Source: Modestobacter sp. VKM Ac-2984
GTDB lineage: Bacteria; Actinomycetota; Actinomycetes; Mycobacteriales; Geodermatophilaceae
Reading direction: 5' to 3'
Length of the DNA stretch: 64,000 bases
Assembly: GCF_026967985.1 (NCBI RefSeq)
Contig: NZ_JAPVBJ010000009.1
Location: 1 to 64,000, forward strand
Below are positions 1 to 64,000 of the stretch, one piece after another (the first letter of the stretch is position 1; each line of letters starts with the position of its first letter). The notes under the pieces were generated by a model that was not told where the DNA came from, did no database searches, and saw only the letters and a program-made list of their open reading frames with translations. A program made the translations under genes and the position numbers.

Positions 1-63
1 GGCAACCTCAGCCCCACCGACTACGAGACCATGCACCTGACACAGAACGAGGTGTCCGCCTGA
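1..63 (+). mobile_element. C-terminal tail of IS3-family transposase (partial)
   Basis: The first 20 codons read GNLSPTDYETMHLTQNEVSA and then a TGA stop. The LSPxxYE pattern is the usual end of the integrase-like OrfB of IS3-family elements (consensus LGYLSPxEYE). Only the tail is in the window, so I cannot tell whether the copy upstream is intact. A related C-terminal remnant occurs at 60200-60510. Confidence 0.6.
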
Positions 64-186
64 CGGGGGTCACTTCACCACTTGCGAGCTGACTCGTCGG
101 TGTGACCAGAGGCCATCGCGGGCCCATCGTGCTGGTCTGACACGCCTGCTCTGATCTGCTGTCAGTCAATGCCTACCTGATCTGAT

Positions 187-927
187 GTGCGAGTGAAGCT
201 GGCCACATGGAACTGCTGCGGCAAGTTCGGCACCAATCTCGAGCATCTGCTCGAGGAGGGCGTTGACGTCGCCGTCCTGTGCGAAGCGTCCCCCCTTCCC
301 CAGTGGCCGATGGCACCAGGAAGCCGCGTGGTGACCGGGCTCAGCGGCGGGTCTGGGAAGAGAGCTGGAAGGAACTGGCCGTCATCGCCTGCGCACCCTG
401 GTTCGTGGTGGCACACGACCGGATCGATTCGGCTGCCGCGTGGACGCTGCCGGTCCGCGTAGAGGGGCCTTCGCCGTTCACGCTGGTCGGGTTGTGGTCC
501 GTGACAGTGGCGGGGTATCCGACGTACGTGCGGCAGTTGGACCAGGCCGCCGACTGGATTGAGCGGTGCACCGACGGACCTGTGGTGCTGGCCGGCGACT
601 TCAACGCTCCGATCAGCTCCAGCCAGGGGCACTACGACACCGTTGCCAGTCGACTCGAGGCACTGGGTCTGGTGGATGCCTACTCGACGTCCCGGGATTT
701 GGCGCGCGATCAGGCACCTGAGGAGCCGACGTACTACCACCGCTGGCGCCGCGAGAACCCCTTCCACATCGACCACGTGGTGGGGCCGCGCGCGTGGATG
801 ACGGACGCCTCCGTACGGGTGGGCGACTTCGACACTTGGGTCGGGTCGGGTCGGGTCGAGGAAGAGCGATCACGTGCCGCTGATCGTCGACATCCCGACT
901 GATGCTCTCGATCGACCGAACGGCTGA
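187..927 (+). pseudogene. Frameshifted endonuclease/exonuclease/phosphatase family gene
   Basis: This is a broken paralogue of the intact gene at 23412-24122. From the GTG at 187 (or 193, matching the paralogue's start) the first frame encodes the metal-site start ATWNCCG and VLCEA. A one-base loss near 340-347 moves the reading to another frame, which carries VWEESWKELAV, the catalytic LAGDFNAPI and PFHIDHVV. A second shift near 855-864, inside a run of GGGTC repeats, restores the first frame for the terminal SDHVPLIVDIP before a TGA at 925. All expected motifs of the Mg-dependent EEP fold are present but spread over three segments. The most likely reading is a decayed duplicate; two independent sequencing errors are the alternative. 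Confidence 0.8.
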
Positions 928-960
928 GACGGCGGAGCCGCGACGGCGCTTGCTCGGCCG

Positions 961-1200
961 TCACCGGCGCGGCCTGCCTCTCTCACCGTCCACGTGGCTT
1001 GCGCCCCACTCCAGCCCGCAGGCACGACAGGAGAGCGTCGGTTCGTCAGGCCCGACCAGGCAACCGCCCAGCGCCACGAGACCACGTTCGACCAGCAGCA
1101 TGCCCTCGTGATCAGGAAGCCCCCAGATCAGCGGGATGGACTCCTCTTGCCCACAGGACGGACACACCTGCCCCGCCTGGACACCAACCGATTCGCTCAA
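961..1200 (-). CDS. Small zinc-ribbon protein
   Basis: A 79-residue protein with two CxxC pairs: CPSC near residue 13 and CRAC near residue 69. Between them is a segment (PLIWGLPDHEGML, then LGGCLVGPDEP) typical of small conserved actinobacterial zinc-ribbon proteins of unknown function. I chose the TTG at 1200 because GGAGG lies just upstream and the codons before it look non-coding; an ATG at 1335 in the same frame would add 45 unlikely residues. The four Cys probably bind one zinc ion. It converges on the broken EEP gene. The role is unknown. Confidence 0.55.
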   Translation of the reverse strand: MSESVGVQAGQVCPSCGQEESIPLIWGLPDHEGMLLVERGLVALGGCLVGPDEPTLSCRACGLEWGASHVDGERGRPRR

Positions 1201-1357
1201 CGATCCTCCGCACCTCAGGTCACCGGGCGGCGACCAGGGGCGGAGTACAGCAGCTGCCGCTGACAGAACCGCCTTGGCGATACGAGAGACAACATCGGCG
1301 TCCCCTGACTGACGCGTCGGGAGCAGGAGTGTCAAGCCGCTGTGTCACAGTCCGAAC

Positions 1358-2458
1358 GTGTCATCGCCACGGGGGAACATCGATGTCCTTGTCCGCCACG
1401 AAGGCGGTGCCTGGTCCGAGCCGACCAGCTTCGGCTACGCAAAGGAAACTGAGCTGCAGGAGTTGCTCTCACTCCAGCCCAGCTTGATCGAAGGCGTCAG
1501 CAAGACCGCTGTGGCGGTCAGGGAGTTCAGCACCGGCGCGGGCCCGGCCGACCTGGTGATCGTCGATGCCGACGGCTCGATCACGGTCGTCGAGTGCAAG
1601 TTGGCTACCAACGCCGACATCCGCCGGACGATCATCGGCCAGGTCCTCGACTACGCCTCTCGGCTGGCCGAGATGACGCCGGCCGCCTTCGTGAACCAGT
1701 GGCAGCTGCAGGACGGCCCGTCGCTCGATGCGCTGTTCGACGGGCGACCCGACGAGGCTCGTCAGGCGCTGGAGGCCAATCTCTCGGCCGGGGTCTTCAC
1801 GCTCGTGCTGGCCGTGGACTCCATCAACGAGGACCTACGCCGCATCGTCCGGTATCTCAACACCCACACGTCTGCTGGCATGCGTCTCCTCGCCATCGAG
1901 CTCCGCAGAGCGGTGTACGGGAATACCGACATCCTCATCCCGACCGTGTACGGCGCGGAGTCCGCGGACGAGAAGGACGCACGTCGGTCCAATGGTTCGA
2001 GCGTGCGGTGGACGCCTGCCGACGTCGACAGGTATCTGCGCGAGCGGGGAGAGGACTCATTGGCCGACGCCCTGGCGGCCTTCGAGTCGGAGATGGCCGA
2101 CGCGGGGTTTCGTAGGAAGGGTGGCGGCGAGGGGCAAGCTCCCAGCTACTCCATCTGGGGGTCGACCTCCGACGGGGTCGAGATCGTTCCTTTCAGCGTC
2201 TATTGCAGCGACCGTTCACTGTCCTGCAACTTCGAGTGGACGGCGCGCGCCAGCCGTCCGGCGCAGGAGCGCTTTCTCAGCGACCTGCTGAAAGCCGGGG
2301 CGAAGTTGCGTGCGGACGTCATCACGGCCGCTGACTTCCGGAAGCGCCCGGGCACTCCCCTGTCGATCCTCTTGGACCCCGCCACCCGCGCCGCCGTCGT
2401 CGCGGCGGCCAGGCGGCTGACCGAGGCATCGCCGGAGACCTCGCCGAGTCGTACGTGA
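1358..2458 (+). CDS. PD-(D/E)XK nuclease-like protein
   Basis: A 366-residue protein whose N-terminal half has a restriction-endonuclease-like core: Asp65 in PADLVIVD, then the strand ITVVECKL with Glu79 and Lys81 forming the ExK part of the metal site. This arrangement is seen in NucS/DUF91-like nucleases and in proteins of the DUF4268 type. The C-terminal part, after about residue 200, is an alpha/beta region without a motif I recognise. The start is a GTG at 1358. The next gene follows after 64 bases on the same strand. A DNA repair or defence nuclease is plausible, but activity is inference from the core motif. Confidence 0.65.
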   Translation: MSSPRGNIDVLVRHEGGAWSEPTSFGYAKETELQELLSLQPSLIEGVSKTAVAVREFSTGAGPADLVIVDADGSITVVECKLATNADIRRTIIGQVLDYASRLAEMTPAAFVNQWQLQDGPSLDALFDGRPDEARQALEANLSAGVFTLVLAVDSINEDLRRIVRYLNTHTSAGMRLLAIELRRAVYGNTDILIPTVYGAESADEKDARRSNGSSVRWTPADVDRYLRERGEDSLADALAAFESEMADAGFRRKGGGEGQAPSYSIWGSTSDGVEIVPFSVYCSDRSLSCNFEWTARASRPAQERFLSDLLKAGAKLRADVITAADFRKRPGTPLSILLDPATRAAVVAAARRLTEASPETSPSRT

Positions 2459-2522
2459 CGGCGCCGGGCATGGAGCCCGACGCCGGCCGAGCAATGAGCG
2501 GCCCGCCTGCCATCCTGTCGGG

Positions 2523-3236
2523 ATGACCCCGACGGCAGTCGAGTTCGGCGAGGTCACGGGCTTGGTCGATGCACTCGCCTGGCCCGTGGTCGTGTTGATC
2601 CTCGTGCTGGTCTTCCGCCGTTCGTTGATCGGTCTGTTGAACCGCGACAAGGTCAAGGCGACGCTGCCCGGCGGGGTCAGTCTCATCGCACGCGACCCGG
2701 GCGCCGCGACCGACGCAGTTGTGGACGCCTCGGCGAGCAAGGGCATGCAGGTCGACAAGGCACTGGCCCAACGGGAGGTCGAGGCGGCGACCGAGGACCT
2801 GGTCGGGCTCCGCCGAAGCCCAAGATTGCTCTGGGTCGACGACCACCCGAGCGGCAACCGCCACGAGATGGCTGCGTTCGAAGCCCTCGGGTGCACCGTC
2901 GACCTCGCGACGTCCACGACCGACGCCGTCACCCGGCTGGCACTGCAGGGCCCGTTCGACGCGGTCGTCTCGAACGTGGGTCGCTCACCAGATCCCCGGG
3001 CCGGGTACACGCTGCTGGACTCGCTCCGTCAGGCGGGCGACGTCACCCCGTACGTGATCTACGCAGGCTCGACGGAGCCCGAGCACTTCGACGAAGCGGT
3101 CCGCCACGGCGCCGTCGGCAGCGCGAAAGAACCGACGGAGCTGATCCGGCTCGTCCGGCGCTGCATCCGCAACACCGCCGCCCGTTACGCCGACCCCCGA
3201 CGCACGGTCGAACAGCCACCCGAACCGTCCAGCTGA
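2523..3236 (+). CDS. Membrane-anchored response-regulator receiver-like protein, degenerate
   Basis: A 237-residue protein. A single hydrophobic segment at about residues 18-33 is followed by basic residues, so the rest should be cytoplasmic. Residues 100-225 look like a CheY receiver: the acidic pair Asp106-Asp107 in LLWVDDH, the T/S position in YAGST and the invariant Lys202 in SAKEP. Strand 3, where the phospho-acceptor Asp should sit, reads FDAVVSNVGRS, with Ser150/Asn151 instead. The domain is therefore probably not phosphorylated in the usual way and may be a pseudo-receiver or a nucleotide or protein sensor. There is no output domain and no adjacent histidine kinase. The gene ends at a strong hairpin. 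Confidence 0.65.
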   Translation: MTPTAVEFGEVTGLVDALAWPVVVLILVLVFRRSLIGLLNRDKVKATLPGGVSLIARDPGAATDAVVDASASKGMQVDKALAQREVEAATEDLVGLRRSPRLLWVDDHPSGNRHEMAAFEALGCTVDLATSTTDAVTRLALQGPFDAVVSNVGRSPDPRAGYTLLDSLRQAGDVTPYVIYAGSTEPEHFDEAVRHGAVGSAKEPTELIRLVRRCIRNTAARYADPRRTVEQPPEPSS

Positions 3237-3254
3237 CCGGCGCGGAGAACTCGT

Positions 3255-3286
3255 TGAGGGGCCAAAGTCGCGACTTCGGCCCCTCA
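3255..3286. terminator. Bidirectional hairpin between convergent genes
   Basis: Arms TGAGGGGCCAAAGTCG and CGACTTCGGCCCCTCA form a 16-bp stem with one mismatch and almost no loop. The hairpin sits between the receiver-like gene and the convergent glucosidase gene. There is no long T tract, as is usual for GC-rich actinobacteria. Confidence 0.7.
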
Positions 3287-3293
3287 GCGGGCG

Positions 3294-6017
3294 TCAGGCC
3301 CAGCGGGGGTCGGCGGGGAGGCGCGGGTTGAGGAGGTGGGCGACCAGCGCCGTCCAGCCGGTCTGGTGGGTGGCGCCGAGGCCCTCGCCGGTGTCGCCGT
3401 CGAAGAACTCGCTGAACGTCGGGTGTTCGCGCCACAGCGGTGAGTCGCTGGACTCGATCCGGTCGCCGTCGGCCGGGCGCTTGCCGTCCACCGGGCGGAA
3501 CAGTCGGGTGAGGCTGTTGTCGATCAGGTCCGCGGCCTCCACCAGGGTGCACTGAGTGCCCGAGCCGGTGGGGATCTCGATGGTGAACGAGTCGCCGTAG
3601 TGCCGGCCCAGCGTGCGCAGCTTGTCGGCCAGCAGCACGTTCACCGGGAACCAGACCGGCCCGCGCCAGTTGGAGTTGCCGCCGAACAAGCCGGTGCGCG
3701 ACTCCCCCGGCTCGTACTCGATCGAGACGTCCCGGCCACCGACGTTGGCGAACACCTGGCCGGTCGACTTCGACAGCGACCGGATGCCGAACGGGGAGAG
3801 GAACTCCTCGGTGTCGAACATCCGCTGCAGGATCCGCTGCAACCGCTCCTTGCCGACGAGGGAGAGCAGCAACCTGCGGCCCTCCGGTGCCCGCCGGCTG
3901 CGCAGCGGGCCCATCAGCTCCGGCCGGCGCTTCTGCAGCCAGCGCACCCGCTCGGCGACGTCCGGCAACCGCTCGGCGACCCAGGCCGGGATCTCGGTGG
4001 CGCCCAGGATCGGCAGCAGCCCGACCATCGAGCGCACCCGCAGCGACTCCGTCGTCCCGTCCGGTGCGACCAGGACGTCGTAGAAGAAGCCGTCGTCCTC
4101 GTGCCACAGCGACACCTCGTGCGAACCGAAGGCGTTCATCGCCTCGGAGATGGCGAGGAAGTGCTCGAAGAACTTGGTGACGACGCCGTCCCACGCCCGG
4201 TCGAACTGCGACAGCTCGAGGGCGATCTTCAGCATCTGCTGGCAGTAGAACGCCATCCAGCTGGTCGCGTCGGACTGCTCCAGCCGGTAGCCGGGCGGCA
4301 GCGGTGCGGACCGGTCGAACAGCGCGATGTTGTCCATCCCGAGGAACCCGCCCTCGAAGACGTTCGACCCGTCGGCGTCCTTGCGGTTGACCCACCAGGA
4401 GAAGTTCATCAGCAGCTTGGTGAACACCCGGATGAGGAACTGCTGGTCGCGGTAGCCGTCGAGCCGGTAGACGTGCCAGGCCGCCCAGGCGTGCACCGGC
4501 GGGTTGACGTCACCGAACGCCCACTCGTAGGCCGGCAGCTGCCCGTTGGGGTGCATCGCCCACTCGCGGCACATGAGCACGAGTTGTTCCTTGGCGAAGT
4601 CGGGGTCGACGTGCGCCAGCGGGAGGGTGTGGAAGGCGGTGTCCCACGCGGCGAACCACGGGTACTCCCACTCGTCGGGCATGGAGATCACGTCGGCGAG
4701 CGCGACGTGCCGCCAGCTGGTGTTCCGCTGTCCCTTGGCCCGGCGTTCCGCTGGTGCGGGGACGTCGGGGTCGCCGTCCAGCCAACGGGCGACGTCGAAG
4801 CGGTACAGCTGCTTGGTCCAGAGCAGACCGGCATAGGCGCGGCGGGCCACGTGCCGGTCGTCGTCGGAGAGCCCGGGGTGGATGACGCCGGCGTAGAACT
4901 CGTCGGCCTCGGCCTTCCGGAGACTGAGGACCTCGTCGAACTGCGCACCGAACATCTGCTGCTCGGGCTCGCCCTGGGTCAGCCGGAGCTTCACGGTGAC
5001 GGTCTCACCGGGCTCCACGGCGTCCCACTGGTACCAGAACGCGGCCTTCGTGCCGGTCCGGTCGGGGTTCACCGCGGACTTGTCCTCGTGGACGACGCGG
5101 CGGTCGATGCCGTCCTTGGTGTACTCGCTGGCGTTGCTCTCGGCGCCGAACAGGGCGACGGCGTTGGTCTCGTTGTCGCAGGTCAGGACGTCGGGGCTGC
5201 CGTCGGCGGCGAGCACCCAGCGACCGAGGTAGCCGTGCTCGGCGACGACCGCCGCGACCTCCTCGTCCTGGGCGGTGAGCGTGGGCTTGCGGTCGTCGAG
5301 GCCCCAGGACCAGGTGTTGCGGAACCAGACCTGCGGGAGCAGGTGCAGCGGCGCCGCCTCGGGGCCGTGGTTGGTGGCGGTGACGGTGATGCAGACGTCG
5401 TCCGGGCCGGCCTTGGCGTAGGTCATCTGGACGTCGAAGAACCGGTCCTCGTCCAGCACCCCGGTGTCGGCGAGCTCGTACTCCCGCTCCAGCCGGGTGC
5501 GCTTCGCGTTCTCCTCACGCAGCTGTGCGTACGGGAACTCGGCCTGCGGGTAGCGGTAGAGCCACTGCATCCAGGAGTGCGTGGGCGTGCCGTCGGTGGG
5601 CCACCAGTGCTCCTTGGCGTCCTCACCGTGGTTGCCCTCGCCGTTGGTCAGGCCGAACAGCCGCTCCTTGAGGACCGGGTCCTCGCCGTTCCACATCGCC
5701 ACGGAGAAGTTCAGGAAGCCGTAGCGGTCGCAGATGCCGCCCAGGCCGTCCTCGCCCCAGCGGTAGGTGCGGGCGACGGCGTGGTCGAAGGTGAAGGACG
5801 CCCAGGCGTCGCCGTCGGCGGAGTAGTCCTCGCGGACGGTCCCCCACTGCCGGCCGGCCAGGTACGGCCCCCACATCCGCCAGGGAGCGGCCATGTCGGC
5901 CGACTCGGCCAGGCGCGCGTGCTCGGCGCTGCAGGGTCGGTCAGTGTCTCGGGGAGCGGGCGCCGGGTCCGGATCGCGGAGCGGGGCGCCGGGTTCTGCG
6001 GCAGACACGCCCTCCAC
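3294..6017 (-). CDS. GH63-family glucosidase / mannosylglycerate hydrolase-like protein
   Basis: A protein of up to 907 residues matching the large actinobacterial 'glucosidase' family of GH63. The N-terminal region contains [19 protein letters not shown] and [10 protein letters not shown], and the C-terminal (alpha/alpha)6 barrel carries [35 protein letters not shown] and [16 protein letters not shown], which include the conserved acidic residues of the clan. Members hydrolyse alpha-glucosides or related compatible-solute glycosides in the cytoplasm; the substrate here is unknown. No signal peptide is visible. The start is uncertain: homologues usually begin near AEHARLAES, so the first 25 residues may not be translated. 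The gene stands alone and ends at the shared terminator. Confidence 0.85.
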
Positions 6018-6281
6018 AGTGCCACGACGAGGTTGCGTCCTCGTGTCACGCGCGGCCGTCCGAGACCAGGCTCACCGCCGGACGTCCCGCCCGTCGCTCC
6101 TGTCCCCACCCGCGGCCGTGCGCACCGGCGGAGCCGCCCCTCCCGTCACGTAACCGTTCGGTCACGACCCGCCCGAGAGTCGTTCGCCCGCGCCCAGCAC
6201 GGCTACGGCCTCGGTGCACCGGGTCGCCGAGGACCGGCCACCCGGTGGGACGAGCACGACCGACTCGGAGGAGAACATCCG

Positions 6282-6692
6282 ATGCCGACCATCAACACGA
6301 CGAACCGGACCCGACTGCTGGCCGTCCCCGCGGCCCTGGCGCTGGCCATGACCGCGGCCGCCTGCGGCGACGACGAGACCGTCGTCGAGGAAGCCGAAGA
6401 GGCGCCGGGCATCCAGCTGGTCGAGGGGGAGCAGGTCACCATCGAGGGCGAGGTGCAGGAGGTCCTCGACCCGTACGCGTTCACCGTCGGCGAGGACGAG
6501 ACGCTGGTCTACGGCGCCGAGGCCTTCACGGTCGAGGAGGGCGACGAGGTGACGGTGACCGGGGACGTCGCCGTCTTCACCATCGCCGACGTCGAGGAGG
6601 AGTACGACTTCGACCTCACCGACGACCTGTACGTCGACTACGAGACCGAGCTCGCGGTCGAGTCCGACGAGGTCGTGGCCACCACGGACTGA
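6282..6692 (+). CDS. Small acidic lipoprotein
   Basis: A 136-residue protein with a clear lipoprotein signal peptide: basic start (NTTNRTR), hydrophobic core, and lipobox TAAAC with the acceptor Cys at about residue 27. The mature part is very acidic, rich in Glu, Asp and Val, and repeats a pattern of short beta strands around GEVQEVLDPYAFTVGED and VTVTGDVAVF, like a small OB-type or beta-barrel domain. The ATG at 6282 follows GGAGGAG by a normal distance. It is probably anchored to the outer face of the membrane. No enzyme motif is visible. It is followed directly by a perfect hairpin. Confidence 0.8.
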   Translation: MPTINTTNRTRLLAVPAALALAMTAAACGDDETVVEEAEEAPGIQLVEGEQVTIEGEVQEVLDPYAFTVGEDETLVYGAEAFTVEEGDEVTVTGDVAVFTIADVEEEYDFDLTDDLYVDYETELAVESDEVVATTD

Positions 6693-6708
6693 CGACCTCG
6701 CGGTCGCC

Positions 6709-6743
6709 CTGCCGCAGAGCGCCGGTCCGGCGCTCTGCGGCAG
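6709..6743 (+). terminator. Perfect 16-bp hairpin after lipoprotein gene
   Basis: CTGCCGCAGAGCGCCG and its exact reverse complement are separated by GTC, 16 bases after the lipoprotein stop. This is a strong intrinsic-type stem without a U tract, placed between convergent genes. Confidence 0.75.
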
Positions 6744-6774
6744 CGGACGACAGGGCGCCGCTGCGGCAGTCGTC

Positions 6775-6930
6775 TCAGTGGCGGCCGGTGCCGCCCTTGC
6801 CGCCGCTGCGCTTGGCCTGGAAGTCGGCGAACGCCTTCTTGATCTTCGCCTGGTTCTGCGGCTTGCGGGCCTCCTGGATGACCTTGGACGCGACGCCCGA
6901 GATCAGGAGCTTGCGGATCATGCCTGCCAT
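6775..6930 (-). CDS. Small basic conserved protein (51 aa)
   Basis: ATG at 6930 preceded by GGGAG gives MAGMIRKLLISGVASKVIQE, then a Lys-, Gln- and Arg-rich stretch and a Gly-rich end (GGKGGTGRH). One amphipathic helix is followed by a basic tail. Similar short basic proteins occur in actinobacteria, but I know of no function. It is coded convergently to the lipoprotein gene and divergently from the alcohol dehydrogenase. Confidence 0.6.
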   Translation of the reverse strand: MAGMIRKLLISGVASKVIQEARKPQNQAKIKKAFADFQAKRSGGKGGTGRH

Positions 6931-7128
6931 GGTGTCTCCCTCTGTCGATGTGGCCGGTGTCGGCCGCGCCTGTCGAGAGTGCCCCAGGACGTCGGAGTCC
7001 ACGCCCGGCAGGCCGCGGTACGTGCCGGCCGGCTCTCCGACCCGGGCGCGGTGGTGCGGTGGCCGGCCAGGGTCGTCGGGCCCCTTCCGTGGTGCCCAGC
7101 GACCGCAGCGGGCACGGCGCCGACCTCC

Positions 7129-7164
7129 TAGCGTCGGCCGTGGACGCCGACGGTCGGCGTCCAC
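7129..7164 (+). promoter_or_regulatory. Promoter -10 with 25-bp perfect inverted repeat upstream of adh
   Basis: TAGCGT at 7129-7134 resembles an actinobacterial -10 box. Immediately after it, GTGGACGCCGA (7140-7150) and TCGGCGTCCAC (7154-7164) are exact inverted repeats around CGG. The repeat would cover the transcription start, as a repressor operator does, and lies 18 bases before the ATG at 7183. The promoter and operator roles are inference. Confidence 0.45.
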
Positions 7165-7182
7165 GAGAGGGCGGGCAGGCGC

Positions 7183-8218
7183 ATGCGTGCAGTGCAGTAC
7201 CGGACGATCGGCGGCAGCCCCGAGGTGGTCGAGATCCCGACCCCGGAACCGGGCCCCGGCCAGGTGCGGCTGCGGGTGACCGCTGCGGGGCTCTGCCACT
7301 CCGACTCCTTCCTCATGAGCCTGCCCGCCGAGCAGTACAGCTACGGCCTGCCGCTCACCCTCGGGCACGAGGGCGCCGGCGTCGTCGATGCGCTCGGTGA
7401 CGGGGTCACCGGGGTGGAGGTCGTCGATGGCGGTCTACGGCCCGTGGGGCTGTGGGCAGTGCCACGCCTGCGCCCGCGGCGCGGAGAACTACTGCACCCG
7501 GGCAGCCGCGCTGGGCATCGCACCGCCCGGCCTGGGTGCGCCCGGCGCGCTGGCCGAGTACCTGATCGTGGACGACGTCCGGCACCTGGTGCCGCTGGGC
7601 GACCTGGACCCGGTGGCGTCGGTCTCGCTGACCGACGCGGGCCTCACGCCGTACCACGCGATCGTGTCCAGCCTGGCCGCGCTGCCCGCCGGGAGCACCG
7701 CGGTGGTGATCGGCGCCGGCGGGCTGGGGCACGTGGCCATCCAGATCCTGCGGGCGATCACCGGCGCGACCGTGATCGCCCTGGACGTCAACGAGGAGAA
7801 GCTGATGCTGGCCCGGCAGGTGGGCGCACACCACGCGATCCCCTCCGACGACTCGGCCGTCGAGGCGATCCGCGCGCTGACCGGCGGGGTGGGCGCCCAG
7901 GCGGTGTTCGACATCGTCGGCGCGCCGGCCACGCTCGAGATCGCCCGGCAGACGGTGGCCATCGACGGCGTCGTGCAGATCGTCGGGATCGGCGGCGGGG
8001 TGCTGCCCACCGGCTTCTTCTCCACGCCGTTCGGCGTCTCGGTCCGCGCGCCGTACTGGGGCACCCGCACGGAGCTGATGGAGGTCCTCGACCTCGCCCG
8101 GAGCGGCGCGATCCACGTCGAGGTCGAGCGGTACTCGATGGACCAGGCCCCGGAGGCCTACCGGAAGCTGCACGACGGCACGCTCCGCGGCCGCGCCGTC
8201 GTCGTCCCCGGGGACTGA
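7183..8218 (+). pseudogene. Zinc-dependent alcohol dehydrogenase, frameshifted
   Basis: ATG at 7183 opens a medium-chain dehydrogenase: GLCHSD (catalytic Zn ligand Cys), LTLGHEGAG (Zn ligand His) and GDGVTG. Near 7428-7432 one extra base moves the rest into the next frame, which carries the structural-zinc Cys cluster (GCGQCHACARGAENYC), the Rossmann motif VIGAGGLGHVAIQ and the complete C-terminus to a TGA at 8216. Apart from this one shift every family motif is present, so it is either a recent mutation or a sequencing error. If intact it would be an NAD(P)-dependent, AdhP/arabinose-dehydrogenase-like cytosolic oxidoreductase of about 345 residues. A palindrome upstream may control it. Confidence 0.8.
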
Positions 8219-8244
8219 CCGGGGTCCACCACCGCCCCGCTCGC

Positions 8245-10011
8245 TCAGCCCGCGACGGAGAACGCCCCGTCCACCGACCGGTCGGCCAGCCACACCGCCA
8301 GCTCGGTCACCGCCATCGGCCGGCCGTAGAGCCAGCCCTGCGCGAGCAGGACGCCGAGCCGGCGCAGCTCGGCGTCCTGCTCGACGGTCTCGACGCCCTC
8401 CGCGACCAGCCCCATGCCGAGGTTGTCGGCCAGCGCGACGATGCTGGCCAGCAGCTGCGCGCGGCGCGGCGAGGTGGTGACCGACGCGATGAACGACGTG
8501 TCGAGCTTGAGGTGCTGGACGGGCAGCACGTCGAGCCGGCTCAGCGACGAGTACCCGGTGCCGAAGTCGTCGGCGGCGACGATCAGGCCCAGCCGCATCA
8601 GCGTCTCGAGGTTCTGCCGGACGACGGCGGCGTCGGACTCCAGCTGGGTCTCGGTGACCTCGACGACGACGTGGTCGGCCGGCCAGCCGAACTCGGCGAG
8701 CAGTGCGGCGACCCGCTGCGGGTAGTCGGGGTCGGCCAGCTCGTGCACCGACACGTTGATGCCGAGGACCAGCTGCACGCCGGTCGTCTCGCGGAGCGCG
8801 GTGAGCTGCACCAGCGACGTGCGCAGCACCAGCTCACCGAGCGGGGTGATCAGGTCGTGCTGCTCGGCGAGGGCGATGAACTCGTCCGGCGGGACGGCGC
8901 CGCGTCCGGGGTGGTCCCAGCGGGCCAGCGCCTCGACGCCGATCACCCGGTTGCCGGCGAGCTCGACCACCGGCTGGAAGGCCACCCCGAGCTGCCCCGC
9001 GGCGACGGCCGCCGCCAGCTCGGTGGCCAGCGGGTCACCGGCGGCGCCGTCGAGGGCGCAGCGGTCCCGGCCACCGTCCTTGGCGACGTAGAGGGCGGCG
9101 TCGGCACGGCGCATCAGCTGCGCCTTGGTCTCGCCGGGGATGTGCTGGGCGACCCCGCAGGAGACGCCGATGCCCGGGTGCAGCGCGGTCAGCCGCTCGA
9201 CCTCCGCCAACGCGACCGGCCCGGTCAGGCCGGGGAGCAGCAGCGCGAACTCGTCGCCGCCGTGGCGGGCGAGCACGGCGGCGGGCGGGAGCTCGGCGCC
9301 CCAGGCGTCGGCGACCCGGACCAGCACCCGGTCGCCGGCCTCGTGCCCGTCGGTGTCGTTGATCTGCTTGAAGTGGTCGAGGTCCAGCAGCGCCGCCGAC
9401 AGCGGTTCCGCGCGGCGCTCCGCGGCGGCGAGCAGCTCCTGCAACGCGTCGTCGAAGCCGCGCCGGTTGGCCAGCCCGGTGAGCGGGTCGCGGCTGGCCC
9501 TGGACGCCCGCCAGGCCAGGTCACGGGTGACCGTGCCCAGCGCGATGACCACGGTGTCCAGTGCCAGGACGGTGGGCACCGGCACGTCGCCGCGCAGCAC
9601 GAGCACGGTGCTGACGCCGAGCACCGCCACGCTGAGGTGGGCCAGCCCCACCACGGGTCGGAAGAAGAAGAACGCATCGACCGCGACGAAGGCGATGATC
9701 GAGGCGAGCACCAGCGCGGTCAGCGGGTCGGTGGCCAGCGCCGCAGCCGCCCCGACCAGGCCGGTGGCCCCGGCGACCGGGACGTGGAACGCAGCACGCG
9801 GCCAGTGCGGCCCCCAGCGGACGAGGACGACGGCGCCGAGCAGCGCGCTGATGCCGAGCGCGGTGATGGCCCAGCGGCGTCCGGTGCCCGGGGCCGAGCC
9901 CAGCACCGCGAGCAGCCCGGTGACGCCACCGAAGGCGTAGAAGACGGCGAGGACGCGCGCCGTCATCCGCGGTGTCGCCACCTCCGGCGTGCCGGACCGG
10001 GCGTGCTGCAC
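8245..10011 (-). CDS. Membrane GGDEF-EAL c-di-GMP enzyme, copy 1
   Basis: With the GTG at 10011 the product is 588 residues, exactly the length of the upstream paralogue, which supports this start. Residues 20-190 form six or so membrane helices. The diguanylate cyclase domain carries RHGGDEFALLLPG near residue 248 with the DxLTGLxNRR lead-in. The phosphodiesterase domain carries GVEALARW, DDFGTGYSSL, LKLDTSFI, AEGVET and QGWLYGRP. Both active sites look intact, so the protein could make and break cyclic di-GMP; in such hybrids often only one activity dominates. It lies 43 bases downstream of copy 2 on the same strand, as one transcription unit. No sensor domain other than the membrane part is visible. 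Confidence 0.88.
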   Translation of the reverse strand: MQHARSGTPEVATPRMTARVLAVFYAFGGVTGLLAVLGSAPGTGRRWAITALGISALLGAVVLVRWGPHWPRAAFHVPVAGATGLVGAAAALATDPLTALVLASIIAFVAVDAFFFFRPVVGLAHLSVAVLGVSTVLVLRGDVPVPTVLALDTVVIALGTVTRDLAWRASRASRDPLTGLANRRGFDDALQELLAAAERRAEPLSAALLDLDHFKQINDTDGHEAGDRVLVRVADAWGAELPPAAVLARHGGDEFALLLPGLTGPVALAEVERLTALHPGIGVSCGVAQHIPGETKAQLMRRADAALYVAKDGGRDRCALDGAAGDPLATELAAAVAAGQLGVAFQPVVELAGNRVIGVEALARWDHPGRGAVPPDEFIALAEQHDLITPLGELVLRTSLVQLTALRETTGVQLVLGINVSVHELADPDYPQRVAALLAEFGWPADHVVVEVTETQLESDAAVVRQNLETLMRLGLIVAADDFGTGYSSLSRLDVLPVQHLKLDTSFIASVTTSPRRAQLLASIVALADNLGMGLVAEGVETVEQDAELRRLGVLLAQGWLYGRPMAVTELAVWLADRSVDGAFSVAG

Positions 10012-10054
10012 CAGGCCACCCCCCACCCGTCCCGGTCCGCCACCCGCGGCTGGG

Positions 10055-11821
10055 TCAGCCACGGTAGGCGGCTTCCTGCGGGACGGCGTGCGCACCGGCG
10101 CGGAGGCCGGTGAGCAGCTCGGGCAGGGAGACGGCCCGGCCGTAGCGCCAGCCCTGCGCGAACGTGCACCCCATCGCGCGGACCGTGGCCTCCTGCTCGG
10201 CGGTCTCCACTCCCTCGGCGACCACGTCGAGGCCCAGCGCACGGCACATCGCCACGAGGCTCTGCAGCATCTGCGCCCGGCGCGCCGAGGAGCTGACGGT
10301 CTCGATGAACGAGCGGTCGAGCTTCAGCACGTCGGCCGGCAGCATGTCCAGCCGGCTGAGCGAGGAGTAGCCGGTGCCGAAGTCGTCGATCGACACCTTC
10401 AGGCCGGCGGCGCGCAGCTCGTGCAGGGCGGCGACGGCGGTCGGCGACTCCCCCTCGATCACGTTCTCGGTCACCTCGAGCACCAGGTGTGCGGCCGGGA
10501 AGGAGGTCTCGGCGAGCACGGCGTACACCCGCTGCGGGTAGTCGGGGTCGCTGAGCTCGCGGCCGGAGACGTTGACGCCGAGGGTGACGTGGTCACCGGC
10601 GGGGGTGCGGACGCCGGCCAGCTGGCTGCAGGCGGTGCGCAGCACGTGGTTGCCCAGGGTGATCACCAGCCCGGTCTGCTCGGCGACGGCGACGAAGTCC
10701 GTCGGCGGCACCGGCCCGTGCTCGGGATGGGTCCAGCGGGCCAGCGCCTCGACGCCGACCGTCGCGCCGTCCGGCAGCGAGACGATGGGCTGGTACTGCA
10801 CCAGCACGTCGCCGGCGGCCAGCGCGGCGGCGAGGTCACGGGCCAGCTCGGAGCCCGGGCCGCCCTCGAGCTCGGCCCGGCCGCGGCCGGCGGCCTTGGC
10901 GTCGTAGAGGGCCCGGTCGGCCCGCCGCATCAGGTCGGCGGCGCTCTGGTCGCGGTGGTGTTCGGCGACGCCGCAGGACAGGCCGATCTCGGGGTGGCGC
11001 GCGGCGACCCGGCGCACCAGGTCCAGCGCGGCCTGCCCGGACGTCCCCGGCAGCAGCAGGGCGAACTCGTCCCCGCCGTGCCGGCTGAGCACCGCGTCGG
11101 CGGGCAGCTCCCGGCGCCAGACGTCGGCGATCCGGCAGAGCACGAGGTCGCCGGCCTCGTGGCCAGAGGTGTCGTTGATCTGCTTGAAGTGGTCGAGGTC
11201 GAGCAGGGCGGCCGACAACCGATCGCCGGTGCGGCCGGCGGTGGCGAGCAGCTCCTGCAGGGCGTCGTCGAACCCGCGGCGGTTGGCCAGCCCGGTGAGC
11301 GGATCGCGGCTGGCGCTGGAGGCGCGGAGGACCAGGCCGCGCACGACGGTCCCCATCGCGACGACGATCGAGTCGAGCGCGAGCGCGATGGACAGCGGGA
11401 CGTGGCCCTGGGCCAGCAGCGCGGCGGTGACCACGCCGATGCCGAAGGCCATGTGCAGCCAGGCCAGCGGCAGGCTGAAGAAGAAGCAGGCGTCGACGGC
11501 GACGAACGCCAGCAGCGCAGCCGCGGTCATCGCGGTGGCCGGGTCGGGGCTGACCCACACCACGACGGCGACCAGGACGGAGGCCGAGCCGACGGGCACG
11601 TGGAAGGCGTGCCGCGGCCAGCGGGCACCCCAACGGAGCGAGACGGCGGCACAGACCAGCACGACCACCGACATGCCGAGGATCTCCCAGCGGCCCTGCG
11701 CACCGGCGCCGGGCCCGAGCACGCCGAACAGGCCTGCGACCCCGGCCGCGACGTAGAACGTCCCGAGGATGCGCGCCATCATGCGGGGTGTCGCCACCGC
11801 AGGCGCCGTCGACCAGGTCAC
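10055..11821 (-). CDS. Membrane GGDEF-EAL c-di-GMP enzyme, copy 2
   Basis: A 588-residue tandem paralogue of the downstream gene. An N-terminal multi-pass membrane region is followed by DPLTGLANRRGFDDAL, the GGDEF signature in RHGGDEFALLLPG (near residue 250), the EAL signature in GVEALARWTHP (near 355), then DDFGTGYSSLSRLDML, KLDRSFIETV, AEGVETAEQEA and QGWRYGR. All catalytic motifs for both cyclic-di-GMP synthesis and hydrolysis are present. The ATG at 11821 was taken; ATGs at 11782 and 11779, nearer the first membrane helix, are alternatives. The two genes probably arose by local duplication and are transcribed together, away from the kinase operon. Confidence 0.88.
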   Translation of the reverse strand: MTWSTAPAVATPRMMARILGTFYVAAGVAGLFGVLGPGAGAQGRWEILGMSVVVLVCAAVSLRWGARWPRHAFHVPVGSASVLVAVVVWVSPDPATAMTAAALLAFVAVDACFFFSLPLAWLHMAFGIGVVTAALLAQGHVPLSIALALDSIVVAMGTVVRGLVLRASSASRDPLTGLANRRGFDDALQELLATAGRTGDRLSAALLDLDHFKQINDTSGHEAGDLVLCRIADVWRRELPADAVLSRHGGDEFALLLPGTSGQAALDLVRRVAARHPEIGLSCGVAEHHRDQSAADLMRRADRALYDAKAAGRGRAELEGGPGSELARDLAAALAAGDVLVQYQPIVSLPDGATVGVEALARWTHPEHGPVPPTDFVAVAEQTGLVITLGNHVLRTACSQLAGVRTPAGDHVTLGVNVSGRELSDPDYPQRVYAVLAETSFPAAHLVLEVTENVIEGESPTAVAALHELRAAGLKVSIDDFGTGYSSLSRLDMLPADVLKLDRSFIETVSSSARRAQMLQSLVAMCRALGLDVVAEGVETAEQEATVRAMGCTFAQGWRYGRAVSLPELLTGLRAGAHAVPQEAAYRG

Positions 11822-12003
11822 CTCTCAGTGGTCGGTCGGGTCGTCCACGGAGTTGACGGTGCGGGCAGGACTGGCCGGTCTCGCTACCTCGCGGGGGTGA
11901 GCCCCGCTGTCCCGTCGGATGTCCCCGGACCTCATGGTGCCGGCACAGGTCCGGGCTCTACCGTGGGCCCCGGTCGATCCGGCGACGGGAGGGGCGCGGC
12001 ACG

Positions 12004-13107
12004 GTGTCAGACGCCTCTTCCCCCACCGAGGGCCTGGCCGACGGGCTCGGTTCCCGCCGCCTGCACCCGTTGGAAGCCGGCGACCCGTCGCAGATCGGGC
12101 CCTACCGGCTGCTGTGCCGGCTGCCGCGCGGCGGTCAGGGCGCCGACGTCTTCGTCGGCCGGGACGACGCCGCGGACCCGCTGGTGGTCGTGAAGAGCCT
12201 GCCGGACGGCGCCGGGGAGCTGGTCCGGCGGCGGTTCGCCCGTGAGGTGGAGAACGCCGCCCGCATCCGCAGTCCCCGGGTGGCCCAGATCGTCGACCAG
12301 GACCTCACCGCGGCCAACCCCTACTACGCGCAGGAGTACGTCGCCGGCACCCCGCTGGACGAGTTCCTCGCCTCCCGGGAGGGCGGGCTCAACGCCGAGG
12401 AGCTGCGCCGGATCGCCATCGGCCTGCTGCGGGCGCTGCGGGACGTGCACGCGGCCGAGGTGGTGCACCGCGACGTGAAGCCCGCCAACATCATCATCAC
12501 CGACCGGGACGTCGTCCTCGTCGACTTCGGCATCAGCCGCTACCTCGGCGCCGAGCGGCCTGCCGGCACGGTCACCACCGCCCTGGCCGGTCTCGGGTCG
12601 AAGCTGTTCGCCAGCCCGGAGCAGCTGCAGGGGCTGCCGCTGACCCAGGCCAGCGACGTCTACAGCTGGGGCATGGTGATCGCCTACGCGGCCGGGGCCC
12701 GCCACCCGGTCGACCCGGACGACGAGCTGGCCCCGGCCGACTACTGGCTGGAGCTGCAGGCCGGCCGGCCGGACCTCGCCGCCGTGCCGCCGAACCTGCT
12801 CGACCCGGTGTCGCACGCGCTGCGGGTCGCGCCGGAGCGGCGACCGACGGTCGCGGAGCTGGCCCGTGACGTCGAGCAGCAGACCCGCTGGCTGGAGCAG
12901 CCGTCGGAGATCCCCTCCCCCCGGACGGCGCTGCAGGACCTGCGGTCGGCCGTCGCCGTCCGCGAGGCGGTCCGCTACCAGCTCTCCCGGCTGGAGCGGG
13001 CGATCGCCGACACCCCCACCGGCTACGCGGCGGCGATCGCCGTCGCCGTGCTGCTCGGTCTGGTGGCCGCCGTGGTGCTCGGCTTCGTCACGTACCTCAT
13101 CTTCTGA
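12004..13107 (+). CDS. Tail-anchored serine/threonine protein kinase
   Basis: A 367-residue Hanks-type kinase. The Gly-rich loop (PRGGQGADV, residues 41-49), Lys64 in VVVK, the catalytic loop HRDVKPAN (155-162), DFG (174-176) and SPEQ in the activation segment are all present, so it should be active. After the kinase core, residues 290-330 look helical, and a single membrane segment fills the last 30 residues with almost no extracytoplasmic tail, so there is no PASTA-type sensor. The start is a GTG at 12004 with GGAGGGG upstream. It is the first gene of a tight four-gene operon with a small membrane peptide, a GTPase and a GAP1-like protein. Its substrate is probably one of these partners, which is inference. 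Confidence 0.88.
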   Translation: MSDASSPTEGLADGLGSRRLHPLEAGDPSQIGPYRLLCRLPRGGQGADVFVGRDDAADPLVVVKSLPDGAGELVRRRFAREVENAARIRSPRVAQIVDQDLTAANPYYAQEYVAGTPLDEFLASREGGLNAEELRRIAIGLLRALRDVHAAEVVHRDVKPANIIITDRDVVLVDFGISRYLGAERPAGTVTTALAGLGSKLFASPEQLQGLPLTQASDVYSWGMVIAYAAGARHPVDPDDELAPADYWLELQAGRPDLAAVPPNLLDPVSHALRVAPERRPTVAELARDVEQQTRWLEQPSEIPSPRTALQDLRSAVAVREAVRYQLSRLERAIADTPTGYAAAIAVAVLLGLVAAVVLGFVTYLIF

Positions 13108-13124
13108 TCCCCCGAGGAGGCGTC

Positions 13125-13262
13125 GTGTCCGGTCTGTACCAGCGAGCGATGGCCCAGCAGGCGCTGGAGGCCCGCCGGCACCGGTACCTGCAGCGACAGC
13201 GGGTGCTGCTGCTGGTCTTCGCGATCACCACGGTGTTCGGCTACCTCCTGCTGGTGGCCTGA
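13125..13262 (+). CDS. 45-residue single-span membrane peptide
   Basis: GTG at 13125, preceded by GAGGAGG at good spacing, encodes a basic, amphipathic helix (MAQQALEARRHRYLQRQR) followed by one hydrophobic span (VLLLVFAITTVFGYLLLVA) that ends at the stop. It sits 17 bases after the kinase gene and 1 base before the GTPase gene, so it is almost certainly translated as part of the operon. It may tether or regulate the kinase or GTPase at the membrane. I know of no named family. Confidence 0.7.
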   Translation: MSGLYQRAMAQQALEARRHRYLQRQRVLLLVFAITTVFGYLLLVA

Positions 13263-13263
13263 G

Positions 13264-14448
13264 GTGGCGAAGAAGGACCTGGTCTGCCCGCGCTGCCTGG
13301 AGTCCTTCCCCGTGCCGCTGCTGCGCAGCCCCGTCGGCGGGCCCCAGCCGACGCCGGTCCAGCGGCGCAGCGCCTGGCAGCGCTTCAGCGAGGGGCGGTG
13401 GGGTGGCCAGCCGGCACCCGGCCCGTCGTCCCAGGCGAGGGCGGCCGCCTCCGACGCGGTCGACGCGGTGCCGGTCTGCCCGAACGGCCACCGCCTGCCG
13501 CCGGACTACGCCACCAGGCCGACCATCGTCGTCGGCGTCGTCGGCCTCACCGGCGCCTCCAAGAGCACCTACCTGACGGTGCTGATCGACGCGCTGCACG
13601 CCGGGGCGCTCGCCCCGTTGGGCATCTCCGTCGAGCTGGAGGAGCACAGCGCCAACCGGTTCGAGCAGCAGTACCACCAGCCGCTGCTGGTCGACCACCG
13701 GCAGCTGCCGCTGACCCCGCCGCTGCTGGAGCAGGGCCAGTCGCCGGAGCCGCTGACGCTGGTGCTGCGGCGCGCGACGCAGGGCGGGCCGGAGCGGTCC
13801 CTGAACGTCGTCCTGTTCGACGCCTCCGGGGAGCAGCTCTACCGCAAGGAGGACCTGGGGCGGTTCAGCAAGTTCCTGTACCAGGCGAGCGCGGTGCTCG
13901 TCGTCCTGTCGCCGGGGATGTTCCCGGGGCTGCAGGCGGTGGCCGACCCCGGCGAGGCGGCACTGGGCATGGCCCGGCCGACGCAGATGCTGGTCAACCT
14001 GGCCGACCTGCTGCGTTCGGCCCGTGGACTGCGCCGGGACGGCTTCCTGCAGGGGGTGTCGACCGGGGTGATCCTGAGCAAGGCCGACAAGCTGCTCACC
14101 CGGCCGGAGTTCCCGGCCGACACGCTGCGCAACCCGGAGATCAGCGTCGCCGCCCTGCCGCGCCTGTTCGAGGACGTGCGCGACAACAGCGCCCGCCTGG
14201 TCGACTTCCTGGAGGTCAACGGCGGCAGCAACCTGCTGACCACGCTGCTGACCCGGTTGCCGGACCCCACCGTGCACGCCGTCTCGGCGACCGGGTCGGA
14301 GGCGAGCGACGGCGCCTACCCCTCGATCGCCCCGGTGGGGTGCCTGGAGCCGCTGCTGGTGCTGCTGGCGCGACACGGCTTCCTGCCCAGCGAGGGGCTG
14401 GACTTGGACGGCTCCTACGTCGCCGCCGCTGATCGGCTGCGCCGATGA
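13264..14448 (+). CDS. Zinc-ribbon GTPase of the TRAFAC/DO-GTPase type
   Basis: A 394-residue protein. The N-terminus carries a zinc-binding pair CPRC (residues 8-11) and a second half CPNGH (72-76), separated by a disordered basic stretch. A P-loop GTPase follows: IVVGVVGLTGASKST (88-102), a Walker-B-like VVLFDASGE near 180 and the base-recognition motif ILSKADKL (SKxD in place of NKxD) near 275. The P-loop is unusual, with Ser at the position of the second Gly (GLTGASKS instead of GxxxxGKS). The next gene overlaps its stop by four bases (ATGA). Such GTPases paired with GAP1 proteins form predicted conflict or signalling systems. GTP binding is likely but hydrolysis is untested. Confidence 0.75.
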   Translation: MAKKDLVCPRCLESFPVPLLRSPVGGPQPTPVQRRSAWQRFSEGRWGGQPAPGPSSQARAAASDAVDAVPVCPNGHRLPPDYATRPTIVVGVVGLTGASKSTYLTVLIDALHAGALAPLGISVELEEHSANRFEQQYHQPLLVDHRQLPLTPPLLEQGQSPEPLTLVLRRATQGGPERSLNVVLFDASGEQLYRKEDLGRFSKFLYQASAVLVVLSPGMFPGLQAVADPGEAALGMARPTQMLVNLADLLRSARGLRRDGFLQGVSTGVILSKADKLLTRPEFPADTLRNPEISVAALPRLFEDVRDNSARLVDFLEVNGGSNLLTTLLTRLPDPTVHAVSATGSEASDGAYPSIAPVGCLEPLLVLLARHGFLPSEGLDLDGSYVAAADRLRR

Positions 14449-16124
14449 CCACCTGCGCGCAGCTGGTCTACACGTCGGCGAGCCGGACGCTGGAGGGACC
14501 GGGCTTCGGCGTCGTCCAGCTCTCGCCGGACTGGCCCGCGGAGGTCGGTGACAGCCGCGCAACGCTCGGCCCGCTGATCTCCCTCGGCACCGGGGAGTCC
14601 TTCGGCCTGCGGCACGCCGCCGGCGGGCGGATCGCCTACCGCGCGGTACCGGCCGGGACCGACGCGTTCGGCCGGCCGGGCAACCACCTGGTGCACCTGC
14701 TCTGGGACGGCGGCGGCCGGCTCACGCCCCGGGACGTGCTGGCGTTCCGCAGCGGCGGCGGGTTCCTCGACGGGCTCCCGGCCGAGGCCGAGCCGTCGCG
14801 GGAGATGCCGGTAGTGGAGGTGCCGGCGGCCCGCCGGTCGCTGTCGGCCCTGACCGCCGACGACGTCGACGCCCTCGTGCCCTGCGTGGCTCTGGTGCTC
14901 GCTGCGGTGGCCGCCGGTGCAGGGGTGGTCGGGTTGCCGGCTCGGACGGCGGCGGGGCGCGACGTCGCCGAGGCGGTCTTCGACGTGCTGCCGAGGGCAC
15001 TCGCGTCGGCTGTCGCCCTGCACGTGGGGACGGCGTCCGCCACGGGTGACGCTGCTCCGGTTCGGGTGCACGTGGGGTCAGACGCGCCCAACGACGTCGT
15101 GCCCGACGGGCAGGACACCGCGCGGGCGCGGGCGCTGCTGGAGGCGGCAGCGAAGAAGGAGCTGTGCTCGGACAACGTGCGCAAGCTGGAGACCCTCGAC
15201 CGGTGGCTGTTCACCGACACCTGGACCGGGCTGGACCCCGCGTCGCTGACCCCGACGCAGCTGCTCGGGGTGCTGGAGTCGGAGAAGGCCGGGTGGTGGC
15301 TGTCCTCCCCGGACGCCGTGGACGTCGCCTGCGCGGTGGCCGCGTCGGCCCCGCAGGTGGAGGCGGCGCTGCGGACGGCGCTGGAACGGCACCCCGACGC
15401 CTGGGACCGGCTGCGCGACCGGGAGCTCGACGCCGCGCTGACCGCCGTCTTCAGCGGCGCCGGGAAGGCGGACGTGCCGAGCGGTTTCACCGGGTTGACC
15501 CGGACGGAGCTGTGCGAGGCGTTCACCGCGGAGCTGGCGCGAGGCCGCCGGCTGCCCGAGGTCGGCGGGGCCGCGGCCGCGCTTGTCGAGGAGTCGATGG
15601 CCCTCCCCCACCCGGTGGCGCTACTGGAGCTGACCGACGACCTCGCCGGGCTGGCCCGGTTGGCCACCAGCCGGCCGGTGGTGCGGGAGGCGCTGGTGCG
15701 GGAGTGGGCGGGGGTCGACGAGTGGCCGGCGAGCTCCTCCTCGCTGCTCGGGCACCTGCTACTGGAGGACCCCGAGTGGTTCCTGACCCTGGGCGGCTCG
15801 GCTCCGTCGTCCGTGGTGCGGGCGGCACTGCCCTGGGCGGCGGAGCGGCTGGCGACGTCGATGGTGGAACGGCTGGCGGTCACCGTCGCCGCCAGCGAGC
15901 TGGCGGGGCAGGGCTGGGCGCTGCGGGACGTGCTGTTCCGATCAGGGCTGCCCGAGGAGGAGGTCGCCGCGATCGTGGCCCGCAACTTCCTGCTGCTGGC
16001 CGGGGACGACGGCTGGCCGGGTGAGGTTGCCCGGCTGGCCGCTGGTGCGCTCGGCGCGGGGAGCGGTGGGGAGGCGGCCGAGGGGCGCCGGAAGACCGGG
16101 ATCTGGCCGCGACGCCGCCGGTAG
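14445..16124 (+). CDS. GTPase-associated protein 1 (GAP1)-like protein
   Basis: A 559-residue protein beginning MTTCAQLVYTSASRTLEGPG, which matches the N-terminal GAP1 domain pattern (QLxYTS near the start, then GFG...SP). An Ala-, Leu- and Val-rich central region and a helical C-terminal part end in the basic sequence TGIWPRRRR. Proteins of this family are encoded next to DO-type GTPases in NTP-dependent conflict systems and are thought to act as their partners; biochemical function is unknown. It overlaps the GTPase gene by four bases. Its 3' end and the hairpin behind it are duplicated at 21184-21418. I am fairly sure of the family from context plus N-terminus, not from a catalytic motif. 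Confidence 0.65.
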   Translation: MTTCAQLVYTSASRTLEGPGFGVVQLSPDWPAEVGDSRATLGPLISLGTGESFGLRHAAGGRIAYRAVPAGTDAFGRPGNHLVHLLWDGGGRLTPRDVLAFRSGGGFLDGLPAEAEPSREMPVVEVPAARRSLSALTADDVDALVPCVALVLAAVAAGAGVVGLPARTAAGRDVAEAVFDVLPRALASAVALHVGTASATGDAAPVRVHVGSDAPNDVVPDGQDTARARALLEAAAKKELCSDNVRKLETLDRWLFTDTWTGLDPASLTPTQLLGVLESEKAGWWLSSPDAVDVACAVAASAPQVEAALRTALERHPDAWDRLRDRELDAALTAVFSGAGKADVPSGFTGLTRTELCEAFTAELARGRRLPEVGGAAAALVEESMALPHPVALLELTDDLAGLARLATSRPVVREALVREWAGVDEWPASSSSLLGHLLLEDPEWFLTLGGSAPSSVVRAALPWAAERLATSMVERLAVTVAASELAGQGWALRDVLFRSGLPEEEVAAIVARNFLLLAGDDGWPGEVARLAAGALGAGSGGEAAEGRRKTGIWPRRRR

Positions 16125-16190
16125 ACCGCGCGCGTCCGGCACCCGACCACCGCAGCTCGCCGGCCCTGGTCAGCGACACGAGGTCGGCGC

Positions 16191-16233
16191 ATGCTCGTGC
16201 TCTGGCTGTACTGGCGCACCAGACCACGAGCGT
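16191..16233 (+). terminator. Hairpin after kinase-GTPase-GAP1 operon
   Basis: Left arm ATGCTCGTGCTCTGG and right arm CCAGACCACGAGCGT flank a 13-base loop CTGTACTGGCGCA, with one mismatch and one wobble pair. It lies 66 bases after the GAP1 stop. A perfect version with the identical loop lies at 21376-21418. Confidence 0.6.
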
Positions 16234-16330
16234 CGGAGGACAGGGTGTCGGTGGGCACTCGTGCGGTCATGCGTTGGGGGTCGCTCCCCTTGTGACTACG
16301 TTCCGTTTCCGGGCGCCGGGCCGTCGACCG

Positions 16331-17320
16331 TCAGACCGCAGGGACGCAGGCTCCCGCACCCAGCCGGCTCAGGCCGGTGAGGTCGCCGGCGGCGAAGTCG
16401 AGGACGGCGGAGGTCGTCGGGTACATGAGCTGCGCCGGGTCGTCGACGTGGTCCAGGCCCACCAGGTGTGCGAACTCGTGCAGCACGATCGCGCGGGCGA
16501 CCGCCTGACCGCCCGGTCGGCTGAGGATCTCGGTGAACTGGGCGGCGTCGAGCTCGACCAGGCCGGTGACGTAGACGCCCGGCCCCTCACCGGACGAGAC
16601 GGCGAGGCTGCCTGCCAGTCCGGCCACGTCGGCGGCGAAGTCGGGCTGTTCGGCGACCGTGTCCCAGGTGACGAGCACGGGCGCCCAGCGGTCGCCGTAG
16701 CGGTCGGGTTGGAAGGGATCGCGCTGGTCACTCGGAGTCTCGTCGGTGCCGCCGTCGTCGACGAACTGCAGCCCGGTCACCGCCGAGATCTGCGCGACGG
16801 CGTCGGAGAGGAGCACGTCGCCGCCGACTGGCTCGTTGTCCGGCCGGACCACGTAGTGCACCGGCCGGCACGGGTCGTAGGCGACCGGCGTGATCCCGTC
16901 GTCCTGCAGCTGCGCGAACTGGTGGGTCCCGCCGTCCGCAGGAGGGGCGAGAGGCGTGCCCAGCGGCCCGTCGACAGCCTCGGTGCCGGCCGTCGGCGCG
17001 GTGCGATCGGTGGCCGTCGCCTCGAGGCCGGGCAGCAGTTCGACGGCGACGGCGGCGAACGCCACGATGGCGAGCACCACCAGCGCTCCCCCGATGCCCG
17101 TCCACGTGCGCCGCTTCCATGTGCGGCGCGCCGGTGGCTGCGTGGGCGTCCAAGCCCGCCACGGCTCGGACGGGCTGCTCCGACCGACGGACTCGTCGAG
17201 GACCCACTGCGGGACCCGACCCGTCGGTGAGGTGCGCAGCTCGGTGGGTGCGTTCGCCCGGTCGTCGTGCTGGCGCACTGCTCCCCCACCGTCGGCCGAT
17301 CGTGTTCCGATGCTGTTCAT
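16331..17320 (-). CDS. Matrixin-like zinc metalloprotease, membrane-anchored
   Basis: A 329-residue protein with the ATG at 17320. A Pro-, Arg- and Trp-rich cytoplasmic N-terminus is followed by one membrane span (about residues 70-92, GGALVVLAIVAFAAVAVELL), then an extracytoplasmic domain. The domain ends in HEFAHLVGLDH, the HExxHxxGLxH zinc signature of metzincins of the matrixin type, followed by LMYP, the Met-turn equivalent. The middle contains VHYVVRPDNEP and WAPVLVTWDT, typical of actinobacterial peptidase M10-like proteins. It probably cleaves proteins outside the membrane. No pro-domain Cys switch is evident. It converges on the GAP1 operon, sharing the hairpin region. Confidence 0.8.
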   Translation of the reverse strand: MNSIGTRSADGGGAVRQHDDRANAPTELRTSPTGRVPQWVLDESVGRSSPSEPWRAWTPTQPPARRTWKRRTWTGIGGALVVLAIVAFAAVAVELLPGLEATATDRTAPTAGTEAVDGPLGTPLAPPADGGTHQFAQLQDDGITPVAYDPCRPVHYVVRPDNEPVGGDVLLSDAVAQISAVTGLQFVDDGGTDETPSDQRDPFQPDRYGDRWAPVLVTWDTVAEQPDFAADVAGLAGSLAVSSGEGPGVYVTGLVELDAAQFTEILSRPGGQAVARAIVLHEFAHLVGLDHVDDPAQLMYPTTSAVLDFAAGDLTGLSRLGAGACVPAV

Positions 17321-17403
17321 AGCCGACCGACGGCCCCGCGTAGAGCCCTCGTCGCCCGCACGGGTGAGCACGGACGCGGCGCCACCGGCGGCATCATGGG
17401 TGC

Positions 17404-17606
17404 ATGGCCATGGCCCTGCGGCTCGACGACCAGGAGACCGACGCGCTACGCCGCAGGGCCGAACTCGAGGGCCGATCGATGCAGGAGGTCGCCGCCAGGC
17501 GGTGCGCGACTACATCGAGCGCACCAGCAAGCGGGAGCTCCTCGACCGGGTGATCGACACCGAGCTCCCCCGTTACGCCGGAGCTCTCGAGCGCCTCAGT
17601 CCGTGA
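17404..17606 (+). pseudogene. Frameshifted ribbon-helix-helix antitoxin
   Basis: MAMALRLDDQETDALRRRAE and EGRSMQEVA form the start of a CopG/RHH antitoxin. A one-base loss near 17493-17499 shifts into the frame reading QAVRDYIERTSKRELLDRVI and ending LERLSP. Joined, they give about 67 residues, the same size and layout as the intact antitoxin at 38238-38444. The stop overlaps the next start as GTGA, as in functional pairs. It is probably dead, since its toxin is also truncated. Confidence 0.65.
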
Positions 17607-17782
17607 TCTACATCGATCTGGACGACCTGCTGCACGAGACGCAGCTCCAGCGGCACGACGAGAGGATCGCAGCGGCCATCGGCCAGCCGGCCCTCGCGCC
17701 ACCGACCATGGTGCTGCTTGCGCCGGTCGACCCGGGATGGCCGTCCGGCGAGCACGACAACGGGGTGGGGAACGAGCCGTAA
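17603..17782 (+). pseudogene. Truncated Doc-like toxin remnant
   Basis: A GTG overlapping the antitoxin stop gives VIYIDLDDLLH, the usual opening of Doc/Fic toxins that accompany RHH antitoxins. After these 11 residues the similarity ends; the remaining 48 codons lack the HxFxxGNKR-type active site. A deletion fused the toxin start to unrelated sequence. A new 59-residue protein is possible but unlikely to be toxic. Confidence 0.4.
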
Positions 17783-17955
17783 CCCTGGCTCTCGTTCGGG
17801 CGCCCGTCGACCCACCGGTGGCGCGGTCGGTCTGCTGACACGTGGCCCCTGCTGACCCCGGTCGCCGGCCAGCGGCCTGCCCGACCCGGCCCGGCGCTCC
17901 ACTGGCGACACGCATCTCGGTTGCGGGCGCTCTGGTCGGAGCAGACGCATGTGGC

Positions 17956-17975
17956 TATATTCGATTGAGGAATCG
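17956..17975 (+). promoter_or_regulatory. -10 box and operator of phd-vapC pair
   Basis: TATATT at 17956-17961 is a good -10 box in an otherwise GC-rich region. It abuts the inverted repeat CGATT-gagg-AATCG (17962-17975). A direct repeat GTGGCTAxAT at 17951 and 17976 flanks it. This layout fits autorepression by the Phd antitoxin. No clear -35 box. Confidence 0.45.
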
Positions 17976-17994
17976 TGGCTACATAGGAGTGGGC

Positions 17995-18252
17995 ATGACG
18001 AACATCGGCATCCGCGACCTCAGGGACGGGCTCAGCAAGCACATCGCCGACGTTCGAGGTGGCGCCACGATCACGGTGACCGACCACGGCACCCCGGTCG
18101 CTCGCATCACCCCGATCGGCGCTCCCACCGCACTCGATCAGCTGATCGCCGAGGGCGTGGTGCAGCCCCCAACTCACCCCAAGCGGCCGGCACCCGACCC
18201 GATCGTCGCGGACATCTCGCTCTCGGAGACCGTGCTCGCCGACCGGCGGTGA
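17995..18252 (+). CDS. Phd/YefM-type antitoxin
   Basis: An 85-residue protein starting MTNIGIRDLRDGLSKHIADV, followed by ITVTDHGTPVARITPIG, the Phd/YefM fold that binds DNA through its N-terminus. The C-terminal tail (PDPIVADISLSETVLADRR) should wrap the toxin. It overlaps the toxin start by four bases (GTGA). It probably represses its own promoter through the repeat just upstream and neutralises the PIN toxin encoded next. Confidence 0.85.
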   Translation: MTNIGIRDLRDGLSKHIADVRGGATITVTDHGTPVARITPIGAPTALDQLIAEGVVQPPTHPKRPAPDPIVADISLSETVLADRR

Positions 18253-18674
18253 TCCTGTACCTGGACACGTCGGCGCTCGTCCCGCTGCTCGTCAGCGAGG
18301 CATCTTCCCCCCGCTGCCGGCGGTTGTGGGACGCCGCTGACGTGGTGCTGTGCTCAGCCGTCGGACACGTCGAGGCGTCAGCGGCGCTCGCCCGCACGGA
18401 ACGCACTGGACGTCTGCACCGCTCTGCCCGCGATGCCGCTCTGCTTCTGCTGGACCAGCTGTGGAGCGACGTAGCCGTCGTGCCTGCCGACGGACCGCGG
18501 TTGCGGGCGGCTTCCGCAGCCGCACTCCGGCACGGGCTGCGCGGCTACGACGCCGTCCACTGCGCGGCCGCGCTCGCCGTCGCCGATGACGACCTCGTCG
18601 CGGCCAGCGGCGATCGGGAGCTGCTCAGCGCCTGGCGGGACGACGGCCTCGCCGTCGTGGACACGAACGCCTGA
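18249..18674 (+). CDS. vapC: VapC-family PIN-domain toxin
   Basis: A 141-residue PIN ribonuclease. The acidic residues expected at the Mg site are all present: Asp6 in LYLDTSALV, Glu42 in VGHVEAS, Asp101 in GYDAVHCA and Asp122 in AASGDRELL. VapC toxins cut RNA (often tRNA or rRNA) when released from their antitoxin; the target here is unknown. The GTG start overlaps the phd stop, so the two are translationally coupled. The locus looks functional, unlike the neighbouring RHH-Doc remnant. Confidence 0.88.
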   Translation: MILYLDTSALVPLLVSEASSPRCRRLWDAADVVLCSAVGHVEASAALARTERTGRLHRSARDAALLLLDQLWSDVAVVPADGPRLRAASAAALRHGLRGYDAVHCAAALAVADDDLVAASGDRELLSAWRDDGLAVVDTNA

Positions 18675-18759
18675 AGGAGCGGCTCCGTGCGACGACCGGC
18701 GGGTCGCCGTCCCTGCTGGGACGTCGGCCAGACACCGCCGCACCGGTTAGCGTCGTCCC

Positions 18760-20490
18760 GTGCCGAAGCGTTCACGCCGACGGAAGCACGGAAGCAGCGC
18801 GAGCCGCCGGAGCGGTCGAGCCGGCGGGGGTCGGCGGACTCCCGACCTGTTCGACCAGGTGGCGGAAGCGCTCGCCACCGGGGAGCCACTGGGCCTGCTC
18901 GACGTGGCCAGCGCCTTCCTCTCCGCCACGGACCCCCGCCGGGACTCCCCCTTCCGGTCGGACGATGCCGAGCCCCTGCCGCCCCGGGAGGAACTCGTCC
19001 AGGCGTTCCTCCACGTGCCGCGCCTGGAGTCCTCGGCCCTGGTGGCGGCGGTCGCCGGGCTGACCGGCGACCGGGTCCTGCGCGCCCGCGTCCACCGCGA
19101 GATCGCCCTGCGCGGACACGTCCTCCCCCGCTGGCTGACCGAGCTGGACCGGGCCCGGGCGTCCGATCGCGCAGCCGAGTTCGGGCACGTGCTCGGCGAC
19201 GGGGAGAGCCTGCTCCTGGGCGTCACGCTCGCCGACGGGTCGGAGCTGGCGGTCTCCGTCTACGTCGACCACAACCTCGGGACGGTGGCGAAGGACGCCT
19301 TCGTGGTCCCCGGCGCCTTGCCGGACCTGATCGTGCTCATGCAGGACACCACCGACGACCCTGACCTGGGTGTCACCGAGCTCGCCCCCGCCGACGCGCG
19401 TGCCCGAGCAACCGAGGCGATCGAGCACGGGGCCCGACTGTTCCCGCCCCTGGAGACCGACACGTGGCCGGCGAACCGACCGCTGGTCGAGTGGGCCGTC
19501 GGCCTGCTGCCCGCCGGTGGGCAGGGTTACCAGCGGCCCGAGTGGAGCACCGCGGACCGGGAGGCCCTGGCCGTGCGAGTGCTCGGCTCACCGTTCTCGA
19601 CCGGCCTGACCGATGCTGGCCAGCGCGAGCTGCTCGGCGACATCGTGTGGTTCGGCACCGACTACGGGCCGGGCGATCCGCTGCGCTGGAGCCCGGTGGC
19701 CGTGGAGATGCTGCTGGTCGACTGGATCCCGCGGAAGATCGTCGCCGACGCTCGCCTGCTGTCGAAGGCGCCGGACGTCCTGCGGGCCCTGATCCGGTTC
19801 AGTCACGCCGAGCGCGGCATCCGGCCGGAACTGACCGCGGAGACGCTGGCCGCGGTCGACGAGTTCGAGCCGGAGTACCAGGAGGCGATCCGCTCTCCAC
19901 GACTGCAGGGACCCGAGGCGCTCCTTGCCGCCCTGGGCGTGCTGGACCCGGACGAGCACCTGGCCGAGCAGGCGCAGGAGGAGCTGGCTCGTGTCGTCGG
20001 CGGGCCCGCAGCTCTGGAGGAACTGGACGCCGAACCGCTGCCCGATGAGCCGTTCGCCTGGGAGCGGGTGCCGGACGACGTGCGTAGCCGGGTGGCCGAG
20101 GTCGTGGAGCTGGTCGACCGCTGCTGCGATGCACTGCTGGACGTCGAACACCGCACCGCGACCCGTCGCCTGGTGGCCGCGGCCGCCGAGGGTGACCCGG
20201 AGGTGTTCCGCCGTCGCGGTCGTTCCGACACCCTCGCCGCAGCGGCGTGCTGGCTGGTGCTCCGGTCGAACCAGCAGGCCGGCGGGGGCGGCCTCATGAC
20301 GAAGGAGCTGATGGCCCACTTCGGTTTGACCGGTTCGCCGTCGCAGCGCGGCACCGCCCTCCTGAAGGCGATCGGCGCTGCGGCGTACCACCCGGCCGGA
20401 CCGCAGCTGGGATCGCCGCGCTACCTCACGTCCGAGCGGCGGCGGGAGCTGATCGCCGCACGGGACAGGTTCTCCGAGCTGCACCGCTGA
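18760..20490 (+). CDS. Conserved actinobacterial protein of unknown function (576 aa)
   Basis: I do not recognise a function. The N-terminus is strongly basic (PKRSRRRKHGSSASRR), then mostly alpha-helical segments. Residues 135-180 form a possible beta domain (LLLGVTLADGSELAVSVYVDHNLG). The C-terminal 110 residues (TATRRLVAAAAEG, LAAAACWLVLRSNQ, KELMAHFGLTGSPSQRGTALL) look like a helical, helix-turn-helix or cyclin-like domain and resemble what is called DUF6398. The start is a GTG at 18760 with a TAGCGT -10-like box 7 bases before it, so it may be leaderless. It converges with the DinB-like gene after 15 bases. Confidence 0.65.
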   Translation: MPKRSRRRKHGSSASRRSGRAGGGRRTPDLFDQVAEALATGEPLGLLDVASAFLSATDPRRDSPFRSDDAEPLPPREELVQAFLHVPRLESSALVAAVAGLTGDRVLRARVHREIALRGHVLPRWLTELDRARASDRAAEFGHVLGDGESLLLGVTLADGSELAVSVYVDHNLGTVAKDAFVVPGALPDLIVLMQDTTDDPDLGVTELAPADARARATEAIEHGARLFPPLETDTWPANRPLVEWAVGLLPAGGQGYQRPEWSTADREALAVRVLGSPFSTGLTDAGQRELLGDIVWFGTDYGPGDPLRWSPVAVEMLLVDWIPRKIVADARLLSKAPDVLRALIRFSHAERGIRPELTAETLAAVDEFEPEYQEAIRSPRLQGPEALLAALGVLDPDEHLAEQAQEELARVVGGPAALEELDAEPLPDEPFAWERVPDDVRSRVAEVVELVDRCCDALLDVEHRTATRRLVAAAAEGDPEVFRRRGRSDTLAAAACWLVLRSNQQAGGGGLMTKELMAHFGLTGSPSQRGTALLKAIGAAAYHPAGPQLGSPRYLTSERRRELIAARDRFSELHR

Positions 20491-20505
20491 CACCGTGCGC
20501 GATCG

Positions 20506-21051
20506 TCAGTGCCGCCGCGAGACCTCGGCGATGTCGCGGAGGTGGTGGACGCCTTCGTGCGCTGCCTGCCGGACCAGCCACCGCGCGCTGCGGTGCTCGT
20601 CCGGGAGGCGGTGCACCGGTCGGCCCCAGTCCTCGGGGCGGACCCGCGCGATCTCGGCCAGGAAGCCGCTGACGTGGGCCTGCAGCTGGTCCAGCGCAGG
20701 CTCGACGGCGGAGTCGCAGTAGCCGAAGCGGCGGGCCCGCAGGTCGTTGAGCATCGGCTCGACGGCCGGGTCGTCCTCGGTGCGCGCCCAGTGCAGCCGG
20801 ATGGTGGAGGTGGCATAGACGTCGCGCAGGTGGCACAGGTACTCCACCGCGGACCACGCGCCGTCCGGGCCGGGCTGCCGGCACCTTGCATCGTCGAGCG
20901 AGTCGAACAGCGCCCGGGCTCGGGTAGGGATGGCCACGATGACCGCTGACGCGCGGTCGACGTCGTGCTCGGCGTAGGAGAACGGGCACGACGGGCAGAC
21001 GTGCTCCTCACCGGCGAGCGGCGGCAACGCCGGACGGTGGTCGACTGACAC
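20506..21051 (-). CDS. DinB/YfiT-like superfamily protein
   Basis: A 181-residue four-helix-bundle protein. Motifs: WSAVEYLCHLRDVY (first metal His), FLAEIARVRPEDW and RQAAHEGVHHLRDI (C-terminal His pair), which give the three-His site of DinB/YfiT-like proteins. The N-terminus has a CPSC pair. Members are thiol-dependent transferases or metal hydrolases of mostly unknown substrate; the actinobacterial methyltransferase-type DinB proteins are the closest. No neighbour suggests a pathway. Confidence 0.75.
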   Translation of the reverse strand: MSVDHRPALPPLAGEEHVCPSCPFSYAEHDVDRASAVIVAIPTRARALFDSLDDARCRQPGPDGAWSAVEYLCHLRDVYATSTIRLHWARTEDDPAVEPMLNDLRARRFGYCDSAVEPALDQLQAHVSGFLAEIARVRPEDWGRPVHRLPDEHRSARWLVRQAAHEGVHHLRDIAEVSRRH

Positions 21052-21183
21052 ACCGTCATCCTCGCCGGTCGATCGCCGACGGGGTGGTGCTCTCGCCCGC
21101 TCATCGCTGGCGTCCGTGACTCACTTCCCCGCACTCCCCTGAGCGCCCGCGCCGTCCAGCGCGTCGAGCAAGGCGCGCAGCAC

Positions 21184-21297
21184 GGCTGGCCCGGTGAGGT
21201 CGCCCGGCTCGCCGCCGGCGCCCTCGGCGCGGCCACCGCCGGAGAGGTGGCCGAGGCGCACCGCAGGACCGGGATCTGGCCTCGGCGCCGCCGGTAG
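21184..21297 (+). pseudogene. 3' fragment of a second GAP1-like gene
   Basis: The codons GWPGEVARLAAGALGA, then GEVAEAHRRTGIWPRRRR and TAG, match the last 38 or so residues of the GAP1-like protein ending at 16124. Similarity stops abruptly upstream of about 21181 and continues past the stop into the same hairpin. It is a leftover of a duplication or of a recombination that removed the rest of a second operon. Confidence 0.75.
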
Positions 21298-21375
21298 ACC
21301 TCGCGTCCGGTGTCCGGCGTCCGGCGCCCGACGACCGCAGCCGGCCGGCGCCGGCCAGCGACACCTGGTCGGCGC

Positions 21376-21418
21376 ACGCTCGTGCTCTGGCTGTACTGGC
21401 GCACCAGAGCACGAGCGT
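21376..21418 (+). terminator. Perfect 15-bp hairpin, duplicate of the GAP1 operon terminator
   Basis: ACGCTCGTGCTCTGG and its exact complement CCAGAGCACGAGCGT enclose the 13-base loop CTGTACTGGCGCA, identical to the loop at 16206-16218. It follows the GAP1 fragment at the same place as in the full operon and precedes the AAA ATPase gene. Confidence 0.65.
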
Positions 21419-21528
21419 CACGGGACCGGCTGTCGCCGTCGTACCCCCACCGGGAAACCGGTCGAGAACGTCGGATCCGTCCCGTACCGTCCGCCGGGCT
21501 CGACACCCGACGCCCCCTGGAGGACGAC

Positions 21529-22623
21529 GTGCTGCCCGACCCTCTCGGCGCGCTGCCGGGCGCTGTCGTACCCGGCGTCGCCCTGCAGGACGTCGAGGAC
21601 ATCAGCGACGCCGTACTGCTGCAGGCGCAGTGGAGCGGCGCCATGCCCGTGCACCGTGCGGTCGAGGTGCCGGGCACCGTGGAGGACCCGGCCGGCCTGC
21701 TGCCGCCGGACGCCCGAGTGCGGCTGGACCAGCGGGCGGACAACTGGCGCGCGGTCCTGGCCGACGTCGAGGGCGCGATCGTGCACCTGCGGGTGCGGTG
21801 GGGCATCACCCACGTCTCCGTCGTCGGTGCGGAGCGGGCGCCGGTCGAGGCGCTGGTGAACCAGCTCGCGGTCGCAGCGCGGGCGGTGGTCGCACTGCCT
21901 GACGGGACGGTGCGGATGCGTTTCTGGTCCAGCGGCCTCCAGGAGCCTAAGAGCTCGGCACGCACGGTCACCTCGCCGTCCTGGGACGAGGTGGTGCCGA
22001 ACTACGCCCGCGCCACCGGCGTCGCGGTGACCACGCTGACGTCGATGACCGGACTGGCGGACCGCAGCGGCCGGCTGGTGTTGTGGCACGGCGCGCCGGG
22101 CACGGGCAAGACGACGGCGGTACGAGCGCTGAGCCGGGCGTGGGCGCCGTGGTGCGACACCCATTACGTCACCGACCCGGAGCAGCTGTTCAGCAACCCG
22201 CAGTACCTGCTCGAGGTGGCCGGCGGCGACGATGACGACGACGAGCCCGCCGGGAAGTGGCGGCTGATCGTGGCCGAGGACTGCGACGAGTACCTGCGCA
22301 CGGACGCGGCGCAGCGGGCGGGTGCCTCCCTGGGCCGGCTGCTCAACCTGTGCGACGGCATCCTCGGCCACGGGCTGCGCGTGGTGGTGCTGCTGACCAC
22401 CAACGAGGACCTCGGCGGCCTGCACCCGGCGATCACCCGGCCCGGCCGGTGCCTGAGCGCGGTGGAGTTCGCGCCGCTGAGCCCGCCGGAGGCTCAGGCG
22501 TGGCTCGGCCCGGACAGCCCCGCGCCGAGCGGACAGGTGACCCTCGCCGAGCTGTTCGCCATCCGCGAGGAGCGGGCCCTGCCCGCCGGCCGCACGCTGC
22601 GCGAGGTCGGCGGCTACCTCTGA
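21529..22623 (+). CDS. AAA+ ATPase with DUF5925-like N-terminal domain
   Basis: A 364-residue protein from the GTG at 21529 (GGAGG upstream). The N-terminal 150 residues fit the domain usually called DUF5925 in actinobacterial ATPases. The AAA+ core has Walker A GAPGTGKTTAVRAL (near 186), Walker-B-like LIVAEDCDEYL (near 246), sensor 1 in VVVLLTTNED and an Arg finger region HPAITRPGRC. It is FtsH/proteasome-ATPase-like in its core but stands alone. A run of five Asp (DDDDDE) lies before Walker B. A TACCGT -10-like box lies near 21484. It directly follows the duplicated GAP1 tail, so it may once have been part of that system. Confidence 0.8.
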   Translation: MLPDPLGALPGAVVPGVALQDVEDISDAVLLQAQWSGAMPVHRAVEVPGTVEDPAGLLPPDARVRLDQRADNWRAVLADVEGAIVHLRVRWGITHVSVVGAERAPVEALVNQLAVAARAVVALPDGTVRMRFWSSGLQEPKSSARTVTSPSWDEVVPNYARATGVAVTTLTSMTGLADRSGRLVLWHGAPGTGKTTAVRALSRAWAPWCDTHYVTDPEQLFSNPQYLLEVAGGDDDDDEPAGKWRLIVAEDCDEYLRTDAAQRAGASLGRLLNLCDGILGHGLRVVVLLTTNEDLGGLHPAITRPGRCLSAVEFAPLSPPEAQAWLGPDSPAPSGQVTLAELFAIREERALPAGRTLREVGGYL

Positions 22624-22710
22624 CCGCGCACCGGCCGGCGGTTCCGCGGAACCGTGGTGGTCGCCGACCGCCCGGCAGCAGCTGATCGCAGGACCCCACG
22701 GGCCGGCACC

Positions 22711-23259
22711 TCAGGGTCGGGCGATCCGGCCCCGCTCGTCGACGCCGCAGAGCGACCAGAAGTGGCTGCGCCGCGCCCCCTGCTGCCCCTCTCCGGGGAC
22801 CCGGCTCAGCGCACGGTCGAGGCGTGACCACGATGCCGGGTCAGCCAGCAACCGCGGTAGGTCCTCGACGCCCAGGACCCCGTGGTCGACCAGGATCCGC
22901 GCGTAGCGGAGCGCGGCGTCCGACTTGGTCACGCCGCCGCGCGTCGACGTCCGCTGCCGGTTCTGTGCGGCGGTCTCCAGTGTTTGCTCGTCCGGGAAGC
23001 GGGTGAGCAGCCGAGGAAGCGGGTGGGTGTCTGCGCTCGCCGGGGTGTCCGCGAGCAACGGGCCGGTCGCGGTGGGGATGAGCACGCGGTGCACCAGCGG
23101 GACGACGACCCGGTCGTGGTCCGCTCCCACGCTCCACACGGCATCGAGCACGCAGGCGGACAGGCTGGTCCACCGCTCGAGTCGCGGCTGGACGGGGCGG
23201 GCGCTGACCGGTGCGCGTCCGAGCTCGCTGCCGAAGAGCGACGTCGCCTCGGTACCCAC
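22711..23259 (-). CDS. Endonuclease III-like (HhH) family protein, possibly truncated
   Basis: A 182-residue protein from the GTG at 23259 with GAGGGG upstream. The sequence LERWTSLSACVLDAVWSVGADHDRVVVPLV, then NRQRTSTRGGVTKSDAALRYARIL and VPGEGQQGARRSHFWSL, matches a conserved actinobacterial family sometimes mislabelled heme peroxidase, which resembles the helical core of base-excision glycosylases. Relatives usually continue with KPDRMVLRWL; here the protein stops at ERGRIARP, so the 3' end seems to be lost or changed. The role is unknown. It is divergent from the EEP gene. Confidence 0.6.
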   Translation of the reverse strand: MGTEATSLFGSELGRAPVSARPVQPRLERWTSLSACVLDAVWSVGADHDRVVVPLVHRVLIPTATGPLLADTPASADTHPLPRLLTRFPDEQTLETAAQNRQRTSTRGGVTKSDAALRYARILVDHGVLGVEDLPRLLADPASWSRLDRALSRVPGEGQQGARRSHFWSLCGVDERGRIARP

Positions 23260-23411
23260 GCACACCCCTCGATCCTGGACGGCATCGCGGCGCCGGTCGC
23301 CGCGGACGGGGCCAGCATGCCGTCGCCGGGCGGCCGCGGACGGGCGACACAGCGGGACGAGATCGGGTGACTTCCCTTCGGTTCGAGCGAAAGGGCTGCT
23401 CTCATCACCAA

Positions 23412-24122
23412 GTGAAGCTCGGTACCTGGAACTGCTGCGGGCGGTTCGACGCCAACCTGCCGCACCTGCTCGACCTGGACGTCGACGTGGCCGTCGTCTG
23501 CGAGGCGCGGACGCCGGAGGCCTGGCCGAGGACGGCGGATGGCCGGTCGGTGACCGGGCTGGGTCGGCGGGTGTGGGCGGAGAGCTGGAAGGAGCTGGCC
23601 GTCCTCGCCCGAGAGCCATGGACGGTGGCGGTTCACGAGGAGGCGGGGTCGTCGCCGGCCTGGGCGCTGCCGGTGCGGGTCAGCGGACCGACGTCGTTCA
23701 CGCTCGTCGGCGTCTGGCCGGTGAAACTGGGGGCGATGCCGGGCTATGTCGCCCAGATCGACGCCACCGTCGACTGGATCGAGCAGTTCAGCGCCGACGA
23801 GCCGACGGTGCTGGCCGGTGACTTCAACGCTCCCATCCCGTCGTCGCGGTCCCGGTACGACCGGATCGAAGGGCGCCTGCACGAGCTGGGGTTGGTCGAC
23901 GCCTACCGGGTTGCCCGCGGGCTCGAGCTAGGCGAGGAGCCGGTCGAGGCGACGTACTTCCACCAGCGTCGTCAGGACCAGCCGTTCCACATCGACCACG
24001 TCTTCCTGCCCGTGGCATGGGCGGACGCGGCGAAGGTCGAGGTGGGCGAATTCGCGGGATGGGTGGGCAGCGGTCGGAGTGACCACGTCCCTGTGACGGC
24101 CACCTTCGAACCCTCGGCGTAG
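23412..24122 (+). CDS. Endonuclease/exonuclease/phosphatase family protein
   Basis: A 236-residue protein with the full EEP metal site: Asn7 in GTWNCCG, Glu31 in VVCEAR, LAGDFNAPI (catalytic Asp and Asn), FHIDHVF and the terminal SDHVPV (Asp-His). The family cleaves phosphodiester or phosphomonoester bonds in DNA, RNA or phospholipid head groups with Mg; the short size and lack of a signal peptide suggest a cytoplasmic nucleic-acid or nucleotide substrate. The GTG at 23412 was taken. A frameshifted paralogue is at 187-927. Confidence 0.85.
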   Translation: MKLGTWNCCGRFDANLPHLLDLDVDVAVVCEARTPEAWPRTADGRSVTGLGRRVWAESWKELAVLAREPWTVAVHEEAGSSPAWALPVRVSGPTSFTLVGVWPVKLGAMPGYVAQIDATVDWIEQFSADEPTVLAGDFNAPIPSSRSRYDRIEGRLHELGLVDAYRVARGLELGEEPVEATYFHQRRQDQPFHIDHVFLPVAWADAAKVEVGEFAGWVGSGRSDHVPVTATFEPSA

Positions 24123-24381
24123 CCGCGCTCGGCAGTGGCCGCTCGACCGACGCACACGAGAGTCGACGCGTCGGTCTCGATGCTGGCCTCGGCCAGCGGA
24201 GCCACACGAGCCAGTGCCCGGCGACTCGATGTGGTGGACCCCCGCTCTCCTGTCGCGGAACCGCCGAGCGCGGCTCCCGACATCGAGCACCACCCCACGT
24301 GCCGTCGATCTCCAGCTCGCCCCAGGAACCACCGATCTCGTGCGCGCCGCGGTGGCCTCGGCCGCGTAATCCAGCTCTCGG

Positions 24382-24873
24382 TCAGTCGTAGCACATACCG
24401 CAGGCTCCGCTGCGGGACCGCAGCACGTGGTGCACCGAGCACGTGTCGCCCCAGCTGTCGTGGACCTCGGGACCACCGCCGCCTCCGGGGCGGTAGTCGG
24501 GCAACTCGATGAGCTGCTCGGCCGACGGGTTCACGTAGGTCTTGCCGGCCCAGGCGACGGCTCGGCCGGAACGACCCAGCGCGATGTAGGAGCCGCTGGC
24601 CACGATCCAGACCTGGTCGTGCACGACGTCCGCCAGATGTTGGCCGATCAACGGCCAGTTGGCCCGCGCCGCACCGAACTCGTGCAACGCCTCGTCGAGC
24701 GAGCCGAAGTAGCGCCGCCCCTCCCCACGGAGCTCACGGGCAGACATCGTGCACACCTCGCCGTCGGCATCGCGCGCCTCGACGACCGTCTTGCCGAGGA
24801 GATGCGGGCATTCCCTGATGTGCCGACGTCCGCCGGTCTCGGTCCGGTACAGCGGGACGTTCTCCGTGCTCAT
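24382..24873 (-). CDS. Hypothetical protein with His/Cys ends (163 aa)
   Basis: I do not recognise a family. Possible metal ligands lie at both ends: HIRECPH near residue 20 and CSVHH...CGMC over the last 20 residues, which could form one zinc site bringing the termini together. The middle contains RRYFGSLDEALHEF and QVWIVASGSYIALG, and a Gly run (GGGGG) precedes the C-terminal Cys cluster. The ATG at 24873 is followed by ordinary codon use. It lies on the same strand downstream of the NERD helicase operon after a 196-base gap with nothing recognisable. Confidence 0.5.
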   Translation of the reverse strand: MSTENVPLYRTETGGRRHIRECPHLLGKTVVEARDADGEVCTMSARELRGEGRRYFGSLDEALHEFGAARANWPLIGQHLADVVHDQVWIVASGSYIALGRSGRAVAWAGKTYVNPSAEQLIELPDYRPGGGGGPEVHDSWGDTCSVHHVLRSRSGACGMCYD

Positions 24874-25069
24874 GCGATCACTCCCGGTCGTGGATTCAGG
24901 TTGATCATCCGGAGAGGTCTGACATTCCTGGCGCGCAGCGGCGTCTATCGCGGTGCGTCACCCGATCGAAGTGCCTGCCTGCGGAGGCCCCGGCACCGGA
25001 GTCCGACGGTGGATCCGCACCCACGGCTCGGCGTCCCGGCAACCGCCCCTGGGTCGCGAAGGCGACGGA

Positions 25070-26716
25070 TCACCGTCTCTCGTTCCCCGCGGTCAGCCGA
25101 CGGACGACGGCCTCACCGCCGACCCGACCGATCAGCTCGAGGTCACCGCAGACGACGAGCAGGTCACGGGCCCGGGAGAGCCCGACGTACAACATCTCCC
25201 GTGCCCGCTCCTCGCTCCGGAAGCCGTTCACCGCAAGGACGACGGCCGGCCGCTCCAGCCCCTTGAAGCCGAGCACGTGCCCGTAGAAGAGGTCGTCGTC
25301 GTCCCAGTAGGTCGCCCAGTACGCGTCCTGACCGGCGGCCTGCCGCTCGACCTGGACCGGATGCCGGCTGTACGTCGTCAGCAGCGCCAGCGAGTCCGGC
25401 GGCCAGCCCTCGTCGAGCAGCGCGTCGGCTGCGTCGTCGGCGACGCTGATCGCGTCCTCCGCCGCGCACGGGAGGAACCGCACCGGGACGCCGCTGCCGC
25501 CCCGGATCCGCATCTGCGCCGGCGCGAGGCTGGAGAAGGTGCCGGCGATCTGCTTGGTGTTGCGCAGGTTCTCCGGCAGCTCGATCGGCACCAGCGGCAC
25601 CGTCGGCCGGCCCTGCCGGGCGAACACCCGCTGCCCCTCGTCGGAGAACACGTACAGGCAGCCGTCGTCCGGGCGCCGCAGCGCCGCCAGGACGGCGGGC
25701 CACCACGACTCGGCGAAGTCCTGCGCCTCGTCGATCACGATGGCGTCGAACCGTTCCTCCGCCGGCAGCCCCTCCGCCAGTGAGGCCATCGTCTCGGGCA
25801 GCTGCTGCTCCCAGTACGAGCTGTCGTCATCGGAGCCGGGTGCCACGCCCCAGCTGATCCCGAGGTTGTGGAACGTGCCCACGTACGCCGGTCGCTGCCG
25901 CGCCGGGAGGGTCAGCACGCGCCGCCGCAGGTACTCGGCGAGGCCGCGGGAGTAGCACATCAACGCGACCCGCTGGCCGTCCGCGGTGAGCCGCCGGGCC
26001 TTCTCGATCGCCAGCCAGGTCTTGCCCGAGCCGGCGCCGCCACGGATCTCCACCCTCGGGTTGCTGCTCAGGTAGTCGAGCACCTTCGCCTGCGCGTGGG
26101 TGAGCAGGTCGCAGGCGGCCTCCCGCTCGGCCAGGTCGGCGACCAGGTCGGCCTGCGGGATCGCCGTCCCGGCCAGGCAGTCGACCAGCAGCTCGACGTC
26201 GTCCGGCGTCGGCGCGTCGTGCACCTCCTCCGTGCGGCGCAGCGCCGAGGAGATCCGGCCGGCCGCGTGGGCGGTCTCCGTGCTGTCGATGACCAGCCAG
26301 CGTGGCGCGTCCGGAGCCGCGAAGTCGGCGGGCAGCACGGTCGTCGGCAGCGCGACGAAGTGGTTGGACCGCGGGTTGCCCCGGGACCACCGCGGGTGCC
26401 GGTACAGGAAGTCACGCAAGGCGTACTTGCACTTGAGCGCCTGCTCGACCGGGTGGATCGCCTTGCTCTTCCCGCCGGTCTGCCACCACTGGCCCTCGCG
26501 CAGCGAGACGCTGCCGCCCTTGACCTCGATCACCGCGACGCCGACGCCTGGCCACGCGACGACGACGTCGGCCTCGCGGTCCCCGGACCGGTCGGTGAAG
26601 CGCAGGTTGCAGAACAGGACGGCGTCGTCGGGCAACTGGTCGCGCAGCGCCTGGACGAACGACTGCTCGGCGGCTGACTCGAAGGTCGGCTCCGCCGGGA
26701 ACACGCGCGCGGTCAC
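25070..26716 (-). CDS. NERD-domain SF1 (UvrD-like) helicase
   Basis: A 548-residue protein. Residues 1-130 form a NERD nuclease domain with Asp50, Glu64 and Lys66 in READVVVA and AVIEVKGG, a PD-(D/E)XK-like site. From about 215 a superfamily 1 helicase follows: GGAGSGKTWLA (Walker A), VALMCYSRGLAEYL, IVIDEAQDF (Walker B), VPIELPENLRNTK and the C-terminal GFKGLERPAVVLAV and YVGLSRARDLLVV motifs. It is a fused DNA nuclease and translocase, suited to DNA end processing or defence. It starts 13 bases after a DnaQ-BRCT exonuclease gene on the same strand, so the two probably act in one DNA-processing operon. Confidence 0.85.
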   Translation of the reverse strand: MTARVFPAEPTFESAAEQSFVQALRDQLPDDAVLFCNLRFTDRSGDREADVVVAWPGVGVAVIEVKGGSVSLREGQWWQTGGKSKAIHPVEQALKCKYALRDFLYRHPRWSRGNPRSNHFVALPTTVLPADFAAPDAPRWLVIDSTETAHAAGRISSALRRTEEVHDAPTPDDVELLVDCLAGTAIPQADLVADLAEREAACDLLTHAQAKVLDYLSSNPRVEIRGGAGSGKTWLAIEKARRLTADGQRVALMCYSRGLAEYLRRRVLTLPARQRPAYVGTFHNLGISWGVAPGSDDDSSYWEQQLPETMASLAEGLPAEERFDAIVIDEAQDFAESWWPAVLAALRRPDDGCLYVFSDEGQRVFARQGRPTVPLVPIELPENLRNTKQIAGTFSSLAPAQMRIRGGSGVPVRFLPCAAEDAISVADDAADALLDEGWPPDSLALLTTYSRHPVQVERQAAGQDAYWATYWDDDDLFYGHVLGFKGLERPAVVLAVNGFRSEERAREMLYVGLSRARDLLVVCGDLELIGRVGGEAVVRRLTAGNERR

Positions 26717-26729
26717 GCAGGCCTGCTGC

Positions 26730-28025
26730 TCACCGGGTGCCCGCCAGGGACAGCGACTCCCAGAAGACCGCCTCCCCGATCACCCGCACCCCGAGGCTGC
26801 GGGCCTTCCGGGCCTTGCCCGACTGGGAGTCCGGGTCGGCGCACACCAGCAGGCTGGTCTTGCCCGACACCGAGGACATCGGCTGCAGGCCGGCGTCCCG
26901 GGCGGCCTGCTCGAGGTCGGCGCGGCTGCGGGACATCTCGCCGGTGAACACGATCTTGTCGCCCGGGGAGAACAGCCCGGGCCGGCGCGGCAGGGAGACC
27001 TTCGCGCCGGAGCGGACCATGGTCAGCGCGACGTCGACGTCCCGGCTCTCCATGCCCAGCAGCTCGGCGACGCGCCGCAGGTCGGCCAGCTCGGCGTCGG
27101 TGACGATGTCGTCGGCCAGCGCCGTGGTGGCCAGCGCGTCGAGGTAGAGGCGGTGCGCGGCCCGCACGTGGTCCGCCCCGCAGCCGAGCTCGGCGGCGAG
27201 GGAGAACAGCTGGTCGGCCTCGGTGATGCTGACCAGCCGGTCCTCGAGCGCCTCGTCCAGCACGGTCAGGTACGGCGCCATGCTCGGCGGTGCCCCGTCC
27301 AGCGCGGGCAGCGCCGCGACGAGCCCGCCGAGGTAGCCGTCCCGTCGGCGGGACCGCGCGGTGGCCGCGTCCCGGGGCACCGAGGGGCAGGGATCGCAGG
27401 GCGCGCACGGGCCGGGTTCGACCGCCCGGGCGACGAGATCGGCCCAGACGGCGTCGAGCGGCTCGAAGCCCTCGTAGCCGCCGTCGGCGGCGAACCGGAC
27501 GGCCAGGCCGGCGCCGATCAGCGGTTCGGTGCCCAGGTCGGAGGCGAGCATCCGGATCAGCAGCTCGGCGGTCGCGCGGGCGTCGTTCAGCGCGGCGTGT
27601 GCCTCCAACGGGATGGACATGTAGTCGCACAGCGCCTGCAGGGAGCGGGTGCCCGCGCCAAAGAACAGCGGCGCCAGGCGCATGGTGCACAGCGACGGCG
27701 ACAGCGCGATCGGCAGGCCGGCGCGGCCGAACTCACGGCCCAGGAACCGCAGGTCGAACAGGGCGTTGTGCGCGACGAGGAGCCGGCCGGCCAGCAGGTG
27801 GCTGAGGTAGCCGGCGATGTCGGCGAAGGCCGGGGCGTCGGCGACGTCGCGGGCGGAGATGCCGTGCACCGAGGTGGGCCCGACGTCGCGGCCGGGGTTG
27901 ACCAGGGTGCAGAACTCGCCCTCCACCTCACCGCGGTCGTCGAGCAGGACGACGCCCACCTCGACCACCCGGTCGACGCCGGGGCGCAAGCCGGTGGTCT
28001 CCAGGTCCAGGACGGCGACGCTCAC
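26730..28025 (-). CDS. DnaQ-family 3'-5' exonuclease with TerB-like middle and BRCT domain
   Basis: A 431-residue protein. Exonuclease residues: Asp7 and Glu9 in LDLETTGL, Asp91 in AHNALFDLRFL, and His143 with Asp148 in HAALNDARA, a complete DEDDh site. Residues 250-330 are helical and resemble TerB (ITEADQLFSLAAELG, VTDAELADLRRVAELLG). The last 80 residues (GDKIVFTGEM, KTSLLVCADPDSQSGKARKA) are a BRCT domain as found in DNA ligase. Such fusions degrade DNA or RNA 3' ends; the BRCT part may bind nicked or damaged DNA. The ATG overlaps the upstream gene's stop by four bases. Confidence 0.87.
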   Translation of the reverse strand: MSVAVLDLETTGLRPGVDRVVEVGVVLLDDRGEVEGEFCTLVNPGRDVGPTSVHGISARDVADAPAFADIAGYLSHLLAGRLLVAHNALFDLRFLGREFGRAGLPIALSPSLCTMRLAPLFFGAGTRSLQALCDYMSIPLEAHAALNDARATAELLIRMLASDLGTEPLIGAGLAVRFAADGGYEGFEPLDAVWADLVARAVEPGPCAPCDPCPSVPRDAATARSRRRDGYLGGLVAALPALDGAPPSMAPYLTVLDEALEDRLVSITEADQLFSLAAELGCGADHVRAAHRLYLDALATTALADDIVTDAELADLRRVAELLGMESRDVDVALTMVRSGAKVSLPRRPGLFSPGDKIVFTGEMSRSRADLEQAARDAGLQPMSSVSGKTSLLVCADPDSQSGKARKARSLGVRVIGEAVFWESLSLAGTR

Positions 28026-28561
28026 GCTGCCTCCTCCTGCGTCGTCCCCGGCGCGGCCGGCCAGCCGGGCGGGTGCTCGCGGGCGGTCTCACCGCCGGAG
28101 GACAGCAGGAACGGCCGGGTGAGCCGCTGGCTCTCCACCTCGTCCCACGCGGTCAGCAGGTCGGAGACCCAGCGGGCCAGGGTGAGCGCCCGCGAGGCCA
28201 GCGGATCGCCGGCGGCCTCGGGGGTCGCCGCATCGGGGACGGAGGGCCACCGCGGACGGACGAGGCTCCGGCGGGCCGACGGGAGCGACGCCAGGTGCCC
28301 GGCGAAGGCCCGGTCCAGGTCGGCGATCTCCTGGCGGATCGCCGTCGCCAGAGCCGCGGGGTCGGCTCCGGCGCCGAACCGCCCGGCGGCCGGCTCGGTG
28401 GTCACCAGGAGGCGTCCGCGCACCAGCCCGTCGATCCGCTCGTCGTCTGCCGGGAGGACCCAGGCGCCCGCCATCGTCGACTCGAGGCCGTCACCGACGC
28501 TCACCTGCCAGATGGCCACTCGCTCGTCGGTCGGCTGATCGACCACGATGATCCCGCTCAT
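28022..28561 (-). CDS. Uncharacterised protein (179 aa), DUF6218-like
   Basis: The protein starts MSGIIVVDQPTDERVAIWQV and has a short N-terminal beta region, then helices (AIRQEIADLDRAFAGHL; LTLARWVSDLLTAWDEVE). It resembles actinobacterial proteins grouped as DUF6218, but I recall that only loosely. There is no catalytic motif. It is the first gene of the operon with the DnaQ-BRCT exonuclease (4-base overlap) and the NERD helicase, so it may be an accessory factor of that DNA-processing pair. Confidence 0.5.
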   Translation of the reverse strand: MSGIIVVDQPTDERVAIWQVSVGDGLESTMAGAWVLPADDERIDGLVRGRLLVTTEPAAGRFGAGADPAALATAIRQEIADLDRAFAGHLASLPSARRSLVRPRWPSVPDAATPEAAGDPLASRALTLARWVSDLLTAWDEVESQRLTRPFLLSSGGETAREHPPGWPAAPGTTQEEAA

Positions 28562-28726
28562 GCGTCCCCCGCTCTCGGTGCAACGAGGCGGACCATGGCA
28601 CGGCGCAACGACAGGAGACGGTGTCCACGGAACGACGTCGTCCCACCGGGCTCACCAGTCCCAGCGGTCACTGGCTGACCGGCGTCGCGGTCGACATCCC
28701 ACCCCCGCCGGTCGGCCCGCCGGCCG

Positions 28727-29158
28727 CTAGATCCGCGGCACCGGGACCACCGCGCCGATGTCGTGCGCCCGTGCCCCGGCTGCCTGCTGGTCGTCCAGCG
28801 TGTGCAGCACGGCGCCGTGCCGGGCCGCCACGGCGAGGTGCAGGGCATCCCCGGCGCGCAGCGGGGGTGTGGGCTGAGCCGACAGCCGGGCGGCGGTGCG
28901 GTAGTCGACGCGGTGCACCCCGACGACCTCGACGTTCTCCGCCAGGAAACGGGCCAGCGCCCGCTCGACGACCGCCCGCTCCCCCGCGGTCAGCGCACCG
29001 GTGCGTTGCTTGATCGACAGGCCCGATGCCACCTCGGTCAGCGACCAGTCGGACGTCACGAAGACGTCGTCCACGGCTTCTGCCCAGCCGCGCAGCGCCG
29101 CACTGCGCGGCTCCGCCGTGACCAGGGCGATGAGCACGCTGGTGTCCAGGTAGAACAT
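28727..29158 (-). CDS. vapC: VapC-family PIN-domain toxin
   Basis: A 143-residue PIN ribonuclease: Asp5 in MFYLDTSVLI, Glu42 in WSLTEVASG, Asp104 in RAGDALHLAVA and the acidic pair in HTLDDQQAAG. All four positions of the Mg site are occupied. Its ATG overlaps the antitoxin stop (TGATG), giving translational coupling. The expected role is RNA cleavage when the antitoxin is degraded. Confidence 0.87.
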   Translation of the reverse strand: MFYLDTSVLIALVTAEPRSAALRGWAEAVDDVFVTSDWSLTEVASGLSIKQRTGALTAGERAVVERALARFLAENVEVVGVHRVDYRTAARLSAQPTPPLRAGDALHLAVAARHGAVLHTLDDQQAAGARAHDIGAVVPVPRI

Positions 29159-29427
29159 CAGTAGCGCTCGTCGCGCATCCCGCGGACCAGTTCGCCGGAG
29201 TCGACGGGGCTGTAGGAGATCTTCGCGGCCTCCTCGGCCAGCCAGCTGAGGTCACGCGCACCCGTCCGGGGCGACCGGGCGCGCCCCCGGAGCTCGGCCA
29301 CCGGCTCGCCGCGCCGCGTGATCACCACAGTCTCCCCCGCCTCGGCGGCATCGAGCAGTTCGCTGAAGCGCGCACGAGCCTCGGCGACACTCACGGAGCG
29401 CAGGTCCGGGTCGCCCGGCTCGGTCAC
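29158..29427 (-). CDS. Phd/YefM-type antitoxin
   Basis: An 89-residue protein from the GTG at 29427 with GAGG five bases upstream. SVSVAEARARFSELLDAAEA followed by VVITRRGEPVAELRG is the Phd/YefM DNA-binding fold. The tail LSWLAEEAAKISYSPVDSGE should bind the PIN toxin. Two ATGTACA boxes lie 12-31 bases upstream of its start and are the likely autoregulatory operator. Confidence 0.85.
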   Translation of the reverse strand: MTEPGDPDLRSVSVAEARARFSELLDAAEAGETVVITRRGEPVAELRGRARSPRTGARDLSWLAEEAAKISYSPVDSGELVRGMRDERY

Positions 29428-29780
29428 GACGACCTCGGATGTACAGCTGACATGTACAGAAGGTAGGTCGGGAGCGTTCGCGGGGCAAGCGGGGGCCCTG
29501 CCTTTGCAGATGCGGGCCGCCTGGAGGCCGCCCCCAACTCCGACCCGGCGCTCGGGGACTGGCACAGCGCCTCGGCGGACGCCCAGCAGCCCGCCGCAGG
29601 GACGCAGCCGACCTCGGCAGCTGTGCGACGCGGCGCGGTGTCCGACCGGCGCGTGACGCCACCCGGCTGTCACAGTTCGCGGCCGGGATGATGATCCACT
29701 GACGATCGGCCAGTCGTCCCTCCGATCGGTCCGGGCACGACCCCGGGAGAAGCGAACAACGAGCGGAAGGGAGCCGCAGG
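29428..29780. other. 353-base intergenic region
   Basis: Apart from the ATGTACA boxes near its left end I see no gene, hairpin or repeat. It contains the divergent promoters for the antitoxin (minus) and the DUF6328-like gene (plus). Confidence 0.5.
29439..29458 (-). promoter_or_regulatory. Paired ATGTACA boxes upstream of antitoxin
   Basis: ATGTACA occurs at 29439-29445 and again at 29452-29458, each containing the palindrome TGTACA, 13 bases apart centre to centre. The AT-rich sites stand out in GC-rich DNA and sit directly before the antitoxin gene, as expected for an operator bound by antitoxin or toxin-antitoxin complex. Confidence 0.45.
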
Positions 29781-30329
29781 ATGACCGAGGAAGGGGCCGA
29801 GCGCCGGTTGCGCCGCCGGCACGATGCCACCGGCGGGGAGACCCGCAAAGAACGGGTCGACCGCGAGTTGATGGAGCTGCTCCAGGAACTCCGGGTGGCC
29901 CTTCCCGGCGTCCAGTTCCTCTTCGCCTTCCTGCTGATCGTCCCGTTCCAAGCGCGGGCGACCCAGATGTCGGAGTTCCAGCAGGAGGTCTACTTCACGA
30001 CCCTCGTGGCGGCTGCGGTCGCCACCGGGCTGCTCATCGCCCCGGCCGCGCAACACCGGCTGTTGTTCCGCCAGCAGGACAAGGAGTCCTTGCTGCGGCG
30101 CAGCAACTGGTCGGCGTTGGCCGGGCTGGCCGTCCTCGCAGTCGCGATCGCCTCCGCGATCCTCCTGGTGATCGACCTGCTCTTCGGCCGGACGCGGGCC
30201 TGGTGGATCACTGGAGTCGTCGCTGCGCTGCTGCTCTTGTGGTGGATCGTGGTTCCCGTCTGGACGCGGATGCGCAACCCGCAGAACTCGCTGGACAACG
30301 CCACCGGGAACGAGGACAGCGCCACCTGA
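29781..30329 (+). CDS. DUF6328-like four-helix membrane protein
   Basis: A 182-residue protein. A charged N-terminus (RKERVDRELMELLQELRVALPG) is followed by four membrane spans at about 43-60, 72-92, 112-133 and 140-160. The motif LLQELRVALPGVQFLFAFLL and the pairs FQARATQMSEFQ and AAQHRLLFRQQDKE are typical of the actinobacterial DUF6328 family. Function is unknown; it is probably an inner-membrane protein. ATG with GGGAG upstream. Confidence 0.75.
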   Translation: MTEEGAERRLRRRHDATGGETRKERVDRELMELLQELRVALPGVQFLFAFLLIVPFQARATQMSEFQQEVYFTTLVAAAVATGLLIAPAAQHRLLFRQQDKESLLRRSNWSALAGLAVLAVAIASAILLVIDLLFGRTRAWWITGVVAALLLLWWIVVPVWTRMRNPQNSLDNATGNEDSAT

Positions 30330-30379
30330 CCTGCCTGTTGGGATCGCTGCAGCGACCGGGTCCGCACCCGGGCCGGGCC

Positions 30380-30559
30380 TCAGCCGGCCCCGGCGGCGCG
30401 GACCAGCGCGCGCTCAAGCGCGTCGATCACCGCAGGCTGCGCGGCCGGCTCGTCCAGCGCGGTAGCGGACCCCGCTGACGCGACTGTCGGGATCGGCCGA
30501 CCGAACCACACCGACACGAAGGGCCGGCCGACGACGTACCGTTTGGTGACTGTCGTCAC
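30380..30559 (-). CDS. Possible small protein divergent from the P-type ATPase
   Basis: A GTG at 30559 opens 59 codons (TKRYVVGRPFVSVWFGRPIP, ending ALERALVRAAGAG). The ending resembles that of the NrtR-like protein at 35162 (ALEQALARITGAH), but I can name no family. There is no clear ribosome binding site and the start lies only 14 bases from the ATPase ATG. The open frame could be chance in GC-rich DNA. Confidence 0.25.
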   Translation of the reverse strand: MTTVTKRYVVGRPFVSVWFGRPIPTVASAGSATALDEPAAQPAVIDALERALVRAAGAG

Positions 30560-30572
30560 ACCGGGGGTTCCC

Positions 30573-33500
30573 ATGGCGCTGCTCCGCCCGATCGCGTGGG
30601 CCGGCAGCGCCGCGCGCGAGGCCACGCGCCTCGCCACCGGCGCCGCGGCGCTGGCCGCCGTGCCGGTGGTCGTCGGTGCCGGCCTGCTGGGCGAGACGGC
30701 CTCGGTCACCTCCCGGGTCGCCAGAGCAGGGGCCACCGTGGCCACCGGCTCCATCCACCTCGCGAGGGACGCCGCCGTCTCCGGCACCCGGGCGGTCGGC
30801 ACCCTGGTCACCGGGGCCGACCCCTTCCCCGGCGGCCACCTGCACGACCTGGTCGACGCGGCGAAGGGCATGGTCGAGCCGCCGCTCGCCCGCCGCACGC
30901 GACGGGTCTGGGGTGACCGCGACCGCCTCCAGATCGAGGTCGAGGCGCCCGCCGACGACGAGGCTCCCGAGGCCCGCACCGCCCTGCGCCGCCAGCTGGA
31001 GCGGCTCGAGGGCGTCGAGTGGGCCACGGTCAACGACGTCGTCGGCCGGGTGCTGGTCGCCGTCGACGCCCGCCGGGTCACCGTCGACGACGTGGTCGGC
31101 GTGGTCACCGAGATCGAGCAGGCCCGCGGCGCCACGGGGGTCTTCCCGCAGCGCCCGGACCACCCGGCCGACCTCGAGCCGCTGCTGGCCGCCGTCCTCG
31201 CCGCGGCCGTCGACACCGCTGCCGTCGGCGTGGCCGCCGCCGCCAAGGTGCTGCCGATCCCCGCGGTGCACCGGCACGCCACCCTGCTCATGGCGCTGCT
31301 GGACACCCAGCAGTGGCTCAAGCGGGCGGTCTCCGACCGCGTCGGACCGGTCGGCACCGACCTGGTCTTCGAAGGCACCGGCGCGCTGCTGCACGCCCTC
31401 ACCCAGAGCCCCACCGTGCCGGCGCTCAATGCCGCCGCCGCGATCCAGCGGGCCCTGGAGATGCGCGCGCGCCGCCAGGTCTGGCGGCGCCGCGAGCGGG
31501 AGCTCTGCCGACCCGAGCCCGACGACGCCGCGCCGGAGCAGCCGCCCGGCCCGCGACCGGGATCCTTGCCGACCGGCCCGATCGAGACCTACCGCGAACG
31601 ACTGGCGCCCACCGAACTCGCTTCGGCGCTCGGTCTGGTCGCGCTCACCCGCCGCCCCGGCCGTTCCGCCGACCTGCTCAAGGCCCTCACGCCGAAGGCC
31701 GCCGTCCAGGGCCGGGAGTCCTTCGCCGCCGTCCTGGACCTCCTGCTGTCCCGCCGCGGCATCCTTCCGATGGACGGCTCGGCCTACCGCCGGCTCGACC
31801 GCATCGACACCGTCGTCGTCGACGGCCGGACGCTGTGCACCGGACCGCCGACGGTCGTGGAGGCCACTGCCGAGGCCGATGGATGGGAGGACGCCGACGT
31901 CTGGTCGGCCGCCGCCCGCCTGCTCGCCGACGACGATGCCGACGCTGCTGCTGGGAACGGCACCGGCCGGCTCCGACTCGGCCCACCACGTACGCCATCC
32001 GACGCACCGGGCGGCGAGGTCCGCTCGCTCCTGAAGGGCCGCCGCCGGGTCGGCACCGCCATGGTCGCCCCCGAGCTCGACCCGCACGCCGAGTCGCTGC
32101 TCACCACCGCCGCCGACGCCGGCCTCCGGCTCGTCCTCTCCCGGCACGTCGGCACGCGGGAGATCGCCGGCCTGGCCGACGACGTGACCTCCGCCGAGGA
32201 GGGCCTGGTCGACACGGTCCGGCGGCTGCAGTCCGACGGGCGCGGCGTCCTGCTGGTGTCCGCGGCGGACGGCCCGGCACTGCTGGCCTCCGACATCGCG
32301 GTCGCCCCGGTTCTCGAGGGCCGGGGCCCGGCCTGGGGCGCCGACCTGGTCACCGCTCCCGGGCTGGCCGACGCCTGCCGCATCGTCGCCGCCGTTCCCG
32401 ATGCGAAGGCGGTCAGCCGGCGCGCGGCCGGCACCGCGCTGACCGGCAACGTCCTCGGCGGCCTGCTCGCCGCTGTCGGCAGCGCCCGCTACGGCCAGCG
32501 CCGGGCCACGACGCCGGGCAAGTGGGCGACCGTCACGACGATGACCACCGGGAGCTGGGTCGCCGTGCGTGCCGCCGGCCGCCCCGTCCCGGCACCGACC
32601 GCGCACACCCCCTGGCACGCGCTGGAACCCGGAGAGGTCCTGCGCCGCCTGGCCGACCTGCCCAGGGAGCCCGAGCACCGGCCCGGCCGCGTGCCCGCCG
32701 CAGCCCGCCGGGTGGCCGAGGTGCCCGCGGTCCGGACACCGGCCCGGTTCGCCCGCACGGTCTCCGCCGAGCTCGCCGATCCGCTGACTCCGGTGCTGGC
32801 CACCGGCGCGGCGGCGACCGCGGTCCTCGGTGAGGCCACCGACGCGTTCCTGGTCGGCAGCGTCACCGGGATCAACGCCGTCGTCAGCGGCCTGCAGCGG
32901 CTGCGCGCCGAGACCGCCCTGGAAGCGCTGCTGCTCGACCAGGGCCACTGCGCACGCCGGGAGATCGACGGCGGGAGCGAGGAGGTGCCCGCGACCGCGT
33001 TGCGCGTCGGCGACGTCGTCCTCGTCGAACCCGGCGACGTCGTCGCCGCCGACGCCCGGCTGCTCGAGGTCGAGGACCTGGAGGTCGACGAATCCGGGCT
33101 CACCGGCGAGTCGCTGTCGGTCGCCAAGTCGGTGGCCCCGACTCCGGGGGCCGAGGTCGCCGACCGCAGCTGCATGCTCTTCGACGGGACCACGGTGGTG
33201 GCCGGCCGCGGCAGGGCCGTCGTCGTCGCCGTCGGTCAGGCCACGCAGGCCGGCCGGGCCGCGCGCGCCGCCGGGGGCGCGGCCCCGCCGGCCGGCGTGC
33301 AGGCCAGGCTGGCCGAGCTCACCCGCGCCGTCCTGCCGCTCACCCTCGCCGGTGGCGCGGCCGTCACCGCGCTGGGCCTGCTGTGGCGCCGCCCGCTCCG
33401 CGAGTCGGTGGCCGCAGGGGTGGCCATTGCGGTGGCCGCGGTCCCCGAAGGGCTGCCGCTGGTCGCCACGGTCGCCCAGCAGGCCGCGGCCCGGCGGCTG

Positions 33501-35138
33501 TCCCGGCGTGGTGCGGTGGTGCGCAGCGCCCGAGTGCTGGAGGCGCTCGGCCGCGTCGACACCGTCTGCTTCGACAAGACCGGCACGCTGACGGAGAACC
33601 GCCTGCGCGTCGCGCGGCTCGTCCCCGTCGGTCCGGACGGCGGTACCGACGGTTCCGACGACGAGGCCGCCGAACCGAAGCTGCTCCGGCTGGCCGCCGC
33701 GGGCATGGGCAACGGCGACGACCAGGCGCACGAGACCGACCGCGCGGTCGTGGCGGCCGCCACCGAGCGCGGTCTGGGCCACGACGGCGCGCCGGACGAG
33801 GCGCTGGCCTTCACCGCGAGCCGTGGCTTCTCCGCCGCCGTCCGGGACGGCCGGCTGGTGGTCAAGGGCGCCCCCGAGGTGGTGCTCCGCCGCTGCGCCG
33901 ACGACCCGCAGGTGCGCGACCGCGTCCGGCAGCTGGCCGGCGACGGGCTGCGGGTGCTCGCCGTCGCCGACCGCGGGGTCGACGGCCTGCCCGAGGACCT
34001 CGACGAGGCGGCCGACCGGCTGACCTTGCGCGGGTTCATCGGGCTGGCCGACACACTGCGCGAGTCCTCGGTGCGCGCCGTGGAGCAGCTACGGGCCGCC
34101 GGCGTCCGGGTGGTGGTCGCCACCGGTGACCACCCGGGGACCGCCAGCGCCATCGCCGCCGAGGCCGGCGTCCCCGACGCCGACCGAGTGGTCACCGGCG
34201 CTCAGCTGGCCCGGGCGTCGGACACCGAGCGGGCCCGGATCGTCCGCGAGACGGCCGTGTTCGCCCGGCTCTCGCCCGAGCAGAAGGTCACCCTGGTGGC
34301 CGCGCTGCGCCGGGCCGGGGCGACACTCGCGATGACCGGCGACGGGGTGAACGACGCCGCGGCGATCCGGCTGGCCGACGTTGGCGTCGGGGTCGAGGGC
34401 GCGGAGTCGCCGGCCGCCCGGGCCGCTGCCGATCTGGTGCTCACCGACCTGGACCTCACCCGGCTGGTCGACGCGATCGCCGAGGGCCGGGCGATGTGGT
34501 CCCGCGTCCGCGACGCGGTGTCGATCCTCGTCGGCGGCAACGCCGGCGAGGTGGCGTTCACCGTGCTCGGCACCGCCGTCGGGGGGCGGGCGCCGCTGGG
34601 CACTCGCCAGCTGCTGCTCGTCAACCTGCTCACCGACATGTTCCCGGCGCTGGCCGTCGCGGTCGCCGCGCCGCGGCACGTCCCGGCCGGGGACGACGAC
34701 GGCCCGCTCGCCGGGCACCCGCTCGCCGCCGTGCTGCGGGCCGGTCCCCACCGCGGGTTCACCGACGCGGTCCGGCACATGGTGCTGGTCCGTGGAGCGG
34801 CGACGACGGCCGGCGCCACCGGCGCCTGGGTCGTCGGCCGGTTGACCTGGCCGCTGCCCGGCCGGGCCAGCACGATGGGTCTGGCCGCGCTGATCACCAC
34901 CCAGCTGGCGCAGACCGCGTGGTCGGGCCGGCGCAGCCCGCTGGTCCTGGTCACCGTGGCCGGCTCGCTCGGCGTCCTCGTGGGGATCGTGCAGACCCCT
35001 GGGGTGAGCCGGTTCTTCGGCTGCACGCCGCTGGACCCGGTCTCGTGGTCGGTGGTGCTCGGGTCGGCCGCCGTCGGGGCCGCGGGCGCCGAACTGGTCC
35101 CGGGCGTCATCGCCCGGTGGCGCAGCCACCCGTCGTGA
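30573..35138 (+). CDS. Large CtpH/CtpI-like cation-transporting P-type ATPase
   Basis: A 1521-residue protein, the length of the mycobacterial CtpH/CtpI group and far longer than typical P-type ATPases because of an N-terminal extension. That extension includes a metal-binding-like fold (residues 120-190) and a degenerate second HAD-like region (300-650). Core motifs: actuator LTGES near 844, phosphorylation site CFDKTGTLTEN near 999, MKGAPE-type KGAPEVV, and hinge MTGDGVNDAAAI near 1257. Membrane spans lie around 740-790, 925-965 and near the C-terminus. AVPEG in M4 suggests a Ca/Mg-type P2 pump. The substrate ion is unknown. I prefer the ATG at 30573; TTG at 30543 and GTG at 30546 are in frame upstream. 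Confidence 0.88.
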   Translation: MALLRPIAWAGSAAREATRLATGAAALAAVPVVVGAGLLGETASVTSRVARAGATVATGSIHLARDAAVSGTRAVGTLVTGADPFPGGHLHDLVDAAKGMVEPPLARRTRRVWGDRDRLQIEVEAPADDEAPEARTALRRQLERLEGVEWATVNDVVGRVLVAVDARRVTVDDVVGVVTEIEQARGATGVFPQRPDHPADLEPLLAAVLAAAVDTAAVGVAAAAKVLPIPAVHRHATLLMALLDTQQWLKRAVSDRVGPVGTDLVFEGTGALLHALTQSPTVPALNAAAAIQRALEMRARRQVWRRRERELCRPEPDDAAPEQPPGPRPGSLPTGPIETYRERLAPTELASALGLVALTRRPGRSADLLKALTPKAAVQGRESFAAVLDLLLSRRGILPMDGSAYRRLDRIDTVVVDGRTLCTGPPTVVEATAEADGWEDADVWSAAARLLADDDADAAAGNGTGRLRLGPPRTPSDAPGGEVRSLLKGRRRVGTAMVAPELDPHAESLLTTAADAGLRLVLSRHVGTREIAGLADDVTSAEEGLVDTVRRLQSDGRGVLLVSAADGPALLASDIAVAPVLEGRGPAWGADLVTAPGLADACRIVAAVPDAKAVSRRAAGTALTGNVLGGLLAAVGSARYGQRRATTPGKWATVTTMTTGSWVAVRAAGRPVPAPTAHTPWHALEPGEVLRRLADLPREPEHRPGRVPAAARRVAEVPAVRTPARFARTVSAELADPLTPVLATGAAATAVLGEATDAFLVGSVTGINAVVSGLQRLRAETALEALLLDQGHCARREIDGGSEEVPATALRVGDVVLVEPGDVVAADARLLEVEDLEVDESGLTGESLSVAKSVAPTPGAEVADRSCMLFDGTTVVAGRGRAVVVAVGQATQAGRAARAAGGAAPPAGVQARLAELTRAVLPLTLAGGAAVTALGLLWRRPLRESVAAGVAIAVAAVPEGLPLVATVAQQAAARRLSRRGAVVRSARVLEALGRVDTVCFDKTGTLTENRLRVARLVPVGPDGGTDGSDDEAAEPKLLRLAAAGMGNGDDQAHETDRAVVAAATERGLGHDGAPDEALAFTASRGFSAAVRDGRLVVKGAPEVVLRRCADDPQVRDRVRQLAGDGLRVLAVADRGVDGLPEDLDEAADRLTLRGFIGLADTLRESSVRAVEQLRAAGVRVVVATGDHPGTASAIAAEAGVPDADRVVTGAQLARASDTERARIVRETAVFARLSPEQKVTLVAALRRAGATLAMTGDGVNDAAAIRLADVGVGVEGAESPAARAAADLVLTDLDLTRLVDAIAEGRAMWSRVRDAVSILVGGNAGEVAFTVLGTAVGGRAPLGTRQLLLVNLLTDMFPALAVAVAAPRHVPAGDDDGPLAGHPLAAVLRAGPHRGFTDAVRHMVLVRGAATTAGATGAWVVGRLTWPLPGRASTMGLAALITTQLAQTAWSGRRSPLVLVTVAGSLGVLVGIVQTPGVSRFFGCTPLDPVSWSVVLGSAAVGAAGAELVPGVIARWRSHPS

Positions 35139-35161
35139 GTCGCCCGGCGGCTTCCCGAGGC

Positions 35162-36289
35162 TCAGTGCGCGCCGGTGATGCGGGCCAGTGCCTGCTCCAG
35201 CGCCGCGCGGGCCGCCTGCCGGTGCGCCGGCTCGTGCAGGGCAGCAGCGGGCACGTGCACATGATGCGTCGCCGCTGACGTGCGTTCGAGCCGGAAGTCC
35301 GGGTGGTCGGCGGTGACCGTCACGGCGTCGTCCGGGTCGAGTCCGACGGAGAGCGTCTGCGGCCGGGCGTAGGCAGCGACCCGCTCCTCCCCCACCCGCC
35401 GCACGGCCACGTAGTGCGGCATCACCGTGAGCGTCAGCGGCACCTGGGCGCCGACCTCCTCCACGAGTCGCTGGATCGCCGGCGCCACGTTGTGCGCGCC
35501 CAGTTCCCCGAAGGCCCGGGCCGGACCCGCGTCGTCCACCGGCCGCTCGGCCCGGTTCCGTTCCTGCCGCACCGGGCGGATGCCGAGTCCGTCCCGGCTC
35601 TCTCCCGCGCGGCGGTAGAGCTCGGCCGGCTTGCCCATGGCGCCCGGACGTTCCTTGCGGGCGAACTCCCCGGTGGGCTGGATGAGCCCCTTGCCGACCA
35701 TGTACCGCCGGAACGTGTCGATGGACGGCCGGCTCTCCCCCGGCCCGGGCTGCGGTGCCACCGCGTCGTGCAGCGCCTGCAGGCTCTTGAGCGGGAACGC
35801 CTCGCCGAGCAGGCCGGCGGGGTCGGGCTGCAGCGCGTAGTCCTGCCGCACCCGGTCGACGGCCAAGCGCACGATCGCGTCGTGGTCGAACGGCTGTCCG
35901 ACGGCGTCGTGCACGGGCACCACCCGGACGTCGTCCCGGCTGGCCACCACCGGATCGACGTCCTCGGCGAGCAGCAGGACGACGTGCGCCACGGAGAGGA
36001 CCCAGCCCCGGTCGTCGCGCTCGGGGTCCTCGAAGACGTGCAGCTGCTGCGGGCGCGACCCGCGGAGGCCCACCTCCGCCGCCAGCGAGCGGAGGACGGC
36101 GCCGGCCAGCGTCTCGCCCTCGCGCAGAAAGGTCCCGGGGAGCGCCCACTCCCCGCCGTCGGGGCCTCGGTGCTGGACGACCCCGAGAGCTCCGCTCCCC
36201 ACGTCCACCGTCAGGACGGCGGTGTCCACCGCGACGGACGGGCGTCGGTGGCGCGCCGACGAACGGTCCTGCTCTCCCTGGTCACTCAC
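35162..36289 (-). CDS. NrtR-like Nudix / winged-helix regulator with extra C-terminal domain
   Basis: A 375-residue protein from the GTG at 36289. Residues 20-150 form a Nudix fold, but the Nudix box is degenerate: FLREGETLAGAVLRSLAAEVGL lacks the catalytic REUxEE pattern. Residues 158-230 (FPLKSLQALHDAV, DTFRRYMVGKGLIQPTGE, GKPAELYRR) match the winged-helix domain of NrtR regulators, which sense ADP-ribose or NAD intermediates. Residues 260-375 form a third domain (LTVMPHYVAVRR, FRLERTSAATHHVHV) loosely like DUF5655. It is transcribed divergently from an ADP-ribosylglycohydrolase gene 72 bases away, which it may regulate. Loss of Nudix catalysis fits a pure sensor. Confidence 0.72.
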   Translation of the reverse strand: MSDQGEQDRSSARHRRPSVAVDTAVLTVDVGSGALGVVQHRGPDGGEWALPGTFLREGETLAGAVLRSLAAEVGLRGSRPQQLHVFEDPERDDRGWVLSVAHVVLLLAEDVDPVVASRDDVRVVPVHDAVGQPFDHDAIVRLAVDRVRQDYALQPDPAGLLGEAFPLKSLQALHDAVAPQPGPGESRPSIDTFRRYMVGKGLIQPTGEFARKERPGAMGKPAELYRRAGESRDGLGIRPVRQERNRAERPVDDAGPARAFGELGAHNVAPAIQRLVEEVGAQVPLTLTVMPHYVAVRRVGEERVAAYARPQTLSVGLDPDDAVTVTADHPDFRLERTSAATHHVHVPAAALHEPAHRQAARAALEQALARITGAH

Positions 36290-36361
36290 CCGTTGACCGT
36301 AGGGCGTGTGTGCGGCTGACTCGTACGCGGTTGCACGCCGTGCCACCGGGAGGGAGGCCTG

Positions 36362-37777
36362 ATGTCCGGACCCATGCCGCGTGACCACCGCGTCGCGGGT
36401 GCGCTGATCGGTTCCGCCGTCGGCGATGCGCTCGGTGCCCCGTTCGAGTTCGGCCCGGCCGGCCGGTTCTCCGCCCGCTTCCCCACCGACGCGCGCGGGG
36501 TCGCCACCGAGATGTGCGGCGGCGGAACGCTGGACCGGGAGCCGGGCGAGTTCACCGACGACACCCAGATGGCGCTGCTCGTGGCGGCGTCCCTGGTCGA
36601 GCGGGGCGGTCTGGACGAGGCCGACCTCTTCGACCGGTTCCGCACCTGGCTGCGCGCCGACCCGCCGGACGCCGGGAACCAGACCCGCGCCGTCCTGGGT
36701 TCCGGCCGGCCGTGGGACGTCGCCGCGGCGGAGCACGTCGCCCGCTCCGGGCACGCGGCCGGCAACGGCTCGCTGATGCGGACGACGCCGGCCGCGATCT
36801 GGTTCGCCGGGTCCGGCACCGGGGCCACCATGGACGCCGCCCGGCGGATCTCCGCCCTCACCCACGGCGACCCGTCGGCCGGTGAGGGCTGCGCGGTCTT
36901 CCACGAGCTGCTGCGCGTGGCGCTGGACGGCGGCGACCCGCTGGCCGCGATACCCGCAACGCTGGAGCTCGTGACGCCGGAGCACCGCGGCCGTTGGGCG
37001 ACCGTGCTGGCACCGGACTGGACTCCGGACCAGGCGACCGAGAGCAACGGCGCGGTGTGGCCGACGCTCGGCTCGGCGGTGTGGGCGCTGCGTGGCGCGA
37101 GCGACTTCGCCACGGTGCTGCGCCGGGTGATCGACCTCGGTGGTGACACCGACACGGTGGCCGCCGTCGCCGGCGGGCTGGCCGGTGCTGTGCTCGGCAT
37201 CGCCGGCATCCCGATGCGGTGGACCTCCGTCGTCCACGGCCGCGTGCCGGGCCACGCCGACAAGCGCTGGGACCTGGCCGACCTGCACGCCCTCGCCATG
37301 ACCCTGGACGGCAGCCCGACCAACCGGCACGTCGCGGCTCGCAGCCCGCGGATCGAGCCGCGCGAGGTGCTGCCGGGTGTGTGGGCCGCTGACCTGGACG
37401 GCGCGCGGAACAGCTCGCCTGACTTCGCCGTGGTCTCGCTGTGCCGCACCGGGGAGCCGTTCGGGCACGAGGTCCAGCGGTTCGCGTATCTGACCGACGA
37501 CGATGCGAACAGCGAGGTGGACGCGGTGCTGGCCGACGTCCTCGACGACATGGCAGCGCTGCGCGCCGAGGGGCGGCCGCTGCTCGTGCACTGTCACGGC
37601 GGGGCGTCCCGCACTGGGCTGGCGCTGCGGGCGTGGCTGCGCCGGACGGAGGGCCTGTCGGCCGCGGAGGCGACGGCCAGGGTGCGGGACGCGTGGCCGC
37701 ACCTCGGCCTCTGGAACGACAGCTTCACCGCCGCGCTGGACCGCCTGCCCCGGTCGACCGGCGCAGCGAGTGGCTGA
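36362..37777 (+). CDS. ADP-ribosylglycohydrolase fused to cysteine phosphatase
   Basis: A 471-residue protein. Residues 10-300 form a DraG-type ADP-ribosylglycohydrolase: GALIGSAVGDALGAPFEF, the metal ligands TDDT (65-68) and GGDTDTVAAVAGGLAGA near 260. Residues 325-465 form a dual-specificity-type phosphatase with VHCHGGASRTGLALR, giving the CX5R loop with Cys411 and Arg417. It could remove ADP-ribose from proteins or nucleic acids and then act on a phosphate, or on phosphorylated ADP-ribose; the order is inference. The ATG follows GGGAGGGAGG. Divergent from the NrtR-like regulator. Confidence 0.87.
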   Translation: MSGPMPRDHRVAGALIGSAVGDALGAPFEFGPAGRFSARFPTDARGVATEMCGGGTLDREPGEFTDDTQMALLVAASLVERGGLDEADLFDRFRTWLRADPPDAGNQTRAVLGSGRPWDVAAAEHVARSGHAAGNGSLMRTTPAAIWFAGSGTGATMDAARRISALTHGDPSAGEGCAVFHELLRVALDGGDPLAAIPATLELVTPEHRGRWATVLAPDWTPDQATESNGAVWPTLGSAVWALRGASDFATVLRRVIDLGGDTDTVAAVAGGLAGAVLGIAGIPMRWTSVVHGRVPGHADKRWDLADLHALAMTLDGSPTNRHVAARSPRIEPREVLPGVWAADLDGARNSSPDFAVVSLCRTGEPFGHEVQRFAYLTDDDANSEVDAVLADVLDDMAALRAEGRPLLVHCHGGASRTGLALRAWLRRTEGLSAAEATARVRDAWPHLGLWNDSFTAALDRLPRSTGAASG

Positions 37778-37869
37778 GCCAGCCGACCGGCCTGGCTACG
37801 AGCGGCGAAGGTCGAGGTGGGAACTGCCCCTCTGGTGACCCGCTCGTCATGCCCGGCATCCGCGGCGGG

Positions 37870-38241
37870 TCAGCGCGACCTGACCCGAAGTCGCTCGGCG
37901 ATCTCCTCGACCTCGGCCGAGCCGGCCGCCACGTCCATGACCAGCTGGAAGGCCGCGTCGTCGCTCAGCTCCGGTTCGTGGGCGTTGAGGTCGAGGAAGA
38001 CGACTGTGGCCAACCACCCCAGTCGCTTGTTCCCGTCGACGAGCGCATGGTTGCCCACCAGTGAGTGGAGGAGCGCGGCGGCCTGCAGCGACAACGTCGG
38101 GTAGGCCGGCTCTCCGAAAGCCGTCGCCTGGGGCCGCGCAGCCGCGGAGTCCAGCAGGCCCACATCCCGCACCGGGCCGGTGCCCAGCGCCCGGACGAGA
38201 GCCAGGAGGTCGTCGAGCTCGAGGTGCTCGACCTGGCTCAC
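37870..38241 (-). CDS. doc: Doc/Fic-family toxin
   Basis: A 123-residue protein. VEHLELDDLLALVRALG is the Doc-type start; SLQAAALLHSLVGNHALVDGNKRLGW carries the Fic active site (HALVDGNKR, His65) with Asp in the position that binds Mg in Fic kinases/AMPylators. Doc toxins phosphorylate EF-Tu and stop translation. The GTG overlaps the antitoxin stop (GTGTGAG). The intact relative of the decayed pair at 17404-17782. Confidence 0.85.
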   Translation of the reverse strand: MSQVEHLELDDLLALVRALGTGPVRDVGLLDSAAARPQATAFGEPAYPTLSLQAAALLHSLVGNHALVDGNKRLGWLATVVFLDLNAHEPELSDDAAFQLVMDVAAGSAEVEEIAERLRVRSR

Positions 38242-38444
38242 ACCGTGCCCAGCCGGTCGAGCACGTCGCCCCACTTCTCGATCAGGCGGCCCGAGCTCGC
38301 CTGAACGCGCGCGGCGTGGCCGCTTCGCTCGTACCGCTCCAGGACGGCGCGCCGGACGATCTCCTGGCGCGAGGTGCCCTCCGCCTCCGCGAGCGCGGTG
38401 AGTGCGCGCTCGAGTTCGTCGTCGGTCCGCAGGGTCATGGCCAT
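38238..38444 (-). CDS. Ribbon-helix-helix antitoxin of Doc
   Basis: A 68-residue protein: MAMTLRTDDELERALTALAE then GTSRQEIVRRAVLERY is a CopG-type ribbon-helix-helix DNA-binding domain, and the C-terminal tail (RVQASSGRLIEKWGDVLDRL) should cover the toxin. The ATG at 38444 is chosen because the RHH strand begins right after it. An inverted repeat eight bases upstream is a likely operator. Confidence 0.83.
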   Translation of the reverse strand: MAMTLRTDDELERALTALAEAEGTSRQEIVRRAVLERYERSGHAARVQASSGRLIEKWGDVLDRLGTV

Positions 38445-38451
38445 CCCTCGA

Positions 38452-38470
38452 TGGTACCGAAGTGATACCA
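38452..38470 (-). promoter_or_regulatory. Inverted-repeat operator of RHH-doc pair
   Basis: TGGTACC-GAAGT-GATACCA is a 19-base imperfect palindrome with 7-base arms and one mismatch, 8 bases upstream of the antitoxin ATG. RHH antitoxins usually autoregulate through such sites. Confidence 0.5.
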
Positions 38471-38473
38471 CCA

Positions 38474-38709
38474 TGGCCGTGCGAGACGCCGCCGGACCAA
38501 TCGACGAGGCGTCGAGGTCCACGTGGACGTCGACCCCGGGGCCACCACGGTGGAGGGCGCTGGACGCGGCCGCCGAGCGGCTGGGCGAGCGCGCCGGGCT
38601 CAGCCCGGTCGCCGACGACATCGCCGGCACGCGGGCAGCCGTGCGGGAGCTCATCGAGCTGATGACCCACACTCGGGCGCCGCTGGCCACGCCCGTCGAC
38701 GCCCCGTGA
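38474..38709 (+). CDS. Possible small protein (78 aa)
   Basis: An ATG at 38474 opens a frame whose second half (RALDAAAERLGERAGLSPVADDI, AAVRELIELMTHT) looks like a natural helical protein, while its first half has irregular composition. The true start may be internal. No family is recognised. It precedes a small membrane protein on the same strand by 28 bases. Confidence 0.35.
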
Positions 38710-38737
38710 CCGCAGACCCTGGAGAAGAGACGTACCG

Positions 38738-38902
38738 ATGATCTGGTTCCTGCTCGGAGTGCTGCTCGTCTCCTCCATCGCGGGCGGACTGGTCGCCTGG
38801 CGTGCCCCCGACAACTACATCGCCCTGTCGGTCGCCGGAAGCCTGTTCATGGTGGCCTTGTCAGCGCTCCTCATCCCGTTCGTGCTCACCGTCCTGCAGT
38901 AG
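38738..38902 (+). CDS. 54-residue membrane protein
   Basis: ATG at 38738 with GGAGAAGAG eight bases upstream. Two hydrophobic spans (IWFLLGVLLVSSIAGGLVAW and ALSVAGSLFMVALSALLIPF) are joined by RAPDNYI, and the protein ends VLTVLQ. The clear ribosome binding site and good membrane topology support a real gene. Function is unknown. Confidence 0.65.
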   Translation: MIWFLLGVLLVSSIAGGLVAWRAPDNYIALSVAGSLFMVALSALLIPFVLTVLQ

Positions 38903-38984
38903 CGCGGCGCCGGCCGCGAGGTGAGCACGCCGTGGCCGTCACCGCCGCAGTGTGACGTATCGACTTCGTCCGCTGACGCCCCAG

Positions 38985-39038
38985 CTGCCACAGCCGCCAC
39001 AGCCTGACCCGGAGTCGTCGTCGCCGGCCGGTAGACAG
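38985..39038 (+). promoter_or_regulatory. Shared upstream element, copy A (before DUF4011-type helicase)
   Basis: CTGCCACAGCCGCCAC (38985-39000) is followed after 29 bases by GGTAGACAG (39030-39038), and the ATG comes 14 bases after the first G of that box. The same two boxes with the same distances precede the helicase gene at 50987. TAGACA six bases before the ATG could be a -10 box for a leaderless mRNA. In this copy GCCACAGCC is a tandem 9-base repeat. Confidence 0.6.
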
Positions 39039-39043
39039 GGCGC

Positions 39044-42000
39044 ATGACTGACCCCGCGGACCTCCAGCCGACGTCCATCGACGGGGCGGCACCGGGGCCG
39101 CGGGTCACCGTCGACGTGACGGCGGTGCCCGTCCTGAGCTACGCGCTCGCGCACAACGGCATCGCCGTCGTCTCCCAGCTGGTGCTGACCGGGCACGACG
39201 AGCCGGTACGGCACGCCAGCGTGCACGTGGCCGTCCGGGACGCCGAGGGCCCGATCGGCGCGGCCGTCGAGCTGTTCGCCGACATCGACCCGGGGCACAC
39301 CACGGTGCTCACCGACGTGGGGCTGCGGCTGGACCCGGCGGCGATGCTGCAGGTCGAGGAGCGCCGTCCCGGCTGGCTGTCGGTCCTGGTGGAGAAGGAC
39401 GGCGAGGTGCTCGGCCGGGCCCGCGTGCCGGTGCAGCTCCTGGCCGCCGCGCAGTGGCTGGCCACTCCCCTGGAGCTGGCGATGGAGATGCTCGCCGCCC
39501 ACGTCCTGCCCAACCACCCCACGATCCCGGCACTGGTCGCGGAGGCCGCCGAGGTGCTGGGCACGGAGACCGGCAGCCCGTCGATCCAGGGCTACCAGTC
39601 GGGCGCCCAACGGGTGGACGCGATCGCCGCCGCGATCTGCACCGCCGTGCAGGCCCGCGCCGTCCGGTACAGCGAACCCCCGGCCAGCTGGGCCGACGTC
39701 GGGCAGAAGGTGCGCACGCCCGGCGAGGTGCTCGACGAGCGGGTCGGCACCTGCCTGGACCTGGTCGTCGTCCTGGCTGCCGCGCTGGAGCAGGCCGGCA
39801 TCCGGCCGCTGCTGTGGCTGGTCGAGGGGCACGCCTTCCTCGGCTACTGGCGTGAGGAGCTGTCGGCGCAGAGCTCGGCGACCACCGACGTCGCCAGCCT
39901 GGTGAACCTGATCGACCTGGGGCTGATCCGGCTGGTGGAGACGACGATGCTCACCACCCGCAGCGAGCCGGTCGGCTTCGACGAGCTGCACCGCCCGCCG
40001 TACGCCGCGTGGCTCACCGGCGACCTCGACCGGGTGATCGGCGTCGTCGACGTCTACCGCGCCCGGCGCGACGGCGTCCTCCCGCTGCCGGCCCGCACCC
40101 GGGACGCCGACGGCACCGTGCAGGTGGTCGAGTACCGACCGGCCGTGCACAGCACCCCGGCCCGCCCGGCCGACACCGGGACGGCGGCGGAGCAGGAGGC
40201 CCGGGAGACCGCCCCGCCGCGGATCGCGCAGTGGAAGAACGCGCTGCTGGACCTCAGCCTCCGCAACCGGCTGATCAACTACACACCGCGCGCCGGGATC
40301 GCGCTGACCGTGCCCGACGCGCACCTGGGTGCGTTGGAGGACCTGATCAACGGCGGGACGGCGCTGACCCTGCTGCCCAGCGACCAGCTGGCCGCCGTGC
40401 AGCGCGAGCGGGGGCTGCGGTCGGCCCGGGAGCTGCCCCCGGAGCTGCTGGCCGAGCTGCTGCTGGACCGCCGGGGGCTGTACGTCGACGTCCCGGAGAG
40501 CTCGTACCTGACCCGGATGCGGGCGCTGGCCTACAAGGCGAAGACGGTGCTGGAGGAGACCGGCGCCAACAACCTGTACCTGGCGCTGGGCAGCCTGGCC
40601 TGGGAGCTGGACGGCCGGCCGCTGCGCTCCCCGCTGATCCTGGTGCCGGTCGTGCTGAAGGCCCATTCCCGGTCGGGGGCCTACCGGCTGACCGTGGACG
40701 AGTCCGGCACCAGCACGCCCAACTACTGCCTGCTGGAGAAGCTGCGCCAGCTGCACGGGCTGAGCGTGCCCGGTCTGGCCGAGCCGACCGAGGACGGCGC
40801 CGGGATCGACCTCGATGCGGCGCTGCAGGCGATGCGGGTCGCGCTGGTCGAGCAGGGGCTGCCGTACCGGGTGGAGCCGACCGCCGACCTCGCGATCCTG
40901 GCGTTCGCGAAGTTCCGGCTGTGGAAGGACCTCGACGAGCACTGGGCGACGCTGAGCGAGAACCCGCTGGTCGCCCACCTGGTGCACTCCCCCACCGACC
41001 CGTTCGACGACCCGGTCGCCGAAGACGGCTCGGTCGACCTCGACGAGCTCGCGGCCGCCGTGCCGGTGCCGGCGGACGCCTCGCAGCTGACCGCGGTCGC
41101 CGAGGCCGCCGCCGGCCGGACGTTCGTGCTCGAAGGCCCGCCCGGGACCGGCAAGTCGCAGACCATCACCAACCTGCTCGCCCGGGCGGTCGCCGACGGC
41201 AAGCGGGTGCTGTTCGTCGCCGAGAAGCGCGCCGCGCTGGACGTCGTCGCCCGACGGCTGGACGCGGTCGGGATGGGCCCGTTCGCGCTCGACCTGCACG
41301 ACAAGGGCAGCCGCCCGGCCGTGGTGCGAGCGCAGATCCGCGCGGCGCTGGAGCACGCGGTGCAGGTCGACGAGCAGGGTCTGGCCGCCGACGGCGAGGA
41401 CCTCCGCTCGGCCCGGCGCTCGCTGGCCCGCTACGCCACCCGGCTGCACGAGCCGAACGCCGCCGGCCTGTCGCTGTACAGCGCGCACACCGGCGCGCTC
41501 AGCGTGGGTGAATCCGTGCCGCCGCTGCCGGTCTCGCCGGCTGCGGTCGGTGGGCTGATCGCCGACGACGTGGCGGCGGTGCGGCGCGCACTGGCCGGGC
41601 TCCCGGACGTCGCCGACCTGGCCCGGCCGCGGCCGGGCCACCCGTGGGGCTTCGTGGACGTCGCCGACGTCGACGTGCCGGCCGCCGCGTCCGCCGCTGC
41701 TGCGGTCGATGCCGCCGTCGCCGAGTTGCTTGGGTCCGCACGGCTGACGCCGGTGCTGGCCGCGGTGCGCACGCCTGCTGATCTGGCCGGACTGGCCCGG
41801 GTGCTGGATGGTCCGCCGGTCGACCTGGCGGTGCTGGACGAGACCCGGTCGGCACGCTGGCGCAGCGAGACGGCCGCATTGTCGGCCGACGTCGCCGCCT
41901 TCCGCACGGCGCAGCACCCGGGCCTGGACGTGGCGACGCCGGCGGCACTGGACCTGCCGCTGGCGGAGATCTCCGCCGCCGGGCAGGCCGCTGCGCAGTC

Positions 42001-44875
42001 GGGCTTCTTCGGCCGCAAGAAGCGGCTGATCGCCGTCCGCGACCAGCTGGCTCCGGTGCTGACCGCCGAGGTGACCCCGAAGGCGGTGCCGGCGCTGGCG
42101 GCGGCGCTGCTCGCCGCGCAGACGACGGCGCGGGCGCTGGCCGCCCGTGCCGCGGCGATCCCCGGGCTGCAGGTCCCGGCGACGTGGAACCCATTGACCG
42201 ATCCCGGCCTGGTCGACCGGGAGGCCGACTGGCTGCGGCTGGCCGGCGCGGTGGTCGAGGGCAGCGACGGCTTTCCCGGGGCGCTGCGGGCGCTGCTGGC
42301 GCAGGGGCCGGCGACCAACCCGGCCGCCGCGGCGGCGGTCGGTCGCGCGGAGGAGGCGGTGCAGCAGCTGCTGACCGCCTGCCGGTCGACGCCCGAGCAG
42401 CTCGCGGCGTGGGCGGGCAGCGACGGGTTGTTCGCCCGGTGGCAGGCGACTCGCGCCGAGCGGGCGGTCACGGCGCCCGGGGTGCCGTCGCTGCGCCGGT
42501 GGCTGGACCTGGTCGCCGCCGTGGAGCCGCTGCGCTCAGCCGGGCTGGCTGAGGCCCGAGCTGCGTTGCTCATCGGTGACGTGCCGGCCGACGACGCCGT
42601 CCGCTCTTTCGAGCTCGGGCTGGCCGGCGCCGCGATGACCGAACGGGAGGAGGCCACCGGGCTGGCCGTCTTCGACGCGCCGGTGCACGAGCGGGCGATC
42701 ACTCGATTCACGGCGGCGTCCCGGGCGGTGCGCCGGCACCTGACCGCGGCGCTGCCCGCCTCGGTGGTCGCGGCCCGGTCGTTCGACGTCACCGCGCGCG
42801 GTGGCCGGGTGGGTGCGCTGCAGCGGGAGCTGAACCGGCAGCGCGGCGGGCTCGGCGTGCGCGGGCTGATCGCCGAGTACGGCGAGCTGGTCACCGCCGT
42901 CATGCCGTGCGTGCTGGTCAGCCCCGACTCGGTGGCCCGCTTCTTCCCGGCCCGGGCCGGCCTGTTCGACCTGGTGGTGTTCGACGAGGCGTCGCAGATC
43001 CGGGTCGCCGACGCGGTCGGCGCGTTGGGCCGGGCGAACGCTGCGGTCGTCGTCGGGGACAGCAAGCAGATGCCGCCGACGTCCTTCGCCGAGCCGACGA
43101 TGGACCACGATGCGCTGCCCGAGGACCTGGCCACCGCGGTGGAGGACGAGGAGTCGATCCTCTCGGAGTGCGTGCAGGCGCGGGTGCCGCGGCAGTGGCT
43201 GTCGTGGCACTACCGCAGCCAGGACGAGTCGCTGATCGCCTTCAGCAACGGCCAGTACTACGAGAACCGGCTGTCCTCGTTCCCGGCGCCGGTGCACGGG
43301 CCGGCCTCCTCGGCCCCGGACGGCCGGGGTGTCTCGCTGGTGCGGGTGGACGGCACGTTCCACCGCTCGGGGGCGGGCAAGCTGCTGCGCACCAACCCGG
43401 TCGAGGCGGAGGCGATCGTGGCGGAGATCCGCCGGCGGTTCGCGCTCTCCGCCGACGAGCCGCCCTCGATCGGCGTGGTGACGTTCAACGCCCAGCAGCG
43501 GGCGCTGATCGATGCACTGCTGCGGGACGCCTGTGACGAGCGGCTGGTCGAGGCGCTGGACCGCACCGACGGTGAGGGCCTGTTCGTCAAGAACCTGGAG
43601 AACGTACAGGGCGACGAACGGGACGTCGTGCTGTTCTCGACCGCGTTCAGCGCCAACGACCGGGGCCAGCTGCCGCTGAACTTCGGGCCGCTGAACAAGG
43701 TGGGGGGTGAGCGACGGCTGAACGTGGCGATCACCCGCGCCCGGCGGCAGGTGGTGGTGTTCTCCTCCTTCGACCCGGCCGACCTGCGGGCGGAGCAGAC
43801 GTCGTCGGTGGGGATCAAGCACCTGCGTGCGTACCTGGACCTGGCGGCGCACGGCACCGACGCGTTGCCGCGGGACGCGCGGTTCGCCTCGCTGCCCGAC
43901 CGGCACCGGGACTCCGTCGCCGCCGCGCTGCGTGCTCGTGGACTGGTCGTGCGGACCGACGTGGGGCTGTCGGAGTTCAAGGTGGACCTGGCCGTGTCGC
44001 TGGCCTCGGCGCCCGACGTGCCGGTGCTGGCGGTGCTGCTCGACGGCCCGGCGTGGGCGCGGCGGCGGACGGTCGGCGACCGCGACGGGCTGCCGGTGGA
44101 GGTGCTCGGCGGCATGCTGCGCTGGCCGGCGGTGGAGCGGGTGTGGCTCCCGGCCTGGCTCGCCGACTCTGCCGCCGTGGTCGACCGGCTGGTCGCCGCT
44201 GCCCAGGCCCCCGCCGCTCCTCCGCCCCCGGTAGAGCCGCTTCCCGTTCAGGCAGTGGCGCCCGAGCCGGCGCCCACGTCAGCGGCTGCGCCGGAGCCGG
44301 TCGAGTCGCCGGGGACGGTGCTGGACGGCGAGGAGCCGTTCACGCCGTGGACGCCGGAGCCAGCAGGTGAGCGCAGCCTGCTCGACCAGCTGGGCAACCG
44401 GCGGATGGCCGAGCGGGTGGGGCGGGTGCTGCAGGCCGGCGCTGACGCCGAGGGGCCGATTCACCTCGACCGGCTGACCCGGCTCGCGGCCGGCGCGTTC
44501 GGTCTGGGCCGGGTGGCGCAGGCACGTAAGGACGCCCTGACGGCGCTGGTCCCCGCGTCGGTTCGGGTCGGTGACTTCGTGTGGCCCGCCGGGCTGGACC
44601 GGTCGTCGTGGATCGGTTTCCGCCGTGACCCGGAGGCGACCAGGCCGATGGAGCAGGTGGCGCCGGAGGAGACCGGCAACGCGATGGTCGCGCTTTGCCG
44701 GGCCAGTGCTGGGATGACGAAGGACGAGCTCTTCGCGCAGACGCTGGAGGTGTTCGGCTACCGCCGCCGCACGCCAGCCCAGGTCGCCGTCCTGGAGGCG
44801 GCATTGTCGGCTGCGGTGGACGCCGGTCAGCTGACGGAGGCGGCTTCCGGTCTGGTGATCTCCGGCTCCCGATGA
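39044..44875 (+). CDS. Giant DUF4011/SF1 helicase with transglutaminase-like and REase-like domains
   Basis: A 1943-residue protein. Residues 1-130 look Ig-like. Residues 150-280 are transglutaminase-like with Cys near 236 (VGTCLDL) and His near 262 (VEGHAF). A DUF4011-type region follows around 390-560 (ALLDLSLRNRLINYTP). SF1 helicase motifs: EGPPGTGKSQTITNLLARA near 694, VVFDEASQIRVADAVGAL near 1309, GDSKQMPPTSF, WHYRSQDESLI and the C-terminal VAITRARRQVVVFS. Residues 1610-1715 (LSEFKVDLAVS, VLAVLLDGPAWARR) resemble the MTES_1575/Vsr-like nuclease, and the last 80 residues resemble DUF3320. Such proteins are found in defence islands; the Hhe-type helicase-nuclease is the nearest described. 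Probably a single-protein anti-phage or DNA-processing system. Confidence 0.82.
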   Translation: MTDPADLQPTSIDGAAPGPRVTVDVTAVPVLSYALAHNGIAVVSQLVLTGHDEPVRHASVHVAVRDAEGPIGAAVELFADIDPGHTTVLTDVGLRLDPAAMLQVEERRPGWLSVLVEKDGEVLGRARVPVQLLAAAQWLATPLELAMEMLAAHVLPNHPTIPALVAEAAEVLGTETGSPSIQGYQSGAQRVDAIAAAICTAVQARAVRYSEPPASWADVGQKVRTPGEVLDERVGTCLDLVVVLAAALEQAGIRPLLWLVEGHAFLGYWREELSAQSSATTDVASLVNLIDLGLIRLVETTMLTTRSEPVGFDELHRPPYAAWLTGDLDRVIGVVDVYRARRDGVLPLPARTRDADGTVQVVEYRPAVHSTPARPADTGTAAEQEARETAPPRIAQWKNALLDLSLRNRLINYTPRAGIALTVPDAHLGALEDLINGGTALTLLPSDQLAAVQRERGLRSARELPPELLAELLLDRRGLYVDVPESSYLTRMRALAYKAKTVLEETGANNLYLALGSLAWELDGRPLRSPLILVPVVLKAHSRSGAYRLTVDESGTSTPNYCLLEKLRQLHGLSVPGLAEPTEDGAGIDLDAALQAMRVALVEQGLPYRVEPTADLAILAFAKFRLWKDLDEHWATLSENPLVAHLVHSPTDPFDDPVAEDGSVDLDELAAAVPVPADASQLTAVAEAAAGRTFVLEGPPGTGKSQTITNLLARAVADGKRVLFVAEKRAALDVVARRLDAVGMGPFALDLHDKGSRPAVVRAQIRAALEHAVQVDEQGLAADGEDLRSARRSLARYATRLHEPNAAGLSLYSAHTGALSVGESVPPLPVSPAAVGGLIADDVAAVRRALAGLPDVADLARPRPGHPWGFVDVADVDVPAAASAAAAVDAAVAELLGSARLTPVLAAVRTPADLAGLARVLDGPPVDLAVLDETRSARWRSETAALSADVAAFRTAQHPGLDVATPAALDLPLAEISAAGQAAAQSGFFGRKKRLIAVRDQLAPVLTAEVTPKAVPALAAALLAAQTTARALAARAAAIPGLQVPATWNPLTDPGLVDREADWLRLAGAVVEGSDGFPGALRALLAQGPATNPAAAAAVGRAEEAVQQLLTACRSTPEQLAAWAGSDGLFARWQATRAERAVTAPGVPSLRRWLDLVAAVEPLRSAGLAEARAALLIGDVPADDAVRSFELGLAGAAMTEREEATGLAVFDAPVHERAITRFTAASRAVRRHLTAALPASVVAARSFDVTARGGRVGALQRELNRQRGGLGVRGLIAEYGELVTAVMPCVLVSPDSVARFFPARAGLFDLVVFDEASQIRVADAVGALGRANAAVVVGDSKQMPPTSFAEPTMDHDALPEDLATAVEDEESILSECVQARVPRQWLSWHYRSQDESLIAFSNGQYYENRLSSFPAPVHGPASSAPDGRGVSLVRVDGTFHRSGAGKLLRTNPVEAEAIVAEIRRRFALSADEPPSIGVVTFNAQQRALIDALLRDACDERLVEALDRTDGEGLFVKNLENVQGDERDVVLFSTAFSANDRGQLPLNFGPLNKVGGERRLNVAITRARRQVVVFSSFDPADLRAEQTSSVGIKHLRAYLDLAAHGTDALPRDARFASLPDRHRDSVAAALRARGLVVRTDVGLSEFKVDLAVSLASAPDVPVLAVLLDGPAWARRRTVGDRDGLPVEVLGGMLRWPAVERVWLPAWLADSAAVVDRLVAAAQAPAAPPPPVEPLPVQAVAPEPAPTSAAAPEPVESPGTVLDGEEPFTPWTPEPAGERSLLDQLGNRRMAERVGRVLQAGADAEGPIHLDRLTRLAAGAFGLGRVAQARKDALTALVPASVRVGDFVWPAGLDRSSWIGFRRDPEATRPMEQVAPEETGNAMVALCRASAGMTKDELFAQTLEVFGYRRRTPAQVAVLEAALSAAVDAGQLTEAASGLVISGSR

Positions 44876-44965
44876 CCCCGGTGGTCGGACAAGACGAGGT
44901 CACCCGGCAGGTTGCCCTCGCTGGGGCAATCACGGGGCAGGTAGTGACCGCCAGATCCAGCTGTG

Positions 44966-45371
44966 TCAGGTATCGGTCTCTTCCGGAGACCGGGACCCAT
45001 CCAGCGCATCGAGGGCATCACGCAGCCTCGCGGTGACATCGCTGGCGTCCAGGCGACTGAACAGCGCCGGCGTGGCGCTCACCCGGTGCCCGTTCACCCA
45101 GGGCACCGGCTTCGCGACCGCCTCGATCGCTGCAACAGGCAGCTCGACCGCCTGCACGATCTTGTAGGTCGCCTCGTCGAAGAGGACGATCACTGCCGGT
45201 GACCTCGCGTTTTGATGACCCCCCCCGCCGCAGCAGCTCGGTCAGCGTTACGGCGTTGAGCGCCGTGGGGTAGTAGCACTCCTGGTAGCGGGTCAGGTCG
45301 GTGGGGCTAAAGACGAGCCGCCCGTCGCTGCGGCGAACGTCGGCGCCCGGCGGCCAGCGTGAACACGACAT
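44966..45371 (-). pseudogene. Decayed gene of unknown family with poly-C frameshift
   Basis: Two open frames join across a run of eight C (45219-45226 on the plus strand). The upstream one reads RLVFSPTDLTRYQECYYPTA and LNAVTLTELLRRGG; one base less or more would continue it into AVIVLFDEATYKIVQAVELP and AKPVPWVNGHRVSATPALF, ending near DGSRSPEETDT. The second part resembles the C-terminal half of DUF6998-type proteins found near restriction systems, a weak resemblance. Length change in the homopolymer, real or in sequencing, broke the frame. No convincing start codon or ribosome site was found. Confidence 0.4.
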
Positions 45372-45775
45372 GGTGAGCCCCCGTGGTCATGCGCCGATCG
45401 AGCGCAAGCCCCCTGTCATGCTGGGCGGGCGTGTCGGCGACCACCCGCGCCGAAGAGGTCCCTCGCCGCCACGTGCGGTAGTGCTGCGCTGCTTTCCGGC
45501 TTGTCCCGTTGCACGCATGTCCCAGCGCCTCGAACAGGGGCACGAGCATCGCTCTGCGGAACGGACCAGCCGAGGACGGCGCCCCTCGCGTAGCTGGCGC
45601 AGCTCACGCACGGTGAGACGGCTCCTCGATCAGCCATCGGAGCGGTCCGCTCACCGCCGAGGCGGAACCCTCGAACCGAAACACCGGGCTGCCGGTACGC
45701 CGCCAAACGGCGCCAGCGACGGACGGGTGATAGAACGCGACCAGGTCACCAGCACGAACGATTCGGAGTTCATGG
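45372..45775. other. 404-base region without convincing gene
   Basis: Only short overlapping frames occur on both strands. One minus-strand frame (LRIVRAGDLVAFYHPSVAGA, then WRRTGSPVFRFEG) reads somewhat protein-like but lies partly under the mcrB start and has no clear start. I regard the region as decayed sequence left by rearrangement upstream of the McrBC locus. Confidence 0.4.
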
Positions 45776-47989
45776 ATGTCATCGAGTGAGCCGTTGTACG
45801 TAGCTGCACGACGAGTGATGGACTCCGGCTTGGGGGCGGACGACTCCACCTTCACACCCGGCGCAGCGATCTGGACGGCCGAATCACTGGAGGACCTCTA
45901 CGAGCGCTTCGTGTTAGCCCCGGACACCGGTGGCCGACGTTTCCTGGAGAAGCTCGAGGACCAGCTCAAAGGGGCGCCCGCCGCAACGGTCCAACTCACT
46001 GCCGAACTGCTCTACCTACACCTGCTAGCGCCTGCAGACATGGGCGGGGTCGCCAAGCGGAATCTCCTGACCGGCACCCTCGCGATCGGCGCTGAATCCG
46101 TGACGATCCCGGCAGATCTCTCGACGGCTCTCGACCGGGGCTTCGCCCGAGTCGGCACGGCCTACCTCACGCAGCGGGACCGACAACTGTCGTTCCTGGT
46201 CCGCTTCGCGCGCGCCTGGAAGCAGCTGCCCGACGACGCGCGGACTGAGGCCCTGGCCGATCCCTGGGCGTTCCATGAGGTCGTCAACTCTGTGCCCATC
46301 AACAGCGCCTACAGCCAGCGCAACGCGCTGCTGCACCTGGGCTTCCCCGACACGTTCGAACCCATCGTCTCTCGTCAGCACAAGGCCAAGATCCTTGCGG
46401 CGTTCGCCGACGAGCTTCCGGAGCGCACCGACAACGAGGACCGCGACTTACACATGCTCCGCGGCATCCTCGAAGCCGAGCACGGGGGGCCGATCAGCTT
46501 CTACGAGTCCCCTACCATCGCTCAGCGGTGGCGGGGTCAAAGCCCGGTGGGCGAAGGGGCCGACGTGCGGGGCTGGCTCGTTCGCGGCGCGAACGTGAAC
46601 GGCCACAACGTGGTCCCCGACTGGCTTGCAGGTGGCTACTGCTCCATCGCATACACCGAGTTTTCCGAGCCGCCGAGCGGCCGGACCCGCTCGCAGCTGG
46701 ACAGTGCCCTGGCTGACGCCATCCCCGAGCTGAGCGCAAGACAGCGGGCCGTTCACGTCGGCATCCTCGACCGATTTCTCAACCAGATGCACCCCGGGGA
46801 TGTGGTGGCCACGGTGGACGGCCCCCGGCTCTACGTCGGAACGGTGACGGGGCCGGCGGAATGGCAGAATGGCACCGATACGCTGTCTAGCCATCGCCGC
46901 GCCGTCGACTGGGTCGCCGCCGAACCGGTGCTGCAGCGAAGCCAGCTGTCCGACGCCGCACGCGACAAGCTGTCGGGACAGATGACCGTCAGCGACCTGC
47001 GTCCCTTCGCCGCCGAGTACGCACGGCTGGCCGGGCTGGACGACAGCGAGCCAGCGACGGAGGAATCCGGCGAGGCGACCGCTCCGGAGCTCACCACACC
47101 TGTCTCACTGCCCGGCCCGACGAAGCAGCTCGCCGAGCAACTGCTCGTCGACCTCGCATGGCTGGAGGAGACCCTCGAGCTCCTGCGCGAGAAGAACCAG
47201 ATCGTCCTCTACGGCCCTCCAGGGACCGGGAAGACCTACCTCGCTCAGGAGATCGCCGAGTTCATCGCCGAGCAGACCGGCGGGGGCTTTCGGCTCGTGC
47301 AGTTGCACCCGTCCTACGCGTACGAGGACTTTTTCGAGGGGTTCCGCCCCCAACCAGGCGCGACAGCCGGCACCATCTCGTTCGAGCTGGAGCCGGGGCC
47401 GTTCAAGCTCCTGGTGGACGAGGCTCGAGACAATCTGTCCCACGGCTACGTCCTCGTCATCGACGAGATCAACCGAGCGAACCTCGCGAAGGTATTCGGT
47501 GAGCTCTACTTCCTACTCGAGTACCGCGACCGGAGCATCAGCCTCCAGTACTCCCCGCAAGAAGAGTTCTCCCTCCCGCCGAACGTCTTCGTCATCGGCA
47601 CTATGAACACCGCCGACAGGTCGATCGCCCTGGTGGACGCTGCGATGCGCCGCCGGTTCGCCTGGCAGGGGTTGTTCCCCTCCGATTCCCCCGTCTCCGG
47701 GCTGCTACGCGCGTGGCTGCGGCGGGAGGGCCTGCCCGAAGATCGCGCAGACCTGCTTGATGCCCTCAACCACCGGATCGGAGATCGGGACGCCATGGTC
47801 GGGCCGTCGTACCTGATGTCTCGGACGGTCGGTACCGACGCCGGACTGTCCCGGATCTGGAAGCACCAGATCCTCCCGCTCCTCGAGGAGCGGCATGTCG
47901 GCGAGGGCATCGACGTCCCGAAGAGGTACGGCATCCAAGCCCTGCGGGAGGCGACGGCCCCGACGACCTCTGAGCAGCCGCCCGAATGA
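45776..47989 (+). CDS. mcrB: McrB-family GTP-dependent restriction ATPase
   Basis: A 737-residue protein. The C-terminal AAA+ domain has Walker A YGPPGTGKTYLA (near 480), Walker B YVLVIDEINRANLAKVFGEL (near 562) and MNTADRSIALVDAAMRRRF (near 610), the NTAD motif that gives McrB its GTP preference. The N-terminal half has a helical region and, around 265-385, a beta-rich module (GWLVRGANVNG, VVATVDGPRLYVGTVTG) that is probably the modified-base recognition domain, like EVE/PUA folds in other McrB proteins. It forms a ring that loads the McrC nuclease. Stop and next start overlap (ATGA). A GTG at 45815 is an alternative start. Confidence 0.85.
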   Translation: MSSSEPLYVAARRVMDSGLGADDSTFTPGAAIWTAESLEDLYERFVLAPDTGGRRFLEKLEDQLKGAPAATVQLTAELLYLHLLAPADMGGVAKRNLLTGTLAIGAESVTIPADLSTALDRGFARVGTAYLTQRDRQLSFLVRFARAWKQLPDDARTEALADPWAFHEVVNSVPINSAYSQRNALLHLGFPDTFEPIVSRQHKAKILAAFADELPERTDNEDRDLHMLRGILEAEHGGPISFYESPTIAQRWRGQSPVGEGADVRGWLVRGANVNGHNVVPDWLAGGYCSIAYTEFSEPPSGRTRSQLDSALADAIPELSARQRAVHVGILDRFLNQMHPGDVVATVDGPRLYVGTVTGPAEWQNGTDTLSSHRRAVDWVAAEPVLQRSQLSDAARDKLSGQMTVSDLRPFAAEYARLAGLDDSEPATEESGEATAPELTTPVSLPGPTKQLAEQLLVDLAWLEETLELLREKNQIVLYGPPGTGKTYLAQEIAEFIAEQTGGGFRLVQLHPSYAYEDFFEGFRPQPGATAGTISFELEPGPFKLLVDEARDNLSHGYVLVIDEINRANLAKVFGELYFLLEYRDRSISLQYSPQEEFSLPPNVFVIGTMNTADRSIALVDAAMRRRFAWQGLFPSDSPVSGLLRAWLRREGLPEDRADLLDALNHRIGDRDAMVGPSYLMSRTVGTDAGLSRIWKHQILPLLEERHVGEGIDVPKRYGIQALREATAPTTSEQPPE

Positions 47990-49164
47990 TCTCGCTAACC
48001 CTGCCCGAATGGTCGACCAAAGCCGTCGAGAGGGTTCCGCCCGTCACCGCCGCCGCCCTGGAGGCAACCGGGGCCGTGCGCGTGAGCGTCGACCTCCAGG
48101 GGCGCACTGTCCTCAGCAGCTCGTCGTTCGTCGGAGCCGTTCGAGTCGGCGACGTCCAGCTTCGGATCACCCCGAAGCTGGGCGTCCGCCGACTGCTCTG
48201 GCTGATCGGCCACGCACAAAACCCCTCCGGCTGGCGAGATGAGGGAGCCGTCGACCTGGCCGAGTCGCCAGAGCTGGAAACCGCGCTCGCCGTCTCGTTC
48301 CTAGCCGCCGCGAATCGCGCCCTGGCCCAAGGGATCATGCAGGGCTACCGGGTCCGGGAAGAGGCGCGGCCGGTGCTGCGCGGTCGCATCCGGGAGGTTG
48401 ACCAACTGCGACGCCGGCTGGGGAGTGCGGCACTGCTCGAGGTCCGGTTCGACGACTACACGATCGACATCCCGGAGAACCAGATCCTGGTCGCCGCTGC
48501 AGAGCGCCTCGCTCGCCTGCCCGGCATCCCCGCCGCCACCCGCGCCGGACTGCGCCGACTCCTCGTCATGCTCGCGGACGTCACCCGACTCCCTCGAGGA
48601 CACCAGTTCCCGGCGACGAGCGTCAACCGACTCACCCGCCGCTACCAGCCGACGCTCCGGCTGGCGCGACTGGCACTGGCTGGGCATAGCTTCGACCAAC
48701 CGGCAGGAGCCGTCTCGGCCAGTGGCTTTCTGTTCAACCTCAACACGGTCTACGAGGACTGGTTGACCGCGGCAGTCCGGACGGCGCTGGCTCCTCGAGG
48801 CGGCGCCCTTCGCGCGCAGTACGCCGTGCACCTAGACCAGGCCGGCCGGATTCCCATGAGGCCCGACATGGTCTGGGAGCGCGACGAGAGACCGGCGGCC
48901 GTCCTGGACGCCAAGTACAAGAGCCTGTCGACGAAGGGACAGCCGGACACCGACCTTTACCAAATGCTCGCCTACTGCACGGCTCTCGCTTTGCCGACGG
49001 GCCACCTCGTGTACGCAGAAGGGACGGCCACCCGGAGTTCCCATGTCGTCCGTGCGTCGGGCGTGACCATCAATGTTTGGTCACTCGATCTGAGTAGCCC
49101 CGTGCCAGATCTCCTCGGCAGCGTCGACTCGATCGCGCAAGCGCTGGAGCACGAGAGCGCGTAA
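47986..49164 (+). CDS. mcrC: McrC-family endonuclease subunit
   Basis: A 392-residue protein of the McrC/LlaJI type. The N-terminal part carries VQLRITPKLGVRRLLWLIGHA; the C-terminal nuclease has RPDMVWER (Asp near 293) and AVLDAKYKSL (Asp and Lys near 308-311), the PD-DxK site. It binds the McrB ring and cuts modified DNA. It overlaps mcrB by four bases. The IS5-type remnant begins 24 bases after the stop but leaves the gene intact. Confidence 0.87.
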   Translation: MISLTLPEWSTKAVERVPPVTAAALEATGAVRVSVDLQGRTVLSSSSFVGAVRVGDVQLRITPKLGVRRLLWLIGHAQNPSGWRDEGAVDLAESPELETALAVSFLAAANRALAQGIMQGYRVREEARPVLRGRIREVDQLRRRLGSAALLEVRFDDYTIDIPENQILVAAAERLARLPGIPAATRAGLRRLLVMLADVTRLPRGHQFPATSVNRLTRRYQPTLRLARLALAGHSFDQPAGAVSASGFLFNLNTVYEDWLTAAVRTALAPRGGALRAQYAVHLDQAGRIPMRPDMVWERDERPAAVLDAKYKSLSTKGQPDTDLYQMLAYCTALALPTGHLVYAEGTATRSSHVVRASGVTINVWSLDLSSPVPDLLGSVDSIAQALEHESA

Positions 49165-49187
49165 GGGCTGGGCGCCTTGGGAGTGTT

Positions 49188-50057
49188 GGGAAACTGATCG
49201 GCTACTTGTTGGAGTCGAGGTCTTCGACCAGCCGGCGGGCGGCCTCGGTCTCGATCGGTCCGTGGAGTTCGATGTGCCGGCCGGTGAGGTGGGCGGCCAT
49301 CAGCCGGATCCTGGTGACCTTGATCATCGCCTCGGCGTGCTTGGTATTGCGCTCGTAGTCCCGTGCCACCGCCTGCTCCTCGTCAACCACCCGAAGCTGC
49401 GTTCGACCACCCCACCGGCGGGGCAGCACCTGGAAGGCTCGCACGTCATCGCAGCGACGCACGACCTCCAACTCCAGCCGAGCTCCTTCCGGCGTGGGTG
49501 ATCAGCGAGGTGTCCACCACGTTGGCGTAGCCGCCTCAGCCCGCACCTTGCCCAGTCGCGGGTAGCGCGGGTGAGCAGCCGCCGCCCACCTGGCCGGTCC
49601 TGCAGCGAGGCGGTGGTGACCATGGCTGCCAGCAGCAGCCCACAAGTATCGACCAGCAGGTGCCGTTTGCGGCCCCGGAGCCGCTTACCGGCGTCGTAGC
49701 CGATCGCTTCTCCACCCTCAGAAGTCTTGATCGACTGGGCATCCAGCACCGCCGCCGTCGGCTGGGGATTCCGGCCCTCGGCGGCACGCACCCGGTCCCG
49801 CAGCACGTCGGGCACCCGGTCCCAGGTGCCATCGCGGTCCAGGTGCGAAACCACCGGTAGGCCGAGTCCCAGGGGACCAGGTCATGCGGCAGCAGCCGCC
49901 ACGCACAGCAGCTGACCAGCACGTAAAGGATCGAATCCAGAACCAGCCGACGGTCGTGCTGGAGCGGCCAGCCACCGGCATGCGGGTCATGGACCGGCTG
50001 CAACGGCTCGACCAGCACCGACTCGGCGTCACCCGCTGGGGATAGACCAGTTCTCAG
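49188..50057 (-). mobile_element. Degenerate IS5-family insertion sequence
   Basis: Transposase pieces lie in several minus-strand frames: a start region (PVHDPHAGGWPLQHDRR, LVSCCAWRLLPHDL), the first catalytic Asp region (AAVLDAQSIKTSEGG, RLRGRKRHLLVDT), VVERSFGWLTRSRRW, and the end NTKHAEAMIKVTRIRLMAA. At least three frameshifts separate them, so it is dead. Imperfect ends, GGGAAACTGATC at 49188 and TGAGAACTGGTC on the minus strand from 50056, share 8 of 12 bases. No target duplication is evident. The right end abuts the EcsC-like gene and supplies its stop codon. Confidence 0.75.
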
Positions 50058-50764
50058 GCCGAAACGTCATCGTCCGCCGGGAAGTTGCCTTTTGCGTAGC
50101 CACCGATCGACCGCATCCCCACCACGTTGACAGACGCGCCGACGCCGCCGCCCACGAACGGCACGAGCTTGCTCAAGTTGACGACCCCGGTGGTGCCAGC
50201 CTTGGTGACCAACCGGAAGCCGACCTTCTTGTTGATGTCCATGAGCACTCGGCCGGGGACCTTCTTGAGCGCAGCGAGTGCCGCTCTTGTGCCGAGGTTG
50301 ACGCCGAACTCGGCAGCCATGGCGACGCCACCGGCCCCGAGCAGCGACATGAGAACGACGCTGCGCACCTCATCAGACTCCAGCTCGTAGCCCCGCAGGT
50401 GCGCTACAGAGCCGGCGCACCGTGATGCCTGCACGTAGAAGACCCCCACATCGGTGGGAACAGTCACGGGCAACGTCACGAAGCCCCCTAGCCCGGTCGC
50501 AAACCCGGACGCACCAACTACACGAGCGTGCGTAGCGATGAGCCGCTGGATCGCCTTCTCCGCATCGCCAGGTCTGGTCAGGTGCTCATCTGCAATCTCC
50601 CGCGCACTCTTGAACGGGCCCTTCCCTTCCAACCCCACCGAGAGAACAGTGTCCACGAACTTCTCGACCTTGGTGTCGCCGTGCTCCGAGGCCCCGTCAC
50701 CATCATTCGCCACTACGTTGTCCACCTCTTCAGTCGATCGTGCATAGCAAATCGGTATGCGCAT
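50054..50764 (-). CDS. EcsC-family protein
   Basis: A 236-residue protein from the ATG at 50764 (GTGs further in, such as VANDGDG, are alternatives). It contains the EcsC pattern: AIQRLIATHARVVGASGFATGLGGFVTLPVTVPTDVG, VRSVVLMSLLGAG, KKVPGRVLMDINKKVGFRLVTKAG and VPFVGGGVGASVNVVGMRSIG, with hydrophobic stretches that may associate with membrane. The biochemical role of EcsC is unknown. Its TGA stop lies inside the terminal repeat of the IS5-like remnant, so the original C-terminus may have been changed. A canonical promoter lies just upstream. Confidence 0.8.
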   Translation of the reverse strand: MRIPICYARSTEEVDNVVANDGDGASEHGDTKVEKFVDTVLSVGLEGKGPFKSAREIADEHLTRPGDAEKAIQRLIATHARVVGASGFATGLGGFVTLPVTVPTDVGVFYVQASRCAGSVAHLRGYELESDEVRSVVLMSLLGAGGVAMAAEFGVNLGTRAALAALKKVPGRVLMDINKKVGFRLVTKAGTTGVVNLSKLVPFVGGGVGASVNVVGMRSIGGYAKGNFPADDDVSA

Positions 50765-50780
50765 CACGGTCAAACTCGCC

Positions 50781-50809
50781 CATACAGTGCGTACCGGGTG
50801 TCCGGTCAA
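50781..50809 (-). promoter_or_regulatory. Promoter of the EcsC-like gene
   Basis: On the minus strand TTGACC (50809-50804) and TGTATG (50786-50781) are separated by 17 bases, the standard sigma-70-type spacing, and lie 17 bases before the ATG at 50764. The octamer CGGTCAAA (plus strand) overlaps the -35 box at 50803 and recurs at 50767, which could be an operator pair. Confidence 0.5.
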
Positions 50810-50927
50810 AGCTGCTGTCAGCGAAGGCCGCGCATACCGCTCCCCCGCTAACAGTGAAGCGGCACGCTGCCACATGAGGTCGACCACCGGAGCACATTCG
50901 ACTGAAAGTCGTCCGCTTACGTCTCAC

Positions 50928-50981
50928 CTGCCACAGCGGCCACCCGGCGTACCCGGTAGCTCGCCGGCAACAGGTAGACAG
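50928..50981 (+). promoter_or_regulatory. Shared upstream element, copy B (before PLD-helicase)
   Basis: CTGCCACAGCGGCCAC (50928-50943) and GGTAGACAG (50973-50981), 29 bases apart, 14 bases from first G to the ATG at 50987. Boxes and distances equal those of copy A (15 of 16 and 9 of 9 bases), while the DNA between them is less alike. This selective conservation suggests a regulatory site plus a leaderless promoter. Confidence 0.6.
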
Positions 50982-50986
50982 CCTGC

Positions 50987-53900
50987 ATGGACCACGCCGA
51001 AGCGAGCGCCGGCCCCGTTGATCGACGCACGGCCGTGCGCTCGCTCAAGCCGGGGATATACGAGGCCCTGGTCACCGACGAGTTGGCCGGATCACTGTCT
51101 CGAACACCCGCCGAGCTGGTGCGGTTCGAGTCTCTTGACCCTGCCGATTCACATCTTCTCCTCACCCGGCACCTGGCGGAGTTGATCAGCCGTTCTCTGC
51201 AGTCCGTCTCCGGCAGCGACGAGAGCAAGGTCGCTGCGCAGGTCGAACTGACCAACCGGATCGCAACCGCCGTCGGCGAGCTCAGTACGCCGGATGCCGT
51301 GCTCACCGGCGATCGGGTGGCTGACGTCGCTCGACAGCTGCTGGCCGTGGCGACGCCCTCCCCCACCCCGGCACCGGTGACCTTCCCAGCGCGGCCGGAG
51401 GTGCCGCTCAGCACTAGCGCGCTGCTGGTCAACGGCCGCGGCCAGCCGCGGATCGGCTATGAGGTGGAGCGCGAGCTGGCGTCCGCGGACAGCGTGGACC
51501 TGCTGTGCGCCTTCATCACCTGGCACGGCGTCCGGGTGCTGGAGCAGGCCCTGCAGGACCTTCAGCAGCGCGGCGTGCGTCTGCGGGTCATCACCACCAC
51601 CTACCTCGGCGCGACCGAACCACGTGCCGTCGAACGGCTGATCGCTGCGGGCGCAGACGTCCGCATCTCCTACGAGACCCGGACGACGCGGCTACACGCC
51701 AAGGCCTGGCTCTTCCACCGCAGCTCCGGCTTCTCCACCGGCTACGTCGGATCGTCGAACCTCTCCCGAGCGGCGATGATCGACGGGCTGGAGTGGAACG
51801 TCCGACTGTCGTCCGTCGAGCAGTCTCACCTGCTGCACACGTTCGCCGAGACGTTCGACTCTTACTGGCACGACCCGGCGTTCGAGCCCTACGACGCCGA
51901 GCGCTTCACGGCCGCGATCGCTGTCGAGCGAGGCGGTCGGGGGGATGCGACCACCGAGATCACCTCGCTGGACGTCCGTCCGTTCGGCTACCAGCAAGAG
52001 ATCCTCGAGGCGTTGGACGCCGAGCGACTGGTGCACGACCGGTGGCAGAACCTCGTGGTGATGGCGACCGGCACCGGCAAGACAGTGGTCTCCGCGCTGG
52101 ACTATCGGCGGCTGCGCGCCCAGGGGCACGTCGAGACGGTGCTGTTCGTCGCCCACCGCAAGGAGATCCTGACCCAGAGCCGGTCGACATTCCGCCAGGT
52201 GCTCCGCCGCGGAGACTTCGGTGAACTCCTGGTCGACGGCGCCAAGCCCACGCAGTGGCAGCACGTGTTCGCCTCGGTCCAGTCGTTGGCCCAGCTCGAC
52301 CTCGCCACGCTGCGGCCGAATCTGTTCGACCTGGTGGTGGTCGACGAGTTCCACCACGCCGAGGCAGACACCTACCGGCGGCTGCTGGACTACCTACGTC
52401 CGAAGGTGCTCGTTGGGCTGACGGCAACGCCCGAGCGGGCCGACGGTCGTGACGTGATCGCCCGATTTGGTGGGCGCTTCGCGGTCGAGCTGCGGCTGTG
52501 GGAGGCACTGGAGCAGCGGCTGCTGGCGCCGTTCCAGTACTTCGGCAAGCACGACGACGTCCCGCTGGACACGGTCCGCTGGCGGCGGGGCTCAGGCTAC
52601 GACGTCGCCGAGCTGACCAACCTCTACACCGGCAGCGACGCCCGGGTGCGACTGATCCTGCAAGCCGTGGTCGACACGGTGGCCGAGCCGACGCGCATGC
52701 GGGCGCTGGGCTTCTGCGTGAGCATCGACCACGCCGTCTTCATGGCAGCTCGTTTTGACGCCGCCGGCATCCCGAGCCGCGCAGTGACGTCGCGGGACGG
52801 CGCAGACGCCCGTGCGGCAGCGCTGACGGCACTGCGGAATGGCGAGGTGAACGTGCTGTTCACCGTCGACCTGTTCAACGAGGGGTTCGACCTGCCGGAG
52901 ATCGACACTGTGCTCTTCCTCCGCCCGACGGAGAGCGCAACCGTGTTCCTGCAGCAGCTCGGCCGCGGACTGCGGCTGGCTGAGGACAAGCCGTGTCTGA
53001 CGGTGTTGGACTTCATCGGCTCCCAGCACCGGAGCTTCCGCTTCGACCTGCGCTTTCGGGCGCTCACCGGGACGTCCCGACGTGGGCTGGAACGGGAGAT
53101 CGACTTGGGCTTCCCGACGCTCCCAGCGGGCTGCTCGATCCAGTTGGACCGGGTTGCACAGCGAGTGGTCCTGGACAACGTCCGCCAGTCGCTGCGGCTG
53201 CCCTGGCCTCAGTTGGCCAACGAGCTCGCTGCCTCCCCCGAGGCCGACCTGCCCAATTTCCTGGACGAGACAGGGCTGGACGTCGAGGATCTCTACCGCG
53301 GCACCAGCCGGAGCTGGCTGGATCTGCAGCGCGCGGCCGGCGTGGTCACCGCCGAACCGGGGCCGGACGACGCCCGGCTGCGCGGCGCCTTCGCGCGGAT
53401 GCTGCACCTGGACGACATCGAGCGACTCGACCGGCTGGACGAGGTGCTCAACGGCTCGGCCTTCGGGTCGAGCGACCGAGACCGGCGACTGGCCGCGATG
53501 CTGCACTTCTCACTCTGGACTTCGCGGACACCCTTCTCATCCGTCGAGGAGTCACTAGCGCGACTGCTCGCCGACCGCGCCCGATCAAAGGAGCTGGCTC
53601 AACTGATCGGTGTATTGCGGGAGGGCATTCACCGAGTGGCACCGGCGCTGGATGACGGGCCGCGGCCGCTGCACGTACACGCGCGGTACAGCCGCGAGGA
53701 GGCGCTGGCGGCGTTCGGGATGACCGATCTGGCCGGCACTTTCGGCTCTGGGGTGCGCTGGGTACCTGACGAGCGGGCGGATCTGTTCTTCGTGACGCTG
53801 ACCAAGGCCGCGGGGCACTTCTCCCCCACCACCATGTACGCCGACTCCGCCATCACCCCAACGCTGTTCCAGTGGGAGTCGCAGAACACGACGACCGAGG

Positions 53901-54127
53901 CGTCACCCGTCGGCCAGCGGTACGTGCACCACCGGGAGTGGGGCAGCTCGGTGCACCTGTTCGTGCGGGAGACGAAGACAGCGGACGGCGCGCTCGGGGT
54001 GCCGCCGTACCTGTATGCCGGGCCGATGACCTACCAGTCGCACACCGGGAACCGGCCGATGCGCATCCTCTGGGAGTTGGATCACGCGTTGCCCGGCGAC
54101 ATCTTCCACGCCGCCAGGGTCGCATGA
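50987..54127 (+). CDS. PLD-nuclease / SF2 helicase with DUF3427-type C-terminus
   Basis: A 1046-residue protein. Residues 150-300 form a phospholipase-D-type nuclease with one HxK motif (RLHAKAWLFHRSSGFSTGYV, near 236) and GSSNLS; one motif per chain implies a dimeric site. The SF2 helicase has VVMATGTGKTVVSAL near 358, VVVDEFHHAEAD near 453, LTATPERADG, FNEGFDLPEIDTVLFLRPT and QQLGRGLRLAEDK near 655. The C-terminal 330 residues fit the DUF3427 region of defence helicases. It should bind, move on and cut DNA or RNA. It stands alone but shares its upstream element with the giant helicase gene at 39044. Confidence 0.85.
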   Translation: MDHAEASAGPVDRRTAVRSLKPGIYEALVTDELAGSLSRTPAELVRFESLDPADSHLLLTRHLAELISRSLQSVSGSDESKVAAQVELTNRIATAVGELSTPDAVLTGDRVADVARQLLAVATPSPTPAPVTFPARPEVPLSTSALLVNGRGQPRIGYEVERELASADSVDLLCAFITWHGVRVLEQALQDLQQRGVRLRVITTTYLGATEPRAVERLIAAGADVRISYETRTTRLHAKAWLFHRSSGFSTGYVGSSNLSRAAMIDGLEWNVRLSSVEQSHLLHTFAETFDSYWHDPAFEPYDAERFTAAIAVERGGRGDATTEITSLDVRPFGYQQEILEALDAERLVHDRWQNLVVMATGTGKTVVSALDYRRLRAQGHVETVLFVAHRKEILTQSRSTFRQVLRRGDFGELLVDGAKPTQWQHVFASVQSLAQLDLATLRPNLFDLVVVDEFHHAEADTYRRLLDYLRPKVLVGLTATPERADGRDVIARFGGRFAVELRLWEALEQRLLAPFQYFGKHDDVPLDTVRWRRGSGYDVAELTNLYTGSDARVRLILQAVVDTVAEPTRMRALGFCVSIDHAVFMAARFDAAGIPSRAVTSRDGADARAAALTALRNGEVNVLFTVDLFNEGFDLPEIDTVLFLRPTESATVFLQQLGRGLRLAEDKPCLTVLDFIGSQHRSFRFDLRFRALTGTSRRGLEREIDLGFPTLPAGCSIQLDRVAQRVVLDNVRQSLRLPWPQLANELAASPEADLPNFLDETGLDVEDLYRGTSRSWLDLQRAAGVVTAEPGPDDARLRGAFARMLHLDDIERLDRLDEVLNGSAFGSSDRDRRLAAMLHFSLWTSRTPFSSVEESLARLLADRARSKELAQLIGVLREGIHRVAPALDDGPRPLHVHARYSREEALAAFGMTDLAGTFGSGVRWVPDERADLFFVTLTKAAGHFSPTTMYADSAITPTLFQWESQNTTTEASPVGQRYVHHREWGSSVHLFVRETKTADGALGVPPYLYAGPMTYQSHTGNRPMRILWELDHALPGDIFHAARVA

Positions 54128-54276
54128 AGCTGCCTGACTGATCAGCTGATCCTGCCCACATGCCGCATAGGGGCGAGTGCGGCTACCTGCCGGTGGTCAA
54201 GATCGAGGACCTGAGACGAGCGCACGCAGGACGCCATGCTCAGCAACCGCAGGGGCGCAGGTCAGCGACTGCAAAA

Positions 54277-56289
54277 TCACTCCAGTCGGTCGGCAGGGGC
54301 CTTCCTCAACTCATCCGGTAGGGGCTTCGAGTGGACCACCACAAGCGAGCGATTGGCCCTTGTCAAACTCGTGTACAAGAGCCCATGCCGACCTAGGTTC
54401 TGCGGAAAGTCGGCTGGCTCTACCACGACGACAGCATCAAATTCCAAACCTCGAGCATCGTCCGCTGAGAGCACCCGTGCGGTCACCTGTCCGTCGAAGT
54501 ATTCATCGCTGCCAGCCGCGCGAGCCGCCCAACCGTGCATGGCCAACGCGGTACGGGGCGAAGCCGCCTCCGCTCCGATAACGGCCACGGTGCCGCCTCG
54601 GCACTCAGCCCCTAGCTTTCGTGTAGCGGTGACGATGGCCAAGGCCAGTTCAGCAGGACGCACCTTGAGAGTGGTCGGGCGAGCGCCTTCCGTCTGCACC
54701 GCCAGGCCGTGCCGCTGCTCTCTTGGGAGCAGATACCCGGCGAATTTGAGGATTGCAGTCGTCGATCGGAAGACACTCCGATAGTCCTCGATCTGCGTGT
54801 CCACACTCAGGTCCAGGAGCTCGAGGCTCTGTTGCCACGACATGCTGCTGTGATCCGAGCGGCGCTGGTTCATGTCGCCGACAAGAGTCCAACCGGCATC
54901 CGGACGCGCCAACAACCGGAGGATGCGCCACTCAATCGGCCGTACGTCCTGCGCTTCGTCCACGATGACGTGCCCAGGCGGCTCGATCCGGTGCCGTCCG
55001 GACGCGAGAGCACAATACGCCAGAAGGGGTGCTAAACGCCTTATTCGGAGAGCCGAGTCCCAGTCGGGCAGTTTGCGCAGGTAACTCATCCACTCATCAG
55101 GGGCGGCCCCCGCTTTCAACCTCAGCTCTTCGTAGATCACCTGAGCGGCCTCAGTCCTCGACTCGGTATCAGCAAGGTGACCCCGACGCTCCAGCATCCG
55201 TACCGCGTCATCGACGAGTGTGCAGAGACCCCGATCGAAGTCCCGGTACGTCTCAACATGTCCATCATCCGAGCCAGCTCCCGCGTCGAGGGTGGGAATC
55301 AGCTTCCGAAAGAGTGCGTCCAGACTCCGCACGACAACGCGGGCACCTTGTGTCAGGTCCCGGACGGCCGTGGTCGTGTGCTTGACATAGTTCTCGGTCG
55401 GTCCGACCAGCAGCACTACGCCCTCGACAGCAGTGCCCTCCCGGGCGGGATGCACCAGGAAGGCCGCACGGTGGACCGCAACAATCGTCTTTCCGGCGCC
55501 GGGGTGACCTTGAACTACAAGCGGAACCGTTGCCTCCCACTTGACCAGGGCATGCTGCTGCGGTTGCAGCGTCGCCAACACCTGCTGGAGCCCTGCTTGC
55601 CGAGGCCGCGTCAAAGCCCGCAACAGCGCATCCTTGTGGCGCAAAGCCGTCGCGTCTGGGACCGGAGCTCCGCTGGTGCGCCCATTCGCCTGTGGGACCA
55701 ATTCGGCCACGCTCGCGGCTGGGACTCTTGGTTGAGTCGACTTCTCCGCGGCCGGCGCCGGGGAGGGCGCCGGCGGACGCGCAGTGCCAGCCGAATTCCT
55801 TGGAGCCTGCCGAATCGCTGGCGGCCGTGGCACCTGCAGCGCGGCCCTGTGATCGAAGGCCGTTGCGCCACTTCCCGAGTCCCGCCGCTCATCGTCGTAG
55901 CCCACGATCTCGTCACCGCGGGGCGTGAACACGCGCGTGATCTGCACGTCGCCGAGGAGATCCGCACCGGGGCCATGTCCGTAGAAGGCGTCTGCCGCGG
56001 GCGCAGCCCAACTGATGACCACAAAGTCGCGCTCGCGGGCGTACCACTGCCCGATGTAGACGCTGTTCGTCTGAAGAAGCTCGTGCGGTGCAGCCAACCC
56101 GATCCGCCCGACGAACGGTTGGGGTATGGGGCGCTCGAGCTCACTGTCCCGCTTCCTGCCGTTCGCTCGTCCAGACCCTCGAGGCTTGGCGATTGGGACC
56201 ACTCGAGCCGCCTTGTCGGCCAGCGTTTGCACGTACCGCTTGTTGCGCGCCCGCTCATCGGCCAGGACCGCCGGATCGGGCGCGCTCAC
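54277..56289 (-). CDS. UvrD/HelD-like SF1 helicase
   Basis: A 670-residue protein from the GTG at 56289. An N-terminal coiled part (LADERARNKRYVQTLADKA) and a beta domain (VYIGQWYARERDFVVISWAAP) are HelD-like. Helicase motifs: LVVQGHPGAGKTIVAVHRAA (near 260), HVIVDEAQDVRPIEWRILRL (near 438), DMNQRRS, then VLSADDARGLEFDAVVVVEP and LYTSLTRANRSLVVV. HelD proteins remodel RNA polymerase, while other members repair DNA; the neighbours favour defence. Its GTG overlaps the stop of the SNF2-like gene by four bases, so both are made from one mRNA, probably in fixed ratio. Confidence 0.78.
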   Translation of the reverse strand: MSAPDPAVLADERARNKRYVQTLADKAARVVPIAKPRGSGRANGRKRDSELERPIPQPFVGRIGLAAPHELLQTNSVYIGQWYARERDFVVISWAAPAADAFYGHGPGADLLGDVQITRVFTPRGDEIVGYDDERRDSGSGATAFDHRAALQVPRPPAIRQAPRNSAGTARPPAPSPAPAAEKSTQPRVPAASVAELVPQANGRTSGAPVPDATALRHKDALLRALTRPRQAGLQQVLATLQPQQHALVKWEATVPLVVQGHPGAGKTIVAVHRAAFLVHPAREGTAVEGVVLLVGPTENYVKHTTTAVRDLTQGARVVVRSLDALFRKLIPTLDAGAGSDDGHVETYRDFDRGLCTLVDDAVRMLERRGHLADTESRTEAAQVIYEELRLKAGAAPDEWMSYLRKLPDWDSALRIRRLAPLLAYCALASGRHRIEPPGHVIVDEAQDVRPIEWRILRLLARPDAGWTLVGDMNQRRSDHSSMSWQQSLELLDLSVDTQIEDYRSVFRSTTAILKFAGYLLPREQRHGLAVQTEGARPTTLKVRPAELALAIVTATRKLGAECRGGTVAVIGAEAASPRTALAMHGWAARAAGSDEYFDGQVTARVLSADDARGLEFDAVVVVEPADFPQNLGRHGLLYTSLTRANRSLVVVHSKPLPDELRKAPADRLE

Positions 56290-59200
56290 TCGCCGACCTC
56301 CAGAACGCACACAGCCAACGGCGAGAGTGACACGTCCGGTGCACCTGTCTGGTCCAGCTCACTCAATGTCTGCCTGTGAGCCTCCTCGCGACGAGCAAGC
56401 TGACTGTCGAAGAGCTTGACGCCGCGGCTCTTCCCGCGCTCGAAGGCGGTGCGTCGTCGAGCCTGGATCGACGCACGCGCCCGCTCGTGCTGGTCCTCGA
56501 GCAGGACACGCCGCGACTCGATCAGCGAGGAGATCTCGCTTCGCCGCCGCTGGTTCTCGCGAAGCATCCGGTCGTCCATGAGCTCCTGCAGAAGGTCAAC
56601 GCACCGTTCAAGCAACGCCGGGACAGGCCGCCTCCCCTCCTGCAGCTCACCGGTGGCCAGCCGCGCGAGGAGGACATCCACGTACTGGTCACCGGCAGGC
56701 CGACCGTCCGCTCCCACTGCAGTTCCCCAGATCTCCTGGCCAGCCCGCGGCGCTTCCCACCGCGCCACAGCCAGCTGAATGACGTAGGTCCCGGGCTCCA
56801 GTTGCCCCTGGTCCGTTACGCGAACCACCGCAAAGCGAGCACGCCGATGCTCGGGCAGATTGGCCGCAGCCAGCACGAGTGGGTGCCGCGCCGAGAGCAG
56901 GTCCATCGTCTGGCTCGTGCGGGCGGTCTCCTGGTCGAGGACGAGGTGCAGCTCCTCCTCATTACGAAGCGCCCGTTCGTATGGGGCTGCTTCTTCACGG
57001 CTCAACCGTTCCTCGACGACCAGGCGGTGAAGGCGGTCGGCCATGTCCCGGTTGCCTCTGAGACGTAGAGCCACTCCCCCGTCGGCCAACGCGGGAGCGG
57101 GCGCCTGGCAGAGAGCCGCCCAGTCTTCGAGTACGTGCTGGAGCTCGGCGGCACCGACGTAGCGACCAGAAGCCACCAAGTCACGTTCCAGCCCAGCAAC
57201 GTCGGTCGTCGATGCTCCGAGCAAGAAGGGCGTGGCAGTAGCCAGATCCTCCAGACTGCTCCGCTGCTCCTCCATGGCAGACAGAGCATGATCGGCTTTG
57301 GTCGCTCGTTGCTTATCGCTCAGATCGAAGTCGAAGACGACGTCCTGGAGTGCGCGCAGGTGATTCGTCACGATCGGCTCAAGCGCCCCGATGCTGCCTT
57401 CGAAGACGCCGATCCGGGAGAGCAGCCGCTGCTTGATTCGATCGTCCAGGGCCGCAGGGCACCAGACGTTGAGGATGGAGATGACCTCCTCTGCCTGGCC
57501 GATCCGATCGATGCGCCCGATGCGCTGCTCGACCTCCATGGGGTTCCACGGCAGGTCGTAGTTCACGATCACTGAGCAGAACTCGAAGTCCAGCCCCTCG
57601 CTTGCGACCTTGTTGGCCAGGACGAGCTCATACCGTCCCGCCCGGAAGTCGGCCATGACCTCGTTTCTGCGGTCGCGATCGACGCCGCCGTGCAGAACGG
57701 CCACACGACAGTGCCCCTGCAGTCGACGTTCGAGGTATGCGAGCGTCGGACGCGAGAACGTGAAGAGCAACGCTCGACGTCCCCTGCGGATCACGTCGAG
57801 TAGCTTGGGTGCGATGGCGTCGAACTTGCTGTCAACGTCAGCAATCGCATCGGCAGCGTGCAAGAGCTCGGCATGAGGCCGCAACAACGGAGGCCTCGCC
57901 GTCGTCGGCGACCCTGTCGAGTCCTCGTCCGCCAGGTCGTCATCCTCGACACTCCACCGCAGAACTGCGGCCCGAGCAGCCGGCAGACATGCGGATGCCA
58001 GGCGCAGCGGCATCTGCATGGCGAACCCCGGCGGCTGACCAGCTGCCGCAGCTCGATTACGGCACCACGTCACGTACTCGTCGTAGAACCGTTGCTCCCC
58101 TGCGGTCCAGTGGACCTCGGTGTCCATGGCTTGCCGTACTGCCTTCTTCTCGTCCACCTCGACGCGGCGGGTGCGCGTGAACACGGAGGACAGCACGTTG
58201 AGCTCGGCCAGGTGGCGCCGCGCCTGCACGATCTCTCGCGGACTCAAGACGTCCCGTCCCACGACCTCCCGTAGTGCCGCAAACTCACGTCGCCTGACGA
58301 GAGGGCGTCCCATGGCGAGCGAGCGCATCCCGTCCAGGACCTTCAGGCGAGTCCCGCCATCGACAGCTGGTGATGAAAGCAGGCCACCCACCTGGTTCAG
58401 GACGACGTTCGGTTCGAGTTGCAGCTCCATGGACCCGATACCGCCGAAGTCGCCCGGGGCGAGCAGGTCCAGCAAGTTGTAGAGGTCCTCATTGCGCAGG
58501 TTGATGGGCGTCGCCGTCAGCAGGACCAGCGCCTCGGCCCACTCGCTCAGCAGAGCTCCAGCCTGATGAGACGCCGTGCTCGCGTTCCTCATGTTGTGCG
58601 CTTCGTCGACGATGGCGAGGCTCAGCGGGCCGGCCAAGGTGGCCAGCTCTTCTATTGACTCCCACGTGCGGAACCGTTCGAGGCTGACAACATACGAGAA
58701 TCGCCGCGGCAGGCGATTTTCCCGAGCCCGTTGCTCAAAGTCGCTGGCCGCCGGCCCCGACAGCTCGACCAACTGAAAGCCGAACCGGTCCTCCATCTCA
58801 CGGCGCCACTTCGCGACCAACGCTGCCGGGCATACCACCAGCACTCGATCAGCGGACTTGCGAGCCTCGAGCTCAGTCCACACGAGGCCAGCCTCGATGG
58901 TCTTGCCCAGCCCGACCTCGTCGGCGATGAGGATCCGGGATTTGCCCGATTCAAGCATGCGGATGACCGGGCGGAACTGGTAGGCGCGGAAGAGAGTTCT
59001 CGTCGCCCGGAACGAAAACAAAGTGTCCGTGAACGCGCCGGCCAGCTTCTCTCGTGTCAGCGTCGCGCTCAACCGACGAGCGGTGTCGGGTGACTGTTTG
59101 ATCCAATCGTGGACCGTGTCACTGGACTGAAGCTCAGCCAGCATGTCCTCGCCGAACGTGACCTGCCGTCCATCCACCCGGAGGTCGTACAGCCATCGCC

Positions 59201-59726
59201 CGGCGGAAAACCGACGGGATCTCACAGGGTGGTCACGACCGGAGCTGAGAACCATGACGTCGTCGTTGATTCGAAACCTAGGCGCAGAGACGTCAACTCC
59301 GTCTGGCCAAAAGTGATGCATCCACCCCTCCGCATCGCGTAGAGGATGCGCGTCCGGAAGCACACCGGTGTCGACGCGCTGGCTCTCGCCGGGCGGCGCG
59401 CCGCGCGACACGACCATGACCCGAGTCTGCGTAGGCAGCGAAAACCAGTACACGCCTTCGGGGAGCTCAACCTCTGACTGTCCTAGGTGGCGGACCTCCT
59501 TGAAGAGGTCTCGGTGCTCCAACCGGGGCGGCCCGACGAATAAGGCGTCGACGCTACGAACGATTTTTGCGAGATCTGACGCGTCCTGAGCTTCGGGGTG
59601 GTACCCGTAACTCATCCTGATCTGTTCCGCCGTGTACCCGAACAACCTTTTCGCTCCCCCGCTGCCGACTAGCGCCAGGACATCACATGGTGCGACTAGG
59701 ATCACCGCACACCGGCTGCGAGTCAT
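56286..59726 (-). CDS. SNF2/RapA-like SF2 helicase
   Basis: A protein of about 1146 residues (ATG at 59726; an ATG at 59768 would add 14). SNF2 motifs: ILIADEVGLGKTIEAGLVWT, VVCPAALVAKWRREM, LAIVDEAHNMRN, LLTATPINLRNEDLYNLL, ALLFTFSRPTLAYLERRL, LANKVASEGLDFEFCSVIVNYDLPWNP and EQRIGRIDRIGQ. The C-terminal 350 residues are helical with a final coiled coil (RRRTAFERGKSRGVKLFDSQ). This is the architecture of RapA-like and DISARM DrmD-like translocases. No nuclease domain was seen. Its overlap with the UvrD-like gene suggests a two-helicase complex. Divergent from the truncated nuclease gene. Confidence 0.8.
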   Translation of the reverse strand: MTRSRCAVILVAPCDVLALVGSGGAKRLFGYTAEQIRMSYGYHPEAQDASDLAKIVRSVDALFVGPPRLEHRDLFKEVRHLGQSEVELPEGVYWFSLPTQTRVMVVSRGAPPGESQRVDTGVLPDAHPLRDAEGWMHHFWPDGVDVSAPRFRINDDVMVLSSGRDHPVRSRRFSAGRWLYDLRVDGRQVTFGEDMLAELQSSDTVHDWIKQSPDTARRLSATLTREKLAGAFTDTLFSFRATRTLFRAYQFRPVIRMLESGKSRILIADEVGLGKTIEAGLVWTELEARKSADRVLVVCPAALVAKWRREMEDRFGFQLVELSGPAASDFEQRARENRLPRRFSYVVSLERFRTWESIEELATLAGPLSLAIVDEAHNMRNASTASHQAGALLSEWAEALVLLTATPINLRNEDLYNLLDLLAPGDFGGIGSMELQLEPNVVLNQVGGLLSSPAVDGGTRLKVLDGMRSLAMGRPLVRRREFAALREVVGRDVLSPREIVQARRHLAELNVLSSVFTRTRRVEVDEKKAVRQAMDTEVHWTAGEQRFYDEYVTWCRNRAAAAGQPPGFAMQMPLRLASACLPAARAAVLRWSVEDDDLADEDSTGSPTTARPPLLRPHAELLHAADAIADVDSKFDAIAPKLLDVIRRGRRALLFTFSRPTLAYLERRLQGHCRVAVLHGGVDRDRRNEVMADFRAGRYELVLANKVASEGLDFEFCSVIVNYDLPWNPMEVEQRIGRIDRIGQAEEVISILNVWCPAALDDRIKQRLLSRIGVFEGSIGALEPIVTNHLRALQDVVFDFDLSDKQRATKADHALSAMEEQRSSLEDLATATPFLLGASTTDVAGLERDLVASGRYVGAAELQHVLEDWAALCQAPAPALADGGVALRLRGNRDMADRLHRLVVEERLSREEAAPYERALRNEEELHLVLDQETARTSQTMDLLSARHPLVLAAANLPEHRRARFAVVRVTDQGQLEPGTYVIQLAVARWEAPRAGQEIWGTAVGADGRPAGDQYVDVLLARLATGELQEGRRPVPALLERCVDLLQELMDDRMLRENQRRRSEISSLIESRRVLLEDQHERARASIQARRRTAFERGKSRGVKLFDSQLARREEAHRQTLSELDQTGAPDVSLSPLAVCVLEVGE

Positions 59727-59822
59727 CCTGTCGGGTGGCGCTCTGGGCACATGCGCCTCACGCGGCACTGTCCTACGCGCGCCGGATCAAGCGATGGTCG
59801 GCTGTAGGCCGAATATGGCCGC

Positions 59823-60200
59823 GTGACTCTGTTGTTCGAGGTTGAAGGAAGCTCAGCCAAGCCGGCTCGAACGCAGTTGCTGTCTCAACTTGGCCTCCAG
59901 GAGCGTGCGCACCTCCAGGAGTGGGTGCTGGCCCAACCACAAGTCCGGGGTGACGATGTCCTGGTCGTTACGTCCGAGTTCGATCGCTGGTCCGCTCAGG
60001 ACGGCACGCGCGCACGAGATCGACTAGACGTACTGGGCTTGGATTCGTCAGGTCGGCTGGTGGTCGCAGAGCTGAAACGTGAGGACTCTGGCGGGGACGT
60101 CCACCTCCGGGCCATCACCTATGCGGCCCTGGTGTCCCGATTCCACCTTGAGACGTTAGCGGAGGCGCATGCGCAGTTCTGCGGACGCCGAGGAGACCGG
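59823..60200 (+). pseudogene. NucS-like nuclease gene truncated by IS3 remnant
   Basis: The GTG at 59823 opens a NucS/DUF91-like nuclease: LQEWVLAQPQVRGDDVLVV, then RARDRLDVLGLDSSGRLVVAELKREDSGG, where Asp in DRLDVLGLD and ExK in VAELK form a PD-(D/E)XK site, followed by AITYAALVSRF. After about residue 122 the sequence becomes that of a transposase in other frames, and the original frame runs on without meaning to 60536. The nuclease is therefore missing its C-terminal part. It may still fold but is probably inactive. It was divergently arranged with the SNF2-UvrD pair and may once have been its nuclease. Confidence 0.65.
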
Positions 60201-60510
60201 CTCACTTCGACTCCGACCGCGGCAGTCAATTCCGGTCGAACACCTTCGTCCGCACGATCGAGAACAACGGGCTGGTCGGCTCGATGGGCCGGGTCGGCGC
60301 GTGCGGGGACAACGCCGCGATGTAGTCGTTCTTCGCGCTGCTCCAGAAGAACGTGCCCGACCGGCAGCGCTGGGCAACTCGGGAAGAACTACGCTGGCGA
60401 TCATCACCTGGATCGAACGCACCTACCACCACCGACGCCGGCAACGCCGACTCGGACGGCTCACCCCAGTCCAGTACGAGACACTCAACCTCGCCGCTAC
60501 TGCGGCCTGA
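60200..60510 (+). mobile_element. IS3-family transposase C-terminal remnant
   Basis: Plus-strand codons from 60203 read HFDSDRGSQFRSNTF (second Asp of the DDE triad) and GDNAAM, then TAG, then SFFALLQKNV and DRQRW. The TAG stands exactly where the catalytic Glu codon of DNAxxESFF should be. A frameshift near 60400 leads to LAIITWIERTYHHRRRQRRL and TPVQYETL with the stop at 60508. It is inactive and lacks the 5' part. The end is similar to the transposase tail at 1-63. Confidence 0.75.
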
Positions 60511-60664
60511 CCAACCCCACCCGACGAGTCAACTGAAGTCGGGGCAGTCCCCGCGGGGCGTTACCGCGCGGTCGCGCGCTGCTCCTAGAGTCATGCCCAT
60601 GGCTGTCCCCAAGCCTGCTGTGCCTGAGGGCAGCTGACGAAGTAGGACGGAGCGGACGGGACGT

Positions 60665-62749
60665 ATGAGCAAGTCACTACTGGAGCAACTGCCGGGCATC
60701 GTCGCAGCTGGTAAGCGGCAGGCTGCGCAGATCTTGGAGCAGCTGGATGGACGCAACCGCGTGACGCTGCAGACCCGCGAGCTCGTGATCCCGTCCAAGG
60801 ACACCGCAAGCCTTGATCTCTTTCGACGGGTGACGCAGGAGAGGGGCAACGGGGATGGCACCAACGGCGATCAACTAAACCGGCTCGTTTACGGTGACAA
60901 CCTGCTCGCCATGGCCGCCCTGCTCGCTGGCGACGACGACACGCCGAGCCTTCGCGGGAAGATCGACCTGATTTACATCGACCCGCCTTTCGACTCGAAG
61001 ATGGACTACCGCACCAGGATCACACTGCCGGGCGTGACCATCGACCAGAAGCCGACGGTCATGGAACAGTTCGCATACTCAGACACTTGGGCAGACGGCA
61101 CCGCGTCATACCTCGCGATGATTACGCCGCGTCTCGCCCTTATGAGAGAACTACTTTCCGATCGTGGTTCGATCTACGTGCATCTCGATTGGCACGTAGC
61201 CCACTACGTCAAGATCGTCCTGGACGAACTCTTTGGCAAGGACAACCTAGTCAACGAGTTGGTCTGGAAGCGCGGACACGCCCACAGCGATTCAAAGCAA
61301 GGGTCCGCGCATTTTGGTCGGCTGCACGACGTCCTCTTTCTCTACGCAAAGAGAGAGGAGGATTACTACTTCAAGATGCAGTACGACCCATACACCCGGG
61401 AGTACATCGACAAGTACTACAAGAACGTCGAGCCTGAGACGGGGCGCCGGTACTGGCTTGATAACCTCCAAGGTCCCGGCGGAGCCGCCAAGGGTAATCC
61501 GTACTACGAGGTCATGGGCGTCAAACGCTATTGGCGCTACAGCGAGCAGCGCATGAAGCAACTCATTGATGAAGGCCGGGTGGTCCAGACCAATCCTGGA
61601 ACTGTCCCCAAGTACGTGCGCTACCTGGACGAGATGCCTGGTCGTCCTGTCCAGGACATCTGGGACGACCTGAAGAGTCTCGGTGGACTCGGGGCGAAGG
61701 TGGATGAACGTGTTGGCTACGCCACCCAAAAGCCAGCCATCCTACTCGAGCGCATCATCGAGGCCTCATGTCCCGAGGGCGGGACCGTAGCTGACTTCTT
61801 CGTCGGCTCGGGAACCACAGCAGCCGTAGCCGAGAAGCTTGGGCGGCAGTGGGTTGTCTCCGACCTCGGCAAACCTGCCGCCATGATCACCCGCAAGCGC
61901 CTGATCGATCAGGATGCTAAGCCGTTTCTGTATCAAGCCATTGGTGACTACCAGGTTGAACAGGCCCGTTCCACTTTAGGCCGATCCTTCCGTGTCGCCG
62001 ATCTCGCCAAGGTTGTTCTCGACCTCTTTGGAGCACTCCCCCTTCCGCCGGAAGACAACGTCAATGGAAGCTTGGGACGCCTTCCGAACACCCGGACATT
62101 GGTGTTCGCCGACAGTCCCTCGAAGTTGACCACCGTGTCGAGCCTGCGCCGTGCCCAAGGATACCGGGACAGCAAGCTCGGAGGCTTCGACAAGGTCACC
62201 GTCCTCGGTTGGAACTTCTCGGCCGGAATCGGGCAGGACATCGCAGCACTCAATGACCCCAACCTCGAAGTCTTGGTTATCCCTCCAGACTTGCTGGACC
62301 GGCTGAAGAAGAAGGGTGCCGACAAGCTCGCCAGCGAGATTCGGTTCGCCAGCCTCCAGTACCTTCAGGCCACGGTCGCCTCGCGCAAGGAAGTCGGTGA
62401 CGGCGAAGAGCTGCGGGTCGATCTGCAGAACTACGTGCTCCTGTCTCCGGAGGCAATCAGCCTGGACGACAAGAATCGTGAGCTACTGCGGCAAGTTATG
62501 AATGCTGAGCCTCTCGCCCTGATCGAGTATTGGGCGATCGATCCCGACTATGACGGCGAAGTGTTCCGTTCCGTCTGGCAGGACTATAGGGGAAACGCCG
62601 ACAACGATGACGACCCCCTGCGCGTGATGACGTCCGCGCAGTTGCAACTGTCTCGCAAGGACAGCGCCCGTCGCGTCTGCATCAGGGCCGTAGATGTATT
62701 CGGGTTCGAGTCCGAGGTCGTCATCCCCGGCGTGGAGGTCAACTCATGA
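60665..62749 (+). CDS. mod: Type III restriction-modification DNA methyltransferase (Mod)
   Basis: A 694-residue N6-adenine methyltransferase of the beta order: catalytic DLIYIDPPFDSK (DPPF near 106) precedes the S-adenosylmethionine site GGTVADFFVGSGTTAAVAEKL (near 379). The region between and the C-terminal 250 residues (including FDKVTVLGWNFSAG) are typical of Mod subunits that recognise the target. It methylates one strand of an asymmetric site and forms the complex with Res. Codon choice is less GC-biased than in neighbouring genes, suggesting recent acquisition. The stop overlaps the res start by four bases (ATGA). Confidence 0.88.
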   Translation: MSKSLLEQLPGIVAAGKRQAAQILEQLDGRNRVTLQTRELVIPSKDTASLDLFRRVTQERGNGDGTNGDQLNRLVYGDNLLAMAALLAGDDDTPSLRGKIDLIYIDPPFDSKMDYRTRITLPGVTIDQKPTVMEQFAYSDTWADGTASYLAMITPRLALMRELLSDRGSIYVHLDWHVAHYVKIVLDELFGKDNLVNELVWKRGHAHSDSKQGSAHFGRLHDVLFLYAKREEDYYFKMQYDPYTREYIDKYYKNVEPETGRRYWLDNLQGPGGAAKGNPYYEVMGVKRYWRYSEQRMKQLIDEGRVVQTNPGTVPKYVRYLDEMPGRPVQDIWDDLKSLGGLGAKVDERVGYATQKPAILLERIIEASCPEGGTVADFFVGSGTTAAVAEKLGRQWVVSDLGKPAAMITRKRLIDQDAKPFLYQAIGDYQVEQARSTLGRSFRVADLAKVVLDLFGALPLPPEDNVNGSLGRLPNTRTLVFADSPSKLTTVSSLRRAQGYRDSKLGGFDKVTVLGWNFSAGIGQDIAALNDPNLEVLVIPPDLLDRLKKKGADKLASEIRFASLQYLQATVASRKEVGDGEELRVDLQNYVLLSPEAISLDDKNRELLRQVMNAEPLALIEYWAIDPDYDGEVFRSVWQDYRGNADNDDDPLRVMTSAQLQLSRKDSARRVCIRAVDVFGFESEVVIPGVEVNS

Positions 62750-64000
62750 CTCAGCCTCGTGACCTTTTTCCATTAGCCACTGGTCTGGCTAAGCGGGTCG
62801 ACGGCCAGATTCCGGATCTCGTTATGGGCCTCTCGCCAGACTTGTTGGAGGGAGTGACGCCAACCACAGCGGAGCTGCTCAAGTTCTGGTTTCAACAGGA
62901 CTACTGCGACCTGCGTGTCCTGAACTTCCACGAGGGACAACGCGCCGCGATCCTGCACATCATCTACGCCCACGAGGTCATCGGGGCGCGCAGCTTGCGT
63001 GAGCTATACGAGGCAGTCGCCGGCGATGCCATGCTTAATGGGGGCGTGCTTGGGGAGGTGACCCGTGACCGCCACGCGCATCCGAAGTACGCCGCGAAGA
63101 TGGCGACCGGCACCGGCAAGACGTGGGTCTTGAATGCACTATTGGTCTGGCAGTACCTCAACAAGCTGGCCAGCCCAAGCGACGAGCGCTTCACCAGCAA
63201 CTTTCTGCTCGTCGCGCCAGGTCTGATCGTCTATGACCGCCTGCTTGATTCGTTCCAGGGCAAAGCCGTGGGAGGTGAGCGAGACTTCATCACCAGCGAC
63301 ATCTACCAGCAGCGGGACTTGTTCGTCCCAGAGAACTACCGCACTCAGGTCTTCGGCTTCCTGCAATCCTCCGTGGTTACCAAAGCGGAGATCGGTCGTA
63401 AGGTCACCGGCTCCGGCCTGGTGGCGATCACTAACTGGCACCTGCTGGCCGGCCAGGAAGATCCGGACTTTGTCGCTGCCGAGGACGTGGAGGCTCCTGG
63501 TCGCGAAATCGATGCCAAGGCAGCGGTGGAGAGCTTCTTCCCGCTCACCCCGGGCACAGCAGCCGGCAACGCCCTTGATGTGCTGGATCGTCGCTTCTTG
63601 CGCGGTGGTCCGCTTGAGGCCTTGAAGGACCTGCCAGACCTGATGGTGTTCAACGATGAGGCACACCACATCCACGAGGTCCGTAAGGCCGACGAGGTCA
63701 CCGACGTCGAGTGGCAGAAGTCCCTGACGGAGATTGCCTCCACCAAAGGCTCCTGTTTCATACAGATCGACTTCTCCGCGACTCCATACAACGAAGTTGG
63801 TTCGGGGAGCAAGAGAGGACGCCAATACTTCCCGCACATCATTGTCGACTTCGATTTGTCCTCGGCCATGCGGGCGGGTCTCGTCAAAGCTCTCGCGCTA
63901 GACAAACGCAAAGACGTTGCTTCTCTGCCGCTGGACTTCAAGGCTGAGCGTGACGAGCAGAATCGCGTCACCGGGCTGTCGCAGGGCCAGCGGGTAATGC
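62746..64000 (+). CDS. res: Type III restriction enzyme helicase subunit (Res), partial
   Basis: 418 codons are visible before the window ends. The SF2 helicase core has KMATGTGKTWVLNALLVWQY (Walker A near 120), FLLVAPGLIVYDRLLDSF, LMVFNDEAHHIHEV (DEAH-type box near 304) and QIDFSATPYNEVG (motif III near 342). The C-terminal PD-(D/E)XK nuclease expected of Res would lie beyond the edge. Res uses ATP to move or signal along DNA and cuts between two unmethylated sites. The ATG overlaps the mod stop, the standard arrangement for type III systems. Confidence 0.87.
   Translation, partial: MTQPRDLFPLATGLAKRVDGQIPDLVMGLSPDLLEGVTPTTAELLKFWFQQDYCDLRVLNFHEGQRAAILHIIYAHEVIGARSLRELYEAVAGDAMLNGGVLGEVTRDRHAHPKYAAKMATGTGKTWVLNALLVWQYLNKLASPSDERFTSNFLLVAPGLIVYDRLLDSFQGKAVGGERDFITSDIYQQRDLFVPENYRTQVFGFLQSSVVTKAEIGRKVTGSGLVAITNWHLLAGQEDPDFVAAEDVEAPGREIDAKAAVESFFPLTPGTAAGNALDVLDRRFLRGGPLEALKDLPDLMVFNDEAHHIHEVRKADEVTDVEWQKSLTEIASTKGSCFIQIDFSATPYNEVGSGSKRGRQYFPHIIVDFDLSSAMRAGLVKALALDKRKDVASLPLDFKAERDEQNRVTGLSQGQRVM

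Follow-up and report, generated by a model that had tools for sequence, protein, structure and literature searches.

A conserved promoter-like element shared by a ProA-type anti-phage gene and a downstream helicase-nuclease gene in Modestobacter sp. VKM Ac-2984

Results

Two helicase genes within a 64-kb window

The window analyzed here, meaning the whole stretch of 64,000 nucleotides, carries two helicase genes on its forward strand, referred to below as gene 1 and gene 2 and separated by ~6 kb (44876-50986). The genes and the intervening features are as follows:

39044..44875, + strand: gene 1, a ProA-type anti-phage protein of 1943 aa with DUF4011, AAA_11/AAA_12 and MTES_1575 nuclease domains
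44876-50986 interval: a 162-aa reading frame between the two genes, with no Pfam match
45776-49164: an AAA_5 McrB-like and McrC pair, between gene 1 and gene 2
~49183-50031: an IS-like stretch, similar to a sequence matched four times in genome G048
50054-50887, - strand: a weakly EcsC-like gene (28.9 bits, below cut-off)
50987..54127, + strand: gene 2, a helicase-nuclease of 1046 aa with PLDc, ResIII, Helicase_C and DUF3427 domains (mREase_IV in PADLOC)

Gene 1 scored 1768 bits against NCBIfam model NF058533 (antiphage_ProA), exceeding the curated cut-off of 1500, and matched PDC-S37 in PADLOC; by that cut-off it is a member of the ProA anti-phage family. In the part of the literature covered, we found neither a published account of ProA regulation nor a description of the promoter of gene 1 or gene 2.

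An upstream element of identical geometry precedes both genes

The upstream box reads CTGCCACAGCCGCCAC at 38985-39000 in gene 1 and CTGCCACAGCGGCCAC at 50928-50943 in gene 2, and is followed by GGTAGACAG at 39030-39038 and 50973-50981, respectively. The original prediction, that the two boxes are set apart by a fixed gap of 29 bases with 14 bases from the first G of GGTAGACAG to the ATG, was exact at both genes, and the DNA between the boxes was indeed less alike, matching at 12 of 30 spacer positions. The element extends further upstream than the span described there. A third repeat unit lies 5' of the box (GCCCCA at 38978-38983 in gene 1, GTCTCA at 50921-50926 in gene 2), and the ten bases 5' of this unit match at nine positions. 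Between the two genes, the repeats are identical at 19 of 23 positions and the segment from the core to the ATG at 13 of 16. The parts of the element, numbered with the A of the ATG as +1, are:

38978..39001, + strand: gene 1 array GCCCCA-gct-GCCACA-gcc-GCCACA, made up of columns conserved across the 45 rows of alignment A1; units at 38978, 38987 and 38996, period 9, -66 to -43
39016..39021, + strand: gene 1 PafBC-like -26 element CGTCGT, -28 to -23, ten bases before TAGACA
39030..39038, + strand: gene 1 core GGTAGACAG; six bases lie between its -10 hexamer TAGACA (39032-39037) and the ATG at 39044
50921..50944, + strand: gene 2 array GTCTCA-cct-GCCACA-gcg-GCCACC, whose units start at 50921, 50930 and 50939
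50959..50964, + strand: gene 2 -26 position GCTCGC, a poor match to TGTCGG that keeps T-26, C-25 and G-24
50973..50981, + strand: gene 2 core GGTAGACAG; six bases lie between its -10 hexamer TAGACA (50975-50980) and the ATG at 50987

The likeness of the two upstream regions could in principle reflect chance or the simple bias of GC-rich DNA, and the behavior of the single boxes speaks for such a reading: the GCCAC-type box alone is not rare (21 places with up to three mismatches, 6.7 expected) and GGTAGACAG with one mismatch is no commoner than expected (5 observed vs 9.0). The pair behaves otherwise. With up to three mismatches, the joint pattern occurred at two places in the window and in none of 100 dinucleotide shuffles, and a search of the whole 4.56-Mb genome for the box pair, the check that accompanied the original prediction, returned just two matches, with one for the reversed control. 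Because the original scoring model contained gene 2, a leave-out matrix was rebuilt without either window gene. Gene 1 scored 57.2 bits and gene 2 48.6 bits in this matrix, and they were the only window positions above zero; shuffling the bases of gene 2's element 20,000 times gave a maximum of -7.4. The fetched loci, which were chosen for other purposes and are not a random sample, amount to 5.28 Mb with both strands counted and overlaps included. Scanned at TA dinucleotides, they yielded 64 distinct sites above 10 bits, namely 60 before DUF4011 helicases, gene 2 itself, and three others, one of them at a recC gene (11.5 bits) and two elsewhere (14.2 and 11.3 bits). The best other site outside DUF4011 helicases thus scored 14.2 bits vs 48.6 for gene 2, in a matrix that had never seen gene 2. 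On the strength of the shuffles and the leave-out scores, chance similarity was rejected and is given virtually no credence here.

In the strain's own genome, 150 of the 14271 candidates from a first look were scored, and three strong sites were recorded among them: gene 1, gene 2 and a second helicase gene on contig C4. A third DUF4011 helicase gene, also on C4, is preceded by a degraded copy of the element. The genome thus encodes at least three DUF4011 helicases (including L088 and L098 on contig C4 of G000), each with the element or a degraded copy, and several other Modestobacter genomes encode two or more.

The element is kept upstream of ProA genes across Geodermatophilaceae

A relative of gene 1 is encoded at 77 loci, for 73 of which the upstream regions were compared. 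Most in-family loci carry the same block, consisting of two to four GYCMCA units with a 9-bp period, a stretch of ~30 bases, and then CCGGTAGACAG. The start codon follows CCGGTAGACAG after four to seven bases (mostly six or seven from the -10 to the ATG), and the distance from the first repeat to the -10 is 54-56 bases in most of the Geodermatophilaceae examined. Alignment A1 comprises 45 rows: gene 2 and 44 sequences from upstream of DUF4011 helicases or their relatives. None of the rows deviates at GGTA, at ACA, or at the T and G of the start codon. Departures from the core within the family are GGTAGGAA (L015, L038, L086), GGTAAACAG (L018) and GGTTAACTG (L034). The loci with GGTAGGAA represent a ProA subgroup, in which it takes the place of GGTAGACA before the start codon.

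A sequence-only model built from the alignment (R1) matched 95 of 108 Geodermatophilaceae genomes, and 87 of the 93 with good completeness. Sixty-nine of the matches were opened, and 62 of these precede a DUF4011 helicase or a shortened relative (30/30 and 32/39); the other seven lie before recC-like genes (3) or before something else or nothing clear (4). Pfam identified as RecC the product of a comparable gene that a pattern search had returned. The element was absent from the 14 out-of-family upstream regions compared (Agromyces, Arthrobacter, Cellulomonas, Phytoactinopolyspora, Rhodococcus and others), one of which (L077) was largely masked.

The element is thus a promoter-like block, kept with nearly fixed spacing at ProA genes in most of the Geodermatophilaceae examined, and gene 1 and gene 2 very probably share this conserved promoter. 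The original proposal was a common promoter and transcription factor. Conservation across the family upstream of gene 1 lends good support to a common promoter that has a regulator site 5' of it; who the regulators are, we infer from motif likeness.

The core reads as the -10 of a probably leaderless promoter

A reading of GGTAGACAG as a second, separate binding box was given up in favor of the -10 region of a probably leaderless promoter, since the sequence keeps a constant distance from the ATG and also occurs before recC, L272 and other leaderless-looking starts. The -10 hexamer reads TAGACA or TACACA. TAGACA ends six bases before the ATG in both window genes and seven bases before it in most Geodermatophilus, so the -10 lies at the six to seven bases from the start codon that are expected of leaderless transcripts, and the mRNA is therefore probably leaderless. 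Consistent with this placement, a survey of 3199 candidate starts from 62 sources of Geodermatophilaceae found TANNNT 18 times at -12, against between 0 and 6 times at any one of the remaining positions from -30 to -5. TAGACA, which is without the final T of TANNNT, was found 40 times at -12, 7 times at -13, 9 times at -36, and as single or double cases elsewhere. A ribosome-binding reading of the core (AGGTGA in Blastococcus) was discarded; it is not conserved in Modestobacter or Geodermatophilus.

The upstream array recurs at cell-division and envelope genes

Columns 11-16 and 20-25 of alignment A1 read GYCMCA, and the array has about three units at a 9-bp period. When up to two mismatches were allowed, the pattern GTCACANNNGTCACANNNGTCAC was present in 102 of 108 Geodermatophilaceae genomes, usually several times and with few reversed-control matches. 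With three mismatches, the strain's own genome held 22 matches vs 7 in the control, the gene 2 array being among the 22. Genes could be assigned at 19 of 30 opened array loci. Nine of these belong to two families of small conserved reading frames, and the others are SepF (3), ECF sigma factors (3), CofD (1), a 5'-nucleotidase (1), a SepX/GlpR-like gene (1) and an amidase (1). Pfam confirmed one member each for SepF, CofD, ECF sigma, 5'-nucleotidase, amidase and GlmS, the rest being assigned by visible likeness. SepX/GlpR was identified by NCBIfam from the own-genome gene, where the array lies on the opposite strand. Among 17 model matches lying mainly over the repeats, five precede a nameable gene (three cofD-like, one 5'-nucleotidase, one glmS) and the other 12 fall inside open frames or have no assigned gene. 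The small-frame families behind the array are represented by L319, L322, L327, L340, L341 and L343, and by L318, L328 and L330; one ends in RHTWSFLAG...AFAIILSL, the other has HWFRWSGEDAFSGSSLYTCRCGQ with variants, and they occur in several genomes.

The upstream box had been read as a regulator site. That function is probable from sequence, and the box itself turned out to be part of a 9-bp-period array used at many other genes of the family as well. The 9-bp GTCACA-type array is thus a family-wide element, and several of the other genes that it precedes act in cell division or at the envelope.

The array is a direct repeat of GTCACA-like half-sites, as is the MtrA box, for which GTCACAgcg direct repeats have been described (PMC4285127). 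MtrA targets in M. tuberculosis include sepF, wag31 and rpf genes (PMC6265350). The array resembles MtrA boxes in its half-site, in its head-to-tail arrangement and in having sepF among its targets, as in M. tuberculosis (PMC6265350). It differs in spacing: the published MtrA period is 11 bp (9 nt plus 2-nt spacing; PMC6265350), whereas about three units recur here at a period of 9, and membership among MtrA boxes as published was rejected on that ground. A search of 10 Modestobacter genomes for GTCACA-N{0,12}-GTCAC returned 176 matches vs 31 in the control; among the 150 matches listed, 47 had a period of 9, 28 of 11, 15 of 18, and 2-11 each of the others. With GTCACA enriched at both 9 and 11, either MtrA accepts two spacings or two regulators share the half-site, which suggests two binding modes or two proteins behind the 9-bp and 11-bp pairs. 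MtrA or a close relative may bind the array, although we judge this somewhat less likely than not.

The core partly resembles PafBC promoters

The PafBC motif is given as TGTCGG-N10-TA-N3-T, with variants TGTCAG and TGTCAC (PMC8151990), and PafBC, which is activated by ssDNA, redirects the housekeeping polymerase (PMC11804915). In the weighted rows of A1, T occupies -26 in 79% and C occupies -25 in 88%. Across 33 helicase promoter clusters, the match to TGTCRG was best at -28 among 26 offsets, with a mean of 3.42 of 6 positions (next best offset, 2.91) and at least four of 6 in 18 of the 33 clusters. GTC stands at -27 in 18 of 34 clusters, and at -23 in 16 of 34, where it is frequent because of the GGTCCGTCC block. 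The hexamer at -28 is mostly GGTCCG, AGTCCG or another variant, not TGTCGG. Set against the full motif, gene 1 reads CGTCGT-N10-TAGACA and gene 2 GCTCGC-N10-TAGACA, neither with the final T.

The motif itself occurs before other genes as well. TGTC[AGC]G-N10-TA lies within 260 bases upstream of all 21 recA loci examined (24 fetched). With a tolerance of two mismatches, 22 Modestobacter genomes together gave 152 matches to TGTCGG-N10-TAGACA-N6-RTG, ProA promoters included, vs 48 for the reversed control. Genes behind TGTCGG-N10-TAGACA sites encode RecC, PriA, a PD-(D/E)XK nuclease and a LysM protein, others being metabolic or unclear. ProA promoters resemble PafBC promoters in that about half of the clusters have a GTC-type -26 element and, ten bases on, the TA of the -10, and in the presence of the motif at the own-genome recA and at RecC, PriA and PD-(D/E)XK nuclease genes of the genus. 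They differ in usually replacing the T at -28 and the G at -24 and in adding a 9-bp repeat array upstream, and the match at gene 2 is poor.

The original prediction had named WYL proteins among the candidate regulators. The PafBC-like core makes such a regulator possible; the window, for its part, holds no WYL gene, the five WYL matches of the genome all lying elsewhere. Two of these are adjacent (C15:379838 and 380800), downstream of a partial PafA and before tatA, the order usual for these genes; the C-terminal part of PafA scores 488.5 bits, the cut-off for the whole protein being 551.3. From their WYL domain and gene order, these two genes are the putative pafB and pafC of this strain.

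WYL regulators of the BrxR/CapW type are local, being encoded beside a defense system, and bind inverted repeats. The element discussed here would have in common with them the transcriptional control of defense genes; it departs from that description in its direct repeats and in that all five of the genome's WYL matches fall outside the window.

Given a peak at -28 with variant hexamers, GTC also at -23, and GCTCGC at gene 2, PafBC is plausible for some ProA genes and weak for gene 2. We regard its action at the ProA core as quite possible, yet not probable, and its action at gene 2 as unlikely. No report of PafBC control of defense was found in the part of the literature covered.

The same evidence bears on a different pair of regulators, namely an activator unrelated to MtrA (e.g. 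BldC/MerR-like or SARP-like) together with an ordinary sigma-A leaderless -10 that works without PafBC. The 9-bp period is unlike the OmpR-family sites described in PMC6265350 and PMC10609481, where repeats are spaced by 4 bp or recur every 11 bp; the match at -26 is incomplete; and TANNNT at -12 is enriched before genes of the family in general. All three points fit this alternative. Conversely, the GTCACA half-site is that of MtrA (PMC4285127), the 11-bp period is enriched as well, SepF is a shared target class, the -28 offset was the best of 26, and the TAGACA core is common to recC and L272. We consider an unrelated activator with a plain -10 tenable, if less likely than not.

Origin of the gene 2 copy

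Upstream of six Modestobacter orthologues of gene 2 (69-94% identical), the DNA is unrelated and the element is absent (scores -14.9 to -30.3); similarity of gene 2 to these six relatives starts only at residue 12-20. Gene 2 thus carries a real second copy of the element, one without counterpart in the six orthologues.

The two genes had been presented as two separate systems. This is not clearly so, since a PLD-helicase gene lies downstream of a ProA relative at 5 of 77 loci, and many of the 77 do not extend far enough to reveal such pairing. The distance is ~1.2 kb in L012, ~7 kb in L011 and L015 and ~0.5 kb in L078 (Cellulomonas); in L038 (Blastococcus), just two bases separate the ProA stop from the start of the PLD-helicase. 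ProA relatives and the PLD-helicase thus recur as neighbors. Taken together with the orthologues devoid of the element, this recurrence makes the case look like captured co-regulation of a recurrent pair, and the gene 2 copy was quite probably captured rather than ancestral. PLD-helicase fragments were also seen in genome G093.

A long duplicated segment was considered as the source of the gene 2 promoter and rejected, no long DNA match to the ProA upstream region having been found. When the gene 2 and ProA N-termini were compared, the best DNA score was 19, with a 95% point of 17 and a maximum of 21 in 300 codon shuffles.

The gene 2 copy might also be a by-product of recombination devoid of regulatory meaning, the element being the ancestral cis-site of ProA and the event that separated the two genes having carried a ProA-like promoter along. 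The lack of the element in all six PLD-helicase orthologues is in keeping with this, as is the onset of similarity at residue 12-20, expected at a recombination junction. Two observations speak against it: the repeats (19/23), the flank (9/10) and the stretch from core to ATG (13/16) are kept next to a near-random spacer (12/30), and no long DNA match to a ProA upstream region was found. The contrast between these segments and the spacer makes it look as if selection has acted on the functional parts since the copy arose, and we judge a by-product without function improbable.

Discussion

We favor, with moderate confidence, an explanation in which one regulated and probably leaderless promoter, combining an activator at the array with a PafBC-type core, has been captured by gene 2. 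A response-regulator-like activator would bind the array head to tail and recruit RNA polymerase, there being no evident -35 in this promoter. The position of GTC at -27 to -25 would match that in PafBC promoters, where ten bases lie between the hexamer and TA, and the DNA-damage activator PafBC may act through this GTC, at least at some ProA genes. RNA would start at the A of the ATG. In this strain, ~6 kb of DNA with McrBC-type genes, an IS-like remnant and an EcsC-like gene would have come to separate the pair, and the PLD-helicase would have acquired a ProA-type promoter, such that the two genes stay expressed together.

A stricter version is rather unlikely in our estimation, namely a family-wide double control of the anti-phage gene by a 9-bp GTCACA operator and an ssDNA/DNA-damage core of the PafBC type, copied in one lineage onto the partner helicase after the split. 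Were it true, defense would rise whenever a phage attack upset the surface of the cell, its division or its DNA. Little is known of how anti-phage genes on the chromosome are turned on, and here is one family-wide conserved promoter with named candidate regulators. The 9-bp-period GTCACA operator, which the anti-phage gene shares with cell-division and envelope genes, is apparently unpublished. Its regulon is easily scored, and its occurrence beside the enriched 11-bp form offers a testable lead on a global regulator. The gene pair, for its part, would be a natural case of promoter capture, in which a recurrent defense pair has been split and yet keeps a common switch.

Further features of the window flank the two genes. 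Upstream of ProA, a single frame at 36362-37777 joins an ADP-ribosylglycohydrolase domain to a weak, below cut-off match to a dual-specificity phosphatase. Downstream of gene 2, positions 54277-62749 encode a UvrD-like helicase (- strand), a DrmD/SNF2-type helicase (- strand) and an N6/N4 DNA methylase, and this region therefore looks like a defense island with DISARM-like parts.
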